Origin: Geovibrio ferrireducens
GTDB taxonomy: Bacteria; Chrysiogenota; Deferribacteres; Deferribacterales; Geovibrionaceae
DNA length: 64,000 bases
Assembly (NCBI RefSeq): GCF_026226615.1
Contig: NZ_JAJAPB010000004.1
Coordinates: 186,001 to 250,000, forward strand
Direction: 5' to 3'
How positions within the stretch are numbered: the first letter of the stretch is position 1; each line of letters starts with the position of its first letter. This document shows positions 1-64,000 of this stretch, in pieces. The notes below the pieces were generated by a model. The model saw only the letters and a program-made list of their open reading frames with translations, did not search any database and was not told the origin of the DNA. Both the position numbers and the translations under genes were made by a program.

Positions 1-487
1 TGCGGACAGCAAATCCGGCATAACCGGCGCAGGCAAGACACCCTCAGAAAAAACACACTTCTGCAATGTGCAGGAAAACTTTCAGGCATACGGCGTACTC
101 AGCCACAGGCACAACCCCGAAATTAACTTCATTCTCGGCAAAGCGGGCAAACCCGTGGACGTAACCTTCACACCCCACCTCGCACCTATAAATAAAGGTA
201 TCGAAAGCACCATATACGCACGGTCACACACAGATATATTCCAACTCGCTGAATGCCTCAAAACATTCTACAAAGGCAGGAGATTCGTCCGAATACTCGA
301 CTTCGGGAACGTCGCCGCCACAGCAAATGTCCGCGATACCAACTTCATAGACATCGCACTGTTTAAAAAAGCAGATAAACTCGTCATTACCTCCGCCATT
401 GATAACCTCGTGAAAGGCGCAAGCGGAGCCGCAGTGCAGACCATGAACGTAATGTGCGGACTGGATGAAACAACAGGACTGATATAA
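1..487 (+). CDS. argC: N-acetyl-gamma-glutamyl-phosphate reductase, C-terminal part
   Basis: The reading frame is open from the window edge (codons from base 2), so this is the 3' end of a gene that starts outside the window; about 161 residues are visible. ArgC reduces N-acetylglutamyl phosphate with NADPH in cytoplasmic arginine synthesis. The visible part begins with an ArgC-like segment (DSKSGITGAG, then a YGVLSHRHNPEI stretch) that belongs to the substrate-binding dimerisation domain, and it ends in the usual conserved C-terminal region (GASGAAVQTMNVMCGLDETTGL). argJ follows on the same strand, which fits an arginine gene group, but 380 bp of repeat-rich DNA lies between them. The internal GTG at 68 is not a credible start because family-like sequence extends upstream of it. 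Confidence 0.93.
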   Translation, partial: ADSKSGITGAGKTPSEKTHFCNVQENFQAYGVLSHRHNPEINFILGKAGKPVDVTFTPHLAPINKGIESTIYARSHTDIFQLAECLKTFYKGRRFVRILDFGNVAATANVRDTNFIDIALFKKADKLVITSAIDNLVKGASGAAVQTMNVMCGLDETTGLI

Positions 488-510
488 GTTTCGGTTTTTT
501 CTTTTATAAT

Positions 511-653
511 TGAAAGAACCCTTTCTTTAACAGAAAAGAACGGGTTCTCTCAAACTCTCTCCCAAAGAAACTGAATTTGTGTTGAGAAACAAGTGAGTTT
601 TTGAAGGGGTTTAGGGATACTTTGTTCCTAAAAAGTTTCCCTAAGAAAATCAT
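511..653 (+). repeat. Dispersed repeat family 2, copy 1 (two-hairpin element)
   Basis: The 3' spacer of argC holds a repeat also found, on the opposite strand, at 45188-45355 and in part at 51370-51475. Its first hairpin pairs AGAACCC (515-521) with GGGTTCT (542-548), with an inner stem TTTCT/AGAAA. Its second pairs GGGATACTTT (614-623) with AAAGTTTCCC (632-641). Between them are a shared stretch TCTCAAACTCT and the phrase GAGTTTTTGAAGGGG. No gene is seen here. The first hairpin lies close after the argC stop, but it is not followed by a good T-tract, so a terminator role is uncertain. Confidence 0.7.
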
Positions 654-666
654 AATAAAAATATAT

Positions 667-713
667 TTAAGGAGAATTTATCATGGAACATATAAAAGGC
701 GCAGGAGTATGCG
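667..713 (+). repeat. Duplicated argJ ribosome binding site and first codons (upstream copy)
   Basis: These 47 bases are identical to 851-897, which hold the Shine-Dalgarno AAGGAGAA, the start codon and the first ten codons of the true argJ. Here the ATG at 683 opens a 22-codon frame that leaves argJ after ten residues and stops with TAA at 749-751, inside the inserted hairpin repeat. The copy is therefore a decoy start or short upstream ORF, not a gene. Confidence 0.9.
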
Positions 714-729
714 GCTCTTGTTTTACCGG

Positions 730-822
730 CTCGGATTTCACATCCGTGTAATTCCTCGCCACATGCTCGCGGGCGGGTAAACCGCCCTTCGCTTCGCACG
801 GCGTGTTTCCATCCATGGGAAC
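730..822 (+). repeat. Three-hairpin dispersed repeat family 1, copy A
   Basis: It holds three stems: CGGAT/ATCCG (732-746), GGGCGG/CCGCCC with loop GTAAA (771-787), and GTTTCC/GGGAAC with loop ATCCAT (805-822). The linkers ATGCTCGC (763-770) and TTCGCTTCGCACGGCG (788-803) are shared almost exactly with copies at 26161, 45388 and 57762. This copy lies between the two 47-bp direct repeats of the argJ start. Confidence 0.85.
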
Positions 823-866
823 TTAAAAGGTGCGCATTACAAATTACAGATTAAGGAGAATTTATC

Positions 867-2066
867 ATGGAACATATAAAAGGCGCAGGAGTATGCGCAC
901 CTTTGGGATTTTCGGCATCGAGTGCGGTTGCGGATATTAAGGGGAACGGCAGGGGGAGGAAGGACATGGCTCTTCTTTATTCCGAGGTTCCGTTTAATGC
1001 GGCGGCTGTTTTCACATCCAACAAATTTTGTGCTGCTCCGGTTATTCATGGGCGGGAGCTTATCGGGAAGAAGGGTAAATTCAGCGCGATAGTTGTAAAC
1101 AGCGGCAACGCCAATGCCTGTACAGGTGAGAAGGGGCTTGCGGCCTGCGGTGAGATAACGAAGTCTTTTGCCTCTGAGCTTGGGATTGATGAAAGGGCTG
1201 TGCTTATTTCGTCCACGGGTGTAATCGGCGTTCAGCTTCCTGCGGGAAAAATGACGGCTAAGGCGGCTGAGCTGATAGACGAGCTTGATTCCTCAAACTC
1301 GAATGAGTTTGCGGAAGCGATCATGACTACTGATGCGGTGAAAAAGGAATATGCCGTGCTGGTGGAGACGCAGAACGGCGCTTATGTTGTTGCGGGTGCG
1401 GCGAAGGGTGCGGGGATGATTGCCCCGTCCATGGCCACTATGCTCGGCTTTATCACAACAGATGCGGCGGTGAAGACAGACGCATTGCAGGAAGCGCTGA
1501 ATTACGCAGTGGCTGACAGCTTCAACTGCATCACCGTTGACGGGGACATGAGCACCAATGATACGGTATTCCTGTTTGCAAACGGCATGAGCGGCATCAT
1601 CCCTAACAGGGAGGAGTTCTTCGAGGCGGTGAAGACCGTGTGTGTTGAACTTGCAAAAATGATCGTGAGGGACGGCGAAGGCGCTACCAAGTTCTGCACG
1701 TTTAAGGTCGTGAACGCGGCAACAGAAGAGGATGCGAAGAAGTGTGCCTTTGCCCTTGCCAATTCGCCTCTGGTGAAAACCATGCTCCACGGGGAAGACC
1801 CGAACTGGGGAAGAATTTTCGCAACGGTGGGTGCATGCGGCATAGCGTGCAGACAGGACAATGTTGATCTGTATTTTGAAGACCTGAAATATGCGACAAA
1901 CGGCGTGATAGTGGACTATGCCCTTGAACCGAAGGCTGCTGCGATCATGAAAAAGAAGGATATAGAGATCACTGTGGATCTGAAAGAGGGCTCGGCTTCG
2001 AAAACGGTTTACACCTGCGACTTCACGAAGGAGTACATATCCATCAACGCGGATTACAGAAGCTAG
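867..2066 (+). CDS. argJ: Bifunctional ornithine acetyltransferase / N-acetylglutamate synthase
   Basis: ArgJ moves the acetyl group from N-acetylornithine to glutamate, which recycles acetyl in arginine synthesis, and many members also make N-acetylglutamate from acetyl-CoA. The 399-residue protein has the normal family length. The self-cleavage motif KGAGMIAPSMATML is at residues 180-193, with Thr191 as the expected new N-terminal nucleophile of the beta chain. The oxyanion-type SSTGVIG segment is near residue 116 and a conserved HGEDPNWGR segment lies towards the C-terminus. The start at 867 has a good Shine-Dalgarno (AAGGAGAA) but sits in the second of two identical 47-bp copies. The first copy (ATG at 683) goes out of frame and ends early, so translation must use the downstream start. 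Whether the bifunctional activity is present cannot be told from sequence alone. Confidence 0.96.
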   Translation: MEHIKGAGVCAPLGFSASSAVADIKGNGRGRKDMALLYSEVPFNAAAVFTSNKFCAAPVIHGRELIGKKGKFSAIVVNSGNANACTGEKGLAACGEITKSFASELGIDERAVLISSTGVIGVQLPAGKMTAKAAELIDELDSSNSNEFAEAIMTTDAVKKEYAVLVETQNGAYVVAGAAKGAGMIAPSMATMLGFITTDAAVKTDALQEALNYAVADSFNCITVDGDMSTNDTVFLFANGMSGIIPNREEFFEAVKTVCVELAKMIVRDGEGATKFCTFKVVNAATEEDAKKCAFALANSPLVKTMLHGEDPNWGRIFATVGACGIACRQDNVDLYFEDLKYATNGVIVDYALEPKAAAIMKKKDIEITVDLKEGSASKTVYTCDFTKEYISINADYRS

Positions 2067-2126
2067 GAAATTGCTGAGAGTCTTTATCCCGTGAGGGTTC
2101 AGACAGTTTTCAATATCCGTTCAGAT

Positions 2127-2165
2127 AAAAAAAGGCGGTGGTTAAACCACCGCCTTTTTGTTTTA
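2127..2165. terminator. Bidirectional intrinsic terminator between argJ and flagellin 1
   Basis: GGCGGTGGTT pairs with AACCACCGCC around a single-base centre (2134-2154). It is flanked by an A-run on the left and TTTTTGTTTT on the right, so it can end both argJ (plus) and the convergent flagellin gene (minus). Confidence 0.92.
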
Positions 2166-2180
2166 TGGTTGTACGTTTCC

Positions 2181-4565
2181 TTAACCGAGAAGTGAAAGAG
2201 CCATCTGCGGAAGGCTGTTTGCCTGAGCAAGCATACCGATGTTTGACTGCATAAGAATCTGGTTCTTAGTGAACTTAGCCATCTCGTCTGCTATGTCAAG
2301 GTCACGTATCCTTGATTCTGCTGCTGTCAGGTTTTCTCTTGTAGTGTCGAGGCCTGTCATGGTGTATTCAAGCCTGTTGATCTGAGCACCTATTGTGGCT
2401 CTCACGCCGGACACTGTTTCCAGAGCTTTGTCAAGCTTGGTGATTGAGCTCTGGGCAAGATCCTGATCAACCATCAGAACATCGTCTATACCGAGGGCAG
2501 CAGTGTTAACCTGCGGTATGTTCGCAAGGATAGTCTGGCCTTCGTTAGCACCTATCTGCATTTTCATGGCGTTGTCAACAAGGTGAAGCTTGATGTCTTT
2601 GCTTTCGCCTGTTGCGGAGAACTCCATTGTTTTCTTAGTGGAGTTCCAGCTTATGCTTACGCCGACATCGCTGTCTATCTTAACGTCAACACCCTGAATT
2701 ACTCCTCTGAGGGTTGAGTCGTTAACGGAGTCGGAACCTATGAACTTGCCTGTGTGAGCGTCAGTAACTTTAATTGTTGTCTCACTGTTCTCTCCTTTCT
2801 GTATAGTAGCAAGAGAGAGGGCGTTTATAAGGTTCTGGTCGCCGATGAAGGACAGTTTGCTGTCGTCGCCAAGACGTGCGGTCTGGATTACGAAAGTACC
2901 TGCAAGCGCTTCGTTTGAATTGTCGGTCACGTCACCTGTTGAAACATAGTTCACGAGGTTGTTGTTTACAGTTGCGGACTCATCACTGGTTCCGGCTGTA
3001 GCACCCATGCCGAGTTCAAGTATAGCACTGGTAAGTTTTTTCTCAAATTCGGAGACTGTATCATCCCCTTCAAGGTAGATGGTAGCTGAGCTTCCGTTAC
3101 CGAAGATAGTCAGTTCCTGAGGACCGGCTGCAAAAATGTTTACGCCGTCGTCAGTTGTGAATCTTGCGATGTCTTTGAGTTTCGTTGTACTGGTTGCAGC
3201 TTCGCCGCCGCCCGCAACAAGAAGGTCAAAAGAACCATACTTTGTTGCTCCTATTGTAGCGCCGCTTGTTGCTGTGTTCTCTCTGAAGTTGAGTGTCATG
3301 TTACCAACGTCAAGGTTGCCTGTTTCAACATTAAGAGCAGCATGGTAAACAGTTACGCTGTTGTAATCGATAGTGGTATCGCCGTTGTCGGCTTTGGTCA
3401 GTTCGTTGTTGCCGTAAGACAGAGTGGGCCCGGTTGTGCCTGCTGTCCCGCCGGAGATAGCAATTGTACCGCCGCCGGAAGTAGTTGAAGTATTAACTGC
3501 CTCTGTTGTGCTGAGGAGTATTTTGTCTCCGGACTGCATGTTGGCATCTGTTCCGATAGCGATGGAAACTTCGCCTGAGAAACCTGAGCCGGTCATGCCT
3601 GAGAGGTCAAAAACAAGGTTGTCTGCACCGTCATATCCACCCTGAATTGAATAAGTTGACTTCTCGCCTGTTTTCGCATCAACAAAGGTTGCTTTGAAAG
3701 CGTAGTTCGCTGGAGTACCTGCTGACACGGTGAAATTTTCCTGTGCTTCAAGCAGAAGGTAACCGGACTCAGCCACAGTACCGCCAGGTGCCCATGTCGC
3801 GGCGGAGCCAAAGTTAGAACCGGCCTGTCTGTACACACTCATTGTTAAAACATCAGAATCTGTGTCCGCACCTGCGCCTACTGTTACGGTGTAGTAAGCT
3901 GTGCCTGTGGAGGCAAGTGTGTTGGGGTCTGTTACGAAACCAACGTTAGTGTTGTTAACGTTTCCGCCTGCGGTAACAATTTCGGCTCCGATAGCATCTT
4001 CGTTCAGGGTCATAACGTCTGATTTGTAGACATAGTTTTTACCGGGGTCTACAGTAACGTTAAGGTTGTAGTTGCCTTCGGCCACTGCACTCTTAACAAT
4101 AACGCTGAGGTCTGAACTGTCGGAAGACCACAGAGCGGTTGCATCTCCGTTAAGAAGCTTCTTGGTGTTGAACTCTGTTGAGGAAGCTATTCTGTTGATC
4201 TCTTCCTTGAGCTGGTCAACCTCTTTCTGGATCTCAGCCCTGTCGTTCGTGGTGTAAACACCGTTACCCGCCTGAACAGCAAGCTCTCTCATTCTCTGAA
4301 GCATGTCCTGAATGTTCTGCAGGCCGCCTTCAGCAGTCTGAAGAAGTGATATACCGTCCTGGGCGTTGAGTGAAGCTCTTTTGAGACCGCTTATCTGGCC
4401 TCTTAATTTCTCGGAAATTGCAAGACCGGATGCGTCGTCCGATGCCGAGTTGATTCTAAGACCGCTTGAGAGTCTTTCAAGTGACTTAGCTACCGCGTTG
4501 TTTGTCTGTCCCAGGTATCTCTGAGCCGTCAGAGAAGGGACGTTCGTGTTGATATACATTGCCAT
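2181..4565 (-). CDS. fliC: Flagellin 1, long form (794 aa)
   Basis: This is a flagellar filament subunit exported through the flagellar type III apparatus. Residues 1 to about 145 form the conserved coiled N-terminal D0/D1 region ([48 protein letters not shown]). The last 90 or so residues form the C-terminal D1/D0 region (NRLEYTMTGLDTTRENLTAAES as spaced motifs, ending PQMALSLLG). The central 550 residues are rich in Thr, Ser, Gly and Ala, far larger than the usual 280-500-residue flagellins, and are likely surface-exposed sites for glycosylation by the adjacent Maf/Pse genes. It is a close paralogue of flagellin 2 at 5481-7865, with the same length and near-identical ends, so a tandem duplication is evident. 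Shine-Dalgarno GGAGG is at 4577-4573. A sigma-28-like promoter and a terminator-bearing leader lie upstream. Confidence 0.97.
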   Translation of the reverse strand: MAMYINTNVPSLTAQRYLGQTNNAVAKSLERLSSGLRINSASDDASGLAISEKLRGQISGLKRASLNAQDGISLLQTAEGGLQNIQDMLQRMRELAVQAGNGVYTTNDRAEIQKEVDQLKEEINRIASSTEFNTKKLLNGDATALWSSDSSDLSVIVKSAVAEGNYNLNVTVDPGKNYVYKSDVMTLNEDAIGAEIVTAGGNVNNTNVGFVTDPNTLASTGTAYYTVTVGAGADTDSDVLTMSVYRQAGSNFGSAATWAPGGTVAESGYLLLEAQENFTVSAGTPANYAFKATFVDAKTGEKSTYSIQGGYDGADNLVFDLSGMTGSGFSGEVSIAIGTDANMQSGDKILLSTTEAVNTSTTSGGGTIAISGGTAGTTGPTLSYGNNELTKADNGDTTIDYNSVTVYHAALNVETGNLDVGNMTLNFRENTATSGATIGATKYGSFDLLVAGGGEAATSTTKLKDIARFTTDDGVNIFAAGPQELTIFGNGSSATIYLEGDDTVSEFEKKLTSAILELGMGATAGTSDESATVNNNLVNYVSTGDVTDNSNEALAGTFVIQTARLGDDSKLSFIGDQNLINALSLATIQKGENSETTIKVTDAHTGKFIGSDSVNDSTLRGVIQGVDVKIDSDVGVSISWNSTKKTMEFSATGESKDIKLHLVDNAMKMQIGANEGQTILANIPQVNTAALGIDDVLMVDQDLAQSSITKLDKALETVSGVRATIGAQINRLEYTMTGLDTTRENLTAAESRIRDLDIADEMAKFTKNQILMQSNIGMLAQANSLPQMALSLLG

Positions 4566-4590
4566 TGTAATACCTCCGTGTTTTCATGGC

Positions 4591-4604
4591 CGGCATCCTT
4601 GCCG
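4591..4604 (-). promoter_or_regulatory. GGA-loop hairpin just upstream of flagellin 1 Shine-Dalgarno
   Basis: On the minus strand CGGCA-AGGA-TGCCG forms a 5-bp stem with AGGA in the loop, about 14 nt before the Shine-Dalgarno ACGGAGG. The core GCAAGGATGC is close to the known CsrA site (ACARGGATGT). A CsrA role is an inference; no csrA or fliW is in the window. Confidence 0.6.
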
Positions 4605-4694
4605 TTTTTACTCTTGTTTTTTACCGAAAGTTCCAGCGGCTCCCTGACGGGAGTTTTGTGGTCAGCTTTTAAGAAGAGGGGCTGAAATTTTTCG

Positions 4695-4736
4695 AAAAAA
4701 AAAGGCCGATGACAGGATTAAACCTGACATCGGCCT
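4695..4736 (-). terminator. Intrinsic terminator inside the flagellin 1 leader
   Basis: AGGCCGATGTCAGG (4736-4723) pairs with CCTGTCATCGGCCT (4716-4703) with one mismatch and a 6-nt loop, followed by nine T on the minus strand. It lies about 100-140 nt after the predicted sigma-28 start and 130 nt before the start codon. The box TTGGTACTGAAATA directly upstream is shared with the flagellin 2 leader. It is either an attenuator or the 3' end of a small RNA. Confidence 0.85.
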
Positions 4737-4834
4737 GAGTATTTCAGTACCAATTCCTATTAAGTTTTAACTTCGGCATTTATGGGAAGATGAGGCTCAT
4801 TTTATATGTCGCCTTTGGTGTCTTCCTCTGCATG
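4695..4834 (-). ncRNA. Putative sigma-28-dependent leader/small RNA upstream of flagellin 1
   Basis: The interval runs from the predicted start site (about 7 nt after the -10 box) to the end of the T-tract, about 140 nt. It contains short ATG-start frames of 16 and 11 codons without convincing ribosome sites. The longer-range layout (promoter, conserved box, terminator, then 130 nt to the gene) is repeated before flagellin 2. No Rfam family is recognised by eye. Confidence 0.45.
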
Positions 4835-4840
4835 AATGTA

Positions 4841-4867
4841 GTATCGAAAATACAAAAGAGATCTTTA
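4841..4867 (-). promoter_or_regulatory. Sigma-28-like promoter of flagellin 1
   Basis: On the minus strand TAAA (4867-4864), 15 nt, then TTCGATAC (4848-4841); the family consensus is TAAA-N15-GCCGATAA. The spacing is exact and the CGATA core is kept. The start codon is about 270 nt downstream of the predicted start site. Confidence 0.7.
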
Positions 4868-4953
4868 GAAAAAAAATTTAAAAAAGATCGAAAGAAGGCA
4901 CTAGTTCATTGAGGGAAAAGGAGTAATTTCATCCTCTTCCTTAAGAAACCCGT

Positions 4954-4991
4954 TCCGGATGAAGGAGGGCGAACTCAGCCGCCCTCCGGAA
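4954..4991 (-). terminator. Hairpin after flaG, possible terminator
   Basis: GGAGGGCG (4964-4971) pairs with CGCCCTCC (4980-4987), 40 bases after the flaG stop. No T-tract follows on the minus strand, so it may be a weak or factor-dependent terminator or an RNA-stabilising 3' end. Confidence 0.5.
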
Positions 4992-5029
4992 ATATACTGA
5001 ACTCTGTTATAATTTACTTACTGAATCTT

Positions 5030-5419
5030 TCAGAACTTTTCATCCAGCATAAGCCCCACCATCTCTTTGATGTTCCGGGAAAGCCTGACGGCCTCCTCAG
5101 ACGGGATCTGCTTGATTACACTGCCCTTTTCTCTGTCTATGAGTTTCACTATCACAGCATTAAGCTGTTTCTCAACACTGAACTCACGCTTAACGTCCAT
5201 ACTTTTGAGACTTTCGTTAAGCTTTTCGACAGCAGACTCAACTTCCTCTTGTTTTACCTGTTTCTTTTCCTTCTCAGTGTCCACCTTTTCGGCAGCGTTG
5301 CCGAAGAGTTTTTCATTAACCAGTTTTATTGACTGCGAAACACTCTGAGTAGCCTGTACTTTTGCTCCGCTGCCCGCATCGGGTGTACCAGTTTGAACGT
5401 TCTTTACAAATTCAATCAT
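5030..5419 (-). CDS. flaG: FlaG family flagellar protein
   Basis: The protein has 129 residues, the normal size for FlaG. The first 50 residues are low-complexity and the middle is charged (KEKKQVKQEE). The C-terminal half matches the FlaG core: a helix VEKLNESLK, the strand ending LNAVIVKLIDREKGSVIKQIP, and the helix EEAVRLSRNIKEMVGLMLDEK. In other bacteria FlaG influences filament length and export, and it is usually next to flagellin or fliD. It lies 61 bp downstream of flagellin 2 on the same strand, with a hairpin (5439-5470) in the gap that lacks a T-run, so it probably shares the flagellin 2 transcript at a lower level. The Shine-Dalgarno AAGGTG precedes the ATG. Confidence 0.9.
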   Translation of the reverse strand: MIEFVKNVQTGTPDAGSGAKVQATQSVSQSIKLVNEKLFGNAAEKVDTEKEKKQVKQEEVESAVEKLNESLKSMDVKREFSVEKQLNAVIVKLIDREKGSVIKQIPSEEAVRLSRNIKEMVGLMLDEKF

Positions 5420-5438
5420 GACTACACCTTAAATAGCA

Positions 5439-5470
5439 TCCTAAGAGACGGCTTTCACCACCTCTTAGGA
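5439..5470 (-). other. Intergenic hairpin between flagellin 2 and flaG
   Basis: TCCTAAGAG (plus 5439-5447) pairs with CTCTTAGGA (5462-5470) around a 14-nt loop. There is no T-tract. It could be a partial terminator or a processing/stability hairpin that separates flagellin from flaG expression. Confidence 0.6.
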
Positions 5471-5480
5471 AATTGATTTA

Positions 5481-7865
5481 TTACCCTATAAGCGAAAGAG
5501 CCATCTGCGGAAGAGCATTAGCCTGCGAAAGCATGGCAATGTTCGACTGAGCCAGAATCTGGTTTTTAGTGAACCTGGCCATCTCATCAGCTATGTCAAG
5601 GTCGCGTATCCTTGATTCAGCTGCTGTCAGGTTTTCTCTTGTTGTGTCAAGGCCTGTCATAGTGTATTCAAGCCTGTTGATCTGAGCACCGATCGTCGCC
5701 CTGACACCGGAAACATTGCCGAGAGCCTTGTCCAGCTTAGTGATAGCTTTCTGAGCAAGATCCTGATCAACCATGAGAATGTCATCTATACCGAGAGAGG
5801 TAGTATTTATCTGCGGTATGTTCGCAAGGATAGTCTGCCCTTCGTTAGCACCGATCTGCATTTTCATGGCGTTATCAACAAGATGGAGCTTGATGTCCTC
5901 GCTTTCGCCTGTTGCCGTAAAGCTAAGTTCTTTTTTGGTTGAATCCCAGCTTATATCCACACCTACATTGCTGTCCACTTTGACATCAACACCCTGAATA
6001 ACTCCTCTGAGAGTTCCGTCATTAACCTTATCGGAGCCGATGAACTTGCCTGTGTGTGCATCAGTGACTTTAATTGTCATTTCGCTGTTTTCACCTTTCT
6101 GGATTGTGGCAAGCGAAAGGGCATTAATGAAGTTCTGGTCGCCGATGAAGGAAAGCTTGCTCTCTTCACCCAGACGTGCAGTCTGAATAACGAAAGTTCC
6201 TTCAAGAGCTTCATTAGTGTTGGCAGTGTCATCCCCGGTTGAAACATAGTTCACGAGGTTGTTGTTTACGGTTGTGGCTTCATCACTTGTGCTTGATGTT
6301 GCACCCATGCCGAGACCGTTCACTATAGCTTCTGAAAGCTTTGTTTCAAAATCGGAGATTGTGTCATCACCTTCGATATAAATGGTAGCTGATTTGCCGT
6401 TACCGTAAATTGTCAGTTCCTGAGGACCGGCTGCAAAGATATTAACACCGTCATCAGTTGTGAATCTGGCTATATCTTTCAGCTTTGTGGTGCTCGCAGC
6501 AGCCTCGCCGCCTCCGAGAATCTGAAGGTCAAAAGTTCCGGCATCGGTTGAACCGTAAGCTGTCAGTGTTCCTGTGTTCTCTCTGAAGTTGAGAGTCAGG
6601 TTGCCCACATCAAGATTGCCTGTGGTCTCGTTGAGAACGGCGTGATAAATTGTTACGCTGTTGTAGTCTATTGTGGTGTCGCCGTTGTCGGCCTTAGTCA
6701 GTTCATTATTGCCGTAGGACAGAGTCGGTCCTGTTGTCCCCGCAGCGCCGCCGGAAAGCTGGATAGTACCGCCGCCGGAAGTAGTTGAAGTATCAACTGC
6801 CTCTGTTGTGCTGAGGAGTATTTTGTCCCCGGACTGGAACTTGGCATCTGTTCCTATTGCGAAGGAAAGTTCGCCTGAGAAACCTGCACCTGTGATGTCG
6901 GCAAGATCAAAAACAAGGTTGCCCGCACCGTCATCTCCGCCCTGAATTTCAACCGAAGTTTCAGCACCTGTCTTCGCATTGATGAAGGTGGCTTTAAAGG
7001 TGTAGTTCGCTGTAGTACCTGACACGGTGAAGTTTGTTTTGGCTTCAAGCAGGAGGTAACCGGAATCGCCCACTGTACCACCGCCAGTTGCCCACGTGGT
7101 TGCTGTGCTGAAGTTAGAGCCAGCCTGCCTGTACGCGCTGAGAGTAACCACAGCAGAGCCTGTGTCCGCACCCGCGCCCACTGTTACTGTGTAGTAAGCT
7201 GTGCCTGTGGAGGCAAGTGTGTTGGGATCACTTACAAAACCCACGTTGGTTCCGTTGGCGTTTCCGCCTGCAGTTACAATTTCCGCTCCTATAGCGTCTT
7301 CGTTAAGGGTCATAACGTCTGACTTGTAGACATAGTTTTTACCGGGGTCTACAGTGACGTTAAGATTGTAGTTGCCTTCGGCGACTGCACCCTTAACAAT
7401 GGCATTCAGTGAAGAGCTGTCTGAAGACCAGAGAGCAGTTGAGTTTCCGTTAAGAAGCTTCTTGGTGTTGAACTCCGTAGAAGAGGATATTCTGTTGATC
7501 TCTTCCTTGAGCTGGTCAACCTCTTTCTGGATCTCAGCTCTGTCGTTCGTGGTGTAAACACCGTTGCCCGCCTGAACAGCGAGCTCTCTCATTCTCTGAA
7601 GCATGTCCTGAATGTTCTGCAAACCGCCTTCTGCGGTCTGAAGAAGTGAAATACCGTCCTGGGCGTTCAGCGAGGCTCTTTTGAGGCCGCTTATCTGTCC
7701 CCTTAATTTCTCAGAAATGGCAAGACCGGATGCGTCGTCCGATGCCGAGTTGATTCTAAGACCGCTTGAGAGTCTTTCAAGAGATTTTGAGATGTCGTTG
7801 TTTGTCTGTCCCAGATATCTCTGCGCGGTGAGAGACGGAACATTAGTATTGATATACATTGCCAT
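5481..7865 (-). CDS. fliC: Flagellin 2, long form (794 aa)
   Basis: This is a second flagellar filament subunit with the same length and plan as flagellin 1. N-terminal D0/D1 occupies about residues 1-145, then comes a long Thr/Ser/Gly-rich variable centre with segments shared with flagellin 1 (the STTEAVDTSTTSGGGTI region). C-terminal D1/D0 ends AMLSQANALPQMALSLIG. The differences are concentrated around residues 230-340 and 420-560, as expected of surface domains under diversification. The start has a strong Shine-Dalgarno (AAGGAGGA, 7877-7871). Its leader is unusually long, about 290 nt from a near-consensus sigma-28 promoter, and holds a terminator, three short repeats and a GGA-loop hairpin. 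flaG follows. Which flagellin is the major filament protein cannot be told from sequence; the better promoter favours this one. Confidence 0.97.
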   Translation of the reverse strand: MAMYINTNVPSLTAQRYLGQTNNDISKSLERLSSGLRINSASDDASGLAISEKLRGQISGLKRASLNAQDGISLLQTAEGGLQNIQDMLQRMRELAVQAGNGVYTTNDRAEIQKEVDQLKEEINRISSSTEFNTKKLLNGNSTALWSSDSSSLNAIVKGAVAEGNYNLNVTVDPGKNYVYKSDVMTLNEDAIGAEIVTAGGNANGTNVGFVSDPNTLASTGTAYYTVTVGAGADTGSAVVTLSAYRQAGSNFSTATTWATGGGTVGDSGYLLLEAKTNFTVSGTTANYTFKATFINAKTGAETSVEIQGGDDGAGNLVFDLADITGAGFSGELSFAIGTDAKFQSGDKILLSTTEAVDTSTTSGGGTIQLSGGAAGTTGPTLSYGNNELTKADNGDTTIDYNSVTIYHAVLNETTGNLDVGNLTLNFRENTGTLTAYGSTDAGTFDLQILGGGEAAASTTKLKDIARFTTDDGVNIFAAGPQELTIYGNGKSATIYIEGDDTISDFETKLSEAIVNGLGMGATSSTSDEATTVNNNLVNYVSTGDDTANTNEALEGTFVIQTARLGEESKLSFIGDQNFINALSLATIQKGENSEMTIKVTDAHTGKFIGSDKVNDGTLRGVIQGVDVKVDSNVGVDISWDSTKKELSFTATGESEDIKLHLVDNAMKMQIGANEGQTILANIPQINTTSLGIDDILMVDQDLAQKAITKLDKALGNVSGVRATIGAQINRLEYTMTGLDTTRENLTAAESRIRDLDIADEMARFTKNQILAQSNIAMLSQANALPQMALSLIG

Positions 7866-7886
7866 ACTGTCCTCCTTGTTGGCATA

Positions 7887-7910
7887 CCCCAGGCTTCCCT
7901 GCCTGCGGGG
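7887..7910 (-). promoter_or_regulatory. GGA-loop hairpin just upstream of flagellin 2 Shine-Dalgarno
   Basis: On the minus strand CCCC(GC)AGGC pairs with GCCTGGGG around the loop AGGGAA, about 10 nt before the Shine-Dalgarno AAGGAGGA. It matches in placement the GGA-loop hairpins before the other two flagellins. It may be a CsrA-type target (inference). Confidence 0.55.
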
Positions 7911-7932
7911 TGGTTCCTGAAAGCCTTTTTCC

Positions 7933-7997
7933 TGCGTCGAAAGGGGCTTTCATTTCTGCGTCGAAAGTGTTTTGTTATCTTCCTTTTGCGTCGAAAG
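7933..7997 (-). repeat. Three copies of CTTTCGACGCA in the flagellin 2 leader
   Basis: The 11-mer TGCGTCGAAAG (plus strand) occurs at 7933-7943, 7957-7967 and 7987-7997, spaced 24 and 30 nt. Read as RNA from the minus strand, each copy is followed by an A/G-rich complement (AAAG, GAAAG or AAAGG), so each can form a small stem that shows GACGCA in its loop. The copies lie between the leader terminator and the start codon. They are absent from the flagellin 1 and 3 leaders. Confidence 0.75.
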
Positions 7998-8043
7998 ATT
8001 TTAAAAATTGTTCAAAACAGCCTCTCTGCCACCTCCTCAAAAC

Positions 8044-8081
8044 AAAAAGGCCGACGGTATCATTTTCTGATTCCGCCGGCC
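8044..8081 (-). terminator. Intrinsic terminator inside the flagellin 2 leader
   Basis: GGCCGGCGG (8081-8073) pairs with CCGTCGGCC (8057-8049), extended by ATCA/TGAT, and is followed by TTTTTG on the minus strand. The next gene upstream is divergent, so no minus-strand gene exists for this terminator to serve except a leader or small RNA. The preceding box TCGGTACTGAAATA is shared with flagellin 1. Confidence 0.85.
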
Positions 8082-8154
8082 CGATTATTTCAGTACCGAT
8101 TCATTTATTTCTATTCTAATTATTCGTCTTCCGGATTCTGATTAGAATCCACTG
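8044..8154 (-). ncRNA. Putative sigma-28-dependent leader/small RNA upstream of flagellin 2
   Basis: This is a predicted transcript of about 110 nt from the sigma-28 start to the T-tract. It has a first hairpin (GGATTCT/AGAATCC, 8133-8150), then the conserved box AATCGGTACTGAAATA, then the terminator. Because the flanking gene is transcribed the other way, transcription into this terminator must come from this promoter. Confidence 0.5.
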
Positions 8155-8160
8155 ATGTCT

Positions 8161-8187
8161 TTATCGGAAAAAATTTGCCGCACTTTA
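8161..8187 (-). promoter_or_regulatory. Near-consensus sigma-28 promoter of flagellin 2
   Basis: On the minus strand TAAA (8187-8184), exactly 15 nt, then TCCGATAA (8168-8161), which matches 7 of 8 bases of the flagellar sigma-28 -10 consensus GCCGATAA. The start codon is about 290 nt downstream. Confidence 0.85.
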
Positions 8188-8468
8188 ATTATTTTAAGAT
8201 CTTTTTTTAAAAATTTATTCCCTGACGCATATACCAAAAAATTTATTGTTATTTGACAATACTATTCAGCCATAAACCCAAACAAATAAAAAAGCTGTAC
8301 GCCCGTGTCATGCTTCATTTATTTTGTGATCAGCATCAGACAGTTACGGAAAGTTACAGAAAAAGCATATTTTTTTTATCATACGCAGGCGGTTGAGAGC
8401 CCCCATGCTCCGTTGACTCACGGGTTCTTTTTAGGTAGAATCGTTTAACATTGACGGGGGTAAACTTA
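8188..8468. other. Divergent intergenic region between flagellin 2 promoter and Maf gene
   Basis: This stretch is AT-rich at the flagellin side. A TTGACA (8264-8269) on the plus strand could be a -35 element for the glycosyltransferase gene, but no strong -10 is seen at the right spacing. No ORF, tRNA or recognised riboswitch is visible. Confidence 0.4.
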
Positions 8469-10388
8469 ATGATAAAACAAAAAAATATGCAGGCGCTCAA
8501 AGAACGCCGCCCCGAACTTTACAACCTTGTGATGAACACTTCCCAGTCATCTAAATACAAACTGATACATTCCGAGCACCAGAAACGCTATCCCAACCTT
8601 ATATTCAGTGAAAAAGGGATGATTTTCTATGACAACAAGGACCCGCTGGCAGGCTCCAGAAAACTCATAGCCGACAAAAGGATAAATGTGCCTAACCTTG
8701 CTGTTTTTCTCGGCATGGGGCTTTTGTACAACCTGATGAACTATATGGACATGTTCGCAGCGCAGCCGGACTCCTGCTTAATTGTGATAGAGAAAGACCC
8801 GGAGCTTTTTGCGCTTGTTATAGAGTACATTGACTTTGAAAAATACATCCGCGATGAGCGCGTCTATCTTGTTATAGGAAAGAGACCGGAGGAGCTTTAC
8901 CCTATAATGAACTCGCTGATGAACATAGGCAGCAACAAGTTTTTCGCAAAAGCAATAAACTATATAGAAGAACCTGTGGCATTTGTTTCCGCAAAGGACT
9001 ACTACCTTGGCGCAGTACGCACAATGAATGATGCGGTTAAAGAAGTAATGCTTTTTTACGGAAACGACCCCCTCGATTCACTCATAGGTATTGACCACAC
9101 CTTCGTAAATATCAAAGAAATAATAGAATATCCGGGCATTGACGACCTTGCGGGAAAATTCAGCGGAAGGCCGGGCATTGTAGTCGCCACGGGGCCGTCG
9201 CTTAACAAAAATATTCATCTTCTGGACGGACTTTATGACAAGGCGGTTATCTGCGCGGTGGATGCATCTGTCCGGGTAATGAAAAAACACGGATTCAAAC
9301 CCCACCTCACCACATCACTTGAAAGGGTTGAGGCTACCAGCAGGCTGTTTGAAGGCCTCAGCGAAGAGGACGTGAAGGATGTGTTCCTTGCCGCCTGCCC
9401 GGTAATTCACCCGCTGACCTATGAAAACTTCAAAGGGGATCGGATAGTTGTTTACAGGAACTTCTCCACATTTGAATGGCTTAATATACCGAAGGGAACG
9501 CTTAATATTGGCCCATCATCCGCAAATATGGCATTTAAGGTTCTGGAGCACCTCGGCTGCAACCCGATTATTCTCATCGGGCAGGATCTCGCCTTCGGCG
9601 AGGATGATATAACCCACGCCACGGGCAGCACATACGGAGAAAAGGAGCAGCAGTACCTCACTCAGAGAAAGAACCTTATGGTGGAAGGAAACTATATTCC
9701 CCAGATAAAGACCACAAATGTGTGGGATGCTTTCCGTAAGTTCTACATGAAGGACATCGCCGGATTCAAAGGCAAGGTCATAAACGCCACAGAGGGCGGA
9801 GCCAAAATTCACGGCGCTGAGCTTATGACCTTTGCAGAGGCCATAGACAGGCATATAAAGGATGTTCAGCCTGCCGATATACCATCACTGATCAGAGGGT
9901 TTCTCCACAAGCCTGATAAGGCTGAGGCTACGGGCTACTATGAAAAAACACTCGCCAAGGTTCAGGAAAGTATAGACTACTGTGAAAGCGCCATGAAGAG
10001 ATTCTACGACGGCTATTTGTTGTGTGTGGAATATAAGGAAAAAATCGCCGATCCCTATAAAGAGAGCGGAATTTACGACAGCGAAAAGGGATTTCCCCTC
10101 ATCAAACAGACGGAATCGCTGAACTCCATATTCTCCGAAAGACAGTTCTTTTACATACTTATGCACTATGTGCAGGCCTACTACATCAGGGCTATGGTGG
10201 AGGTTCAGGGTATTCGGGCTAACCATGACAAGGCGGAGGATAAAAACAACGCAATCATGATTGTTATGAAGGATATGCTGGCTGTTATGGTGGAGCTGAT
10301 TAAAAAGATGCTGAACATGCTTTATGTTCTTAAGGCTCTCCTTGAATCCAACCTGAAAAAGATGAAGGAAGAAAACGGGGAGGCATAA
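8469..10388 (+). CDS. maf: Motility accessory factor (Maf/DUF115) glycosyltransferase
   Basis: Maf-family proteins attach nonulosonic acids such as pseudaminic acid to flagellin Ser/Thr before export. The 639-residue protein has the family plan: an N-terminal domain with LAVFLGMGLLYNL and CLIVIEKDPELF motifs (about residues 75-120), a central DUF115/MptE-like domain opening with GIVVATGPSLNKN near residue 235 and containing VICAVDASVR and PIILIGQDLAFG, and a helical C-terminal domain. ATG 8469 is chosen because GGGGGT lies 8 nt upstream; an in-frame TTG at 8451 would add six residues but has no ribosome site. It sits between the flagellins and the pseudaminic acid operon, which supports the role. 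It is convergent with pseB, 11 bp apart, with a GGGAGGC/GCCTCCC hairpin (10378-10395) over its stop codon. Confidence 0.92.
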   Translation: MIKQKNMQALKERRPELYNLVMNTSQSSKYKLIHSEHQKRYPNLIFSEKGMIFYDNKDPLAGSRKLIADKRINVPNLAVFLGMGLLYNLMNYMDMFAAQPDSCLIVIEKDPELFALVIEYIDFEKYIRDERVYLVIGKRPEELYPIMNSLMNIGSNKFFAKAINYIEEPVAFVSAKDYYLGAVRTMNDAVKEVMLFYGNDPLDSLIGIDHTFVNIKEIIEYPGIDDLAGKFSGRPGIVVATGPSLNKNIHLLDGLYDKAVICAVDASVRVMKKHGFKPHLTTSLERVEATSRLFEGLSEEDVKDVFLAACPVIHPLTYENFKGDRIVVYRNFSTFEWLNIPKGTLNIGPSSANMAFKVLEHLGCNPIILIGQDLAFGEDDITHATGSTYGEKEQQYLTQRKNLMVEGNYIPQIKTTNVWDAFRKFYMKDIAGFKGKVINATEGGAKIHGAELMTFAEAIDRHIKDVQPADIPSLIRGFLHKPDKAEATGYYEKTLAKVQESIDYCESAMKRFYDGYLLCVEYKEKIADPYKESGIYDSEKGFPLIKQTESLNSIFSERQFFYILMHYVQAYYIRAMVEVQGIRANHDKAEDKNNAIMIVMKDMLAVMVELIKKMLNMLYVLKALLESNLKKMKEENGEA

Positions 10389-10395
10389 GCCTCCC
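10378..10395. terminator. Short hairpin over the maf stop codon, convergent with pseB
   Basis: GGGAGGC and GCCTCCC pair around ATAA. There is no clear T-run, but it occupies the only space between two convergent genes. Confidence 0.4.
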
Positions 10396-10399
10396 TCTA

Positions 10400-11401
10400 T
10401 CAGTCCACTGTGCCTATTTTCGCAGTCCACTCACTGAGTTCCTCAACGGAGAGGAAATGCACATTGGTGTCTGACTTGTAGAAAAACTCAGGCTGAACTC
10501 TTTTCCCGCCTTCCGTGAAGTGCCTTTCCAGCGACCACCATGAATAGTTGGGATATATAATGTAGTAGTTTCCGTATTCGTAAGTCATGGGAGCGTCCTC
10601 AACGGTTATCATCTCCTCATGCATCTTCTCCCCTTCGCGTATGCCGATCTCCTTAAGCTGAGCGCCGGGCAGCATAGCCTTTGCCAGATCAGTGACATTG
10701 AAAGAGGGGATCTTAGCCACATAAACCTCACCCCCCTTCGCCTCTTCTATTCCGCGCATAACCATCTGCACCCCTTCTTCAAGGGTGATCCAGAAGCGGG
10801 TCATACGGAAGTCGGTTATTGGGAGGGTCTTTTCGCCGCTCTCTATGAGCTTTTTGAAAAAGGGAATAACCGAGCCGCGGCTGCCAGCTACATTTCCGTA
10901 GCGCACAACGCTGAACTTGGTTTTTTTTGAGCCCGCATAAGCGTTGGCTGATGTAAACAGTTTGTCAGACACAAGCTTGGTCGCTCCGTAAAGGTTGACC
11001 GGGTGGACAGCCTTGTCCGTGGAAAGAGCAATAACTTTCTCCACGCCTCTGTCAATTGCGGCATCAATAACGTTTTCTGCTCCGGTTATATTGGTCTTTA
11101 TTGCTTCCATAGGGTTATATTCGGCAGCGGGAACCTGTTTCAGTGCGGCAGCATGAACAACAATATCCACACCGTCAAAGGCACGGTACATCCTTTCCCT
11201 GTCCCGCACATCGCCTATGAAAAAGCGCATTTTGGATAGATGCGAGGCGAAGTCACCCTGCATGACATACTGTTTATACTCGTCTCTGGAATATACAATA
11301 ACCTTTCTGGGACTATGGTTTTCGAGAATATACCTTATAAACTTTTTACCGAAGGAACCTGTTCCTCCGGTTACAAGAACCGTTTTGCCGTCAATGTTCA
11401 T
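10400..11401 (-). CDS. pseB: UDP-N-acetylglucosamine 4,6-dehydratase (inverting)
   Basis: This is the first enzyme of CMP-pseudaminic acid synthesis: it converts UDP-GlcNAc to UDP-2-acetamido-2,6-dideoxy-L-arabino-hexos-4-ulose. The 333-residue length is normal. The NAD(P) motif TGGTGSFG is at residues 11-18. The catalytic block STDKAVHPVNLYGATK has the Asp-Lys pair and the Tyr-x3-Lys expected of FlaA1/PseB enzymes. It is last in the minus-strand pse operon, 60 bp after pseI. A short stretch of runs of T in codon AAA-rich sequence near 10922 (Lys-Lys codons) is the only homopolymer of note. Confidence 0.95.
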   Translation of the reverse strand: MNIDGKTVLVTGGTGSFGKKFIRYILENHSPRKVIVYSRDEYKQYVMQGDFASHLSKMRFFIGDVRDRERMYRAFDGVDIVVHAAALKQVPAAEYNPMEAIKTNITGAENVIDAAIDRGVEKVIALSTDKAVHPVNLYGATKLVSDKLFTSANAYAGSKKTKFSVVRYGNVAGSRGSVIPFFKKLIESGEKTLPITDFRMTRFWITLEEGVQMVMRGIEEAKGGEVYVAKIPSFNVTDLAKAMLPGAQLKEIGIREGEKMHEEMITVEDAPMTYEYGNYYIIYPNYSWWSLERHFTEGGKRVQPEFFYKSDTNVHFLSVEELSEWTAKIGTVD

Positions 11402-11461
11402 AATCTCTCCGGTGAGAAAAATTTACCTTATGCCTGTAATTTAGCAAATAATATTCCACGC

Positions 11462-12517
11462 CTACCCGGTAAAAAGGTCAAATGATGCGGGAGTGCCTTT
11501 CCTGATGTCCTTTGCAGCTTTTTTCCCCAAAAGCTCTTTGTAGTGCTTAGTGTGCAGCCCGTTTGAAGGTCTGACGGAACGGAGGTTCCGGGGGGTGATC
11601 TCCTCACCTTTTTTCACATCCTCCGCTATGAAGAGTGAGCGGGAGAAAATACGGTTTTTTTCCGCCTTCTCCGTGAGCACGTAGTCCGCCCTGCCAAGGG
11701 AGGCCTCAGCGGTGCGCACATCCTGCACCATCTTTTTAAACTCCTGAGGCTCCATGGAAAAAGCCGCGTCAGGCCCTCCGAGCTTTCTGTCCAGAATGAA
11801 GTGCTTCTCTATCACCTTAGCGCCGAGGCTCACTGATACCACAGGCACAAGGGAACCCTCCGAGTGGTCGCTGACACCTGCTATGACACCGAAACGGGAA
11901 GCCATGTCCGGCATGGTGAGCAGGTTGGCCTCCTCAGGCTTTGCGGGGTATGCGCTGGTGCATTTCAGCAGTATTATCTGCTCATTGCCCGCATTGCGCA
12001 CCGTATTGACAGCAAGCTCTATGTCATCCAGGTGAGCTATCCCCGTGGATATTATGACAGGCTTGCCTTTTGAAGCCACATATTCCAGAAGGGGTATATC
12101 GTTTATTTCAAAAGAAGCGATTTTATACGCCGGAACATCCATCTTCTCCAGAAAGTCCACCGCGGTAAAGTCAAACGGGCTGGAGAAGCACACCATCCCC
12201 AGTTCATCCGCAAGCTTTTTCAGCTTCGGCTGCCATTCCCAAGGGGTGTAAGCCTCCCCGTAGAGTTCGTAGAAGGTTTTAGAGTCCCACAGTGTTCCGT
12301 GGGATATGCGGAAAATGTCATCAGAGCACTTAAGGGTTATGGTATCCGGCGTGTAGGTCTGGAGCTTAACAGCATCCGCTCCGGCTTCCCTGATCGCTAT
12401 GATTGTTTTTTCCGCAAGAGCATAGTTCTGGAGGTGATTGCAGGAAAGCTCCGCTATGATAAAAGCCGGACTGTCCTCAGATATTGTGTGTCCGCCTATG
12501 TTTACAGCCTTGTTCAT
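11462..12517 (-). CDS. pseI: Pseudaminic acid synthase
   Basis: PseI condenses the 6-deoxy-AltdiNAc sugar with phosphoenolpyruvate to give pseudaminic acid. It is a NeuB-family TIM barrel (AFIIAELSCNH at residues about 19-29, DAVKLQTYTPDTI, PVIISTGIA) with a C-terminal SAF/antifreeze-like domain after about residue 285 (RSLFIAEDVKKGEEIT, RPSNGLHTKHYKELLG). The length of 351 residues is typical. Its start overlaps the stop of the formyltransferase gene by 4 bp, showing tight co-translation. PseI is preferred over legionaminic acid synthase (LegI/NeuB) because pseB and pseG are in the same operon. Confidence 0.93.
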   Translation of the reverse strand: MNKAVNIGGHTISEDSPAFIIAELSCNHLQNYALAEKTIIAIREAGADAVKLQTYTPDTITLKCSDDIFRISHGTLWDSKTFYELYGEAYTPWEWQPKLKKLADELGMVCFSSPFDFTAVDFLEKMDVPAYKIASFEINDIPLLEYVASKGKPVIISTGIAHLDDIELAVNTVRNAGNEQIILLKCTSAYPAKPEEANLLTMPDMASRFGVIAGVSDHSEGSLVPVVSVSLGAKVIEKHFILDRKLGGPDAAFSMEPQEFKKMVQDVRTAEASLGRADYVLTEKAEKNRIFSRSLFIAEDVKKGEEITPRNLRSVRPSNGLHTKHYKELLGKKAAKDIRKGTPASFDLFTG

Positions 12518-13104
12518 TTTATCTCCGCACAGAGTCTCTTAAACTCTTTCACAGGGATTGTGTACCCATGCTCAGCTATTATATGCCTGTATTTATCAAG
12601 GTCTGCTGATTTATGGCAGGAGCCGCCCTTTTTCTGTCTGGCGGGGATGATCCTTTTTTCCCGCAGGTATTTCCAGTTTGCCCTGAACATATCCAGCATG
12701 GCCTCATGCAGCTTTTCGTATGAGCTGGCAAGGGTCTCCTCCGCCTCGTTGAACACCAGCTCCTCCTGAACAAGGATTTCGCCCGTGTCCAGACCTTCGT
12801 CTATTTTATGTATGGTCACACCCTTCGGGGTGTTTTCCAGAAAGCTCCATATATTGGGGTCTGCCCCCTTGTTCCACGGCAGGTAAGATATATGCAGGTT
12901 TATGATCCCGCCGTTCATGGCGCTGATCACATCCTCCCCGATTATGTATCTGTAGCTGTAGCTCACTATGAGATCAGGCTGTATCCTTTCCAGCATGTGG
13001 AGATCGATCTTTTCGCTGATCACCTCCACATCCTCGCCTGTTTCCCTGAGCCAGTCTATAAGCGGTCTTGAAACCTCATTATTTGTAAGAACGGCAACCT
13101 TCAC
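12514..13104 (-). CDS. Sugar N-formyltransferase, in the place of PseH
   Basis: The 196-residue protein is a formyl-transferase-fold enzyme that would use 10-formyl-tetrahydrofolate. The catalytic triad of the family is present: Asn69 and His71 in INLHISYLPWNKG, and Asp106 in IDEGLDTGEIL. It is too short to carry the C-terminal tRNA-binding domain of methionyl-tRNA formyltransferase. It lies inside the pse operon with 4-bp overlaps on both sides. The usual N-acetyltransferase gene pseH is absent from the cluster, so the inferred job is formylation of the 4-amino group of the UDP-6-deoxy-altrosamine intermediate, giving a 7-N-formyl pseudaminic acid. A separate pseH elsewhere in the genome, with this enzyme acting at a later step, is the main alternative. 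Confidence 0.85.
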   Translation of the reverse strand: MKVAVLTNNEVSRPLIDWLRETGEDVEVISEKIDLHMLERIQPDLIVSYSYRYIIGEDVISAMNGGIINLHISYLPWNKGADPNIWSFLENTPKGVTIHKIDEGLDTGEILVQEELVFNEAEETLASSYEKLHEAMLDMFRANWKYLREKRIIPARQKKGGSCHKSADLDKYRHIIAEHGYTIPVKEFKRLCAEIK

Positions 13105-14042
13105 TGCGTCACCTCCGCAATCATACTGACCACCCTGCGCACCCCCTGCCCGTCTACATAAAGAGGACCGAGGGCCGACATAGCGCGGTTTTTGTCCGTA
13201 TCTTGTATATCCGTGAGTGCCCGTTTCATAATATTATCAAAATTTTTATTCCCGTAAAAGCCCACTGATAAAGCGAAGCCTGTTTTCTCCCAGTTTTCCA
13301 GATTAATCCTCTGGTTTTCGGCAAACCCGAACAGAACAGAAGGAACCGCAGTGCGCGCCAGCTCGTATGATGTCTGCCCCGCTGCGGAAACCGCAAACAG
13401 CCGGGCGGACATCAAATCCGCCATCTCTGCGGCGCTGAGACCGAAAAATGCATGGACGCGGGGTGAATCCACAGGCTTGCTCCCGCTTATAATAAATATA
13501 TCCGCGTCTGTGTTATCAAGGAGCAATCTGCATATATGAGCGGAAATTTCCTCTGCTCCGGAGCCGCCCGCACTTAAGAATATTCCGCTTCTGTTCTCAC
13601 CGTAGTCATCAAAATCCCAGAATGGTCTGCGGAGCATGGCGTATCTGCTTCCTGCAAGGATCATCTGGGACGGCTTGCCAGCATAGGGAAGCTGTTCCGC
13701 ATAAACAGAGCCGTTGAGCACTATCCCTTCCGGATAGTCAAGCCGCATGCAGTCGTCAATAAATACGCACAATGCACCGTATGAGGCGATTTTATTAAGC
13801 TGCTCCTCCGTTGTGAGGTATGAATCCACAATGCAGACATCATAGCCCTTGCAGAGGCTTACATCCTTTATCCAGTCGGTTATGACGGAATCTTCACCCG
13901 CTATGCCTCTGTCGCATTCTCCATGAATGAACAGATCCGCATCAATGCTCTTTTCCGCGAAGCCTTCTTTCAGCGCGCGGCATCTGCCGTAGTGGCCGTA
14001 GCCTATCCCTTTTCCTGCGGAGGTAAAGATTCCTGTTTTCAA
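13101..14042 (-). CDS. pseG: UDP-sugar hydrolase of pseudaminic acid synthesis
   Basis: PseG removes UDP from UDP-2,4-diacetamido-2,4,6-trideoxy-beta-L-altropyranose, releasing the sugar for PseI. The 313-residue protein has a GT-B-like fold. The N-terminal motif GYGHYGRC contains His17, the catalytic His position of PseG, and Arg20. CVFIDDCMR and ILAGSRYAMLRRPFW follow, and a C-terminal UDP-binding part has LSAGGSG, AAGQTSYELA and FAENQR. It overlaps the genes on both sides by 4 bp. It diverges from Campylobacter-type PseG in the centre, so the exact N-acyl substrate is open. Confidence 0.9.
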   Translation of the reverse strand: MKTGIFTSAGKGIGYGHYGRCRALKEGFAEKSIDADLFIHGECDRGIAGEDSVITDWIKDVSLCKGYDVCIVDSYLTTEEQLNKIASYGALCVFIDDCMRLDYPEGIVLNGSVYAEQLPYAGKPSQMILAGSRYAMLRRPFWDFDDYGENRSGIFLSAGGSGAEEISAHICRLLLDNTDADIFIISGSKPVDSPRVHAFFGLSAAEMADLMSARLFAVSAAGQTSYELARTAVPSVLFGFAENQRINLENWEKTGFALSVGFYGNKNFDNIMKRALTDIQDTDKNRAMSALGPLYVDGQGVRRVVSMIAEVTQ

Positions 14043-14857
14043 TTTATCTCTCTTTTAATAACAGCCGCCGCCCTGAACATATCCTGCTTTTCAAGGAGCC
14101 TGACCGCGGCTTCCAGTTCTTCCTTCTCACCTGAGAAAACCGCCTTCTGCACAACAGGCTTAGTGATATATGAGAGCCACGGCTTCTCAGCAAAGAGCTC
14201 CTCAAGCTCCCGGAGTCCGAAATCATCCCCAAGAAACTCGAAAACCGCTGTCAGAAGGGCGTAGTCCTCCGGTGTGTCCAGAGTTACTCTTATGTCTGAT
14301 GTATTTTTATCCTGAACAAGCTGTACAGTCTTAAATATGCCTGATTTATACAGATAGGGCGTCACATGCTCACGGTACTGTTTAAGCTCCGCCTCTTTAT
14401 ACGCCTTTTCAAGAGCCTCAAAGGTGAACACCTCCGCATCCAGCCCGTGGGGGTAAGAGCGGGTTACGGTGTTTGAAGCATAATCCGCCCGGCTTCCGGT
14501 GAACTTCCTTACCATATCACCCAGCACTTCGGGGTCATGGCACGGGCAGTCTGAGGTTATGCGCATAACAGCCTCCAGCCCTGCCGCCTTTGCCGCAAGA
14601 TAGTAGCGTTCCAGAACATCATCCTCGCTCCCCCGGAAGGAGCGGACTCCAAGCCTTGCAGCTTCGTTCACCACCATGAGATCAGCCTCTTCGGTGGTGG
14701 TTGCCACTATTACTTCCGATGCTTCCTTAACCATAAGGCAGCGGCGCACCACATGCTCAAGGGCTGTTCTGCCGCCTTTTTCGGGCAGTTTTTTAAGTAT
14801 CTTGCCGGGCAGCCTGCTTGAGCCCATGCGTGCCTGAATTATTATCCCAAGACGCAT
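14039..14857 (-). CDS. pseF: SpsF/PseF-like cytidylyltransferase
   Basis: The 272-residue protein belongs to the nucleotidyltransferase group of SpsF and CMP-sugar synthetases. The N-terminal nucleotide site is IIIQARMGSSRLPGK (about residues 5-19), followed by VMRITSDCPCHDPE, the acidic metal site. By position it should activate pseudaminic acid with CTP to CMP-pseudaminic acid. The family contains both CMP-sugar synthetases and proteins of unclear role, so the pseF name rests on operon context. It overlaps pseC upstream by 16 bp and pseG downstream by 4 bp. The C-terminal 60 residues look like a helical extension. Confidence 0.8.
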   Translation of the reverse strand: MRLGIIIQARMGSSRLPGKILKKLPEKGGRTALEHVVRRCLMVKEASEVIVATTTEEADLMVVNEAARLGVRSFRGSEDDVLERYYLAAKAAGLEAVMRITSDCPCHDPEVLGDMVRKFTGSRADYASNTVTRSYPHGLDAEVFTFEALEKAYKEAELKQYREHVTPYLYKSGIFKTVQLVQDKNTSDIRVTLDTPEDYALLTAVFEFLGDDFGLRELEELFAEKPWLSYITKPVVQKAVFSGEKEELEAAVRLLEKQDMFRAAAVIKREIN

Positions 14858-15999
14858 TTCAGCGCCTCCCTGACAGATTCTGTTACATAGTCCTGCTCTT
14901 CATCCGTGAGTGACGGAAACATGGGTATGCTGAGCTCTGATTTATAGAATTTTTCCGCCTCCGGCAGAGTGAAATTTTCAAATCCGTTCGCCCTGTAGTA
15001 CGGGTGCATATACACCGGCAGATAATGCACCTGAGCGTGTACCCCCTTTTCCCGGAGCAGGTCGTAAACCTCTTTACGCCCATGCTCCATACGAAGCGGA
15101 TAAAGGTGGTATGCGTTCTGTCTGCCTTCCCTGTGAGGAGGGGTTTTCACCCCTTTAACATCACTGAAAACGGCATCGTATTTTGCTGCCATGAGTCTGC
15201 GCTTCCCCAAAGAGCTTTCGGCTCTTGAAAGCTGGCTTATTCCCAGTGCGCACTGAATATCCGTCATGCGGTAGTTGTAGCCCAGTTCCTGCATCTCGTG
15301 ATACCAGCCGCCGTGGGGTTCGTTTATCAGATTATCCCTTGTGATTCCGTGGCTGCGGAAAATAAGGAGCGTATCACGCAGATTTTTATTATTAGTGAGA
15401 ACGGCTCCCCCCTCACCGGTTGCAACATGCTTTACCGGGTGGAAGCTGAAAACCGCCATATCCGAATAAGCGCAGTTCCCTATTCTTTCACCCTTGTATA
15501 CTGCGCCCAGAGCATGGCATGCGTCCTCAATCACCATGAGTTTCCTTTCATCTGCTATGGCGCGTATCTCAGCCATATCAGCAGGCATGCCGGAGTAATG
15601 GACAGGGGCGATGAGTTTAACTGATTTATTGATAAGGGCGGGGATTCGGTCTGAATCGATATTGCCTGTGTCAGGCTCTATATCGCAGAATACAGGGGAA
15701 GCGCCGAGGTAAAGCCCTGCGTTTGCTGTTGCTGCGAATGTCATGGGGGAGGTGATGAAGCTGTCGCCTTTTCTCAGCCCTGCGGCGTAATATGCGCCGT
15801 GGAGAGCTGCTGTTCCGTTGGAGAAAGCCACAGCGAACTTTGCACCGCAGTATGATGCAAGCTTTTCCTCAAACTCGGCAACTTTCGGCCCCTGAGTGAG
15901 GTAGTCCGAGCGGAGGGTTTCTGCCACGGCTTTTATATCTTCTTCCGTGATTTCCTGTCTTCCGTAGGGGATGATTCTTTTTAGGGACACTGTATTCAC
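14842..15999 (-). CDS. pseC: UDP-4-keto-6-deoxy-sugar aminotransferase
   Basis: This is a DegT/DnrJ/EryC1-family PLP enzyme that aminates the C4 keto group made by PseB. The PLP lysine is Lys190 in VFSFHPVKH. The PLP-phosphate site FSNGTAALHGAYYA is at about residues 59-72, and the EDACHALG motif that holds the pyridine nitrogen Asp is near residue 158. It is the first gene of the pse operon. The start is uncertain: a GTG at 15999 opens the frame, but AGGTGA sits at the right distance before a second GTG at 15990, so the protein may be three residues shorter. No clear promoter was recognised in the 90 bp upstream. Confidence 0.92.
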   Translation of the reverse strand: MNTVSLKRIIPYGRQEITEEDIKAVAETLRSDYLTQGPKVAEFEEKLASYCGAKFAVAFSNGTAALHGAYYAAGLRKGDSFITSPMTFAATANAGLYLGASPVFCDIEPDTGNIDSDRIPALINKSVKLIAPVHYSGMPADMAEIRAIADERKLMVIEDACHALGAVYKGERIGNCAYSDMAVFSFHPVKHVATGEGGAVLTNNKNLRDTLLIFRSHGITRDNLINEPHGGWYHEMQELGYNYRMTDIQCALGISQLSRAESSLGKRRLMAAKYDAVFSDVKGVKTPPHREGRQNAYHLYPLRMEHGRKEVYDLLREKGVHAQVHYLPVYMHPYYRANGFENFTLPEAEKFYKSELSIPMFPSLTDEEQDYVTESVREALKCVLG

Positions 16000-16093
16000 C
16001 TGAAGTTACTTATATGATCTGTATAGCTTCAAGAAAGGGAAATGTCCAGTGATGTAATGATTCGGAAGAAAGCAGAAACGCATAGACAAAGAA

Positions 16094-16134
16094 CCAAGGC
16101 TCCCCTGCGGCTACACCTCCGGAGGGGAGCTTGG
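16094..16134 (-). terminator. Hairpin after the thiosulfate/polysulfide reductase operon
   Basis: A 16-17-bp near-perfect stem (CCAAG(G)CTCCCCT / AGGGGAGCTTGG arms) with an 8-nt loop lies 36 bp after the cytochrome gene stop. On the minus strand it is followed by TTCTTTGT, a moderate T-tract. Confidence 0.75.
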
Positions 16135-16169
16135 TACATTTATGAAGGAGTATTACTCCGGAGAGAGCA

Positions 16170-16922
16170 TCAGTGTTTCTCTGAACTGTCTTCCCTGTGG
16201 TAACCGTCTATCATGCCTTTGAGAAGCTGTGTCATATACCCGCCGCATGTGCAGAGGTAGAGGTGTGCTATGATGAATATCAGCGAAATTACGCCGAAAG
16301 CAAGGTGCACCCTGACCGCCATCCCTTTCATTCCGGCAAGCCCCATGAACTCAGGATAAAGAGCAAGAAGTCCGCTTACGGCAAGAATGGGCATAAGCAC
16401 ATATACCACACCTGCGTAGGCAACCTGCTGGAGCGGGTTGAACTTGCATGTTTCCGAGGAATGAAAAGGATGCGGTTCACCCTTCATTATTCCGAAAAGA
16501 TAGAACATACCCTGTCTGATGATTCTGCCTGTGAAGCCGCTGAGCTGTATCAGGTAGTGCTTTCCGTTGCCTGTAAATATGTTTATGACTATGAAGTATA
16601 TCCATACCGCAACAAAAACCTGTCCTGCGATGTGGTGTATTTTCACCAGCATGGGCGAAGGGCCGAAATGGTTTGTAAGCCCTGTGGCAAGAAGCACCGC
16701 AAACAGCAGAGCGTTAAGCCAGTGCCACACACGGACGGGAAGGCTGTAGAGATAAAGCTTATGCTCTCCAGCTGCCTCACGCTTCGGCGCTAATACCTTT
16801 CTCAGCATAAAATGCCCCGCAACACCTGCAAGTGTAAGAGCTGCAAGCACTGCAAGGATAACAAGCCACAGAGGCCAGTAATCCGGTGTGTAATTTATAT
16901 CGGAACCCCAAATATTGATCAT
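16170..16922 (-). CDS. Cytochrome b subunit of a Phs/Psr-type molybdoenzyme
   Basis: This membrane subunit probably passes electrons from quinol to the iron-sulfur partner. The 250-residue protein has about five hydrophobic segments: near residues 15-37, 63-82, 93-115, 165-190 and 212-232. His residues placed to ligate two b haems occur in VRVWHWLNALLF, KIHHIAGQVFV, RVHLAFGVIS and FIIAHLYLC, as in cytochrome b561/FdnI/PhsC-type subunits. The phrase FNPLQQVAYAG is typical of that group. It is third in the operon, 11 bp after the ferredoxin gene, and is followed by a strong hairpin. The family does not fix the substrate. Confidence 0.85.
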   Translation of the reverse strand: MINIWGSDINYTPDYWPLWLVILAVLAALTLAGVAGHFMLRKVLAPKREAAGEHKLYLYSLPVRVWHWLNALLFAVLLATGLTNHFGPSPMLVKIHHIAGQVFVAVWIYFIVINIFTGNGKHYLIQLSGFTGRIIRQGMFYLFGIMKGEPHPFHSSETCKFNPLQQVAYAGVVYVLMPILAVSGLLALYPEFMGLAGMKGMAVRVHLAFGVISLIFIIAHLYLCTCGGYMTQLLKGMIDGYHREDSSEKH

Positions 16923-16933
16923 GCCTGAACTCC

Positions 16934-17479
16934 TTAGTGTATTTCTTTACGGCGGTAAACGCTGGCAAGCCCTGCCCCGCCTTTTGATTCCCTGTATGCT
17001 TCAGGGTGTTTCTCAATCCATTCGGCAGCTTCCCCGGAATCCGCCTTCACCAGAGAAAGCGCATCGGTGGGGCATACTGCCACACAAACGGGCAGCTCCC
17101 CTTTGGCGAGCCTTGATTCCGCGCAGAAGTCGCACTTATCGGGGCAGCGGGTGTCCGGGTCCATATAGCGCACGCTGTAAGGACAGGCGGACTGACAGTA
17201 TGAACAGGCTATGCACCTTGCATTATTGACCTTAACTATTCCCTCAGCGTCAACATATGAAGCTCCGGTGGGGCATACGCCCACGCAGGGGGCTTTTTCG
17301 CAGTGCTGGCATGAAACTCTGTAAAACTGATACCTGTCCTTGTCCTGTTTGATCTGCACCTGAACACGTCCGAACCCTGCGGGGACATCGTTCACATTGG
17401 CGCATCCCACTGTACAGGCCTGACATCCTATGCATTTTTTTTCATCGTGAAACATCACGTAGTTAGATTTCATAATCAA
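16934..17479 (-). CDS. Four-cluster ferredoxin subunit of a Phs/Psr-type molybdoenzyme
   Basis: The protein has 181 residues with Cys motifs for four [4Fe-4S] clusters: CIGCQACTVGC near residue 16, CQHCEKAPCVGVCP, CIACSYCQSACP, then CPDKCDFC with a closing CVAVCP. This is the layout of PhsB, PsrB and DmsB proteins, which carry electrons between the membrane cytochrome and the molybdopterin subunit. It lacks its own export signal and would be carried across the membrane with the Tat-exported catalytic subunit. It is spaced 6 bp after the catalytic gene and 11 bp before the cytochrome gene. Confidence 0.93.
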   Translation of the reverse strand: MIMKSNYVMFHDEKKCIGCQACTVGCANVNDVPAGFGRVQVQIKQDKDRYQFYRVSCQHCEKAPCVGVCPTGASYVDAEGIVKVNNARCIACSYCQSACPYSVRYMDPDTRCPDKCDFCAESRLAKGELPVCVAVCPTDALSLVKADSGEAAEWIEKHPEAYRESKGGAGLASVYRRKEIH

Positions 17480-17485
17480 AACCCC

Positions 17486-19762
17486 CTAAGCCTTGGAAAT
17501 TTTTACGGCGCTGGTATGAACCGCCATGCCTGTTACATCATTAACCGCATGAGGGAGCAGGTTTGAGCACATTATTCCGTTGGAAGCTGCTGCTGTCTGC
17601 CTGTAGCCGTTTTTCACGCCGAAGCCCGCCATGTAAGTGAACACAGTGTCCGGGCGGATACCGTCCGTAACATGGGCTGTTCCTGTCTCTTTTCCTGTGG
17701 CGTTTTCGAGAGATATTCTGTCTCCGTGCTTTATTCCGTGGGTTTTGGCTGTCTCTGTGTTGATCCACACGGGGTTCTCGGACATAAGAGCAGAAAGCGA
17801 GGGAACAAAAGCTGTGGCAGCATTGGTGTGGACAGCCGCTTTTGCCTGAATAAACAGGAGCTCATTTGAACCTGCTATTTTGATATTTCTGAATCTGGGT
17901 ACGCCGTAGCCCGGCCAGAGCTGCTCAACATCTTCGGAGAAGAACTCGATTTTGCCGCTTTTTGTCTTAAACTTCATATGACTGGCAAAGGTTCCGTCAG
18001 GGTCAAGGCTGGCTGCCGCTTCGGGATATTTTTCAACAAATTTTTCGATCATGGAGGGCTCTCTCAGCAGGAAGGACACTCCGTATGAAACAAAGCCTTT
18101 TTCCTTGATTTCCTTAAGAAATTCAGGATTCCCCGCTGTCTGCATTTCGATATATTTCTCCATGCTCCCGCCCCAGGGATAATACTCCGCAAGACCGAGT
18201 TTCTCAGCAAGACCGTACCATATTTCGGCACTGGATTTCGCATCACCGATTGTTTTGACAGTCGGCTGACGGAGTGAATACGCAGGGGATTGTCCGGATC
18301 TGTTTTCGATGGGCTCAAACCTTTCTAGATATGTGACTTCCGGCAGGAAATAATCTGCAAAAGCGGCAGTGTCAGTCATGTACACATCACAGACAACGAC
18401 CAGTTCCATGGCCTTCATGGCCTCTGCCATTTTCGGATAGTCCGCCAGAGTCTGCATGGGGTTTGTTCTTGTCATTACCCAGCCTTTTACAGGGTACGGC
18501 TTTTCGGTGAGGGCGGTATCAAGGATTCTCTGGTAGATTCCGCCTCTTTTTATGCTGTATTTAAATCTTTCGCCGTCCAGAGCATCCAGTCTGGGAGCAG
18601 CTTTGGGGTATTCGATCTTGATCTTTTTCAGCTCAGGAGCAACCTGAACACCGGCAAGCTTGTTATAAGCTTCCGGGCTCCTCTTGCTGTAAAGTCCGCC
18701 TTTGCGCTCAAAGTTCCCCACAAGCGCATTGAGCGCAAAAAGAGCTCTGCGTGTGTCAAACTCCTCAAATGAGTAAGTCGTTCTGTGGCCGGGAGAAACA
18801 ACCGCAGCAGGAGCAGCAGCGGCAAATTCCCTTGTTATGCGCCTTATTGCCCCGGCATTCACACCGGAATACATCTCCGCAAATTCGGGGGTTATGTTCT
18901 CTATGCTTCTTGCGAACTCATCGAAGCCTATGGCGTATTGCGCTATAAACTCTTTGTCATACAACTCATTTTTTATGAGCTCATTACACATCGCAAGAGC
19001 AACAACAATATCCGTTCCGGGCTTTATGTAGAAATATTCATCAGCCTTGCTGGACACCACGGACATACGGGGGTCAAAGCTTACCAGCTTGCCGCCTTTA
19101 CTCTGGAGATCCGCAGTTCTGTAAGTATCGCCCACCTCAACACCCTCAAACAGGTTGTGGCCGAATACTATCAGATATTTAGTATTCTTGAGATCCCACA
19201 CCATGTCATCTCCGAGCATAATGTCCGCAGTGACGTATCTGCCACCCGGACACATTGTGGAGTGAGAAAAGGTGTTAGGAGAGCCGAAGGCCTTCGCAAA
19301 ATGAGTGAACTGGCTGTAAAGAGAGCCTGACTTGGCAGAAAAAGCCACTGTCTCAGGGCCGAACTTGCTTTTAAGCTCATTCATTTTTGCGGCTATTTCG
19401 CTGTAGGCCTGCTCCCAGCTTATAACCTCCCATTCGCCCGCACCTCTTTCTCCATTCCTTTTCATAGGCTTAACAATACGGTTCGGGTCATTCAGGAGGC
19501 TGTAGCCGCTGCTGCCTCTGGCACAGATTCTTGTTTTCTGATGCCCGGCATTTTTATTCCCTTCGATAAAGATTTTACCGCCTCCCAGATCATGCACCCT
19601 GACAGGACACCTGTAAGAACACATCTCACAGGTTGTATTAGTCTCAGGCGTTACACCCTCAACCTTGATATTATCCTGAAAGGCAACAGCCCCAAGCGGT
19701 AATGTGCTGGCGGCACAGGCGGCAGCAGCACCCTGCATAAAACGTCTACGAGTTACTTTCAT
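17486..19762 (-). CDS. phsA: Molybdopterin oxidoreductase, thiosulfate/polysulfide reductase-like catalytic subunit
   Basis: The protein has 758 residues. A Tat signal (TRRRFMQG at residues 4-11, then a hydrophobic stretch) sends it to the periplasm. The N-terminal [4Fe-4S] motif is Cys45, Cys48, Cys52 and Cys80. The Mo ligand is expected to be Cys171 in HSTMCPGG, as in PhsA and PsrA. It has the full molybdopterin domain set, including the C-terminal MopB dinucleotide-binding domain (NPVWINTETAKTHGIKHGD). The family includes thiosulfate, polysulfide, tetrathionate and arsenate reductases. The Cys ligand, size and three-gene order fit Phs/Psr best, but the substrate is not proved. The Shine-Dalgarno GAGGGA lies 6 nt before the ATG. 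A 22-bp inverted repeat at a likely promoter lies about 90 bp upstream. Confidence 0.88.
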   Translation of the reverse strand: MKVTRRRFMQGAAAACAASTLPLGAVAFQDNIKVEGVTPETNTTCEMCSYRCPVRVHDLGGGKIFIEGNKNAGHQKTRICARGSSGYSLLNDPNRIVKPMKRNGERGAGEWEVISWEQAYSEIAAKMNELKSKFGPETVAFSAKSGSLYSQFTHFAKAFGSPNTFSHSTMCPGGRYVTADIMLGDDMVWDLKNTKYLIVFGHNLFEGVEVGDTYRTADLQSKGGKLVSFDPRMSVVSSKADEYFYIKPGTDIVVALAMCNELIKNELYDKEFIAQYAIGFDEFARSIENITPEFAEMYSGVNAGAIRRITREFAAAAPAAVVSPGHRTTYSFEEFDTRRALFALNALVGNFERKGGLYSKRSPEAYNKLAGVQVAPELKKIKIEYPKAAPRLDALDGERFKYSIKRGGIYQRILDTALTEKPYPVKGWVMTRTNPMQTLADYPKMAEAMKAMELVVVCDVYMTDTAAFADYFLPEVTYLERFEPIENRSGQSPAYSLRQPTVKTIGDAKSSAEIWYGLAEKLGLAEYYPWGGSMEKYIEMQTAGNPEFLKEIKEKGFVSYGVSFLLREPSMIEKFVEKYPEAAASLDPDGTFASHMKFKTKSGKIEFFSEDVEQLWPGYGVPRFRNIKIAGSNELLFIQAKAAVHTNAATAFVPSLSALMSENPVWINTETAKTHGIKHGDRISLENATGKETGTAHVTDGIRPDTVFTYMAGFGVKNGYRQTAAASNGIMCSNLLPHAVNDVTGMAVHTSAVKISKA

Positions 19763-20257
19763 AGATTCCCTCGTTTTAGATATTTACTCTTTGTTAATGA
19801 ACATAGTCTCATGACTATTTAATAAACCGATAATCTTTATTGGAAAGGCTATATTGACATGGTTTATCATGTCAACGGTATTTGTAAAATTTAGGTAACG
19901 CTTACAATGCCTTATAGACTTAATTTACAGGCTTATTTTTCAGGATTTAAGGGAGGGAATATGTGAGTTATCTTTCATATCAATGTCTTCTGAAATTCAT
20001 AGTCATTTAATATGTTTTATCTGTAGTGAACAAAAGTTATATATTTTATCTGTAAAATAATGTGACATTTCCTATACGCCGGACACATTGCGTTAAATTA
20101 GTCAAAATATAACGCTTTTGCCTGTTTACAGTGCAAAAATGAGCATATGAAAATAACCCTTTACCGGAAAGGGTTCTAAGACACTTAAATTTAAAAATAA
20201 AACAAAAGACTGAATATTATGTTCAATTTTATTGATTGATAATCCGGTGAAAGATGA
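19763..20257. other. Regulatory intergenic region upstream of the molybdoenzyme operon
   Basis: No ORF is supported here. It holds two inverted repeats near the operon (ATAGTC-TCAT-GACTAT at 19803-19818 and the 22-bp one at 19854-19875) and an AACCCTTT/AAAGGGTT hairpin near 20155-20176. The rest is AT-rich, about 63-70 percent by eye. Confidence 0.5.
19848..19875 (-). promoter_or_regulatory. Promoter with overlapping 22-bp palindromic operator for the molybdoenzyme operon
   Basis: TTGACATG (19854-19861) and CATGTCAA (19868-19875) form a perfect inverted repeat with a 6-nt centre. Read on the minus strand, the right arm begins with a perfect -35 TTGACA and 16 nt later comes TATAGC as a possible -10. 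A regulator bound to the palindrome would cover the whole core promoter. The start codon is about 80 nt after the predicted start site. Confidence 0.6.
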
Positions 20258-20301
20258 ATAAACAAAAATAAAGCAGGGGGAGCACAATGCATCCCCCTGC
20301 T
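20258..20301 (-). terminator. Intrinsic terminator after the YezD-like gene
   Basis: AGCAGGGGG (minus arm) pairs with CCCCCTGCT around an 11-nt loop (20272-20301), followed on the minus strand by TTATTTTTGTTT. It ends the flagellin 3 / YezD-like transcript. Confidence 0.88.
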
Positions 20302-20310
20302 GTTAATTTA

Positions 20311-20478
20311 CTATATTTTCAATGACTGAGTCTTTTTAACTATAGTGACTTTTCCGCCTTCAAACTTCACTTCCACCGATCCGTAGAAGTTACTCTGGAA
20401 CATCTCTCTCAAGAGTTCCTGAAGCTGATTAAGCTGAGAATTTTCACCCTTTGTTTTCTGCACACTCACTGCAGCCAT
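20311..20478 (-). CDS. YezD-like (DUF2292) small protein downstream of flagellin 3
   Basis: A 55-codon gene with a strong Shine-Dalgarno (GGAGGTGTGCT before ATG 20478). It has an N-terminal polar tail, then a helix (LQELLREMF) and two strands (FYGSVEVKFEGGKVTIVKK). This helix plus YGSVxVxxxxGxVxxIxxT pattern is that of the small DUF2292/YezD family, whose function is unknown. It begins 45 bp after the flagellin 3 stop, has no terminator between, and is closed by a good terminator, so it is probably co-transcribed with the flagellin. The position suggests a tie to flagellin or motility, but this is only inference. Confidence 0.8.
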   Translation of the reverse strand: MAAVSVQKTKGENSQLNQLQELLREMFQSNFYGSVEVKFEGGKVTIVKKTQSLKI

Positions 20479-20523
20479 AGCACACCTCCATGTTTTAAGA
20501 AACTACATCCATGTTTTCAATGA

Positions 20524-22929
20524 CTAACCCTGAAGAAGCTGAAGAGCCATCTGGGGTATCTGGTTAGCCTGTGCAAGCATTGCTGTGCCTGACTGGCTGA
20601 GGATCTGATACCTTGTGAATGTCGCCATTTCATCCGCAACGTCAAGGTCGCGTATGCGTGATTCGGCGGCAGTCATGTTCTCTCTTGCCGTATCAAGGTT
20701 CGTGATGGTGTATTCAAGTCTGTTGATCTGCGCACCGATTGTAGCCCTTACAGTAACCACTTTGTTAAGAGCGGCATCTATATCGGGTATAGCTCTCTGC
20801 GCAAGCGACTGGGAAACAAGGGTAATATTCTCAATTCCAAGCCCCACTACATCAAGCTGGGGAATGGAAACAGAGAGAGCCTGTCCCTGATTCGCTCCGA
20901 TCTGGAGATCGGTGGAGTTATCAACAACATGGAGGAAATGTTCCTTCGCGGCGGCACTGGTGTCGGTCGCAAATTCGATTTTCTGTGTAACGGGGTTCCA
21001 TACTTCTGTCACGCCGGCACGGGAATCTATAACGATTTCCACTCCGTCGATTATACCGTAAACCCTGTCGTCACTGGTTTCATCAACACCGATGAGCTTT
21101 CCTGTGTGAGCATCTTTCACTGTCACAGTTGTTGTGTTGTTTTTGGATTCCTGAATCTGAGCGAGAGAAAAAGCGTCTATAAGAGCCTGATCGCCGCTGA
21201 AAGCCAGTTCACCCTGCTCGCCCGTGAGAGCGGTCTGGATTATGAATGTACCCTTAACACTTCTGGGGCCGCTGTTTGAGGGCATGGAAACATAATCCAC
21301 GAGGTGGCTGTTTACACTGGCGGAATCGGAACCCATTCCGAGTTTAACAATAGCTTCCTCAAGTTTCTTTTCAAGGTCGGCTATTGTATCATCGCCCTGG
21401 AGGTATATGGTGGTGCTTTTGCCATTGCCCCACAGGGTAAGTTCCTGCTTGTTGCTGAAAATATTATTGCCGTCGGCATCAGTGAAGACGCTTATGTCTT
21501 TCAGCTTGGTAGTGGTTGTGGCTGCTTCACCCGCACCTGTGACATCAAGGTCAAAGGCATCCGTCATGGTGCGCCCGTTCGGGGTCGCCTGATCGTTTGA
21601 GAGCTCTTTGAAGTTCAGCGTGATATTACCGAGGTCAAGGTTGCCTGTCTGCGTGTTAAGCTGAGCATAATAAACCTTAACCTGATTATAGTCGGTAATG
21701 GTATCGCCGTTATCGGGAGGCGTAAGCGAGTTCTGAGCTGTAAAGTAAATAGTCGGGCCGTTCTGCCCTACGGGGCCGCCGGTAATCTGAATAGAACCGC
21801 CGCCTGAGCCCGCATAGTTGCCGTCTGCCGCGACACCGCCGGAGAGGGAGAAAAGAACCTTATCTCCAGTCTGCACTGAGCCGCTGGCTGAAAGAGTGAA
21901 GCTGAAGTCTATGTCTATGGTGTTGCCGGCTGAGTTCTGAAGACCCGCTGCGGCTGTGTCCACAGTATATGTTGATGATGTGAGCGCCGTGTAGGCTGCG
22001 GTTACTTTGACCCACTGACCCACTGTGCCTGTGAGGGCATCAATGAATCTTACATTAAGGGTTACACTCGCTGTATCACCCGCTTCTGCGCCGGAGGTGA
22101 ATTCAACTTCGATATAACCGCTTCTGCCGCCTGTAGAGGCTGCCGTTACGTTGCTCACAAGGAAGGAAGAGCCGGGTTGTCCGTAGTATGCCAGAGTCTG
22201 GACTGTGCTTGATGATGTTGCTACAACTCCGTTGCCGCTGATTACAACACTGAAGTACGCAGTGCCTGTAGTGGGCATAGTTTCGGGATCGCTGACAAAA
22301 GATACGTTTGTCAGGTTTCCGCCGGATGCGCCTGAGGTTACTATTTCAGCGCCGATTATCCCGTCTTTCAGGGTCATAATATCGGTTTTGAAAACCTGGT
22401 TCTGTCCGGCCTGAGTGTTAAGCTCGATTTTGTAGTTCCCTTCGGCTACGTTGTCTCTGATGATAGCTTTGATCTTGTCGCTGCTTGAAGACCAGAGAGC
22501 GGTTCCGTCACCGTTGAGAAGTTTCTTGGTGTTGAATTCGGTTGATGTGGAGATCCTGTCGATCTCGTCTTTAAGCTGATCAACCTCTTTCTGGATTTCG
22601 ATCCTGTCGTTTGAAGTGTACGTACCGTTCGCGGCCTGAACAGCGAGTTCTCTCATGCGCTGAAGCATGGAGCTTACTTCGCCGAGGGCGCCTTCTGCGG
22701 TCTGGAGCATTGATATACCGTCCTGAGCGTTCATTGACGCTCTTTTGAGACCGGTAATCTGTCCTCTGAGTTTTTCGGATATCGCCAGGCCGGAAGCATC
22801 GTCCGCTGCGTGGTTGATTCGCAGACCTGATGAGAGTCTCTCAAGAGACTTACTGAGTTGGTTCTGAGTTTGTCCGAGGTATCTCTGCGTATTCAGAGAC
22901 ATCACGTTCTGATAAATTGTGAGTGCCAT
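20524..22929 (-). CDS. fliC: Flagellin 3, long form (801 aa)
   Basis: This is a third filament protein, more distant from flagellins 1 and 2 than they are from each other, but with the same plan and size. The N-terminal D0/D1 region starts [19 protein letters not shown] with [20 protein letters not shown] long Thr/Ser/Gly-rich centre shares landmarks with the other two ([28 protein letters not shown]). The C-terminus ends [11 protein letters not shown]. The start is placed at 22929 because AAGGAGGATGAC stands directly before it; the frame extends 19 codons upstream, but that part is the leader. The predicted sigma-28 start site is only about 50 nt upstream. Unlike flagellins 1 and 2 there is no terminator in the leader. 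It is separate from the other flagellins, behind rseP. Confidence 0.96.
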
Positions 22930-22964
22930 GTCATCCTCCTTGATTCTTTCAATAGAGGCATCTC

Positions 22965-22978
22965 GCGCTTCCTTGCGC
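22965..22978 (-). promoter_or_regulatory. GGA-loop hairpin at the 5' end of the flagellin 3 mRNA
   Basis: On the minus strand GCGC-AAGGAA-GCGC forms a small stem with AAGGAA in the loop, right after the predicted start site and about 25 nt before the Shine-Dalgarno AAGGAGG. It is the third flagellin gene with such a hairpin. Confidence 0.5.
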
Positions 22979-22986
22979 ATATTCAC

Positions 22987-23013
22987 AATCGTACAGAGTT
23001 GATCAGATCTTTA
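22987..23013 (-). promoter_or_regulatory. Sigma-28-like promoter of flagellin 3
   Basis: On the minus strand TAAA (23013-23010), exactly 15 nt, then GTACGATT (22994-22987), 6 of 8 to GCCGATAA. The start site would be near 22980, giving a leader of about 50 nt. Confidence 0.65.
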
Positions 23014-23076
23014 GAAAAAAAACTCATAAAAAATAATATTTTTTGTAAGTGACTGAACCGCAATCGTTTTTCTATA

Positions 23077-23106
23077 CAAAAAAAGGCGGAGGAAAACCCC
23101 CGCCCT
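23077..23106 (-). terminator. Intrinsic terminator after rseP
   Basis: GGCGGGGG pairs with CCTCCGCC across a TTTT loop (23085-23104), followed by seven T on the minus strand. It ends the long lepA-to-rseP gene run before the flagellin 3 promoter. Confidence 0.9.
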
Positions 23107-23136
23107 TTAAAATATATTTACCGCTCTGCGGTTTTG

Positions 23137-24207
23137 TCAGCTTTTTATTATGCGGACTATGTCATTATAGAAGGCGAAGAACATCAGCCCGAATATCAGC
23201 ATCATCCCCGCCATATTGGCATATTCCCTGATTTTTATGCTCACGGGTCTTCTGGTGACAGCCTCGACTGCGTAGAAAAGAAGATGGCCTCCGTCCAGCA
23301 CAGGGATAGGCAGCAGGTTCAGTATGGCAAGGTTGACACTTATGGCGGCCATAAGCCCCAGAAGCATAAGCACCCCTTCATCCGCTGACGTTTTTGCCAT
23401 CTGGAGGATCATGATAGGACCTCCTATGGAATCAGCCGGAACGGATTTCTGGAATATTTTAACAACACCTGTGATGATCAGCCCTGTGACTTCCGCTGTT
23501 TTCTCCACACCCATCTTAAGTGAGGGGAAGAAGCCGTAGTTGACCCTTATATAATCGCCGGATACCCTGACACCGACCAGCCCAACCTTCACATCCTCAC
23601 CGAAAACATTTTTCTGCATGCTCTCTTTCGGGGTAACGACGATTTCCATACGCTCCCCGTTCCTCTGGATTTCGAAAACTATCTCCCTTCCGGGACGCTC
23701 CACAACGTAAGAGCTCATTTCATCCCAGAAGACCACAGGGTTTCCGTCCACTGAGACAACCTTGTCCCCTTCCAGAAGCCCGGCCTCAGCCGCGGGCATA
23801 TCAGGCATTATTTCGCCTATGACAGCGGTGGAGCGGGGAACACCCGCCATAAAGATCAGCGCATAAACCACGGCAGCCAGAAGAAAGTTGGCAAGCGGCC
23901 CTGCAAAAACAATAAGGGCGCGGGCGTAAAGAGGCTTGTTGTTGAATGCTCTCGCTTTCATTTCAGGTGCGCCTTCCGTGTCGCCTTCTGAATTATAGTC
24001 CGGTCCGTCGCCGTACATTTTAACGTAACCGCCCAGCGGGATAGCTGAAAGCATGTATTCTGTCTCGCCCCTTTTCCATGAGAAAAGCTTGGGGCCGAAA
24101 CCTATGGAAAACTTCTCAACATATACCTTAAAGTATTTCGCAACCAGAAAGTGGCCAAGCTCATGAAAGAAAATGAGCAGTCCCAAAAGTATTATCGCCT
24201 GAATCAT
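23137..24207 (-). CDS. rseP: Site-2 intramembrane metalloprotease (RseP family)
   Basis: This inner-membrane zinc protease cuts transmembrane segments of regulated substrates such as anti-sigma factors and signal peptides. The 356-residue protein has the zinc motif HELGH at residues 15-19 in the first membrane helix. A periplasmic PDZ domain lies around residues 115-190 (PAAEAGLLEGDKVVSVDGNPV), and the second catalytic motif PIPVLDGGH with the Asp ligand is near residue 305. A single PDZ domain is visible, unlike the two of E. coli RseP. It is last in the run uppS-cdsA-dxr-rseP, a common order, and is followed by a terminator. Confidence 0.95.
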   Translation of the reverse strand: MIQAIILLGLLIFFHELGHFLVAKYFKVYVEKFSIGFGPKLFSWKRGETEYMLSAIPLGGYVKMYGDGPDYNSEGDTEGAPEMKARAFNNKPLYARALIVFAGPLANFLLAAVVYALIFMAGVPRSTAVIGEIMPDMPAAEAGLLEGDKVVSVDGNPVVFWDEMSSYVVERPGREIVFEIQRNGERMEIVVTPKESMQKNVFGEDVKVGLVGVRVSGDYIRVNYGFFPSLKMGVEKTAEVTGLIITGVVKIFQKSVPADSIGGPIMILQMAKTSADEGVLMLLGLMAAISVNLAILNLLPIPVLDGGHLLFYAVEAVTRRPVSIKIREYANMAGMMLIFGLMFFAFYNDIVRIIKS

Positions 24208-24214
24208 TTCGCAA

Positions 24215-25318
24215 TTATCTCCGAGCCGTTATTAAATCACTGCACCTGCGTCTGGCGGCTCCGTCCAGATCCAGTATTTCATCCATACCTTCCGCTGTGC
24301 ATTCGCCGAAGGAGTCCAGCACATTTTCTATAACCGGAGCTATGTCTATGAAACTGATTGATTTGCGCAGAAAATGTTCAACAGCAATTTCATTTGCCGC
24401 GTTCATTACAATCATAGGACCGTTCATATCCTTTTTCAATACCTGAAACGCAATTCTGAGGCATCCGTATTTATCCGGATCGGGCTTGAAGAAATCAAGC
24501 CGGGATATTTCACACAGATCAAGCTGCCTGACCCCGCTCTCTATCCTCTCCGGCAGACCCAGAGCAAAGGAGATGGGGGTGCGCATATCCGGATAGCCCA
24601 TCTGCGCCAGCATGCTGCCGTCGGTGTAGCTCACTGCGGAGTGGACAATGCTCTGAGGGTGTATCACCACATCCAGCCTGTCCGGCTCTATATCAAAAAG
24701 GTAGCGGGCTTCGATAAGCTCAAGCCCTTTGTTCATCATTGTTGCGGAATCCACAGTGATCTTGCTGCCCATGCTCCAGTTGGGGTGTCTGAGCGCTTCC
24801 TCAACCCCCATAAACTCAAGGGCATCATTGGGAGTCTTGCGGAAAGCACCTCCGGAAGCAGTGAGAATAATCTTCGCCACATGCTCCTTCTTCTGCCCCA
24901 TGAGGCACTGGTAAATGGCTGAATGCTCGCTGTCAACGGGGATGACCCTTGCACCGCTTTTTTTGGCAGCGTTCAGAATCAGTCTGCCCGCGGCTACTAT
25001 GGACTCTTTATTTGCGAGGGCTATATCAGTCCCCTTCTTCACTGTTTCATATGCGGGTAATATCCCCGCAGCGCCCACAGCGGCGATGAGAACAAGATCC
25101 GCCTCCGTTTCGTTCAGCAGGGCGACAAGCCCTTCGCTGTTTCCCTGTGTGAGGCATGATTTCTTCGCGCCGAATTCGGCACACTGGGAATCAAGAAGCT
25201 CTTTGTTGGAGTTTGCCGAAAGCAGAACCACATCAAAAAGCTCCCTGTTGCGGCGGACAACATCCAGAGTCTGCCTGCCAACCGACCCTGTGGAACCTAT
25301 TACCGCAATCCTTTTCAC
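24215..25318 (-). CDS. dxr: 1-deoxy-D-xylulose 5-phosphate reductoisomerase
   Basis: Dxr makes 2-C-methyl-D-erythritol 4-phosphate in the non-mevalonate isoprenoid pathway. The 367-residue protein carries the NADPH motif GSTGSVG (residues 8-14), the central ALANKESIVAAG, the metal and substrate loop VDSEHSAIYQCL, the flexible loop LTASGGAFR, and HPNWSMGSKI with the conserved Trp and Met. It lies between cdsA (1 bp apart) and rseP (7 bp apart). ispE of the same pathway is at 59749 in this window. Confidence 0.97.
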   Translation of the reverse strand: MKRIAVIGSTGSVGRQTLDVVRRNRELFDVVLLSANSNKELLDSQCAEFGAKKSCLTQGNSEGLVALLNETEADLVLIAAVGAAGILPAYETVKKGTDIALANKESIVAAGRLILNAAKKSGARVIPVDSEHSAIYQCLMGQKKEHVAKIILTASGGAFRKTPNDALEFMGVEEALRHPNWSMGSKITVDSATMMNKGLELIEARYLFDIEPDRLDVVIHPQSIVHSAVSYTDGSMLAQMGYPDMRTPISFALGLPERIESGVRQLDLCEISRLDFFKPDPDKYGCLRIAFQVLKKDMNGPMIVMNAANEIAVEHFLRKSISFIDIAPVIENVLDSFGECTAEGMDEILDLDGAARRRCSDLITARR

Positions 25319-25319
25319 A

Positions 25320-26114
25320 CTACACCGCCAGTATCACATAAAAATAAAGGATCGGTGCTGCGAAGGCTATGGAATCCGTCCTGTCCAATATTCCGCCGTG
25401 ACCGGGGAAAACAGTGCCGCTGTCTTTGATTCCGCTTTTGCGTTTGAACATGGACTCCACTAAGTCACCAACCACACCGGCCCCTGTGAGGAGAACAGAG
25501 GATACCAGCACATGGATAAAAGGAACTTCCATAAAGAAGCGGGTGTAAAGAAACGCACCGGCTATGCCCCCGGCAAAACCACCGGCAAGCCCTTCCATGC
25601 TTTTTTTGGGGCTGATCAGCTCGTACATCTTCCTTTTGCCGAACATAACACCGACAAAGTAGGCGAAGGAATCACTGAACCAGATTATTGCACAGAGATA
25701 AAAAAGCCAGTGGAAATCTATTTCCCTGAGAGGGATGAAGAAAGACATAAAAAACGGATAATACATTATTGCGATCATGGAGACTGAAAGGTGTTCGTAT
25801 GTGTCGTCAAGGGGAGCCCTGCCGAACAGCTTGATAACGAACACCATGGCAGAGGCGAGGTAAAGCCCGAAGAGCGCGCCTGATGTCCCGCCGAGGAAGA
25901 ACCCCGTGGGGATAAGCACCGCTCCGGTCATCACAGGAAAGGCGAGAAGCGGCTTTCCGTCTGCTGTGAGCAGCTTGTAAAACTCCCATGTTCCGCCCAT
26001 AATCAGCAGAAGGAGTATGAGAAAAAACATTATATCATTAAGCCATATTATGCCCGCTATCACAGGGGGCATAACGGCAAGTGCCGTTAAAATACGTGTC
26101 AGCCTGTTGCTCAC
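25320..26114 (-). CDS. cdsA: Phosphatidate cytidylyltransferase
   Basis: CdsA makes CDP-diacylglycerol from CTP and phosphatidate in the inner membrane. The 264-residue protein has about eight hydrophobic segments. Near its C-terminus is the family signature: SMFKRKSGIKDSG then PGHGGILDRTDS, with the conserved Lys-Asp and His-Gly-Gly...Asp-Arg. It is placed after uppS (130 bp away, with a three-hairpin repeat between) and 1 bp before dxr. Confidence 0.96.
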   Translation of the reverse strand: MSNRLTRILTALAVMPPVIAGIIWLNDIMFFLILLLLIMGGTWEFYKLLTADGKPLLAFPVMTGAVLIPTGFFLGGTSGALFGLYLASAMVFVIKLFGRAPLDDTYEHLSVSMIAIMYYPFFMSFFIPLREIDFHWLFYLCAIIWFSDSFAYFVGVMFGKRKMYELISPKKSMEGLAGGFAGGIAGAFLYTRFFMEVPFIHVLVSSVLLTGAGVVGDLVESMFKRKSGIKDSGTVFPGHGGILDRTDSIAFAAPILYFYVILAV

Positions 26115-26160
26115 TAAAACCTACCTTGTTTAAAAAAAAATAAAACAGTCTATCCTGATA

Positions 26161-26245
26161 GCGTTAATCCGTACATCCTGTCGGATTAACGCACACACTC
26201 GCGGGCGGATAAACCGCCCTTCGCTGCGCACGGCACGGAAGCCGT
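26161..26245 (+). repeat. Three-hairpin dispersed repeat family 1, copy B
   Basis: Stem 1 is 11 bp (GCGTTAATCCG / CGGATTAACGC) with loop TACATCCTGT. Stem 2 is GGGCGG/CCGCCC with loop ATAAA. Stem 3 is ACGGC/GCCGT with loop ACGGAA. The linkers are CACACTCGC and TTCGCTGCGCACGGC. The right edge touches the uppS stop codon (26245-26247), so in the uppS transcript it is the immediate 3' segment. Confidence 0.88.
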
Positions 26246-26967
26246 TAAATATCTACCTGATCGTCAGTTTTGCCGAAACGGCGGGTACGTCCGGCGAAGT
26301 CCTCTATGGCTTCGTCTATGTCCTCTTCCGTGATGTCCGGCCAGAGCTTGCCTGTGAAGTACAGCTCGCTGTAGGCTATGCGCCAGAGCATAAAGTTGCT
26401 TATGCGCAGTTCGCCGCTGGTGCGGATCAGCAGATCCACATCGGGTATTTCCGGATGATACATAAACTGGAGGAAGTTATCCTCGTTTATGTCATCCGGC
26501 CTGAGTTTTCCTGACGCTGCAAGTCTGGCTATCTGCCGCGCAGCATCTGCTATCTCAGCCCTGCCGCCGTAACTGAGGGCAAGGTTCAGTGTCATGCCTG
26601 TATTATCCGCAGATCTGTCCGAGGCATTCATAAGCTTGTTCCGGGTTCCTTCGGGTATCATCTCCATGTTCCCTGTTACGGTGAAACGGATATTCTCTCT
26701 CAGTATGGTATTGAGCTCTTTTTCGATATATTCATCAAGAAGGCGCATAAGAAAGCTGACCTCATCGCCGGGGCGCTGCCAGTTTTCCATGCTGAAGGCA
26801 AACAGGGAGAGGTATTTTATACCGAGTTTTGAGGCGTGGCGCACTACCTTGTTGACAACATCCACCCCTTTTTTATGCCCCATTATGCGGGGCATTTTCC
26901 GCTGCTTGGCCCATCTGCCGTTTCCGTCCATGATTATCGCAAGATGAACGGGCAGTATGTCGGGCAT
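26245..26967 (-). CDS. uppS: Undecaprenyl (isoprenyl) diphosphate synthase
   Basis: UppS makes the C55 lipid carrier precursor for cell-wall synthesis by cis-addition of isopentenyl units. The 240-residue length is typical. The first motif HLAIIMDGNGRWAKQR holds the catalytic Asp. FSMENWQRP follows, and the C-terminal block has DLLIRTSGELRISNFMLW and YSELYFTGKLWPD. It follows frr with a shared base at 26967 and precedes cdsA, as in many bacteria. Confidence 0.97.
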   Translation of the reverse strand: MPDILPVHLAIIMDGNGRWAKQRKMPRIMGHKKGVDVVNKVVRHASKLGIKYLSLFAFSMENWQRPGDEVSFLMRLLDEYIEKELNTILRENIRFTVTGNMEMIPEGTRNKLMNASDRSADNTGMTLNLALSYGGRAEIADAARQIARLAASGKLRPDDINEDNFLQFMYHPEIPDVDLLIRTSGELRISNFMLWRIAYSELYFTGKLWPDITEEDIDEAIEDFAGRTRRFGKTDDQVDI

Positions 26968-27530
26968 CAGATCTCCATTATCTCTTTTTCTTTGTGATCA
27001 AGAGCGGCATCAATTTTCTTAACGAAATCGTTTGTGATTTCCTGAACCTTATCCTGCCCTTTTTTGCAGTCGTCCTCGGAGATGGCTTTATCTTTTTCCA
27101 GCTTTTTCAGCTCGTCATTGGCATCGCGGCGGATGTTGCGCACTGCAACCTTGGTGTCCTCCCCCATTTTTTTGACCAGCTTTACAAATTCCTTTCTGCG
27201 TTCTTCCGTAAGCTGGGGGATGGGGATGCGCACTACTTTACCGTCGTTCTGGGGGTTGTAGCCGAGGTTGCTGGCCATAATCGCTTTCTCTATAGCAGGG
27301 ATAAGGCTTGCGTCCCAAGGCTGGATGAGGATAAGTCTGGGTTCGGGCGCACTTAAGGTAGCTACACCGCTTAAGGGTGTGGGTGTTCCGTAGTAGTCAA
27401 CCTTTACGTTGTCAAAAACGGAAACGGAGGCTCTGCCTGTTCTCACTGCCTTAAACTCATCCTTAAGATGGTTAAGAGCCTTCTCCATTTTAGATGATGC
27501 TTCGTTAAGCGCTTTGTTAAGCATTATCAA
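26967..27530 (-). CDS. frr: Ribosome recycling factor
   Basis: Frr splits post-termination ribosomes together with EF-G. The 187-residue protein is the full family length. It has the long helix starting [22 protein letters not shown], the small domain with [22 protein letters not shown], and the C-terminal helix pair ([31 protein letters not shown] in spaced motifs). Its start lies within the end of pyrH (14-bp overlap), showing translational coupling. Confidence 0.97.
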
Positions 27531-28239
27531 CCTCCACTATTGTTCCTATCTTTTCGCCTGTTATTATCTTTTTCATGTTTCCTTTGCCGTATATGTCAAA
27601 AACTATTATGGGCATAGCGTTATCCATGCACATGGAAATCGCTGTGGAATCCATTACCTTGAGCCCTTCGTTGAGCACCTGAAGGTAGTTTATGCTTTCG
27701 TATTTCACAGCGCACGGGTTTTTCTTCGGGTCGCTGTCGTATATGCCGTCAACCTTGGTTGCCTTAAGCACGACTTCCGCATTGATCTCCGAGGAGCGCA
27801 GGGTTGCCGCCGTATCAGTCGTGAAATACGGGTTGCCGGTTCCCGCAGCGAAAATCACCACTCTGTCTTTTTCCAGATGGCGCATAGCTCTGCGGCGGAT
27901 GAAGGGTTCGGCTATCTGTCTCATTTCTATTGAGGTCTGCACACGGGTTGCGCAGCCGTGGTTTTCGAGGGCATCCTGTAATGCAAGGGCATTGATCACC
28001 GTGGCGAGCATTCCCATATAGTCAGCAGTGACTCTGTCCATTGATTTGGAAGCCTCTGAAACGCCTCTGAAAATGTTGCCGCCGCCGACAACTATGCCGA
28101 CCTTTACACCGAGTTCCTGAACCTCTTTTACCTCACGGGCGATAAAATTCACCGTATCGACATCTATTCCGTATTCGCCTTCGCCCATGAGGGCTTCGCC
28201 GCTCAGTTTAAGCAGCACCCGTTTGTATTTAAGCTCCAT
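27517..28239 (-). CDS. pyrH: Uridylate kinase
   Basis: PyrH phosphorylates UMP to UDP; it is an amino-acid-kinase-fold enzyme unlike eukaryotic UMP kinases. The 240-residue protein has [13 protein letters not shown] at the N-terminus, [34 protein letters not shown], and [13 protein letters not shown] towards the C-terminus. Usually pyrH follows rpsB and tsf; here it follows a small membrane protein gene of the lepA-lepB group, sharing one base at 28239. Confidence 0.97.
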
Positions 28240-28562
28240 TATTCAGCCTCGATATTTTTATAGCCTTCTACAGTATATGTAAATCTAAGTGTTTTAAACG
28301 GAAGCTCCGCCTCAGCCTCATAGGTTACGGAATACTTGCGTTTATCAACATATTCTTCAATGATGACATCATCCTGAGTGATTGGGATGCCTGCGTCCTC
28401 GGCAGCTTTTAAAATGTTTACCGGAATATTTTCCAGCTTGGAGGAATCCACGGCGTTATTAAACGCGTTTTCAAACATTTTATATTTGACCCAGGGCAAG
28501 GCCGCCGCTGCTCCCACGTAAAGCACGATGATAAAAATAATAACCCTTATAAAAGTTCCCAT
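28239..28562 (-). CDS. Small single-span membrane protein, DUF4845-like
   Basis: A 107-residue protein with one N-terminal membrane helix (about residues 5-24, [18 protein letters not shown]) and a periplasmic part with a helix ([11 protein letters not shown]), the segment [22 protein letters not shown] and two strands ([23 protein letters not shown]). The length, the topology and the place right after lepA-lepB recall DUF4845 proteins, which sit beside lepB in many proteobacteria and have no settled function. The identification rests on plan and neighbourhood, not on strong identity. Confidence 0.65.
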
Positions 28563-28653
28563 ACCTTCACCGCCTCATGCGCATTTCGGGCGTAAAGTAC
28601 CGCTGTGCGGGCGCTTTCCATCCTAATGATTATTGCATGAAACATACTCAAAT

Positions 28654-29325
28654 TCAATGAATGAGTTTAAAGACCCTGTCGAAGCGGTCATACTTGGGGT
28701 TGAGAAATCTCAGCGCCTTTAGAGGCATTTTAGACCAAGGGGAACCGTACTCCGGAGTTTCGAGGGACCAGTAGATCAGAAGCGCCTTGCCCTTGATCAT
28801 ATCCTTCGATATAAAGCCCCAGAAGCGGGCGTCATAACTGGCATCCCTGTTGTCGCCCATCATGAAGTATTTGCCTTCGGGCACTGTAAATTCATCTATA
28901 TTGTCCCTGCTGGTGAGCTCTGAGGGGAAGTAGGCATCGTCCTTAATCTGCTTGTAGTCCTCGTTATAGGGTTCACCGTTAATGAACACCTGTTTGTCCC
29001 TGATCGTCACTCTGTCGCCGGGGACGCCTATAACTCTTTTTATGAAGCTTTTTGCAGGCTCAAGAGGATATTCGAAAACCATGACATCCCCTCTTTCGGG
29101 ATCGCCGAACTTATAGGCAAGCCTGTTCACTATTATGTAGTCGCCTATGAGAAGAGTGTCCAGCATTGAGCCTGACGGGATTGTATATGTCTGTATAAGA
29201 AAAGTTTTTATGAACAGAGCAATGACCACCGCCACAACAAGGGAGTCAAAAAAACCGTCCTTTTTCTTCTTAGGTTTTTCTTCAGTAGTTTCCGGCGCGT
29301 TCTTTACTTCTTCTTTTTCTGCCAT
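28654..29325 (-). CDS. lepB: Signal peptidase I
   Basis: LepB cuts signal peptides of Sec-exported proteins at the outer face of the inner membrane. The 223-residue protein has a charged Lys/Glu-rich cytoplasmic tail (about residues 1-25), one membrane helix (27-46), the catalytic Ser53 in IPSGSMLDTLLIGDYI, the catalytic Lys96 in SFIKRVIGVPGDRV, and the box E region FMMGDNRDASYDARFWGFI. It follows lepA by 1 bp. The 90 bp that separate it from the downstream small gene show no clear signal. Confidence 0.96.
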   Translation of the reverse strand: MAEKEEVKNAPETTEEKPKKKKDGFFDSLVVAVVIALFIKTFLIQTYTIPSGSMLDTLLIGDYIIVNRLAYKFGDPERGDVMVFEYPLEPAKSFIKRVIGVPGDRVTIRDKQVFINGEPYNEDYKQIKDDAYFPSELTSRDNIDEFTVPEGKYFMMGDNRDASYDARFWGFISKDMIKGKALLIYWSLETPEYGSPWSKMPLKALRFLNPKYDRFDRVFKLIH

Positions 29326-29326
29326 C

Positions 29327-31129
29327 TTAATCCTGTCCTATCTTAAGAACTGCGAGGAAGGCCTCCTGCGGAATCTCCACATTGCCAACCTGCTTCATAC
29401 GTTTTTTACCTGCCTTCTGTTTTTCAAGAAGCTTGCGTTTACGGCTTATATCGCCGCCGTAGCATTTTGCGATAACGTTTTTCCTGAACGCCTTGACTGT
29501 TGAGCGGGCAAGGATTTTGTTCCCTATCGCAGCCTGAATAGCTATATCGAACATCTGCCTGTGGATAACCTCTTTCAGCTTCTCCACCAGATCACGCCCC
29601 TTGTAGAAAGAATGATCCCTGTGGACTATGATGCTCAGTGCGTCCACTGCCTCGCCGTTTATAAGTATATCAAGCTTAACAAGGTTTGCCTGTCTGTAAC
29701 CTGCAAACTCATAGTCGAAGGAGGCGTAGCCTCTGGAAATCGATTTAAGCTTATCGTAAAAGTCCATGACAACTTCGCCGAGGGGGAGTTCATACTCCAG
29801 AATTACCCTGCCCTGCGTGAGGTAGCGCATATTCTTCTGAGTGCCTCGTTTTGAAACCATCAGCTGGATTATCCCGCCCACATACGTCTCAGGCAGAATA
29901 ACGGTCGCCGCTATTATAGGCTCCTCTATGAAATCTATCTCAGAAGGTTCGGGCAGATCCGCAGGGTTGTCCACCTCTATCATCTCTCCGTTTGTCTTCA
30001 TCACCTTGAAAACAACCGTGGGGGCTGTGGTAACCAGATCAAGGTTGAACTCGCGCTCAAGCCTTTCCTGAATGATCTCCATATGGAGCAGACCGAGGAA
30101 GCCGCAGCGGAAGCCGAAGCCAAGAGCAACAGAGCTCTCAGCTTCATAGGTGATGGAGCTGTCGTTCAGCCTCAGCTTATCCAGAGCGTCACGCACATCC
30201 TCAAAATCTGCCGAATCCACAGGGTAAAGGCCACAGAACACCACCGGCTTTACAGTTTTGAAGCCGGGAAAGGGCTCCTTAGTGGGGTTGTGTGCCAGAG
30301 TAACTGTGTCCCCGATGTTTACATCATTTATATCCTTTATGGCTGCGGTGAAGAAACCCACCTCACCCACTGAAAGGTCATTAACCATAAGTGGTTTCGG
30401 AGTGAACACCCCTACCTTGTCTATAAGGTAGTGCTGGTTTGTGGACATAAACTTTATTTTATCGCCCGCTTTCACTGTGCCGTCAATTATCCTGATAAGC
30501 ACCACGACACCCTGATAGCTGTCGTACCATGAGTCGAATATCATGGCCTTCAGCGGGGCGTTTTCATCCCCTTTGGGGATGGGAATGCGCCTGACCACAG
30601 CTTCAAGGATCTCCTTGATCCCTATGCCATCCTTAGCGCTGGACAGCACTGCATCACTGGCATCTATCCCCACTATATCCTCAACCTCCTTTTTGACCCT
30701 TTCAGGGTCAGCGCTGGGGAGGTCTATCTTGTTCAGCACGGGGATAAGCTCAAGATCCTGATCTATCGCCATATAGGCGTTAGCGATGGTCTGCGCCTCC
30801 ACACCCTGTGCCGCATCCACCACAAGCAGGCCGCCGTCGCATGCGGCAAGGCTTCTGGATACCTCATATGTGAAATCCACATGCCCCGGAGTGTCGATCA
30901 GGTTAAGCTGGTATGTTATGCCGTCATCGGCTTTATAAAAGAGACGCACGGTCTGCGCCTTGATTGTAATTCCGCGCTCACGCTCAATGTCCATGCTGTC
31001 CAGAACCTGTTCCTTCATGTTCCTCTTGTCAAGACCGCCGGTGAACTCAATGAGACGGTCGGCAATGGTGGACTTGCCGTGGTCAATGTGGGCTACAATG
31101 CTGAAATTGCGTATAAGCTCTTTTTTCAT
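29327..31129 (-). CDS. lepA: Elongation factor 4 (LepA GTPase)
   Basis: This ribosome-associated translational GTPase affects initiation and elongation under stress. The 600-residue protein has the G1 motif AHIDHGKST, the effector block [10 protein letters not shown], the DTPGH motif, NKIDLP, and the LepA-specific C-terminal domain ([41 protein letters not shown] in spaced motifs). The Gly-Gly-Asp and basic tail are characteristic. It is the first gene of the run lepA-lepB-DUF4845-like-pyrH-frr-uppS. The 167 bp upstream, between it and gspF, hold no recognised element. Confidence 0.97.
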
Positions 31130-31296
31130 CTAAACCTTTTATATGGGTATTTTTAATTTCTTATTCAAAGTCGGAAAAATTTCCCGTCCGAGCAGGCAGG
31201 ATTTGTTCCGCCGGGGCTGCATCTTTAAATGAAAGCAGAACACACCTTCATTCAAACGAATATGTTCATACTACAAAACTGTGCAAATGTAAAAAA

Positions 31297-32493
31297 TTAT
31301 CTGACGAGGGTGTTAAGCGAAAACAGCGGATCCATTATCGAAATCACGATGAATCCGATTATCACACCTATGAACATTATAAACAGAGGCTCGATAATTG
31401 ATACGAACCTTGATGTGAGTTCCTCTGACTTTTTGCCGAAGAATGAGCTTACCCTTTCGAGGAGCTCGGCGACATTTCCGGACTGCTCCCCTGTTGTGGC
31501 AGCCGCTTCAAAAAGCTCAGTAAAACCGCCGACCCTTTTGACCGCATCCGAGAACCTGTCCCCGGAACGCACTTTATCCGCCACAGCGTCCACCTTGGCA
31601 GTGAAAGCCCTGTTCCAAGAAACCTTGGCAGCGTTATCCAGAGCCTCGGTAAGCGGAAGCCCCTCACTGACCTGAAACGCCACTACATGGGCAAAGCGGG
31701 CGATGAGCACATGGTTTATAAACTGGATTTCAAGCAGTCTTGAATCCACCTTCATTCTGAATTTAATGTTGTTGCGGTAATACCAGCGCACGCCGACGGC
31801 AGCGGCCAGTATCAGTATGAATATGAAAATACCGTACGACTGGAGCACGGAGGAGATGGCTATCAGCGCCTTGGTGCTTCCCGGAATGTCCGACCCTGCG
31901 GCAGCGAAGATCCCCTCAAGCTTGGGGACGACATAACTGAGCAGGAAGCCCACAACACCCAAGCCCATTATGAGAACCGCCATAGGATACATGAGCGCGC
32001 TGGTGAGCTTGCCTTTCACCTTTTTCTTTTCCTCTTCAAAACGGGCAATATCCATGAGGACTTCGGGCAGCCTGCCCACCTCTTCCGCCGTTCTGATGAG
32101 GTTTATGTACATTTCCTCAAAAGTGTCCGGATATTTTGCGAGGGCATCGGAAAATCTTTTACCTTCCGAAACTGTTCCCGCAACATCCATGACCACATTG
32201 CGCATGCGCCCCCTTGCGGAGGAGCCTGCCATTACTTTCAGGGCATGAACAAGGGCAATGCCGCTTTTAAGCAGCAGGGAAAGCTGGAAGAAAATATCAG
32301 GCACGGCGCCTTTGCCGCTGAAAAGCTGGAATGACGAGAGAAAGCCCTTTTTATCGCGCACTGAACGGATTTCTGAAACAAGAACCCCTTCCGCCATGAG
32401 CCTCGCCACGGCGGAGTTTTTCGTGTCCCCTTCCAGAACGCCTTTGACCTTCTTTCCGCTTTTGTTTACGCCCGTGTATGTGAAAGTAGGCAT
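31297..32493 (-). CDS. gspF: Type II secretion inner-membrane platform protein
   Basis: GspF is the polytopic inner-membrane platform on which the pseudopilus is built, working with the GspE ATPase. The 398-residue protein has the usual short N-terminal TFTYTGVNKSGKKVKG segment, two repeated cytoplasmic T2SF domains (about residues 70-190 and 270-390), and three membrane helices (near 168-195, 217-240 and 372-395). It is last in the minus-strand operon and shares one base with gspE upstream. Confidence 0.96.
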   Translation of the reverse strand: MPTFTYTGVNKSGKKVKGVLEGDTKNSAVARLMAEGVLVSEIRSVRDKKGFLSSFQLFSGKGAVPDIFFQLSLLLKSGIALVHALKVMAGSSARGRMRNVVMDVAGTVSEGKRFSDALAKYPDTFEEMYINLIRTAEEVGRLPEVLMDIARFEEEKKKVKGKLTSALMYPMAVLIMGLGVVGFLLSYVVPKLEGIFAAAGSDIPGSTKALIAISSVLQSYGIFIFILILAAAVGVRWYYRNNIKFRMKVDSRLLEIQFINHVLIARFAHVVAFQVSEGLPLTEALDNAAKVSWNRAFTAKVDAVADKVRSGDRFSDAVKRVGGFTELFEAAATTGEQSGNVAELLERVSSFFGKKSEELTSRFVSIIEPLFIMFIGVIIGFIVISIMDPLFSLNTLVR

Positions 32494-33950
32494 TAATCAA
32501 TCCTTGTTACAGCGATAAGCTCCCACGGAGTGGTGACCCCTTCCTTAACCAGACTGTAGCCGTAGTCAAACATGCGCTGGTAGCCGTGCTTCTTGGCCTC
32601 CTTCATCAGGTCGGTGGATGAGGCGCGGTCATTGATCATTTTGCGGAGCGGGTCATTCACGGTCATAATTTCAAATATACCTGTACGGCCTTTATAGCCT
32701 GTGTTGAAGCACTGGTCACAGCCTTTGCCCATATAGTGCTTAGGCAGTTTGAAGCCCTCTGCCGCGAAGTAGTTTTTAACATAGTCGTCAGACTCAACCT
32801 CGGTTTTGCAGTTGGGGCATATTTTACGCACAAGCCTCTGCCCCATGGTGCAGAGGAGTGATGACGAAATAAGGAACGGCTCCACATTCATATCTATGAG
32901 CCTGGCAACAGCCGTAGGCGCATCGTTAGTGTGGAGAGTTGAGAGCACAAGGTGTCCCGTGAGAGAGGCCTGAACAGCGGCCTGCGCCGTCTCCTCATCC
33001 CTGATCTCGCCCACGAGTATAATGTCCGGGTCCTGACGGAGGAAGGAGCGGATAGCATTGGCGAATGTTATATTAACCGCCGGGTTCACCTGAACCTGTG
33101 TTATCTTCTCCATCTGGTATTCCACCGGATCTTCTATTGTGACTATGTTGGTGTCATCTGAAACAAGCTCAAGGAGCGAGGCATAAAGCGTTGTGGTTTT
33201 ACCGGAACCGGTGGGTCCGGTGACAAGTATAATCCCGTTGGGGCGTTTGAGGGCAGACCTGTAAATTTCCAGATTATGTCCGCTCATGCCGACTTTTTCA
33301 AGGGTGGCCATGCTTTTTGAACGCTCAAGGATACGGAGAACGGCCTTCTCGCCGGTAACGGAAGGGACGGTGGAAACGCGCACGTCAATGGTGCGGTTGC
33401 CTATTTTCATGTTTATCCTGCCGTCCTGCGGTTTCCTTGTTTCTGCAACGTCAAGGGATGAAATAACCTTTATACGTGCAATCACGGAATCCTGCATTTT
33501 TTTAGGGAACTGGCGGATTGTGCTGAGCTTGCCGTCCACCCTGAAACGCACCGCAAAGGCGTTGTCCTTGCCTTCGAAGTGAATGTCGCTGGCTCCGTTC
33601 TTAACAGCCTGAATCATAAGCTGGTTAACCAGCTTGATGATGGGCGCATCGTCATATGACGCGGAGAGAATGTTCCCCTCAGCGTCCTCCAGAATTTCTT
33701 CCGCACTGCCGTATTCCTCGCCGCTGACATCACCGCCGAGGGTTTCGAGAATCTCGAATATCTTCTCTTTCTCGGAAGATACCAGCTTTGCGTTCACGCC
33801 GAGGTGAAATGTAAGGAAGCGGGCTTTTGCAAGTCCGGAGCTTCCGCTGTATAAAAGAGACACTTCGTCTTCGCCGCCCGCAACGGGCACAAAGTCGCTT
33901 CTGTCTGGAAATTTAAGGTAATGCTCAAGTACCTTTTCGTAGGCTGTCAT
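32493..33950 (-). CDS. gspE: Type II secretion traffic ATPase
   Basis: This hexameric ATPase drives pseudopilus extension. The 485-residue protein has an N-terminal GspE-II domain, an Asp-box and RVDGKLSTIR segment, Walker A GPTGSGKTTT near residue 243, the Walker B-type DPDIILVGEIRDEET, and the His-box LSTLHTNDAPTAVARL. A tetracysteine zinc site follows (CPNC, then about 30 residues, then CDQCF). It overlaps gspD by 4 bp and gspF by 1 bp. Confidence 0.97.
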   Translation of the reverse strand: MTAYEKVLEHYLKFPDRSDFVPVAGGEDEVSLLYSGSSGLAKARFLTFHLGVNAKLVSSEKEKIFEILETLGGDVSGEEYGSAEEILEDAEGNILSASYDDAPIIKLVNQLMIQAVKNGASDIHFEGKDNAFAVRFRVDGKLSTIRQFPKKMQDSVIARIKVISSLDVAETRKPQDGRINMKIGNRTIDVRVSTVPSVTGEKAVLRILERSKSMATLEKVGMSGHNLEIYRSALKRPNGIILVTGPTGSGKTTTLYASLLELVSDDTNIVTIEDPVEYQMEKITQVQVNPAVNITFANAIRSFLRQDPDIILVGEIRDEETAQAAVQASLTGHLVLSTLHTNDAPTAVARLIDMNVEPFLISSSLLCTMGQRLVRKICPNCKTEVESDDYVKNYFAAEGFKLPKHYMGKGCDQCFNTGYKGRTGIFEIMTVNDPLRKMINDRASSTDLMKEAKKHGYQRMFDYGYSLVKEGVTTPWELIAVTRID

Positions 33951-35782
33951 TTAAAGCTCTTATCTATTGTTTTCTTCGATTCGTTTTTAAAGTCTACTGA
34001 TTCCTGTCTTTTCCTTTCGGAAAGCTCTTCTGCTTCTTCATGGCTGCTTATAATCTGCGCGTTAATAAACACCATGAGGTTTGTTTTCTCATAAGACTTG
34101 CTGGTGTTTTTAAACAGCCATCCGATAAGCGGAATCTTTGAGAGTCCGGGAACTGCGGAACGGTCTTCCGAGGAGTCGTCCTTCATGAGGCCGCTGATAA
34201 CCACCATTGAGCCATCTTTCAGCTTAACCTTCGTTTTGGTGTTACGAGTGAGTGTAACAGGCTGAGTGGAATCAAAGGTTGCAGAACTTACCTTCTTGAC
34301 TTCCTGCTCTATGGAGAGAGTAACATAGTCGTTAGCGGATATCTGGGGCTGAATTTTCAGCTTAACACCCACATCACGGTAGTCATAAGACTGTACGGGG
34401 TTGTTGTTGGAGTCATATTTTGTACTTGTGAGGAAGGGCCTGTTCTCACCGGCAAAGATTTCCGCCTCTTCATTATCAAGAGTAAGTATCTGCGGGTTTG
34501 AGAGAATATTCACGCCGGATGCTGATTTGATGGCATTCACAAGGAGGCTGAGAGAGGGAAAACTCACTCCGTCATACTTGATGATGTCTCCAAGAATACC
34601 CAAGTTGAAGCCGCCCGCCAGTGAAGGAGTGTTGCCGTCGCCGAGCACAGCACTCTGAAAGCTGTTGAGTCCGCCGTTGTCATTGACGAAACCCACAGTG
34701 CCCACGCCGTTCTTGCCGCCCAAAGCTGTCTGCCACTCAACACCGAACTTGTTGCCGCTGTCCAGAGTGGTTTCTATAATAAGCGCTTCCACATAAACCT
34801 GTCTTCTGGGTATGTCGAGCTTTTCGATCAGCCCTTCAACCTTCTGGTAAAGCTCCTGATCACCCACAACTATTATGGAGTTAGTAGCCTTGTCCGCCGC
34901 AACCTGAGACTTCACTACAGCCTGAGTTTTTGCGTCTGTAACAGAGGAGAGGAGCTTGTTCATCACTTTTTCCACATCCTCCGCGTTGGCATTGTTGAGA
35001 TAAAAAACTTTGGGCTGGCTATGGGCTGACGAAGCTGAACTGTCAACCTGATTTATGATGTAGTTTATTCTTTCAAAGTCGCCTTCTTTGGCCGCGATTA
35101 CAAGCACGTTGGAATAGTCATCCGCGACTATTACCGGGTCGGCGGCGGTCATGAAGTTTTTCTGGAGCTCCGCATAAAGTTTGGAGACGATTTTCTCCAC
35201 ATTTGAGGCAAGTCCGTTTTTGATCACTATGCTTTTTACAGTGTATCCGGCAGCCTCTCTCTCAAGGGTGTCGAGAATGCTCATAATTTTCTGGATGCGG
35301 TCTGCCGAATCACGGATAACTATGGCGTTCATCCCCACCAGTATATCTGCGTTGCCGCTTCTGGAACTGAGGTTTTTGAGCACTGAAACAAGCATGCGCA
35401 CATTGAAGTTTTTCGGGGAAACAACGGTGGTGAGAAACCCGTTCTCCTTGCCGGTCATGTTGTTTATGTAATTGTCGCCGTAGAACTTCACATCACCGCT
35501 TTTTACAATCTGGATGTAGCGCTGTTTGTCAACAGCAGTAAGCCCGTTCAGTTCGAGCGTGGCGTAGAAGATGTCCATAACGTCCTTGGAGTTCATCTTC
35601 ATTCCGGTCTGAACCGTAACCTGTCCCCTCAGATCGTTTTCATCGTAGACAAAGTTTTTCCCGGTAAATTCTGCCGTGAATTTAACAAAGTCCTTCATGG
35701 ACATATTATTGAAGTTCACATCGTACTGCGCATACGAATTAAAGGAGACTAATAATAAAACTATAACTATAAAACGCTTCAT
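33947..35782 (-). CDS. gspD: Type II secretion outer-membrane secretin
   Basis: GspD forms the outer-membrane channel of the secretion system. The 611-residue protein has an N-terminal signal peptide (ending near NSYAQ, residue 19). N0-N3 periplasmic domains (about residues 25-320) include VYVEALIIETTLDSGNKFGVEWQ at their end. The secretin core has the VPGLSKIPLIGWLFKN motif near the C-terminus. A short Lys-rich tail follows (KRQESVDFKNESKKTIDKSF). No obvious S-domain or pilotin site can be assigned. gspC is 7 bp upstream. Confidence 0.97.
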   Translation of the reverse strand: MKRFIVIVLLLVSFNSYAQYDVNFNNMSMKDFVKFTAEFTGKNFVYDENDLRGQVTVQTGMKMNSKDVMDIFYATLELNGLTAVDKQRYIQIVKSGDVKFYGDNYINNMTGKENGFLTTVVSPKNFNVRMLVSVLKNLSSRSGNADILVGMNAIVIRDSADRIQKIMSILDTLEREAAGYTVKSIVIKNGLASNVEKIVSKLYAELQKNFMTAADPVIVADDYSNVLVIAAKEGDFERINYIINQVDSSASSAHSQPKVFYLNNANAEDVEKVMNKLLSSVTDAKTQAVVKSQVAADKATNSIIVVGDQELYQKVEGLIEKLDIPRRQVYVEALIIETTLDSGNKFGVEWQTALGGKNGVGTVGFVNDNGGLNSFQSAVLGDGNTPSLAGGFNLGILGDIIKYDGVSFPSLSLLVNAIKSASGVNILSNPQILTLDNEEAEIFAGENRPFLTSTKYDSNNNPVQSYDYRDVGVKLKIQPQISANDYVTLSIEQEVKKVSSATFDSTQPVTLTRNTKTKVKLKDGSMVVISGLMKDDSSEDRSAVPGLSKIPLIGWLFKNTSKSYEKTNLMVFINAQIISSHEEAEELSERKRQESVDFKNESKKTIDKSFK

Positions 35783-35789
35783 CTCACAC

Positions 35790-36659
35790 CTAATTTATTT
35801 CCACGAATATTGTTTTTTTCTGTCCTGCTCTTTCCAGATCCAGAGTCACCGCTGAAACATTTTCAACTGAGCTCAGCATGCTGAAAAGGACTTCGGGGCT
35901 TTTCAGCTCCTCCCCGTTTATACGCATAATAGCATCGCCGTTTTTAAGCCCCAGACTGCGCAGCACCGAATCCTTCGTCATGCGGGAGAGACGGAAGCCC
36001 ACTATATGCCCTTCTTTTTCATAGGGGCGCATAAGAACCGACTTTATTATGTTGTTTATATCTCCGAGGTTGGTTACGAAATCAGCGCGGGTCATGCTGA
36101 CTTTTTCTGTGGGGGTCATGTCCCCCGGTTCGGCATCGTCCCCTGATTCATCCCCTGCGGGAGCAGCGCCCGGCTGGGAGGACTGGAGAACGGAGCCTGC
36201 GCTGTAAAGCTCAAGCTTTGTCTTACCCGTGGCGGTAACAACAGTTCCGCTGGTTTTATCAAGGCTTTCAAGCTTCACGCCGGAGAAGGTTTCACCGACG
36301 GCAAGGAGCACCTTTTCGCCGTCCAGATCAAAAAAAGCGTAGGACTTATGACGGTGACCTAAAAGTATGCCGATCAGTTTTATATTTCTTGGAGGAGGGG
36401 CGGTTATGATTTCTCCGCTCTCCGTGACGAGTGTTTCAGAGGAAGGTGCGGCTGATGCGGTTTTGAGGGAAAAGATGTTCTTTTCAGTAATAATTGCAAT
36501 ATCCGCAGTTTTCACTGCCGCGGATTTTTTGCCGCCCAGCTTAATCCCCTCCATCACAGTCGGGGTGTGTTTGTATGAGATAAACCCCGTAATCAGCCAT
36601 GCAAAGGAAAAAGCCGCAAGAACCGGATAAATAAACCATGGAATCTTTATAGTATTCAT
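35790..36659 (-). CDS. gspC: Type II secretion inner-membrane clamp protein
   Basis: GspC bridges the inner-membrane platform and the secretin. The 289-residue protein has a membrane helix at about residues 9-28, a homology region with IKLIGILLGHRHKSYAFFDLDGEKVLLAVGE (HR domain, spaced motif near 95-125), a Pro/Gly/Asp-rich linker, and a C-terminal PDZ domain (DSVLRSLGLKNGDAIMRING). It is first of the core genes in the minus operon, downstream of the CPBP protease gene. Confidence 0.93.
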   Translation of the reverse strand: MNTIKIPWFIYPVLAAFSFAWLITGFISYKHTPTVMEGIKLGGKKSAAVKTADIAIITEKNIFSLKTASAAPSSETLVTESGEIITAPPPRNIKLIGILLGHRHKSYAFFDLDGEKVLLAVGETFSGVKLESLDKTSGTVVTATGKTKLELYSAGSVLQSSQPGAAPAGDESGDDAEPGDMTPTEKVSMTRADFVTNLGDINNIIKSVLMRPYEKEGHIVGFRLSRMTKDSVLRSLGLKNGDAIMRINGEELKSPEVLFSMLSSVENVSAVTLDLERAGQKKTIFVEIN

Positions 36660-36723
36660 GAGAATAGAAATAGCATGAATAAAGGAAAAATCAAATTAAA
36701 ATCAGGGACAGCGGAGGTAATAT

Positions 36724-37182
36724 TTACACTATCATCACATTGAGATTGTAAAAGGAATGGCAGAGCACGCAGGGCAGCACTGACCTGTATTCCGTGTACA
36801 GACACCCGAACACCACGGAAGGGAAAAACACCGGAAAAGCCTGTGCCGGCCCGCTCCCCCAGAGGTGAAAAACAGCAAACAGCACGGAAACTGCGATATT
36901 CGCCGCGGAAACAGAATAAAAAGACGGCCATTTACGCCTTTCAAGCCACTCCTGAACCACTCCCCTGAAAAAGAGCTCCTCCGCCAGCGGCGCAAGGATC
37001 AGATACCTGAACACCAGCGAGGAGTCAAAAACCACGCTCCTTCCGAAAAACAGTATTCTCAGGGAGAAATAAAGACTGCCCAGAACAAAAGCGGCAAGAA
37101 GAATGAGATGTTTTCTGTCCATACCGGAAAAAATACCACGTAAGGGAGAAAAAAACAAACCTTTGCATCCGCCGGATGTCAT
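36724..37182 (-). CDS. Short CPBP-family glutamic-type intramembrane protease in the T2SS locus
   Basis: A 152-residue membrane protein (132 if the Met at 37122 is the start) with the three CPBP/Abi motifs: LAEELFFRGV (Glu68, Glu69, Arg73), FAVFHLWG (His106) and CHSFYNLN (His142, Asn146). These are the residues expected to form the active site of CPBP (Rce1-like) proteases. It is far shorter than ordinary CPBP proteins and resembles the compact members, such as those proposed to process C-terminal sorting tags (MrtJ/MrtX type). It sits at the head of the gspCDEF operon, divergent from gspG. That suggests action on T2SS substrates or components, an inference with no tagged substrate in the window. 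Neither start has a strong ribosome site. Confidence 0.82.
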   Translation of the reverse strand: MTSGGCKGLFFSPLRGIFSGMDRKHLILLAAFVLGSLYFSLRILFFGRSVVFDSSLVFRYLILAPLAEELFFRGVVQEWLERRKWPSFYSVSAANIAVSVLFAVFHLWGSGPAQAFPVFFPSVVFGCLYTEYRSVLPCVLCHSFYNLNVMIV

Positions 37183-37253
37183 CAGATTAAGGGAAATATA
37201 TATGATTTGATGATTTCATGTATTAACTGTTGTGCAGGCGGGTCATGTTGTCT

Positions 37254-37259
37254 TATAAT
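37254..37259 (+). promoter_or_regulatory. Promoter -10 element for gspG-N operon
   Basis: A perfect TATAAT lies 30 bp before the gspG start, with TTGTGC about 18 bp upstream as a weak -35. It is the only good promoter-like site in the divergent gap between the two secretion operons. Confidence 0.55.
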
Positions 37260-37288
37260 CCCTGCAAAATTTATTTCATGGAGCAGAT

Positions 37289-37723
37289 ATGATGAACAGC
37301 AAAGGTTTCACTATCATCGAAGTGCTGGTGGTTATCGTTATCCTCGGCCTTCTTGCCACTTTCATGGTCCCTAAAATAATGGGCAAGCCTGATGAGGCGA
37401 GGGTAGCCAAGGCAAAGAACGATATACTTGCCATTGAATCCGCTCTTAAGATGTACAAGCTTGACAACGGCTACTACCCCACCACAGAGCAGGGGCTTGA
37501 GTCCCTTATTCAGGCGCCCACAATTGAGCCCATCCCCAAAAACTACCGCAAAGGCGGCTATCTGGACACTTCCAAAAAGCCCCTTGACCCGTGGGATCGC
37601 GACTTCATCTACAGAAGCCCCGGCGAAAACGACAGAGACTATGAAATAATCTCCCTCGGAGCCGACGGTGTGGAAGGCGGGGAAGACTTCAACTCAGACA
37701 TCAAGAGCTATGAAATAAGATAA
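37289..37723 (+). CDS. gspG: Major pseudopilin of type II secretion
   Basis: The 144-residue protein has a type IV prepilin-like leader (MMNSKG before [14 protein letters not shown], with Glu at mature position 5), the long N-terminal helix, and the GspG C-terminal region: [17 protein letters not shown], then [14 protein letters not shown] and [17 protein letters not shown], whose acidic loop matches the calcium site of GspG. It is first in the plus-strand operon; a second ATG at 37292 is equally possible. The prepilin peptidase gene gspO is not in the window. Confidence 0.97.
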
Positions 37724-38139
37724 TGTCTGCCAGAGGCTTTACTCTTGTAGAACTTATTATTGTTCTCCTTATCATCGGCATAGGCTTTATGACTGTAGCC
37801 CCTGTCATGATTGAAAAAGCCACGGGAGAACCGGAAGAAACAGCCTTTTTGAATGATCTGCTCAGGAAAACCGCGGATGAGGCGGCGGAACTGGGCAGAG
37901 CCCTTCCCATACTGGGGGTGAAAGGTTCAAACTCTCTTTTTCTCCATGGCGGTGAAACAGTTAAAATCCCCGGCATATCAGGTGTTCTTTCAGCCAGAAT
38001 CAATGACGAGGAACAGTCCGGACTTGACTATGTGATCATGGTTTACCCCAAGGGAATCTGCGATCATTTTCTTTTACGGGTATCAGACACGGAAATCATA
38101 GAATCAATCCCACTCCTGATGCAGACGAGGCTGAAATGA
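37723..38139 (+). CDS. gspH: Minor pseudopilin GspH
   Basis: The 138-residue protein has a prepilin leader MSARG followed by FTLVELIIVLLIIGIG, with Glu5 of the mature part, and a small beta-rich domain. It starts inside the gspG stop codon (TAATG) and overlaps gspI by 4 bp. The call rests on the prepilin N-terminus plus the order G-H-I-J-K. The globular part is weakly conserved, as is usual for GspH. Confidence 0.85.
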   Translation: MSARGFTLVELIIVLLIIGIGFMTVAPVMIEKATGEPEETAFLNDLLRKTADEAAELGRALPILGVKGSNSLFLHGGETVKIPGISGVLSARINDEEQSGLDYVIMVYPKGICDHFLLRVSDTEIIESIPLLMQTRLK

Positions 38140-38462
38140 AAAAAGGCTTCACCCTCCTTGAGCTTCTTATAGCAATGGTTGTCCTTTCCATCGGCATGAT
38201 GGGCATTTTCACCCTTGTCAGGCAATCGCTGGATATGAACGACTACGCCAAGAGGAAGCTTGATCTGCTGGGCAGAGGGTACGAAAGAGTGATACTCACA
38301 CTGGCGGAGCGCAAAACCCTTGAAGAGATAATAAGCGACAACGGCACAACATACACCTATAAGCTGGAAAAGAAGGACACCGGACTGGCCGGCATCAAAG
38401 CCTGCGAGCTGAGAGTGTCTGACGGAACAGCGGAGATGACTCTGTTTTATTATGAAAGATAA
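38136..38462 (+). CDS. gspI: Minor pseudopilin GspI
   Basis: The 108-residue protein has leader MKKG before FTLLELLIAMVVLSIGMMG and a short C-terminal beta domain. In the known systems GspI forms the pseudopilus tip with J and K. Positional order supports the assignment. It overlaps gspH by 4 bp and gspJ by 11 bp. Confidence 0.85.
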   Translation: MKKGFTLLELLIAMVVLSIGMMGIFTLVRQSLDMNDYAKRKLDLLGRGYERVILTLAERKTLEEIISDNGTTYTYKLEKKDTGLAGIKACELRVSDGTAEMTLFYYER

Positions 38463-39003
38463 CAAAGGCTTTACACTGGCGGAATTAATAATTGCGGTTG
38501 CTCTGGCCGGGATAGTGCTCACCGGAGCATACGCAATATTCAATACAATAATCACCTCGCGGGATGTCTCCGTCAGGGCTGGGGACGCAGTGACTGTAAA
38601 CGCGAAGCTTGCCTCTCTGCTCTCTGCCGATTTCAGACAGGCGGTGAGAAATACCGCTGAAATACAGTCTCTGAGCGACAGGGTGGCTCTCAGGCTGCTT
38701 ACCCACAACTCCCTCTATTTTCAGGGGGCAATGCCTGTGGAAGTTCTTTACTATATTGAAGACAAATACCTGTTCAGGGAGGAGAAACTGCCGCTCATGG
38801 ACTTTGAGCAGAGGATGCAGATCCTTCCCGATGCGGACAATTTCACCGTGCTTTTCTATGAAGCGGGCGAATACCACGACAGAACTATCCTCGGAACAAA
38901 CATGATAAAAGTTAAGCTCAATACATCAGGCATACAGGTTGAGGCAATTGCAGGAAGCTACCACCAGAACGCAATGTTCAACTCACTGGGGATAGGCGAA
39001 TGA
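38452..39003 (+). CDS. gspJ: Minor pseudopilin GspJ
   Basis: The 183-residue protein has leader MKDNKG before FTLAELIIAVALAGIVLTG, a long helix, and a beta-rich C-terminal part with VALRLLTHNSLYF and VEVLYYIEDKYLFREE, typical of GspJ. It overlaps gspI by 11 bp and gspK by 4 bp. Confidence 0.88.
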   Translation: MKDNKGFTLAELIIAVALAGIVLTGAYAIFNTIITSRDVSVRAGDAVTVNAKLASLLSADFRQAVRNTAEIQSLSDRVALRLLTHNSLYFQGAMPVEVLYYIEDKYLFREEKLPLMDFEQRMQILPDADNFTVLFYEAGEYHDRTILGTNMIKVKLNTSGIQVEAIAGSYHQNAMFNSLGIGE

Positions 39004-39908
39004 ACAATAAGGGGAGCGTTCTTGTTTTCGTGCTTATATTTGTCGCCTTCACCATCGGCATAGTGACCTTTATGCATCAGCGGGCGGGCAACTCTCTGGC
39101 GGACAGCGCAGGGCTCCAGTTTGAATATCAGTCATCTATTTATGCCATGTCAGCCATAGAAGCCATAAGGGAAGTTCTTGAGGATGATGACAATAATTAC
39201 GACTATGACGGGGAATCATGGGCGATTATACCCCCTTTTCCCGTTCCCATGGGGTTCATATCCATCACAGTAACCCCCACCAACGGCCGCATACCGCTGA
39301 ACATGATGGACGGGGACAACAAATCCGCCGCCTACGTGACCGGATGCAGGAACACGCTGAAAGAGCTTGAGCTTCAGGAATCGATCTGCTCCGTCATAAA
39401 AGACTGGATAGACACCGATGGCGAGGTTTCAGACCTGGGTGAAGAAAATGTAGACTATAATATTGACGGAAAAACCTACTCCACCAAAAACGGCTCGCTG
39501 GAAACCCTCAGGGAACTCAGCTTCATAAACGGAGCCAAGGATCATTATGATGTGCTTGCCCAGCACTTCACCAATCAGGGGGACGGCAAGCTGAACCTGA
39601 ACTTCGTGACCAAGGAAGCGCTCATCGGGCTGGTTCCGGGAATTGCCTCATACGCGGACAGCATAATAGAGTACAGAACGAAAAACACATACAAAGACGT
39701 GTCAAATATAATGAACGCAGCAAGCATTCCGCAGGATATATACAATACGTCGCTGGACTATCTCACGGTAAAAAGTTCTTTATTTTATGTAAAGACTGAA
39801 GTAAGTTTGAATGACAAGTCCCGTTTTTACCATGTACTTCTGGAAAGAAACGGTTCGCGCACATCCGTAGTGAAATATATAGAAGGGAACGATGGCATCT
39901 TCTTCTGA
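39000..39908 (+). CDS. gspK: Minor pseudopilin GspK (tip protein)
   Basis: GspK caps the pseudopilus. The 302-residue protein is the largest pseudopilin. Its leader MNNKG is followed by SVLVFVLIFVAFTIGIVTF, and like other GspK proteins it lacks the mature Glu5. The alpha-domain insertion follows, with RIPLNMMDGDNKSAAY and VIKDWIDTDGE motifs and an acidic segment (DDDNNYDYDGE). It overlaps gspL by 17 bp. Confidence 0.92.
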   Translation: MNNKGSVLVFVLIFVAFTIGIVTFMHQRAGNSLADSAGLQFEYQSSIYAMSAIEAIREVLEDDDNNYDYDGESWAIIPPFPVPMGFISITVTPTNGRIPLNMMDGDNKSAAYVTGCRNTLKELELQESICSVIKDWIDTDGEVSDLGEENVDYNIDGKTYSTKNGSLETLRELSFINGAKDHYDVLAQHFTNQGDGKLNLNFVTKEALIGLVPGIASYADSIIEYRTKNTYKDVSNIMNAASIPQDIYNTSLDYLTVKSSLFYVKTEVSLNDKSRFYHVLLERNGSRTSVVKYIEGNDGIFF

Positions 39909-40893
39909 CAAAAATTTATTTATTAAAAACAACAGGCTTTACAATGTTGAAAACGGGCGGGCGGATTTCCCTGCCAGCACCGAACAGACCGGAGCTTACA
40001 CGCTTTTTCTGGATGATTCGATGTTCTTTTATCTGTCCATGGATCTCCCCTCATCAAACAGGAAAAAGGCCAAAGGGTTCATAAACAACTATCTGAGCAC
40101 ACTTTTCCCTGAATACATGACGGAAAATTTCGGATTTGTTCTCCATGGCGGCTCGGCGCTTATCTACCTCCCCACGGGAGAATTTGCATCATTTGTTGCG
40201 GAAAACCTTCCGCTGCTTAAGAAAGCTTCGAAGATAACAACCCCTTTCATAGAAATGTTCGTGAGGGAAGCCTCATTTGACTACTCTGACGGAAACAAGT
40301 GCTACTCTGTTTCCGGCGGCGAGATACACCAGCTTTTTGATGAACCTGAAGACGCATACACGGCGGAAAAGGTTCTGAACAGGGTAATTCCTGCAAAAAT
40401 CTCCATGAGCATTAAAGGAGTGGAGAAGGAATCCTTCATCCCCTCAGCGTTTAAGGTTCCGGCGATTGTTCTAGCAGTGTGTTACCTTGTTTTCATAGGC
40501 GGGGAATACCTGCGGCTCAAGGGATATGCTTCCGCACTCAAACTCAGGGAAAATAAGCTGCAGGAGCTTTACACCCTCGGAGGAGTCAGCGGCTCTAACG
40601 ACCCTTACGGCACACTGCTTTTCAAAGCCAGAGGCGGCAGGGAAACATCTCAGGGAATAAGCATTCTCAATGTTTTTGAAACACTGAGCAAAGCTGCTGA
40701 CAAAGGCAAAATAAAGCTGGAAGACGTAACAGTCAGGGACACTACGATAAACTGTACCGGAACCTCAACAGATTTTCAGGCTGTTGAGGAGTTCAAACAG
40801 AAGCTTCAGGAAGCCGGAGCCCAGAGGGTTAATATAGAAGACACAAACAAACAGGGTGAAATAATCAAATTTTCAGTGAGGTTCGGCTTATGA
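39892..40893 (+). CDS. gspL: Type II secretion assembly protein GspL
   Basis: GspL links the GspE ATPase to the membrane platform. The 333-residue protein has an actin-like cytoplasmic part (about residues 1-180), one membrane helix (about 187-204, VPAIVLAVCYLVFIGGEYL) and a periplasmic ferredoxin-like C-terminus. Identity to known GspL is weak by eye; order and topology carry the call. It overlaps both neighbours. Confidence 0.8.
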   Translation: MASSSDKNLFIKNNRLYNVENGRADFPASTEQTGAYTLFLDDSMFFYLSMDLPSSNRKKAKGFINNYLSTLFPEYMTENFGFVLHGGSALIYLPTGEFASFVAENLPLLKKASKITTPFIEMFVREASFDYSDGNKCYSVSGGEIHQLFDEPEDAYTAEKVLNRVIPAKISMSIKGVEKESFIPSAFKVPAIVLAVCYLVFIGGEYLRLKGYASALKLRENKLQELYTLGGVSGSNDPYGTLLFKARGGRETSQGISILNVFETLSKAADKGKIKLEDVTVRDTTINCTGTSTDFQAVEEFKQKLQEAGAQRVNIEDTNKQGEIIKFSVRFGL

Positions 40894-41372
40894 ACATAAA
40901 AGTGGATCAGGCACTGAAAGAAAAAATACTCATATGGTTCGTTGCGTTCTTCGCCGTGTTTTTTCTCTTTTACTGGACACATATGCTGTTCGCTTCCAGA
41001 GCAAACTCATATACCCAGCGCCAGAAATCATACACTGAGCAGATAGCCAAAACAGCCGAACTCATATCGGAAGTATCAAGCGGCGCCAACTCCACCAAAA
41101 GGGTTGAGAGCGGGCTTCTCTCATTCATACAGAACACTGCGGCAAGAACAGGTATCGCAGGACGCATTCTCGACCTTAAGCCCGTTTCCAATGCATCCGG
41201 CGCTGAGGTTGTTTCACTGCGTATTCAGGCGCTTAATCTTAACGAGCTCAACTCTTTTCTTGGTCTTGTGGAGGGCTACCAGAACCTGACAATCAAAAAC
41301 TTCTCACTTAAAAAGAGATTTGATGACCCCACACTGGCAGATATAACACTGGAGCTTGTGAAAAACAGATGA
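40890..41372 (+). CDS. gspM: Type II secretion assembly protein GspM
   Basis: The 160-residue protein has one membrane helix near residues 12-32 (ILIWFVAFFAVFFLFYW), a coiled periplasmic helix (YTQRQKSYTEQIAKTAELISE), and a small alpha-beta domain. This is the GspM plan: a partner of GspL. It overlaps gspL and gspN by 4 bp each. Confidence 0.82.
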   Translation: MNIKVDQALKEKILIWFVAFFAVFFLFYWTHMLFASRANSYTQRQKSYTEQIAKTAELISEVSSGANSTKRVESGLLSFIQNTAARTGIAGRILDLKPVSNASGAEVVSLRIQALNLNELNSFLGLVEGYQNLTIKNFSLKKRFDDPTLADITLELVKNR

Positions 41373-42073
41373 TAAGAAATATTTTAATAAATGCGGCAAT
41401 ATTCGTTGGATGCTCTGTTCTTTTCCTGTTTGTATTCTTTCCCTATGCAAAAGTGCTTGAATTTTATGCGGAAAAGGCCGCGGCAAAAGCAAATGTGACC
41501 CTTTCAATCGGTTCTGCGGACGCAGGGCCTTTCGGAGCGGAACTCGCCTCCATAAAACTCAGCGAATTCACCGCGGACAAGCTGGTGCTCGGCTATACCC
41601 CCCTCTCCGTCTTAACGCATTCAGTCTCTGCCAAAATCAACTCAGAGATCATCACAGGCGAAGCAAGCCACAGCGGCGGCGAAGTTAAGGCAAAGGCTAT
41701 GATTGAGCTTGATAAAATACCGCAGATAACGGAAAGCGGCATGGGCGGCGAAGTGGCATTTGATCTGGCTGTCAAGGACTGGAAGGGAGCCGGGAAAATC
41801 TCCGCACCCAAACTCATCATCCCTTCCGAACTGGGGCCCATTACCTTTAACGATGTAACAGGTGACCTGCTGATTGAAAAACAGATGATAGGCATAAGCA
41901 ACCTTACATCACAGGGCGCAGCAAAAATTAAGCTCAACGGCAATATCAGAATAAATCAGGTGAACGCAGGCAAAAGCGTAATCGCACTCACGGGAACTCT
42001 GGGTGTGGCAGGAATGAACAAACGGATAACCATCACAGGAACTGTTATGGAGCCCAGAATAACCGTCAATTAA
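41369..42073 (+). CDS. gspN: Type II secretion protein GspN
   Basis: The 234-residue protein has an N-terminal membrane helix (residues about 5-27) and a periplasmic beta-rich region with repeated strands (IKLSEFTADKLVLGYTPLS, GGEVAFDLAVKDWKGAGKIS in spaced form). It resembles the GspN proteins found at the ends of secretion operons in deltaproteobacteria-like lineages. It is the last gene of the plus operon. Its end overlaps by 8 bp, tail to tail, with the frameshifted lipoprotein gene. Confidence 0.8.
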   Translation: MIRNILINAAIFVGCSVLFLFVFFPYAKVLEFYAEKAAAKANVTLSIGSADAGPFGAELASIKLSEFTADKLVLGYTPLSVLTHSVSAKINSEIITGEASHSGGEVKAKAMIELDKIPQITESGMGGEVAFDLAVKDWKGAGKISAPKLIIPSELGPITFNDVTGDLLIEKQMIGISNLTSQGAAKIKLNGNIRINQVNAGKSVIALTGTLGVAGMNKRITITGTVMEPRITVN

Positions 42074-43480
42074 CAGCCGGGGCGGGCTCTGTCCCCTGCT
42101 CCGTCTCTTCCGGTGTCTTCGGCATAAAGAAGTAATACACCCCGCCCTCATGCTCTCTTTTCAGCATAATGTGATTTGCCGAGGAATTAACCTCTTCTGC
42201 AAAATCCAGAAGAACGTTTTCTTCATTGTCAACAATCTTGCCGTGTCTGAGTTCTTTCGGGACGCAGTTGTCAGGGAAGCCTTTCATTTCCAGAGTGACA
42301 TTGTTCTCGGTGCAGTATTTCCTTCCGTCAAAATCCGTATAGCAGACTCTTCTGCCGGCAGAGCAGAATTTCAACTCATCGCGGTTTATGAAAATCTCTT
42401 TGTTAAACGAATCCTCAGTTGAGAGCGCCGTCAATGCACCGTCTTCAAGGTGCAGGGTAAAGCCGTCCGCCACGGCTGCTTTTTCCGAAGGCAGACCGCT
42501 GTATATTCCGGCTCTCACGAACCTGCCGCCGCAGTAAGCATCAGCACTGCCGGAAACCGCCACACAGTCAGTCATATTATCCGCAGGAAAGTCCAGTATC
42601 TCAGGAGCACCGCCCCTGTTGACATCCTGATAGTTTATGCTGTAAAACCTGTCCCTTCCGTAGCCGTTGAGCCTTCCTCCCGCTATATACGGCGATGAGA
42701 AGTCCACAGGCAGCGGGCTGAGCCCGGTGAAGCGTCTCTGAGCAAAATCGAGGGTTACTAACTTCTCATCAAGGATAAATACTGCAAATCCGTCATCCAG
42801 AAAAACATCACGTATGGTTTCCTTAAGCTGGCCGGATATTACCTCGTCATTGGAATCTATGCGGTACACCCTGAACGATCTGCCTTCTGCAAAAGCAAAA
42901 TACGGAGGATAAAAAGCAGGCTTGCCCGGTTTGTTGTTTGTGCCCGTCACCTCAGCGCAGGAGGACAGGCTGAAAATGCTTATGCCTTTCTCATTCTCAG
43001 CAAGCAGGAAGCCGCCTTTAAGTTTTATTGATGTGTAATTATCGGAAATAAGGGAGGGGCACTCAGAGGTGGAGATATTGACAGAAGTATCTGTAAGGAC
43101 AGCAATAAGCCCGTCTTCATAGACAAAGTCCCTTACATTCTGCGCGATTACCCCTGATGTTTTTTTTTATCAAAGCTCACAAGCGCACCGAGAAGCAAGC
43201 CGCTCTGAGGCATTGCCGCTTCAAACTCCGCCGTGCTGTCGGATGCGTGAAGCTCCGCCTTAAGCTCCTGAATGTAGCTGCTGCCTGTGAAGAGATTTTT
43301 CTGAGTTACAGCAGCCTGCTGTACGGGTGCGGCGGTTGTGCAGGAGATGACAAGAGCAAGTGAGGGGATGACTAGTTTCAGGAATCTGATTATCCAGCCG
43401 GGGCAGCATAGTTTCGAAAATACTTCCGTTTCCAGCGCCTTACGTTCATCAAAAGTGAGTTCGCAGTCTCTTCTTTCCAC
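42066..43480 (-). pseudogene. Lipoprotein gene split by a frameshift in a run of nine A
   Basis: Two frames look like one gene. The first (43480-43148) encodes 110 residues with a hydrophobic stretch and lipobox (LALVISC near residue 47), then stops soon after Lys-Lys-Lys. The second is open without a stop from the A-run (43168-43160 on the minus strand) to 42066, but has no start codon with a ribosome site. Re-reading one A joins them into about 471 residues: ...FDKKK then TSGVIAQNVRDFVYEDG. The downstream part shows repeated strand-turn units with YED, DDGFAVFILDEKL and FYSINYQ segments, like a beta-propeller, but no family is recognised. It could be a pseudogene, a phase-variable gene, a site of slippage that makes two products, or a sequencing error. 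Confidence 0.75.
43160..43168. repeat. Homopolymer run of nine T (nine A in the lipoprotein mRNA)
   Basis: The run occupies the reading-frame break of the lipoprotein gene. A tract of this length is prone to replication or transcription slippage. Confidence 0.9.
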
Positions 43481-43510
43481 CTAAATTCCCCCGGACGCAC
43501 ATTAACGCCG

Positions 43511-44371
43511 TCAGAAGCCGAGGTATTTCACCTCTTCCTCAAGCTGAACGCCCGTTTCTTTCAAAACAATTAACTTAACTTCTTCAATCAGGTTCTTAAT
43601 ATCTGAACCGGTAGCGCCGCCGACATTAACAATAAAATTGGCGTGCTTCGCAGAAACCATAGCACCGCCGATGCGTTTTCCCTTTAACCCGCACCGCTCT
43701 ATGAGTTCTCCGGCGTAGTGACCTTCAGGCCGTTTGAAAACAGAACCGCAGGAGGGGTATTCCAGAGGCTGCTTCTGCACCCTTTTACGGAGAATCTCCT
43801 TCCTTATACGCTCGCTTTCCGTCCTGTCCCCTTCTTCAAGGAGGAATTTTCCGCCGAGAACTATGCTTCCGCTCACTGCCGCGGTTCTGCGGTATGAGAA
43901 ACCGGCCTCAGCACCCTTCACTGTGAAAACCGAACCGTCAGAACCGAGGAGATCTATCTCGTCAGTTAACATCCCGATTTCAGTTCCAAATGCACCTGCG
44001 TTCATAGCAAGAGCACCGCCCACAGTGCCGGGAATGCCGCTCATATTCTCGGCTCCGGTCATGTAAGATCTTATCGTATAAACGATCATTGAGTCAAGAA
44101 GAACTCCTGCCCCTGCATAAATTTTCTTATGTTTCTTTAAAATGTGCCGATTAAGATTACTGAGAACTATTACAAGATGATCCAAAATTTGATCTGAGAT
44201 CAACAGGTTACAGCCGCCGCCCATTATAAAATGTTCAACCGATTTTTTTTTCGCCCAATCGAGACATTCAACTAATTCTTCAGTTGTGGACGGTTCGGCA
44301 AGAAATTTTGCCGTACCTCCGGTGCGGTAGCTTGAGTAATTTTTAAGTGATACGTTTTCTCGGATTCTCAT
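43511..44371 (-). CDS. murB: UDP-N-acetylenolpyruvoylglucosamine reductase
   Basis: MurB makes UDP-N-acetylmuramate for peptidoglycan. The 286-residue protein is FAD-binding: SSYRTGGTAKFLAEP near residue 13, IMGGGCNLLISD near residue 49, and GIPGTVGGALAMNAGAFG near residue 101. The proton donor Ser is in LEYPSCGSVFKRP, followed by AGELIERCGLKGKRIGGAMVS and HANFIVN. It is the shorter, type II-like form. It overlaps mtnP by 4 bp. There is only a 30-bp gap to the frameshifted lipoprotein gene downstream. Confidence 0.96.
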   Translation of the reverse strand: MRIRENVSLKNYSSYRTGGTAKFLAEPSTTEELVECLDWAKKKSVEHFIMGGGCNLLISDQILDHLVIVLSNLNRHILKKHKKIYAGAGVLLDSMIVYTIRSYMTGAENMSGIPGTVGGALAMNAGAFGTEIGMLTDEIDLLGSDGSVFTVKGAEAGFSYRRTAAVSGSIVLGGKFLLEEGDRTESERIRKEILRKRVQKQPLEYPSCGSVFKRPEGHYAGELIERCGLKGKRIGGAMVSAKHANFIVNVGGATGSDIKNLIEEVKLIVLKETGVQLEEEVKYLGF

Positions 44372-45153
44372 TTGCTGATCTTTGTTCCTTCAAGGGCATC
44401 TTTGCAGAAGCATTTTCTGTTCACTGTGTATGAATCGGGCAGAGCACTGACGATCGCCTTGATCCTCTCTGTCGCTCCCTTCATGGTCTCCACCACTTCC
44501 ACCGTTGTTAACTTGGCATCTGATGTGCCTGCGGCGTAATTGGTGATAATGCTCACATTGGCGTAGCATATCTCCTTCTCACGCGCCAGAGGAGCCTCCG
44601 GGAAGAGCGTCATCCCCACCGTATCGCCGCCTATGGAAGCAAAGTATTTTATCTCCGCTGCCGTTTCAAGTCTGGGACCGTTAGTGCAGATATACACACC
44701 GCTGTCTTTCACCTCAACCCCTGCTCTCTGCGCACTTTCGGTAAGCAGCGCCCTGAGCTCAGGACAGAAGGGCTCTGTGAAGTCTATGTGGTGAATAAGG
44801 CCGCCGTCATAAAACGTGTGCGCCCGCCCGGATGTCATGTCAATGGCATTTGAGGATATTACTATATCGCCGGGCTTCACGCCTTTTATTCCGCCGACCG
44901 CAGTGAAGGAGACAATGCGCTCAACACCCAGCTTCTCAAATCCGGCTATGTTTGCCCTGTAGTTTACGCTGTGCGGCGGAATGCCGTGACTGCGGCCGTG
45001 TCTGTTGAGGAAATAGAAGTCAACGCCCTTATAGCTGAAATGCCTGTAAGCATCGGAAGGAGCGCCCCACTCAGTTTCCACTGATTCCTCGCCGATAAAC
45101 TCAAAACCTTCTATGTCGTAAAGTCCGCTTCCGCCAATTATGCCAAGTTTCAT
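44368..45153 (-). CDS. mtnP: 5'-methylthioadenosine phosphorylase
   Basis: MtnP splits methylthioadenosine with phosphate in methionine salvage. The 261-residue protein starts MKLGIIGGSGLYDIEGFE and has NRHGRSHGIPPHSVNYRAN, TAVGGIKGVKPGDIVISSNAIDMTSGRA (spaced), the phrase YICTNGPRLETAAEI, GMTLFPEAPLARE and the Asp in NYAAGTSDAKLT. The MTAP class is favoured over purine nucleoside phosphorylase by the GTSDAKLT and TNGPRLET wording. A repeat-rich 330 bp lies between it and lolD, which is upstream. Confidence 0.93.
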   Translation of the reverse strand: MKLGIIGGSGLYDIEGFEFIGEESVETEWGAPSDAYRHFSYKGVDFYFLNRHGRSHGIPPHSVNYRANIAGFEKLGVERIVSFTAVGGIKGVKPGDIVISSNAIDMTSGRAHTFYDGGLIHHIDFTEPFCPELRALLTESAQRAGVEVKDSGVYICTNGPRLETAAEIKYFASIGGDTVGMTLFPEAPLAREKEICYANVSIITNYAAGTSDAKLTTVEVVETMKGATERIKAIVSALPDSYTVNRKCFCKDALEGTKISK

Positions 45154-45187
45154 ACAGTACCTTTTTCATTATTGTTAAATTCTTCCC

Positions 45188-45355
45188 GGAGAACTTTTTT
45201 AACGTAGAAAAAGTTCCCCGAACCCCTCAAAAAACCGAATCTGTTCATCCTGCCCGTTTCTGATACACGCAAACAAGCTGTTTCTCAAAGATTTGGTTTC
45301 TTTGGAAAGAGTTTGAGAAGACCTTTCTTTGCCATTAAAGAAAGGTTTTCTCAAG
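45188..45355 (-). repeat. Dispersed repeat family 2, copy 2, carrying a family 1 module
   Basis: Read on the minus strand it matches copy 1 (511-653) in order: a CCTTTCTTT hairpin, TCTCAAACTCTTTCC, TTGAGAAAC, and after a gap TTTTGAGGGGTTCGGGGAACTTTTT with its A-rich partner. The gap (45237-45270) is filled by 34 bp nearly identical to the stem 1 region of family 1 copy C (45393-45426, three differences), so one repeat has been spliced into the other. No gene is seen in 45154-45483. Confidence 0.72.
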
Positions 45356-45387
45356 ACAAAGCTTTCCTTAAAAACGACTATCTGACA

Positions 45388-45481
45388 ATCTGAATCCGTA
45401 CATCCTGCCCGTTTCAGATACACGCTCGCGCCTTGCAGAGCAAGGCTTCGCTGCGCACGGCGCATCCCCGTCCTTGGGGAT
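45388..45481 (+). repeat. Three-hairpin dispersed repeat family 1, copy C
   Basis: Stem 1 is ATCTGAA/TTCAGAT with the ACATCCTG loop. Stem 2 is GCCTTG/CAAGGC with loop CAGAG. Stem 3 is ATCCCC/GGGGAT with loop GTCCTT. The linkers are ACACGCTCGC and TTCGCTGCGCACGGCG. It ends 2 bp from the lolD stop codon, like copy B at uppS. Confidence 0.88.
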
Positions 45482-45483
45482 GG

Positions 45484-46140
45484 TCAGCTTTTTTCTATTC
45501 TGATAATCCTGTCGCAGGAGTTTGCTATGCCGTCTTCGTGGGTGACGATGAGGATTGTCACGCCTTCATCGCGCATGAGGCGGATCATGTCCAGAACCTC
45601 GTCACTGTTCTTTTTATCAAGGCTTCCCGTGGGTTCATCCGCAAGGATAACCTTCGGGCTGTTCATCATAGCTCTTGCGATTGCCGTTCTTTGCTGTTCG
45701 CCTCCGGAGAGCTCAGCGGGAAAGTGCGTGATTCTGTTTTCCAACCCGACCTTGGTGAGCAGTTCCTTTGCTCTTTTGGCAGCGTCCTGAATGTTCATTC
45801 CGCCTATGAGGGCGGGCATCATTACGTTTTCCAGTGCGGTAAAATCTTCCAACAGGTAATGAAACTGGAACACAAAGCCAACATCCTTATTTCTGAACTG
45901 GTCAACCGCCTTTCCTTTAAGTTTGAGGATGTCCTCGCCCTGAAACATTATGGAGCCTGAGTCAGGCTTATCCAAACCGCCGATTATGTGCAGAAGGGTA
46001 GACTTGCCGGCTCCGGAGGGGCCGACTATGGCGAGCATTTCGCCTTTGCCCACGCTCATGTTGAAACCGCTGAGAACATTCAGTCTGTAGTCCCCTTTCA
46101 GGAAGCTTTTGTTAAGATCTATTATTTCGAGCAGACTCAT
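45484..46140 (-). CDS. lolD: Lipoprotein-releasing ABC transporter ATPase
   Basis: LolD powers release of outer-membrane lipoproteins from the inner membrane. The 218-residue protein has Walker A GPSGAGKST (about residues 38-46), the Q-loop VFQFHYLLEDFTALENV, the signature LSGGEQQR, Walker B VILADEPTGSLD, and the His switch IVTHE. The adjacent LolC/E permease gene upstream (end 46141) makes the LolD identity firm among MacB-type ATPases. Confidence 0.95.
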   Translation of the reverse strand: MSLLEIIDLNKSFLKGDYRLNVLSGFNMSVGKGEMLAIVGPSGAGKSTLLHIIGGLDKPDSGSIMFQGEDILKLKGKAVDQFRNKDVGFVFQFHYLLEDFTALENVMMPALIGGMNIQDAAKRAKELLTKVGLENRITHFPAELSGGEQQRTAIARAMMNSPKVILADEPTGSLDKKNSDEVLDMIRLMRDEGVTILIVTHEDGIANSCDRIIRIEKS

Positions 46141-47367
46141 CTAATCACGCCTCAATGCTTCTATGGGGTCGAGCTTGGCCGACTGTCTGGCGGGAAACAG
46201 ACCCGCAACATATGTGATAACCAGTGCGCAGACCGTAACCACTATGAACACCGAGGGCTCTATCTTCACGGGGATTCTGTCCATGAAGTAAACATCCTCC
46301 GGCAGGCTTATGAGTTTGTAGTTTTTCAGCACGAAGCAGATAGTGTAGCCGATAACGTTGCCGAGCGCTGTTCCCACAAAACCAACCACGAGACCCTGAC
46401 GGATGAAGATGCGGTATATGCTTTTTTCGGGTGCGCCCATGGCTCTGAGTATGGCTATGTCGCGTTTTTTATCCTTGACAGATACTGTGATCATGCTCAC
46501 CACATTGAATGAGGCGACTATGATTATCAGTGTGAGTATGATGAACATGGCTATTTTTTCCAGCTTGAGGGCGGAAAAAAGGCTGCCGTTCATGCTTATC
46601 CAGTCCCTTGACCAGTAAGGAAAACCCAGTTCCTCTTCTATCTTTTTTGCGAGGGGGATTGCGTTTGAAAAATTATCCGCCTTTACGCTGAAGCCGGAGA
46701 CTACATCAGTCATTCCGAAGAATTCCTGCGCCGCCTCAAGGGATATGTAGCCGAGGGAAGAGTTGTACTCATACATCCCCATGTCAAACCATCCGGCGAC
46801 CTCAAAGTGTTTCATCTTCGGAACCATGCCGAACGGCCCCTTGCGCCCGAAGGGAGAGACCATCACCACATCATCACCAGCGCTGACCGCCAGCGAATGG
46901 GCAAGCTCCTTTCCGAGAACAATCTTCGGTTTCTCGCCTTTGTCAGCTATGTCCATAAATTCGCCGTCCTTCATAAATTTCTCTATGGAGGTAACGCCGA
47001 GTTCTTTTTCAGGGATAACACCTCGGATGATAACGCCGCTGACATTGTTCTGGCTGGTGACTAAAACCTGACTGAGGACAAACGGGGAAACACCCGCCAC
47101 CTTGTCCGTCACGCGGATTTTTGCATCAACAAGCTGCCAGTCGCTGATGGGGGCAGCGTCAAGACGGTTTACGATTATATGCGCGTTTGCGCCGAGGATC
47201 TTGTTCTGCAAATTGTCGGAGAAACCGATCATCACGTTCAGAACAATTATAAGTGTCGCCACCCCCACCATTATACCGATTACGGAAATGGTGGAGATGA
47301 ACGAAAATATACGGTTTTTCCTGCGGGAGCGCAGATAGCGCGTGGCTATCAGATTCTCCGTTTTCAT
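46141..47367 (-). CDS. lolC: Lipoprotein-releasing permease LolC/LolE
   Basis: The 408-residue inner-membrane permease has four membrane helices: near residue 22-45 (ISTISVIGIMVGVATLIIVLNVMIGF) and three in the C-terminal third (LKLEKIAMFIILTLIIIVASFN, GLVVGFVGTALGNVIGY, PSVFIVVTVCALVITYVAGLF). A large periplasmic domain with a beta-rich MacB-PCD fold lies between. The Phe-Ser-rich N-terminus (RSRRKNRIFSFISTIS) is typical of LolC/E. Only one permease gene is present here, so it probably works as a LolF-type homodimer, as in lineages without separate C and E (inference). It is 1 bp from guaA and abuts lolD. Confidence 0.94.
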   Translation of the reverse strand: MKTENLIATRYLRSRRKNRIFSFISTISVIGIMVGVATLIIVLNVMIGFSDNLQNKILGANAHIIVNRLDAAPISDWQLVDAKIRVTDKVAGVSPFVLSQVLVTSQNNVSGVIIRGVIPEKELGVTSIEKFMKDGEFMDIADKGEKPKIVLGKELAHSLAVSAGDDVVMVSPFGRKGPFGMVPKMKHFEVAGWFDMGMYEYNSSLGYISLEAAQEFFGMTDVVSGFSVKADNFSNAIPLAKKIEEELGFPYWSRDWISMNGSLFSALKLEKIAMFIILTLIIIVASFNVVSMITVSVKDKKRDIAILRAMGAPEKSIYRIFIRQGLVVGFVGTALGNVIGYTICFVLKNYKLISLPEDVYFMDRIPVKIEPSVFIVVTVCALVITYVAGLFPARQSAKLDPIEALRRD

Positions 47368-47368
47368 A

Positions 47369-48919
47369 TTATTCCCACTCGATTGTCGCAGGCGGTTTGG
47401 AGCTTATGTCATAGACGACACGGTTAATACCCCTTACCTCGTTTATTATGCGGTTGGAAATTTTGCCCAGCACATCATAGGGGATATGCGCCCAGTCCGC
47501 CGTCATGCCGTCTGAGCTGTAAACAGCCCTGATTGCGCAGGCGTTTTCATATGTTCTGCCGTCGCCCATTACGCCCACAGTATTTACAGGGAGCAGAACG
47601 GCGAATGCCTGCCATATGGTGTTGTAAAGGTTGGCGTTGTGAAGCTCCTCGATAAAGATGGCATCCGCCTGACGGAGAACATCGCATCTCTTCTTGGTGA
47701 TCTCGCCCAGAACCCTCACACCCAGACCGGGGCCGGGGAAAGGGTGACGGCCGACCATCACTTCCGGAAGACCGAGCTTGCGCCCTACATCCCTTACCTC
47801 ATCCTTGAAGAGCTCACGGAGGGGCTCCACAAGCTGAAACTTCATATCATCCGGCAGACCGCCCACATTATGGTGAGACTTAATAGTGGCGGAGGGGCCT
47901 TTGAAAGAGACTGATTCTATAACATCAGGGTACAGAGTGCCCTGCGCGAGGAAATCGAAATCGCCTATTTTTCTCGCCTCTTCCTCAAAAATGCGGATGA
48001 AGAGGTTGCCTATTGTCTTTCTTTTCTGCTCAGGGTCGGTCACGCCCGCAAGAGCAGTGAGGAAGCGTTCCTCAGCATCAGCCACCACGAGGTTTATTTT
48101 ATAGTTTTCCCTGAATGTTTTTTCCACATACTCACGTTCGTTCAGCCTGAGCAGGCCGTTATCAACAAAAACGCAGACGAGGTTATCGCCTATTGCCTCA
48201 TGGAGAAGCACGGCAACAACGGAGGAATCCACACCGCCGGAAAGCCCGCAGAGAACTTTTCTGTTCCCCACTTTTTCCCGGATGCGCTCAATCTCCGCCT
48301 GAATGAAGTTTTCCGTAGTCCAGATCTGTCTGCATCCGCAGATGCCCACAACGAAGTTCTCAAGGATAGTTTTGCCCTGCTCAGTGTGGGTGACTTCGGG
48401 GTGAAACTGGATTGCGTATATCTCGCGGCTGTGATGCTTCATGGCGGCGGCGGGGGCATTGTCCGTCTTCGCTACTATGTCAAAGTTTTCGGGCATTTTC
48501 TCCAGTCTGTCGCCGTGGCTCATCCATACGGTAAGCGTCCCGCTTCCTTCAAGCCCTTTGAAGAGGCTGCATGAAGGCTCATAGCTGAGAACCGCCCTGC
48601 CGTATTCCCTGTGGTTTGAGGGAGCGACAACTCCGCCGAAATGCTGTCCGGCAAGCTGCATGCCGTAACAGATGCCCAGAACGGGAAGCCCCATCTCAAA
48701 AACACGCTCATCAACCCTCGGCGCGTCCTCTTCATAAACGCTGGAAGGGCCGCCGGAAAGGATTATCCCTTTCGCCTCGAATGCCTTTATTTTCTCAAAA
48801 TCTGCGTTGCAGGGGAAAATTTCGCAGTAAACATGAGCCTCGCGCACCCTGCGTGCGATAAGCTGAGTATATTGTGAGCCGAAATCAAGTATCAGCACTT
48901 TTTCCGAGTGAATGTCCAT
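47369..48919 (-). CDS. guaA: GMP synthase (glutamine-hydrolysing)
   Basis: GuaA converts XMP to GMP. The 516-residue protein has an N-terminal class I glutamine amidotransferase (nucleophile Cys in [11 protein letters not shown], His/Glu in [13 protein letters not shown]), the ATP pyrophosphatase P-loop [10 protein letters not shown] near residue 232, and the dimerisation domain ending [16 protein letters not shown]. It is upstream of lolC by 1 bp. guaB, which makes its substrate, lies 0.9 kb away on the same strand beyond the parDE genes. Confidence 0.97.
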
Positions 48920-49037
48920 CGGTTACAAAACTCCTTTCAATGATTTTCCGCGCCCGGAACGGGCTGGTATAAGCCTTTAAAGTGGTTATGATAATATATT
49001 CTCGTGAAAAATACACTTAAAATATGCCCCAACCTGA

Positions 49038-49066
49038 TTGACAAACTTTGCCAAACCCCCTATCTT
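49038..49066 (+). promoter_or_regulatory. Promoter of the parDE module
   Basis: A perfect TTGACA (49038-49043), a 17-bp spacer and TATCTT (49061-49066) are spaced as a strong sigma-70 promoter. The start site would lie just ahead of the Shine-Dalgarno AGGAGGA, so the leader is very short. ParD proteins usually bind their own promoter. Confidence 0.75.
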
Positions 49067-49085
49067 TCTCTCAGGAGGATCACTT

Positions 49086-49319
49086 ATGGCAACGATGAAT
49101 GTTTCTCTTCCCGACAACATGAAGGAATGGGCTGAAACTCAGGTTAAATCCGGCAGATACAGCAATACAAGCGATTATGTCCGCGCACTCATAAGAAAAG
49201 ACCTTGAGCTTGCAGCACAGAAAAAAACACTAATAAGAGCACTTGAGGCCGGAGAAGAAAGCGGAATATCAGACAGCACTCCGGACGATATTTATAAGTC
49301 TGCCAGTGCCGATGTATAA
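49086..49319 (+). CDS. parD: ParD-like antitoxin
   Basis: The 77-residue protein has an N-terminal ribbon-helix-helix domain (ATMNVSLPDNMKEWAETQV, then SGRYSNTSDYVRALIRKDLE) and a C-terminal helix that should bind the toxin. ATG 49086 is chosen because AGGAGGATCACTT precedes it; an upstream in-frame start at 49038 lies inside the promoter. The stop overlaps the toxin start by 8 bp (ATGTATAA), so the two are translated together. It would neutralise the downstream ParE-like toxin and repress the operon. Confidence 0.92.
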   Translation: MATMNVSLPDNMKEWAETQVKSGRYSNTSDYVRALIRKDLELAAQKKTLIRALEAGEESGISDSTPDDIYKSASADV

Positions 49320-49596
49320 GCTGACTAAAGCTGCAGAAAAAGACATCTATGATATATTAAAGGATTCTCTGCTCCGCTTCGGCAAGGTTCAGACAGATGC
49401 GTACTTTTCTTCATTAAAGGAGTGCATGGAACTTATAGACGCAAATCCTCAAATGGGTGTGGATATTGAGTTTATCAGACATGGGTATTTCAAATTTCCC
49501 CATAAAGGTCATGTAATTTACTATACAAAGAAAAAAGAATATCTACTGTTTGTCCGCATCCTGCATAAAAGCATGGACGCGGATCAGCATGTTTAA
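49312..49596 (+). CDS. parE: ParE-like RelE-superfamily toxin
   Basis: The 94-residue protein has the ParE/RelE plan: MYKLTKAAEKDIYDILKDSLLRFG, two helices with LKECMELIDANPQMGVD, then strands FIRHGYFKFPHKGHVIYYTKKKEYLLFVRILHKSMDADQH (spaced), with the R-x8-H-VIYY and HKSMD features of ParE. Members usually poison DNA gyrase. The start at 49312 overlaps parD and is preferred to the upstream in-frame start, which would add 23 non-family residues. It is inserted between guaA and guaB and transcribed against both. Confidence 0.92.
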   Translation: MYKLTKAAEKDIYDILKDSLLRFGKVQTDAYFSSLKECMELIDANPQMGVDIEFIRHGYFKFPHKGHVIYYTKKKEYLLFVRILHKSMDADQHV

Positions 49597-49618
49597 AAGG
49601 ATCCTTCGCTGCGCATGA

Positions 49619-49738
49619 AAACGTCATCCTGAACACAGTGAAGGATCTCAGGTGCTTAGGGATTCTTCGGCCTTGCCTCAGAATGACGTATCACAGCTTA
49701 TATTACGTATTCACCCAGTAGTTGGGCGCTTCCTTCGT
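49619..49738. repeat. Tandem duplication, copy 1: hairpin repeat plus remnant of guaB 3' end
   Basis: These 120 bp match 49755-49874 with three mismatches (offset 136 bp). The copy holds a hairpin element (CGTCATCCTGA/TCAGAATGACG ends, 49622-49688) and a dead copy of the last twelve guaB codons (49703-49738). Just before it, 49603-49615 (CCTTCGCTGCGCA) matches the second linker of repeat family 1. Confidence 0.9.
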
Positions 49739-49754
49739 TAGCTGACTGTCACGG

Positions 49755-51329
<1,575 letters not shown>

Positions 51330-51369
51330 TTATGTTTTGTTTTTCAATTTTTCAGTTCAGTTATATTCA

Positions 51370-51475
51370 GGGAAACTTTGTACAAAGTTTCCCTAATACC
51401 CTTCAAAAACTCACCGGTCAAAAAACGAAATTCGGTTTTTCAGGAAGAGCAAAGGGTTTCTCTGTTTATATTTCT
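51370..51475 (-). repeat. Dispersed repeat family 2, copy 3 (partial)
   Basis: It contains a perfect 24-bp palindrome at 51370-51393 (arms GGGAAACTTTGT and ACAAAGTTTCCC). Read on the minus strand, the phrase GTGAGTTTTTGAAGGG and then the palindrome match copy 1 (593-641). The CAAACTCTTTCC part of the other copies is missing. It lies between nadE and guaB and could act as a terminator-like hairpin, though T-runs are short. Confidence 0.65.
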
Positions 51476-52287
51476 CAGTAGCCCCAGTCACGGCTGTAGC
51501 GGAAGTCACGGCCGATCGTTCTCTGGCTCACTTTCGCTATGACGGGAATCTTGCGCTTGAATTGGTATCTCATTATCCTTTCTGAGATTTTCTGCACAAA
51601 TTCCTCATCGAAGCCCATTTTGATCAACTCCGCTTTTCTGCGCCTGTTGTCTATCATTTCGTAAAGGAGCCTGTCCACATCCTTATATGTGAAGCCCAGC
51701 TCCCCTTCATCGGTCTGATCCGGCCAGAGGTCTGCGGTGGGCTGTTTCTTTATAACCTTATCGGGAATCCCCAGATATTCGGAAAGTTCCCATACCTGCG
51801 TCTTGTAGAGATCCCCTATGGGGTTAATGGCGCTGGCCAGATCTCCGTACCATGTGCCGTAGCCGAGGAGAAGCTCCGTCTTGTTGCTTGTTCCGAGAAC
51901 TATTCCGTCGTGCTTTGCAGAACGGTCAAATATAGTGACCATGCGCATGCGGGCGAGAACGTTTCCTATACGGAGCTTGCTCATATCCTTATCACTCTCA
52001 ATGAAGGGTTCCGCAAAAGGGGTTATGTCGGCTATTTCAAGGTTAATACCAAGAGCGCCCGCCACCAGTTCCGCGTCCGCCATGCTCTCCTTGCTGGAAA
52101 GCTTGTATGGAAGCCCGACACCAAATACCCTGTCCTTCCCCAGAGCCTCAACAGCAATGGCAGCGGAAAGGGCTGAATCTATACCGCCGGAGAGTCCGAG
52201 GACAACATTCCGGAGACCGATTTTCTCTGTTTCCTCTTTTACGAATGTGGTTAATATCTGCTTTGTGAGTTTAAGATCAAGCTTCAT
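51475..52287 (-). CDS. nadE: NAD synthetase (stand-alone synthetase subunit)
   Basis: NadE amidates deamido-NAD with ATP as the last step of NAD synthesis. The 270-residue protein is the short form without an N-terminal amidase domain. It has the P-loop VLGLSGGIDSALSAAIA near residue 29, GTSNKTELLLGYGTWYGDLASAINPIGDLYK (spaced), and DLWPDQTDEGELGFTYKDVD. It overlaps by 4 bp the gene for a nitrilase-family amidase. The two probably form a split glutamine-dependent enzyme, though the subunit could also use ammonia alone. Confidence 0.95.
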   Translation of the reverse strand: MKLDLKLTKQILTTFVKEETEKIGLRNVVLGLSGGIDSALSAAIAVEALGKDRVFGVGLPYKLSSKESMADAELVAGALGINLEIADITPFAEPFIESDKDMSKLRIGNVLARMRMVTIFDRSAKHDGIVLGTSNKTELLLGYGTWYGDLASAINPIGDLYKTQVWELSEYLGIPDKVIKKQPTADLWPDQTDEGELGFTYKDVDRLLYEMIDNRRRKAELIKMGFDEEFVQKISERIMRYQFKRKIPVIAKVSQRTIGRDFRYSRDWGY

Positions 52288-53114
52288 TTTCCGTCCCCTT
52301 TGAGATAGTCAAGGAGTATGTGAGATTTTTCGTCACGGAAGAAGGGGGAGTGTATTCTGGCGAGGCGTATATCTTCCTGTTCAAGCTCCACTATTCCCAT
52401 GGTTTCCTCAAACTGCGGGAGTCTGGCTTTTCTGGAACCGAGAGCCGAATAAGCCTCCGAACCGCCCCAGAATGCCACGCCGTCCTCAACACCGACACGG
52501 TTGACATACACAAGATTAACGGTGAGCAGGCTGGCGGTATATTTGTTTGATGTCTGCCATATTGAGGCGGCTTCCAGCCCATCGCCCACAACTCCTCTTG
52601 CCGGGCTGTTGGAGGGAATGAAGATTGTCTGCACTCCCATGCGGCTCAGGATATAGATGGAGCTTGTATGGAGCGCATCCTCGCAGATGAGGATTCCGCA
52701 CTTGCCGAGTGCGGTGTCAAACACGGAGAACTGTTTGCCGGCGGCGAAGTATCTCGCCTCCTCAAACATGGTGTAATCGGGCAGGTAGACCTTTTTATGG
52801 AGGTGAACCAGCCTGCCCTTTTCGGCATATGCGCTTACATTATAAAAAAGATTGTCCTCACCTTCGTAAACGAAGCCGAAGACAATTGATATGTCTTTGG
52901 AAAGGGATATTATTTTTTTTATCACCCTGTCGTCTGTCTTCATGGCTACATCACTGACATAGTCCAGCAGATAATACCCCGTGAGCGAAAGCTCAGGAAA
53001 CACAATGCAATCGCATTTTTCCGAAACGGCCTTTTCTATATACTCCTCATGGAGCTTAAGGTTCTTGGCCGTGTCGCCCAGAAAGGGCTTTATCTGCGCC
53101 AGACAGATCCGCAT
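52284..53114 (-). CDS. Nitrilase-family glutamine amidase, probable NAD synthetase partner
   Basis: The 276-residue protein is a carbon-nitrogen hydrolase with the Glu-Lys-Cys triad: Glu in IVFPELSLTGYYL, Lys in LHKKVYLPDYTMFEE, and Cys in GILICEDALH. The wording FPELSLTGY, YLPDYTMFEEARYF and ICED is the same as in the amidase domain of fused glutamine-dependent NAD synthetases. It overlaps nadE (ATGA), so the inferred role is to supply ammonia from glutamine to NadE. A beta-ureidopropionase-type side role is less likely given the context. Confidence 0.85.
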   Translation of the reverse strand: MRICLAQIKPFLGDTAKNLKLHEEYIEKAVSEKCDCIVFPELSLTGYYLLDYVSDVAMKTDDRVIKKIISLSKDISIVFGFVYEGEDNLFYNVSAYAEKGRLVHLHKKVYLPDYTMFEEARYFAAGKQFSVFDTALGKCGILICEDALHTSSIYILSRMGVQTIFIPSNSPARGVVGDGLEAASIWQTSNKYTASLLTVNLVYVNRVGVEDGVAFWGGSEAYSALGSRKARLPQFEETMGIVELEQEDIRLARIHSPFFRDEKSHILLDYLKGDGK

Positions 53115-53594
53115 TTATTCACCGTCCCTCACGAAAGTACCGCTTTTTCCGCCGGATTTTTTCATAAGGCGCACATCGCTTATAACCATGCCTTTATCCA
53201 CTGCCTTACACATATCATAGATAGTGAGTGCGGCAACGGAAACGCCTGTGAGGGCTTCCATCTCTATGCCCGTCTTTCCGGTGAGCTTAGCGGTAACTTC
53301 TATTTCTATTTCACTCTTTTCGGTATCGGGATAGAAATAAACATCAACTGCCGTTACATTAAGCGGATGGCACATGGGGATCAGATCACCTGTTTTTTTC
53401 ACAGCCATTATTCCCGCCACGCGGGCAACCTCAAAAACATTACCCTTTTCCATTCTGCTTTCCAGAACAAGTTTAAGGGTTTCGGGCTTCATGATTATGC
53501 GCCCTTTTGCAGTTGCTTCTCTCACAGTGTCCGTCTTGGCGGTAACGTCCACCATGCGGCTTCTTCCTTCCTCGTCAAAATGGGTAAAAGACAT
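53115..53594 (-). CDS. moaC: Cyclic pyranopterin monophosphate synthase
   Basis: MoaC acts with MoaA in the first step of molybdenum cofactor synthesis. The 159-residue protein has the conserved start LTHFDEEGRSRMVDVTAK-like region (FTHFDEEGRSRMVDV), AGIMAVKKTGDLIPMCHPL and GIEMEALTGVSVAALTIYDMCKA (spaced), with the active-site MCHPL and Lys residues. The cofactor is needed by the molybdoenzyme at 17486-19762. It is directly upstream of the nitrilase gene, with no gap. Confidence 0.96.
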   Translation of the reverse strand: MSFTHFDEEGRSRMVDVTAKTDTVREATAKGRIIMKPETLKLVLESRMEKGNVFEVARVAGIMAVKKTGDLIPMCHPLNVTAVDVYFYPDTEKSEIEIEVTAKLTGKTGIEMEALTGVSVAALTIYDMCKAVDKGMVISDVRLMKKSGGKSGTFVRDGE

Positions 53595-53607
53595 TGTATT
53601 TATACCT

Positions 53608-54399
53608 CTAATGGGGATATTGCTTAAAAAATTCGTCCACAGGTCTGCTGGACACTATATAGTCCCATATTCTGCCGCTTCCGCTGCGGATGTCATGCAG
53701 GTCGGTTTCAGTTCTTTCGACTGTATACTCCGCACTGTCCTTATAGTCCACAACTTTGCCGTTCTCAAACACGGGGACACGGAAAACAATTTTGTATGAA
53801 TCGGCATCGTAAAGCAGCATCTTCATCATAACAATCTCGATGAATTTTGCCATAGTCTCGCTTAAAGGGTTTTCTCTCATGGAGGGGACAGGTTTTCCGG
53901 TTCCGTCCACCGCACAGTAAAGCACGTTAACTATGGCTGTGCCGTCTTTTTTTCTTCCTTCTAGAATTTTAAGGTTGGGAACTATGTTCTGCCTTCTGGA
54001 AAAGATCGATTCCCTGATCATCTGATTAAACTGGCTGGCCATGTTCATGATGTCAATCATGAATTTCTTCTCTATATCGCTTTTGGTGATATGCTCATCC
54101 TTAAGCTCATAGCGGAACTCCACCAGTTCGGAGCGGACATAGGCTTCCCTGCGGTTATAGAGGCGCACCTTGTACCAGTTCCCTTTTTTGGAAAGCACAA
54201 TTATTTTGCTCCCTTTGGGAAGTTTGGTAATGACCGGGCTGTTGGTATCCGGCCTTTCACGAGCCATGACTCCTTCACCGGCGATGTGCCCCAGCGCTTC
54301 GAGGATTCCCTCGCGTTCGCCTATGTGCACCGGCTCAGCCGCATAAAGTCCGGCTGAGAAAAGCGTCAGAAGAAGAGTCAGGGCGAAAGCCCTAAACAT
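53608..54399 (-). CDS. Exported SH3-domain protein
   Basis: The protein has 263 residues from Met 54399. A signal peptide (MFRAFALTLLLTLFSAGLYA) is followed by a bacterial SH3 domain: GEGVMARERPDTNSPVITKLPKGSKIIVL and GNWYKVRLYNRREAYVRSELVEF (spaced). The C-terminal 150 residues form an unrecognised alpha-beta domain. The start at 54399 is chosen over 54435 because it gives a clean signal peptide, AGG lies upstream, and the overlap with ychF falls to 8 bp. Such SH3 domains often bind peptidoglycan in the periplasm. The specific role is unknown. Confidence 0.8.
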   Translation of the reverse strand: MFRAFALTLLLTLFSAGLYAAEPVHIGEREGILEALGHIAGEGVMARERPDTNSPVITKLPKGSKIIVLSKKGNWYKVRLYNRREAYVRSELVEFRYELKDEHITKSDIEKKFMIDIMNMASQFNQMIRESIFSRRQNIVPNLKILEGRKKDGTAIVNVLYCAVDGTGKPVPSMRENPLSETMAKFIEIVMMKMLLYDADSYKIVFRVPVFENGKVVDYKDSAEYTVERTETDLHDIRSGSGRIWDYIVSSRPVDEFFKQYPH

Positions 54400-55486
54400 T
54401 AAACCTGAAATAGATGATGTCGCCGTCCTGAACAATATACTCCTTTCCTTCCAGCCTCATTTTACCGAGTTCCTTGGCCTTTGCCATGGAGCCTGCGGTT
54501 TCAAAGTCGCTGAATGAGGTAACTTCCGCACGGATGAATCCACGCTCTATATCAGAGTGGATTTTCCCCGCCGCCTTCTGCGCGGTGGTTCCTCCGGTTA
54601 CTGTCCACGCGCGGACTTCCTTTTCGCCCGCGGTAAAAAAGGTTATGAGATCAAGCAGTTTGTACCCCTGCGCTATCATAGACTGCAACCCTGAACGGTC
54701 AAGCCCCATGCTGGCAAGAAACTCCTTGGCTTCTTCCTCGTCAAGTTCCGCTATCTCGGATTCGATAGCGCCGCATATTTTAACAACAACGGCATTCTCC
54801 TTCGCCGCTATCTCACGTACTTTTCTCACATGCTCATTATCTTCCGCCAGAACCGCCTCATCAACATTGGCAACATACATTACCGGCTTTGAGGTAATGA
54901 GAGGGTATTCTTTAAGGGATTCGGTAAGCTCCTCAAACCCATCTATGCTTCTGATCATTCTGCCTTTCTGGATTTCAGCAAGGAGCATTTCAAGCTGTTC
55001 GGCGCGTCTTTTAGTTTCCTTGTCGCCGCCTTTGGCAGCTTTTTTATTTCTGTCCACCGCGCGTTCAACAAGCTCCATATCGCTGAGAAGAAGCTCGGTG
55101 TTGATTATCTCAATATCGCGCACAGGATCAACGCCGCCTTCCACATGCACAACATTAGGATCGTCAAAACAGCGCACAACATGCGCCACCGCATCCACCT
55201 GACGGATATGCGTGAGGAATTTGTTGCCGAGGCCTTCGCCCTGACTTGCGCCTTTCACAAGGCCTGCTATATCTATAAACTCGATAGTGGTAGCCACTGT
55301 TGACTGCGGCTTTATTTTTTCCACAAGAAAATCCATTCTTTCATCAGGAACCGGAACTATGCCCCTGTTGGGGTCTATGGTGCAGAAAGGGTAGTTTGCG
55401 CTTTCCGCTCCGGCTTTAGTAAGTGCGTTGAATATAGTGGACTTGCCGACATTGGGCAGGCCGACTATTCCGCAGTTGAAACCCAT
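54392..55486 (-). CDS. ychF: Ribosome-binding ATPase/GTPase YchF
   Basis: This Obg-family P-loop protein (known as an ATPase in several species) is tied to ribosomes and stress response. The 364-residue protein has G1 GLPNVGKST near residue 8, switch DIAGLVKGAS, the NxxE-like MYVANVDE in place of NKxD, and the C-terminal TGS domain (DLITFFTAGEKEVRAWTV, GSMAKAKELGKMRLEGKEYIVQDGDIIYFRFNV spaced). pth and prs follow in the wider neighbourhood, as in many bacteria. Confidence 0.97.
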   Translation of the reverse strand: MGFNCGIVGLPNVGKSTIFNALTKAGAESANYPFCTIDPNRGIVPVPDERMDFLVEKIKPQSTVATTIEFIDIAGLVKGASQGEGLGNKFLTHIRQVDAVAHVVRCFDDPNVVHVEGGVDPVRDIEIINTELLLSDMELVERAVDRNKKAAKGGDKETKRRAEQLEMLLAEIQKGRMIRSIDGFEELTESLKEYPLITSKPVMYVANVDEAVLAEDNEHVRKVREIAAKENAVVVKICGAIESEIAELDEEEAKEFLASMGLDRSGLQSMIAQGYKLLDLITFFTAGEKEVRAWTVTGGTTAQKAAGKIHSDIERGFIRAEVTSFSDFETAGSMAKAKELGKMRLEGKEYIVQDGDIIYFRFNV

Positions 55487-55583
55487 AATAACCTCATATT
55501 GTCTGCTTGCTTAAAGAACAATTATATTGCTACAAGTTTGAAAAAAAAGCAAAGAAGAGTTTAGTTTTCGGCATACGCCTTAT

Positions 55584-55613
55584 AAAAAAAGGGCAGGCCT
55601 TTTCAGCCTGCCC
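55584..55613 (-). terminator. Intrinsic terminator after hppA
   Basis: GGGCAGGC pairs with GCCTGCCC (55591-55613) and is followed by seven T on the minus strand. It separates hppA from ychF. Confidence 0.92.
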
Positions 55614-55641
55614 CTCGTTACCGTAATATTCTGTCAGCTTA

Positions 55642-57678
55642 TCAGCCCAGAAGAAGGGGGGCGATGATAAGTGAAACAATGCTCATAAGTTTTACAAGGA
55701 TGTTCATAGCAGGGCCGCTTGTATCTTTAAAGGGGTCGCCCACTGTATCACCCACAACCGCGGCTTTGTGCTGGTCAGAGCCTTTCCCCGCGCTGTCCCA
55801 CTCGCCTTTTTCGATTGCTTTTTTAGCGTTGTCCCATGCGCCGCCGGCATTAGACATAAGCAGAGCGAGAAGAACGCCTGTAACCGTAGCGCCTGCGAGC
55901 ATACCGCCGAGAGCCTCTTTACCGAGAAGGAAGCCCACAACAACGGGTGCAAGAACCGCAACAACACCGGGGAGAATCATCTCTTTAAGTGCGGCAGCAG
56001 TTGATATGTCAACGCATGTTTTGGGGTCCGGCTTAACGCCTTCTTTTCCTTCAAGCAGACCGGGGATTTCCCTGAACTGACGGCGGATTTCATCAACCAT
56101 CTGTCCTGCGGCCTTACCAACTGAAGTCATTGTCATAGCCGCAACGAGGAAAGGCAGGAAGCCGCCCACGAAAAGACCTATAACAACTATGGGTTTTGTT
56201 ATGTCTATGCTGGTGATTCCGGCGCTGCTGGCATATGCGGCGAAAAGCGCAAGTGCGGTGAGAGCGGCGGAGCCTATAGCGAAGCCTTTACCGACGGCAG
56301 CGGTAGTGTTGCCGATCGCATCAAGGCTGTCAGTGATTTTTCTTACTTCGGGTCCGAGTTCAGCCATTTCGGAGATACCGCCCGCGTTGTCCGCGATGGG
56401 GCCGTATGCATCAACTGTCATAGTAACGCCCACTGTGGCAAGCATGCCCACTGCGGCGATACCTATTCCGTAAAGACCTGCTGAGGCGTTTGCAACGAAG
56501 ATGGCAACGCAGATGAGGATTACGGGAATAACAACTGATTCAAGACCTACGGCGAAACCGTGGATAATGTTTGTTGCGGAGCCGGTTTCAGAAGCGTGAA
56601 CGATTCTTTTAACAGGGCCTGCCGCTGTGTAGTACTCTGTAACAAGACCGATTGCGATACCTGCAAGCGTACCGGAAAGAAGAGCCCAGAACACGCCCGC
56701 TTTGATTCCGTACATAGCGATTACGAAGTAAGCGGCTATAAGGAAAAGACCTGCGCCGATGAATGTGGAATATCTGAGCGCAGATGCGGGGGGAGTGTTT
56801 TTAAGGAGCTTCATGGAGAAAACGCCCACAAGGGAAGCTATGAGGCCGATTACCGCAAGACCTATGGGGAGTGACATCATGTTTATTTTGAAGAGGTCTG
56901 AAGCAACGTCTGTCTGGCTGATAAGATTTATAAGCTCAGGAGAGGCTGTTGCGGCGATTGCGATTGTTGCAATTATAGACCCTACATAGGACTCGAAAAT
57001 ATCCGCGCCCATACCTGCGATGTCGCCCACGTTGTCGCCCACGTTATCAGCGATAACGCCGGGGTTCCTGTGGTCATCCTCAGGGATGTTTGCTTCAACT
57101 TTACCAACAAGGTCAGCACCCACGTCCGCAGCTTTGGTGTATATACCGCCGCCCACACGTGCGAAAAGAGCGATTGAAGAAGCGCCCATTGCAAAACCAT
57201 TGATGTATTTTGATGTTTCGGGGTCGCCGAAAATCATGAACAGAATACCCACGCCTATGAGACCAAGGCTCGCAACTGAAAGTCCCATAACAGCACCGCC
57301 GTTGTATGAAACGGAGAGTGCAGCAGCCATTCCGCCGCTTCTTGCGGCTTCACTTGTTCTGACGTTGGCGCGTGTTGCGGATTTCATTCCGAAGAAGCCC
57401 GCTGCCACAGAGCAGAGCGCTCCGGCAAGGAAAGCAACTGCGGTGTAGATTCCGAGGCTGGAAGAGAACAGCATAAGTATAAAAACTATTGCGACAAAGA
57501 AAGAAAGAACTTTGTATTCTCTGCCAAGAAACGCCATGGCTCCATCATGGATCATGTCTGAAATTTCTTTCATTTTCTCATTGCCGGCGGATTTGCTCTT
57601 AACAGAGCTGTAAATCACATACGCAACAATAAGACCCACCACACCCAAAACCGGTGCGAGGTACATCATCATTGACAT
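55642..57678 (-). CDS. hppA: Membrane-bound ion-pumping pyrophosphatase
   Basis: This integral membrane pump couples pyrophosphate hydrolysis to ion export. The 678-residue protein has about 16 membrane helices. The substrate motifs are [22 protein letters not shown] (spaced, near residue 180-200), [21 protein letters not shown], and the C-terminal [18 protein letters not shown]. The segment [11 protein letters not shown] has Ala where potassium-independent enzymes carry Lys (GNTTKA), which points to the potassium-dependent class. Whether the pumped ion is Na+ or H+ cannot be decided by eye. It has a strong Shine-Dalgarno (AAGGAGG). It is isolated between a terminator and a repeat-rich region. 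Confidence 0.96.
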
Positions 57679-57761
57679 TTGGTCCTCCTTATTAATTAAA
57701 TATGTTTCGGCATGAGCCGATTAACGGCTGTCACCGTTTAACTTCCGATACGCTTTATCAG

Positions 57762-57856
57762 TGTATAAATCCGCACATCCTGTCGGATTTATACACACGC
57801 TCGCGCCGTGATAAACACGGCTTCGCTTCGCACGGCGCAACTCCCTCCGTGGAGTT
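57762..57856 (+). repeat. Three-hairpin dispersed repeat family 1, copy D
   Basis: This is the most regular copy. Stem 1 is 12 bp (TGTATAAATCCG / CGGATTTATACA) with loop CACATCCTGT. Stem 2 is GCCGTG/CACGGC with loop ATAAA. Stem 3 is AACTCC/GGAGTT with loop CTCCGT. The linkers are CACGCTCGC and TTCGCTTCGCACGGCG. It lies between hppA and pth. Confidence 0.9.
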
Positions 57857-58206
57857 GGGGTTACGTCACATGCTCCTCAATGATTAAATATATTTAGCAG
57901 GAGGATAAGTTAATGTATTCTCCCTGTTCAAAACCTGCATCGTTTTCTCAGTTCGGTGCACGGTACATCCTGTCCGTTCATGATAGTTCGCAGAAACCTA
58001 CTTCCTGTAGTTTCTGCTCACTCGCAGCCTGCGAAGCAAAGCTTCTTGCTGCTCTCGCTCGTTTGCGCTCCTCGCATTCGCTCCGGTGCGCACTCCGCGG
58101 GTACATCCATGTACCTTAATCATGACAGTTCGCAAAACCAAGTTCGGCTTCGCAAGGCGCAGCTCCCTCCTTTCTTAAAGGAGGGCGGGGGAGGATTTGA
58201 AGCAGG
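57857..58206. repeat. Composite degenerate repeat region between hppA and pth (copy E)
   Basis: No gene is supported here. The region has fragments of family 1 (GGTACATCCTGTCC near 57961, CTTCGCAAGGCGCAGCTCCC near 58149) mixed with other inverted repeats: GCAGAAAC/GTTTCTGC (about 57990-58017), GGTACAT/ATGTACC (about 58098-58113), and CCCTCCTTT/AAAGGAGGG (58163-58183). It looks like nested or rearranged repeat insertions. Confidence 0.65.
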
Positions 58207-58806
58207 CTAAACCTGCTGAGTCTTATCCTGTCCTTCTTCCCCGTCGAAAACCGATTTGTTGTTATATGAATTCATGGCTGATTTCAGCCCGTTTCTCACG
58301 AGTGCTTCCGCTGCGTCCGTGCCCAGTTCAATAAACTTATCCAGCTCGGCATCGCTCTCAAACTTTCCGAGAACATGCCCCACGGTTTCGCCGCGTCTGC
58401 TTTTGCCTATTCCCATTTTCAGCCTGACGAACTTATCAGTGCCTATGAGCTCGATAATAGACTTTATCCCGTTGTGGCCGCCGCTTGAGCCGTCCTTACG
58501 GAATTTTATGCGCCCGAACTCCATATCAAGATCGTCCTGAATGACAATGAGGCTTTCGGCTTCGATCTTATAAAAACTCATAAACGGTGCAACGGACTGG
58601 CCGCTGAGGTTCATGTATGTCATGGGTTTGAGGATGAAGTGTTTTTCATCCGTGCGAAACTCGCCCCAAAGCCCCTTGAATCCATCCTTAAAGCCTGTTC
58701 CGAAACGTTCGGCGAGTCTGTCAGCCACCATAAAGCCCAGATTATGTCTGGTTTTGGCGTACTGGCTCCCCGGATTGCCGAGACCTACTATAAGCAGATT
58801 ACTCAT
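58207..58806 (-). CDS. pth: Peptidyl-tRNA hydrolase
   Basis: Pth frees tRNA from dropped-off peptidyl-tRNA. The protein has 199 residues from the Met at 58806. It has VGLGNPGSQYAKTRHNLGF with the catalytic His, PMTYMNLSGQSV with the active-site Asn, IQDDLDMEFG with the Asp, and GSSGGHNGIKSI. The start at 58806 gives the normal family N-terminus (MSNLLIVGLGNPG) and overlaps the prs stop by 8 bp (ATGAGTAA); the in-frame Met at 58818 would add four residues. The C-terminal tail is polar. Confidence 0.96.
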   Translation of the reverse strand: MSNLLIVGLGNPGSQYAKTRHNLGFMVADRLAERFGTGFKDGFKGLWGEFRTDEKHFILKPMTYMNLSGQSVAPFMSFYKIEAESLIVIQDDLDMEFGRIKFRKDGSSGGHNGIKSIIELIGTDKFVRLKMGIGKSRRGETVGHVLGKFESDAELDKFIELGTDAAEALVRNGLKSAMNSYNNKSVFDGEEGQDKTQQV

Positions 58807-59752
58807 GCCCCATTTCAAACAGTGAGCTTATGCTCTCTTTATGCTGTATTCTGTTTATAGCTTTTGCAAAGATGCCTGCTACGCTGAGAACTGCTATTTT
58901 GGAGTTCTGTTTTTCCTTAACCAGTTCCACAGTGTCGGAGATAATCACCTTCTCCAGCACGCTGTTGGTTATCCTCTCCATGGCGGGGCCTGAGAGAACT
59001 CCGTGAGCAGCAGAAGCGATAACTGATTTTGCACCGTGCTTCATGACTGCGTTAGCGGCCTGAGTGAGCGTACCTGCCGTGTCTATCATGTCATCAATTA
59101 TAATTACGTTTTTCCCTTCAACATTACCGATAACGTGCATAGCTTCCGCAGCGTTGGGAGCGCTTCTTCTTTTATCGATTATCGCAAGTGAGGTTCCGAG
59201 GAGCTTGGCGTATATTCTGGCTCTGGCCACGCCGCCCGCATCGGGGGAAACAACCACATAGTCCTCACCTTTCATTCCGTTGTCTATCATATATTTGACT
59301 ATAACAGGCGAGGAATAGAGGTTGTCCACGGGTATATCAAAAAAGCCCTGAATCTGCCCGGCGTGAAGGTTCATGGTCATTACTCTGTTTATGCCGGAAG
59401 TTTCGAGAAGGTTTGCTACGAGTTTTGCAGTGATAGGTACTCTGGGTTCTGATGTTCTGTCCTGACGTGCATAGCCGAAATAAGGGATAACGGCTGTTAT
59501 GGTTCCGGCTGAGGCTCTTTTAAGTGCATCAGTCATTATCATAAGTTCCATCAGGTGTTTATCAGTAGGGGCGCTGGTTGGTTGAACAACGAAAACGTCT
59601 CTTCCTCTTACGCTCTCATTAATTTTTACTCTTATCTCTCCGTCGCTGAAAGAGCCTACTGTGGCATCCCCCAGTCTTACGCCGAGTTCCGTGGCTATGC
59701 CTTGCGCCAGTGTTCTGTTCGCATTGCCCGAAAACAGAAGAAAATTCATCAA
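58799..59752 (-). CDS. prs: Ribose-phosphate pyrophosphokinase
   Basis: Prs makes PRPP for nucleotides, NAD, His and Trp. The 317-residue protein has FSGNANRTLAQGIATELG at the start, VRGRDVFVVQPTSAPTD, AVIPYFGYARQDR with the ATP-contact residues, the catalytic KRR (IIDKRRSAPN) and the PRPP loop IIDDMIDTAGTLTQA. Stop and start codons overlap with pth and ispE, giving the order ispE-prs-pth seen, with variations, in many Gram-negatives. Confidence 0.97.
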   Translation of the reverse strand: MMNFLLFSGNANRTLAQGIATELGVRLGDATVGSFSDGEIRVKINESVRGRDVFVVQPTSAPTDKHLMELMIMTDALKRASAGTITAVIPYFGYARQDRTSEPRVPITAKLVANLLETSGINRVMTMNLHAGQIQGFFDIPVDNLYSSPVIVKYMIDNGMKGEDYVVVSPDAGGVARARIYAKLLGTSLAIIDKRRSAPNAAEAMHVIGNVEGKNVIIIDDMIDTAGTLTQAANAVMKHGAKSVIASAAHGVLSGPAMERITNSVLEKVIISDTVELVKEKQNSKIAVLSVAGIFAKAINRIQHKESISSLFEMGHE

Positions 59753-60594
59753 CCTGCTCCTTTTATCCTTGATTTGAATACCGTGTAACCGGCAAATTTT
59801 TCTTTGATTACGGAATATGCGGACTCAAGCTGTTCATCCGTTCTGTAGACACCGAAAACAGTGGACCCGCTGCCGCTCATTAGGGCGCCTTCCGCGCCGG
59901 AATCAAGCAGGGATGTTTTAAGTACCTTCAAAACGGGGTGTTTGGCGAAAACCGCCGCCTCAAGCCCGTTCTCAAGCATGGCAGTAAGCTCCGCATAGCC
60001 CGCGACGAGGGGCATTCTAGACAGATCTGCCTTAGCCGTCAACTTCAAATTTCCGCCCCGGAATATTTCGCCGGTGGGAACATGTATGCCGGGATTAACC
60101 AGAAGAACGGGCGCACATGGCAGCTCCGCTTCGCTGACAATCACCTCTCCCCGCCCTTCGGCGTAGCATGGCTTGTCATGGAGAAAATACACTGTGTCCG
60201 AGCCTATGGAGCCCAGAATATCCGCCATATCAGTGTATGAAAGCCCAAGACCGGACAGGCTGTTGACTGCCTTAAGAAAGCATGCCGCATTGGAGCTTCC
60301 GCCGCCGAGTCCGCCGCCGGCGGGGATATTCTTGTTAAGGGTTATGCTGTATTCGTTCCGGAAGCCGTATTTTTCTGCGAGGATATTTTTCACTTTTATT
60401 ATCAGATTGGATGAGTCAGCAGGGACAGAAGCCTCACTGCACCTGAGCTCAGTTTTTTCAGCTTCCTCAATCGTGATAGTGTCGTGCAGTTCTGTCTGGG
60501 CGAACAGGGTCTGGAGGTCGTGATAACCGTCCGCCCTTCTGCCGTTTATATGGAGAAAAATATTAATTTTCGCGAAGCTTTTTACGCTTATCAA
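59749..60594 (-). CDS. ispE: 4-diphosphocytidyl-2-C-methyl-D-erythritol kinase
   Basis: This GHMP-fold kinase of the non-mevalonate isoprenoid pathway has 281 residues. It has SFAKINIFLHINGRRADGYHDLQTLF at the N-terminus (spaced), the ATP loop IPAGGGLGGGSSNAA near residue 90 and the third motif LMSGSGSTVFGVY near the C-terminus. It overlaps prs by 4 bp and the LolB-like gene by 4 bp, the same neighbours as in E. coli. Confidence 0.97.
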   Translation of the reverse strand: MISVKSFAKINIFLHINGRRADGYHDLQTLFAQTELHDTITIEEAEKTELRCSEASVPADSSNLIIKVKNILAEKYGFRNEYSITLNKNIPAGGGLGGGSSNAACFLKAVNSLSGLGLSYTDMADILGSIGSDTVYFLHDKPCYAEGRGEVIVSEAELPCAPVLLVNPGIHVPTGEIFRGGNLKLTAKADLSRMPLVAGYAELTAMLENGLEAAVFAKHPVLKVLKTSLLDSGAEGALMSGSGSTVFGVYRTDEQLESAYSVIKEKFAGYTVFKSRIKGAG

Positions 60595-61244
60595 GGTTGA
60601 AGACCTATTTCTAGAGTTTTTGCGCCGTTTTTTACTTTGATGAATGATACCGAAGCTCCGCTGTAGCCGTATTCATAAGCAACTTCACCAAGCCTGATGC
60701 TTCTGATCATCATATCGCTCCCCGCCTCTATCTCCGCATACGGTTTGCGGAAAATGTAGCCGTTTTCCGTCAGGGTCATATCATACGATTCGTCAGGTAA
60801 AGCGTAGGGGAACCGGAGTCCGAGGATCAGACCGTCCAGTCCGCGGTTTTTCATAAAAAGCCTTATCTTCTCGCTGCTTTCCACGCCTTTTTCATATGCC
60901 TTCACATCACCGTACCTGTATGTGATGTCGTAGATCACCCTTGAAAAAGCGCCGAGTATTTTCATATCGAACTCATCGGTGCATTTTTTGTCCAGAAGAG
61001 CGCGGAAGCGCACATCCTCATCCGTTGCAGTGTCGGTATATATCACGGATATACGCCCTTTGTAAGCGCAGGTCTGCCTGTTTTTTGAGGCGATTTCAGT
61101 GAGAACGGTATTTTTGTCCTGAATAAGGAAGTAATGCTTCGGCGCGCATGACACGCCGGACGCAATTATAAGAACAATAGCGGAGAGAAGCCTTACTGAC
61201 CTGAGAAAAAGGGGGTTTCTATTTACCTTTGAGAATATCATCAA
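60591..61244 (-). CDS. LolB-like outer-membrane lipoprotein (candidate)
   Basis: The 217-residue protein has a membrane-anchoring signal and a lipobox-like GVSC (Cys near residue 33), followed by a polar periplasmic domain with alternating strands: CAYKGRISVIYTD, VRFRALLDKK, FDMKILGAFSRVIYDITYRYGDV, IRLFMKN. The length, the lipoprotein nature, the strand-rich start and the place directly before ispE-prs match lolB of E. coli, and lolC and lolD are elsewhere in this window. Identity is too low to be sure; a DUF4292-like lipoprotein of the same fold is the same idea. It overlaps the upstream TPR gene by 26 bp. Confidence 0.62.
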   Translation of the reverse strand: MMIFSKVNRNPLFLRSVRLLSAIVLIIASGVSCAPKHYFLIQDKNTVLTEIASKNRQTCAYKGRISVIYTDTATDEDVRFRALLDKKCTDEFDMKILGAFSRVIYDITYRYGDVKAYEKGVESSEKIRLFMKNRGLDGLILGLRFPYALPDESYDMTLTENGYIFRKPYAEIEAGSDMMIRSIRLGEVAYEYGYSGASVSFIKVKNGAKTLEIGLQP

Positions 61245-62811
61245 CCGATTTGTTAATCTCCAGCCTTTCCAGAATAGCCTTCATATGGTCGCGGATCTCT
61301 TTTTCGTCAGGTGCTTTTCTGAGGGCACGTATCTGGTAGCCGTAAGCTTCCTCATATTTCTCAAACCTGTAGAGCACCCACGCCATGCTGTCAAGATAGG
61401 CGGGATTTTCGGGGTCTTTCGCCAGTGCGCTTTCTATAAGCGTGTAGGCTTCGTCAAGCTTTATGCTCAGATCGGCGTAGGTGTAGCCGAGAAAGTTCAT
61501 CAGGGACGGATTGCCGGGATTAAGCTCAAGCGCATCCTTAAGCACTTCGAAACATTCGTCATATTTCTTCTGCTTCTCAAGCACAAGGGCAAAATCTATC
61601 ACCAGCTCAACGGAGGAGGGGTTCTCCTCATAACCTTTTCTCAGCACTTCATATGCCTTTGAGAGGGTTCCCTTCTCTTTATAAAGCTCTCCTGTGATGC
61701 GGTAATAGTCAACATCGCGCAGGTCGGCAGGAATTTTTGTTATAACCTTAATGCCTTCATCGTACTTCTTATCCTTGAGGCTGATAAAGCCGATGCGTTT
61801 TCTTGCCTCGACATAATCAGGGCGTACTGCTATAGCCTTGCGGTAATACTTCTCCGCATCGGCGAACTTGTTCTCCATCTCGCTTATCACGCCCATGGAG
61901 TAAAAAACCTGAACATCGTTCGGAGCAAGTTCCGCTACCTGCTTGAAGTACACAAGGGCGTTTTTATAGTCGTCCGTGGAGTAGTAGATTCCGGCTATCT
62001 GCCTGAGAACATAGATTTTCTCACGTCCTTCAACCTTGGGGAGAATACGTTTGAAGATCTCAAGCGCCTTTGTGCTGTTGTCGGCGCGTTTGTAGATCTC
62101 AGCCAGTTTCAGGTCGGAGAGAACGAAGTCAGGACGTTTTTCAGAGAGGATGGAAAGGTATTTCACTGCCTTTTCATAGTCTTCCCTTTCTATATGTATC
62201 TCGGCGAGCCTTGCTGCCGCGCCGAGGTCTTCATCAAGTTCATATGCTTTCAGATAGTCACTTTCGGCTTCTGCCAGCATTCCTTTGTTTCTGTACAGGT
62301 TTCCCCTTTCCACAAGCACCCTTGCAGAAGGTTCCTTAATAATGAGCTCATCAAGGATCTGCATGAGGTTTGCCTCATCGTTCAGGATCTTGTAGAGATC
62401 AGCCATGAGGTAGAGATATTTTATGTCCCTTTCCTCTTTCAGGGCATCGGCAGCAAAAATTTCAGCCATGCCTGCATCCCTGTAGTGGAAAAGGTAAAGC
62501 TGCGCCATGGAGAAGTTAAGTTCGGCATCACCCGGAAAAACTCCCAAACCTTCGCTGAGCCTGTGTCGGGCGGTTTCGTACATTTGAAGTTTTATGTAAA
62601 GCTCAGAGAGTTTTATATAGATGTATGGGTCGTTCGCAGGTTTTTTGATTGTTTCAAGGAGAGAGGTCGCAGTGTCCAGATCGCCGTCATCAGCGGCATA
62701 CAGCGCCTCAATGTAAACAGAGTCAACCTCTGCCTGTTCAAGGGCAGAGGCTGACTGATTTGCAAATGTTAATGTGAGTAAGAGAGTCAGCGGAATGAGA
62801 AAGCTTCTCAT
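61219..62811 (-). CDS. Exported TPR-repeat protein
   Basis: The 530-residue protein has a signal peptide (MRSFLIPLTLLLTLTFANQSASA) followed by about a dozen tetratricopeptide repeats. Examples are DPYIYIKLSELYIKLQMYETA, VQVFYSMGVISEMENKFADAEKYY and NPAYLDSMAWVLYRFEKYEEAY (each a spaced 34-residue unit). It is a likely periplasmic protein-protein scaffold, similar to the TPR proteins found beside lolB/ispE in related lineages. The particular partner is unknown. It overlaps accC by 4 bp and the LolB-like gene by 26 bp, so all are in one transcript. Confidence 0.85.
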   Translation of the reverse strand: MRSFLIPLTLLLTLTFANQSASALEQAEVDSVYIEALYAADDGDLDTATSLLETIKKPANDPYIYIKLSELYIKLQMYETARHRLSEGLGVFPGDAELNFSMAQLYLFHYRDAGMAEIFAADALKEERDIKYLYLMADLYKILNDEANLMQILDELIIKEPSARVLVERGNLYRNKGMLAEAESDYLKAYELDEDLGAAARLAEIHIEREDYEKAVKYLSILSEKRPDFVLSDLKLAEIYKRADNSTKALEIFKRILPKVEGREKIYVLRQIAGIYYSTDDYKNALVYFKQVAELAPNDVQVFYSMGVISEMENKFADAEKYYRKAIAVRPDYVEARKRIGFISLKDKKYDEGIKVITKIPADLRDVDYYRITGELYKEKGTLSKAYEVLRKGYEENPSSVELVIDFALVLEKQKKYDECFEVLKDALELNPGNPSLMNFLGYTYADLSIKLDEAYTLIESALAKDPENPAYLDSMAWVLYRFEKYEEAYGYQIRALRKAPDEKEIRDHMKAILERLEINKSVDDILKGK

Positions 62812-64000
62812 CCGAAATACTTCTCTATGAAGGCGGTTGTTATATCGCCTTTGATGAATGCGTGGTGCTCAAGTATGCGCTCGTGCAGGGGGATTGTGCT
62901 CTTTATGCCGTCTATGACGTACTCGCCGAGAGCCCTTCTCATCCTTGCTACGGCCATCTCCCTTGTTTTACCGAAGGTTATGAGCTTCGCTATCATGGAA
63001 TCGTAATAAGGAAGAACGGTGTAGCCCTGATAGCAGTTTGAATCCACCCTTACTCCGAAACCGCCGGGGACAATATATCCGTCGATCTTTCCGGGGCAGG
63101 GGCGGAAAGTTTCGGGGTCTTCCGCATTAATCCTGCACTCTATGGCATGACCTATGATTTTGATGTCTTCCTGCTTTATGGTGAGCGGTTCGCCCGCAGC
63201 TATCCTCAGCTGAAGCACAACGAGATCATAGCCGGTGATCATCTCTGTCACGGGGTGCTCAACCTGAATTCTGGTGTTCATCTCCATAAAGTAGAAGTTT
63301 TCATTATCATCCACAAGGTATTCAATGGTTCCTGCATTCTCATAGCCGAGCGATTCAATGGCGGCTACTGAAATCTCACCCATTTTGTTCCTTGTGGCTT
63401 CGCTGATGGCTGAGCTGGGAGCCTCCTCCAGAAGTTTCTGGTGGCGTCTCTGGATGGAGCATTCGCGCTCAAAAAAGTGAAGACCTTTGCCCTTGCCGTC
63501 ACCGAAGACCTGAATCTCGATGTGGCGGGGGTTTTCTATAAATTTCTCGATGTAAATTTCATCCGAATTGAAAGCGTTAAGGCTCTCTGAGCGGGCAAGC
63601 TGAAAGCTGTTGAGGAAGCTCATTTCATTGAGCGCAACCCTCATCCCCTTTCCTCCGCCGCCTGCGGAAGCCTTAATCATCACGGGAAAGCCGATGGCTT
63701 TTGCTATCTTAAGCGCCTCATCGGCGGAAGCCACGGGGCCGTCGCTGCCGGGAACAGTGGGAACGCCGAAGCCTTTCATAACGTCCTTGGCACGGGATTT
63801 ATTGCCCATAAGGTCAATGTGCTCCGCTTTAGGGCCTATGAACTTGAACCCGCATTCCTCACAGATTTTTGCAAAGCTGGCATTTTCCGCCATGAAGCCG
63901 TAGCCGGGGTGAATTGCGTCCACATTAGCTATTTCGGCGGCGGCTATGATGCTTTTGATGTCGAGATAGCTTTTTGACGACTGGTACGGCCCTATGCAGA
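62808..64000 (-). CDS. accC: Biotin carboxylase of acetyl-CoA carboxylase, 5' end outside the window
   Basis: AccC carboxylates the biotin of AccB in the first step of fatty-acid synthesis. About 397 residues of the normal 445-450 are present; the frame is open to the window edge (CIGPYQSSKSYLDIKSIIAAAE precedes the first Met). It has the ATP-grasp glycine loop IKASAGGGGKGMRVA, EKFIENPRHIEIQVFGD, the ECSIQRRHQKLLEEAPS block, and FMEMNTRIQVEHPVTE with the catalytic residues. The C-terminal part (FGKTREMAVARMRRALGEYVIDGIKSTIPLHERI, spaced) is also normal. A pyruvate carboxylase subunit A would look alike; accB is not visible. Confidence 0.9.
   Translation of the reverse strand, partial: CIGPYQSSKSYLDIKSIIAAAEIANVDAIHPGYGFMAENASFAKICEECGFKFIGPKAEHIDLMGNKSRAKDVMKGFGVPTVPGSDGPVASADEALKIAKAIGFPVMIKASAGGGGKGMRVALNEMSFLNSFQLARSESLNAFNSDEIYIEKFIENPRHIEIQVFGDGKGKGLHFFERECSIQRRHQKLLEEAPSSAISEATRNKMGEISVAAIESLGYENAGTIEYLVDDNENFYFMEMNTRIQVEHPVTEMITGYDLVVLQLRIAAGEPLTIKQEDIKIIGHAIECRINAEDPETFRPCPGKIDGYIVPGGFGVRVDSNCYQGYTVLPYYDSMIAKLITFGKTREMAVARMRRALGEYVIDGIKSTIPLHERILEHHAFIKGDITTAFIEKYFG

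Follow-up and report, generated by a model that had tools for sequence, protein, structure and literature searches.

Results

The type II secretion cluster and the mrtJ gene

The window analysed in this study is the whole stretch of 64,000 nucleotides from Geovibrio ferrireducens, and it contains genes of the type II secretion system (T2SS) on both sides of a divergent junction. The mrtJ gene is separated by 64 bases from gspC, which follows it on the same strand together with gspD, gspE and gspF, while the gspG-H-I-J-K-(L)-M run begins at 37289 on the opposite strand. A sequence-only reading of this DNA had placed a compact protease gene at the head of the gspCDEF operon and divergent from gspG, and both positions are borne out by the gene map. 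The features are as follows.

31297..32493, minus strand: gspF, inner membrane protein (TIGR02120, 298 bits)
32493..33950, minus strand: gspE, ATPase (TIGR02533, 552 bits; PF00437)
33947..35782, minus strand: gspD, secretin (TIGR02517, 442.8 bits, over cut-off)
35790..36659, minus strand: gspC (best matches NF041515, 97.7 bits, and TIGR01713, 80.5 bits, both under cut-off; position in the cluster)
36724..37122, minus strand: mrtJ, 132-aa CPBP intramembrane glutamic protease (NF033192, PF02517, congener alignment, dN/dS, AlphaFold2 model)
37289..37723, plus strand: gspG, major pseudopilin (TIGR01710, 168 bits, over cut-off)
37723..38139, plus strand: gspH-like minor pseudopilin (prepilin motif; weak TIGR01708)
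38136..38462, plus strand: gspI-like minor pseudopilin (prepilin motif; gene order)
38452..39003, plus strand: gspJ-like minor pseudopilin (prepilin motif; weak TIGR01711)
39000..39908, plus strand: gspK, minor pseudopilin (NF037980, 111 bits; PF21687)
39892..40893, plus strand: probable gspL (gene order only; family searches without match)
40890..41372, plus strand: gspM (PF04612, 27.4 bits, slightly below cut-off; gene order)
41369..42073, plus strand: possible gspN (position only, 3' of gspM in the same run)

The mrtJ reading frame (36724..37182, minus strand) encodes 152 aa from its first ATG and 132 aa from its second, which are the two ends of the size range of 132-152 residues given earlier. 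Because the stretch 5' of the second ATG is broken by frame-disrupting indels and lacks the first ATG in two congeneric genomes, and the 132 codons that follow align without gaps with both congeners, the ATG at 37122 is favoured as the probable start; the start at 37182, which would give 152 aa, lacks conservation. Over the 132 codons dN/dS was about 0.11-0.17 (0.155/0.970 against congener G002), and the gene is therefore under purifying selection. A single copy of mrtJ was found in the genome. A promoter scan of the mrtJ region found no promoter. In the spacer at 36660-36715 of the window, the 50 bases separating mrtJ from gspC are near-identical among three congeners and more conserved than the third codon positions of mrtJ; the spacer is possibly a separate promoter or leader of gspC.

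Family, motifs and predicted fold of MrtJ

The protein scored 93.6 bits on the NCBIfam MrtJ model NF033192 (cut-off 75, residues 38-130) and matched the Rce1-like Pfam family PF02517 with an E-value of 3.3e-21. The comparison with the MrtJ, MrtX and MrtC models that had been suggested for this protein singled out MrtJ, the only Mrt model passed: scores on the MrtX (32 bits, cut-off 180), MrtC and MrtP models were far below their cut-offs. On the myxosortase family core NF040914 it reached 64.4 bits, under the cut-off of 100, as do the typical MrtJ proteins L114 and L119 (57.4 and 70.8 bits). By these model scores, the enzyme is classed as a member of an already named family, MrtJ (myxosortase).

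All three CPBP motifs named by the sequence-only reading (EExxxR, FxxxH, HxxxN) are within the 132-aa protein, as E48-E49-LFF-R53 (EELFFR), F82-AVF-H86 (FAVFH) and H122-SFY-N126 (HSFYN). None of the E, R, F, H and N residues of these motifs varies among 17 sequences from relatives, at 30-77% identity. An AlphaFold2 model with a pLDDT of 94.4 has five helices. Fold comparison of this model with the PDB gave nothing below an E-value of 1, and PDB sequences searched with a profile gave no match.

Tagged client proteins in the same genome

The sequence-only reading had predicted that secreted proteins of this genome carry a C-terminal tag of a motif, a helix and a basic end. Searches of the genome found three such proteins: a subtilase, a VesB-like trypsin and an Ig/ASH-domain protein. 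Each has an export-like hydrophobic stretch at its N-terminus, and in each the C-terminal tag consists of Gly-Gly-Cys-Ser-Ala, a hydrophobic helix and basic residues.

The subtilase (with Big_5) and trypsin genes are adjacent and convergent on contig C14, and their tags are GGCSAGTEADYALVVLMLISGIILIRRKI and GGCSASENGNISLLLMSAALAVFIKRGRRKA, respectively. In the genome search these tags scored 27.1 and 26.3 bits on the JDVT-CTERM model NF033191, whose cut-off is 27. The trypsin resembles the VesB structure 4lk4 (E 1.2e-33); VesB is a model client of rhombosortase and the T2SS. The third client, of 825 aa with ASH/choice-of-anchor-D domains, is encoded on contig C6, and its tag, GGCSAGGSANMPIALFALAGMARIAMRRKERR, was found by a tag model built from relatives. 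NCBIfam JDVT-CTERM is the sole independent tag model, and it passes one of the three clients, narrowly (27.1 vs 27 bits). Since JDVT-CTERM scores were lower when whole proteins were scanned (20.7 bits for the subtilase, and 23.1 bits, below the cut-off), standard annotation probably misses these tags. A third match of this model, at C1:110043, was rejected because it is not at a C-terminus.

The Cys after glycines, the helix and the basic C-terminus of JDVT-CTERM are all present in the client tags. A [LIF]-D-[VP]-[TA]-like (Leu/Ile-Asp-Val/Pro-Thr) element defines the JDVT-CTERM family, and it is missing after the Cys in all three. The enzyme gene (contig C4) is apart from the clients (C14 and C6), and there is no two-gene neighbourhood of enzyme and target.

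Two further observations concern the third client (L113, 1411-3885; congeners L249, L251 and L255). It has a lipoprotein-like N-terminus, e.g. ITVSCGSGG or FVISCGSGS, besides its C-terminal Cys tag, and may be anchored at both ends. Each of the three genomes from the genus has a generic rhomboid gene, below the rhombosortase cut-off, about 1.5 kb from this client:

G000:C6:98409-98843: rhomboid gene near the third client
G001:C8:241763: rhomboid gene near the third client
G002:C1:583244: rhomboid gene near the third client

Occurrence of mrtJ and tags in relatives

We searched 60 genomes, 48 of the class and 12 outside it. The mrtJ gene is carried by 35 of the 48 class genomes, and 25 of the full set of 60 also have an NF033192 match above the cut-off. 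The tag search was positive in 27 of the 35 class genomes with mrtJ and in none of the 13 without it; when only gspG-positive class genomes are counted, the numbers are 27/34 and 0/7. The Fisher value of this co-occurrence, 1e-6, is descriptive, as it ignores kinship and the tag models (A1/A4) were made from matches in these very genomes; because relatives are not independent samples, Fisher values overstate the significance. The same tag model found nothing in the 13 mrtJ-less class genomes nor in the 12 genomes outside the class. The absence of tags where mrtJ is absent is the stronger half of the co-occurrence evidence.

The genomes of the lineage encode 1-4 tagged clients each, unlinked to mrtJ. 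In relatives, proteases and adhesin-like proteins make up most of the clients (trypsin 11/35, subtilase 8/35, LRR 5/35; the others are surface-type), and the client tags reached up to 31.4 bits on the JDVT-CTERM model, several being over the cut-off.

The glycine-rich tag, the VesB-like trypsin and the rhomboid gene near the third client in the three congeners would also suit another enzyme, a rhomboid-type rhombosortase (GlyGly-CTERM), with MrtJ otherwise employed, e.g. in bacteriocin self-immunity or generic membrane proteolysis. However, JDVT-CTERM was matched by 23 of the 35 clients, whose listed families do not include GlyGly-CTERM, the GGC including its Cys is invariant in 25/25 aligned tags, and tag presence tracks mrtJ, not the rhomboid. 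The best TIGR03902 score in the genome of G. ferrireducens, 36.9 bits, belongs to a generic rhomboid, and a weak match of this kind is also present in all 14 control genomes. Rhombosortase was rejected as the processing enzyme, as the TIGR03902 cut-off of 84 bits was reached in 0 of the 60 genomes, and we regard this explanation as very improbable.

The tag models found no tag in eight genomes with mrtJ (G020, G023, G027, G037, G040, G042, G045 and G046). One of them, G020 (L195, 1280-1720), has a frameshifted mrtJ with gspC still adjoining, and two are less than 90% complete. Near kin of the tagless genomes carry a divergent PGGCSI tag that was detected only with a widened model. In genus g13 (L275, L197-L199), a divergent PGGCSIAKGKSTG-like tag is on a 526-aa exported protein, alongside a divergent MrtJ.

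Five mrtJ-less genomes (G012, G017, G018, G026 and G031) have no clear gspG and no tags. In four (G024, G034, G043 and G044) the absence of mrtJ is uncertain because they are incomplete or end at the contig edge of gspG. Two others (G015 and G030) have an intact gspG/gspC junction without mrtJ and are without tags. These two bear on the idea of a housekeeping function for MrtJ within the T2SS itself, e.g. maturing or turning over an inner-membrane Gsp protein, the tagged clients being incidental. Such a role would agree with the position of mrtJ at the operon head everywhere but in family f4, and with the eight genomes that have mrtJ and no detected tag, but relatives with an intact junction dispense with mrtJ, and elsewhere the enzyme family pairs with tagged proteins encoded next to it (Nitrospirota and Campylobacterota, among the matches listed). 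We consider a housekeeping role extremely improbable.

Conservation of mrtJ next to gspC and related arrangements outside the class

Whether the gene stays with gsp genes in relatives was the other point raised by the sequence-only reading. It does in most: of the 35 mrtJ-bearing class genomes, 31 have the gene immediately 5' of gspC, class-level relatives included. The four exceptions are all members of family f4, where mrtJ is not near gsp and its neighbours are inconsistent.

Outside the class, Nitrospirota and Campylobacterota have a classic MrtJ beside a tagged protein among the GTDB matches listed, and the tag of L119, GGCTINPDAEFDPALL, has the [LIF]-D-[VP]-[TA]-like element. In L120 (JACQEY010000181.1, Nitrospirae), one 967-aa ORF at 3409-6312 comprises a secreted sugar-dehydrogenase-like protein, a GGC tag and a complete MrtJ; either target and enzyme are naturally fused here or a stop was missed. 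Two distant phylum members, L107 and L057 (G048 and G050), have tags with a DATLP element (GGCGAGSSSDATLP and GGCTPGGSGFADATLP), and a Mrt-core search of their genomes gave no match at E 1e-8.

In at least two Planctomycetota (Phycisphaerae) genomes, a myxosortase-like CPBP gene is upstream of gspC or gspD:

L166 (JAAYBV010000108.1), at about 6001: CPBP gene upstream of gspC/gspD
L187 (PLLP01000024.1), at about 6001: CPBP gene upstream of gspC/gspD

Because the two proteins reach 85 and 78 bits with the myxosortase core model, whose cut-off is 100, they are relatives and not certified myxosortases. A MYXO-CTERM search of both genomes gave nothing over the cut-off. At least two Desulfobacterota (L173, QZKS01000052.1; L186, SLIE01000143.1) have a CPBP gene before a gspF-like gene, with about 32-39 bits and distant from MrtJ.

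The place of mrtJ before gspC could be merely inherited: MrtJ would process tagged proteins, and the clients would use the T2SS not at all or incidentally, with no coupling. A single ancestral insertion would pass to the whole class, and family f4 has lost the link and yet keeps mrtJ and tags. The link, however, is still present where the proteins are 30-40% identical and reaches a class-level relative (L008, L010), and in genus g15 it persists while gspG has been relocated away. Genomes without clear gspG are also without mrtJ and tags, related proteases precede gspC or gspD in the Planctomycetota, and the client types are classic T2SS cargo. Inherited order is thus an unlikely explanation.

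Discussion

MrtJ is probably the C-terminal sorting peptidase of the cell's type II secretion route, acting on clients with GGC tags. Because MrtJ heads the T2SS operon and the genome holds three proteins with matching tags, MrtJ and the tagged proteins very probably serve to anchor secreted enzymes on the cell surface. Newly made clients would have an export signal at the N-terminus and, at the C-terminus, a tag (GGC[SA], hydrophobic helix, basic end), and after Sec export the tag would retain them in the inner membrane. MrtJ may then cut at or beside the invariant Cys, by analogy with MrtX, and the Cys is probably lipidated before the cut, an order carried over from what is proposed for MrtX. 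The trimmed, folded and lipid-anchored client would pass through the T2SS to the outer surface and remain attached there.

Cleavage of the Cys-containing MYXO-CTERM tag of TraA by MrtX has been shown both in Myxococcus and in E. coli (PMC11980579). That the Cys is lipidated before this cleavage is a proposal and not proven, and MYXO-CTERM clients are proposed to travel via the T2SS (PMC11980579). MrtX of Myxococcus xanthus shares with MrtJ the CPBP core with EExxxR and HxxxN and an invariant-Cys tag. However, MrtX is larger, with 239 aa and seven helices, and is usually in a separate three-gene cluster, whereas MrtJ has 132 aa and five predicted helices. Rhombosortase prepares VesB for the T2SS (PMC6219818). 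The route of RssP and GlyGly-CTERM in Vibrio cholerae appears analogous, in that an intramembrane protease removes a C-terminal tag before the T2SS takes the protein to the surface, but rhombosortase is an unrelated serine protease and its tag is not Cys-based. The CAAX proteases Rce1 and MmRce1 have PF02517 in common with MrtJ, but their substrates are prenylated CAAX ends.

MrtJ has been described as half of a two-gene pair whose other member is its one target, with scattered occurrence among beta- and gammaproteobacteria (PMC11980579, citing Haft 2024). The present system agrees with MrtJ/JDVT-CTERM (NF033192/NF033191) in an enzyme over the equivalog cut-off and in a tag with GG, an invariant Cys, a helix and a basic end. 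It differs in being lineage-wide and in the T2SS operon, with 1-4 unlinked clients whose own tags are without the Leu/Ile-Asp-Val/Pro-Thr element. As far as open papers show, three features are new: mrtJ occupies the T2SS operon throughout the lineage, each genome has several clients unlinked to it, and the tag is looser, without the JDVT element. A fixed place in the T2SS operon throughout a class was not found described in the open literature; the original JDVT description lies outside this coverage and may state part of it.

A further step would be that MrtJ is a built-in part of the T2SS, co-expressed with GspC-F, with cleavage and anchoring of clients coupled to their hand-over to GspC/GspD, and that gspC-type operons acquired CPBP proteases on more than one occasion, including in Planctomycetota. 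We put this forward tentatively, as a possibility about which we are rather doubtful.

The route from tag through intramembrane sortase and T2SS to surface anchor has so far been proven in pieces, with MrtX in Myxococcus and with rhombosortase and VesB in Vibrio. Strong genetic evidence for this whole route comes from a lineage whose T2SS operon includes a CPBP sortase gene and whose genomes each encode 1-4 tagged clients. The findings also suggest that the cut-off of the present tag model is set too high for the lineage, and that many tags of this sort go unannotated as a result. The 132-aa enzyme and its three clients provide a small tractable system for Cys lipidation and for T2SS recognition of lipid-anchored cargo. 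If recruitment of CPBP proteases to gspC-type operons is recurrent, a T2SS with its own sortase would be a recurring design.
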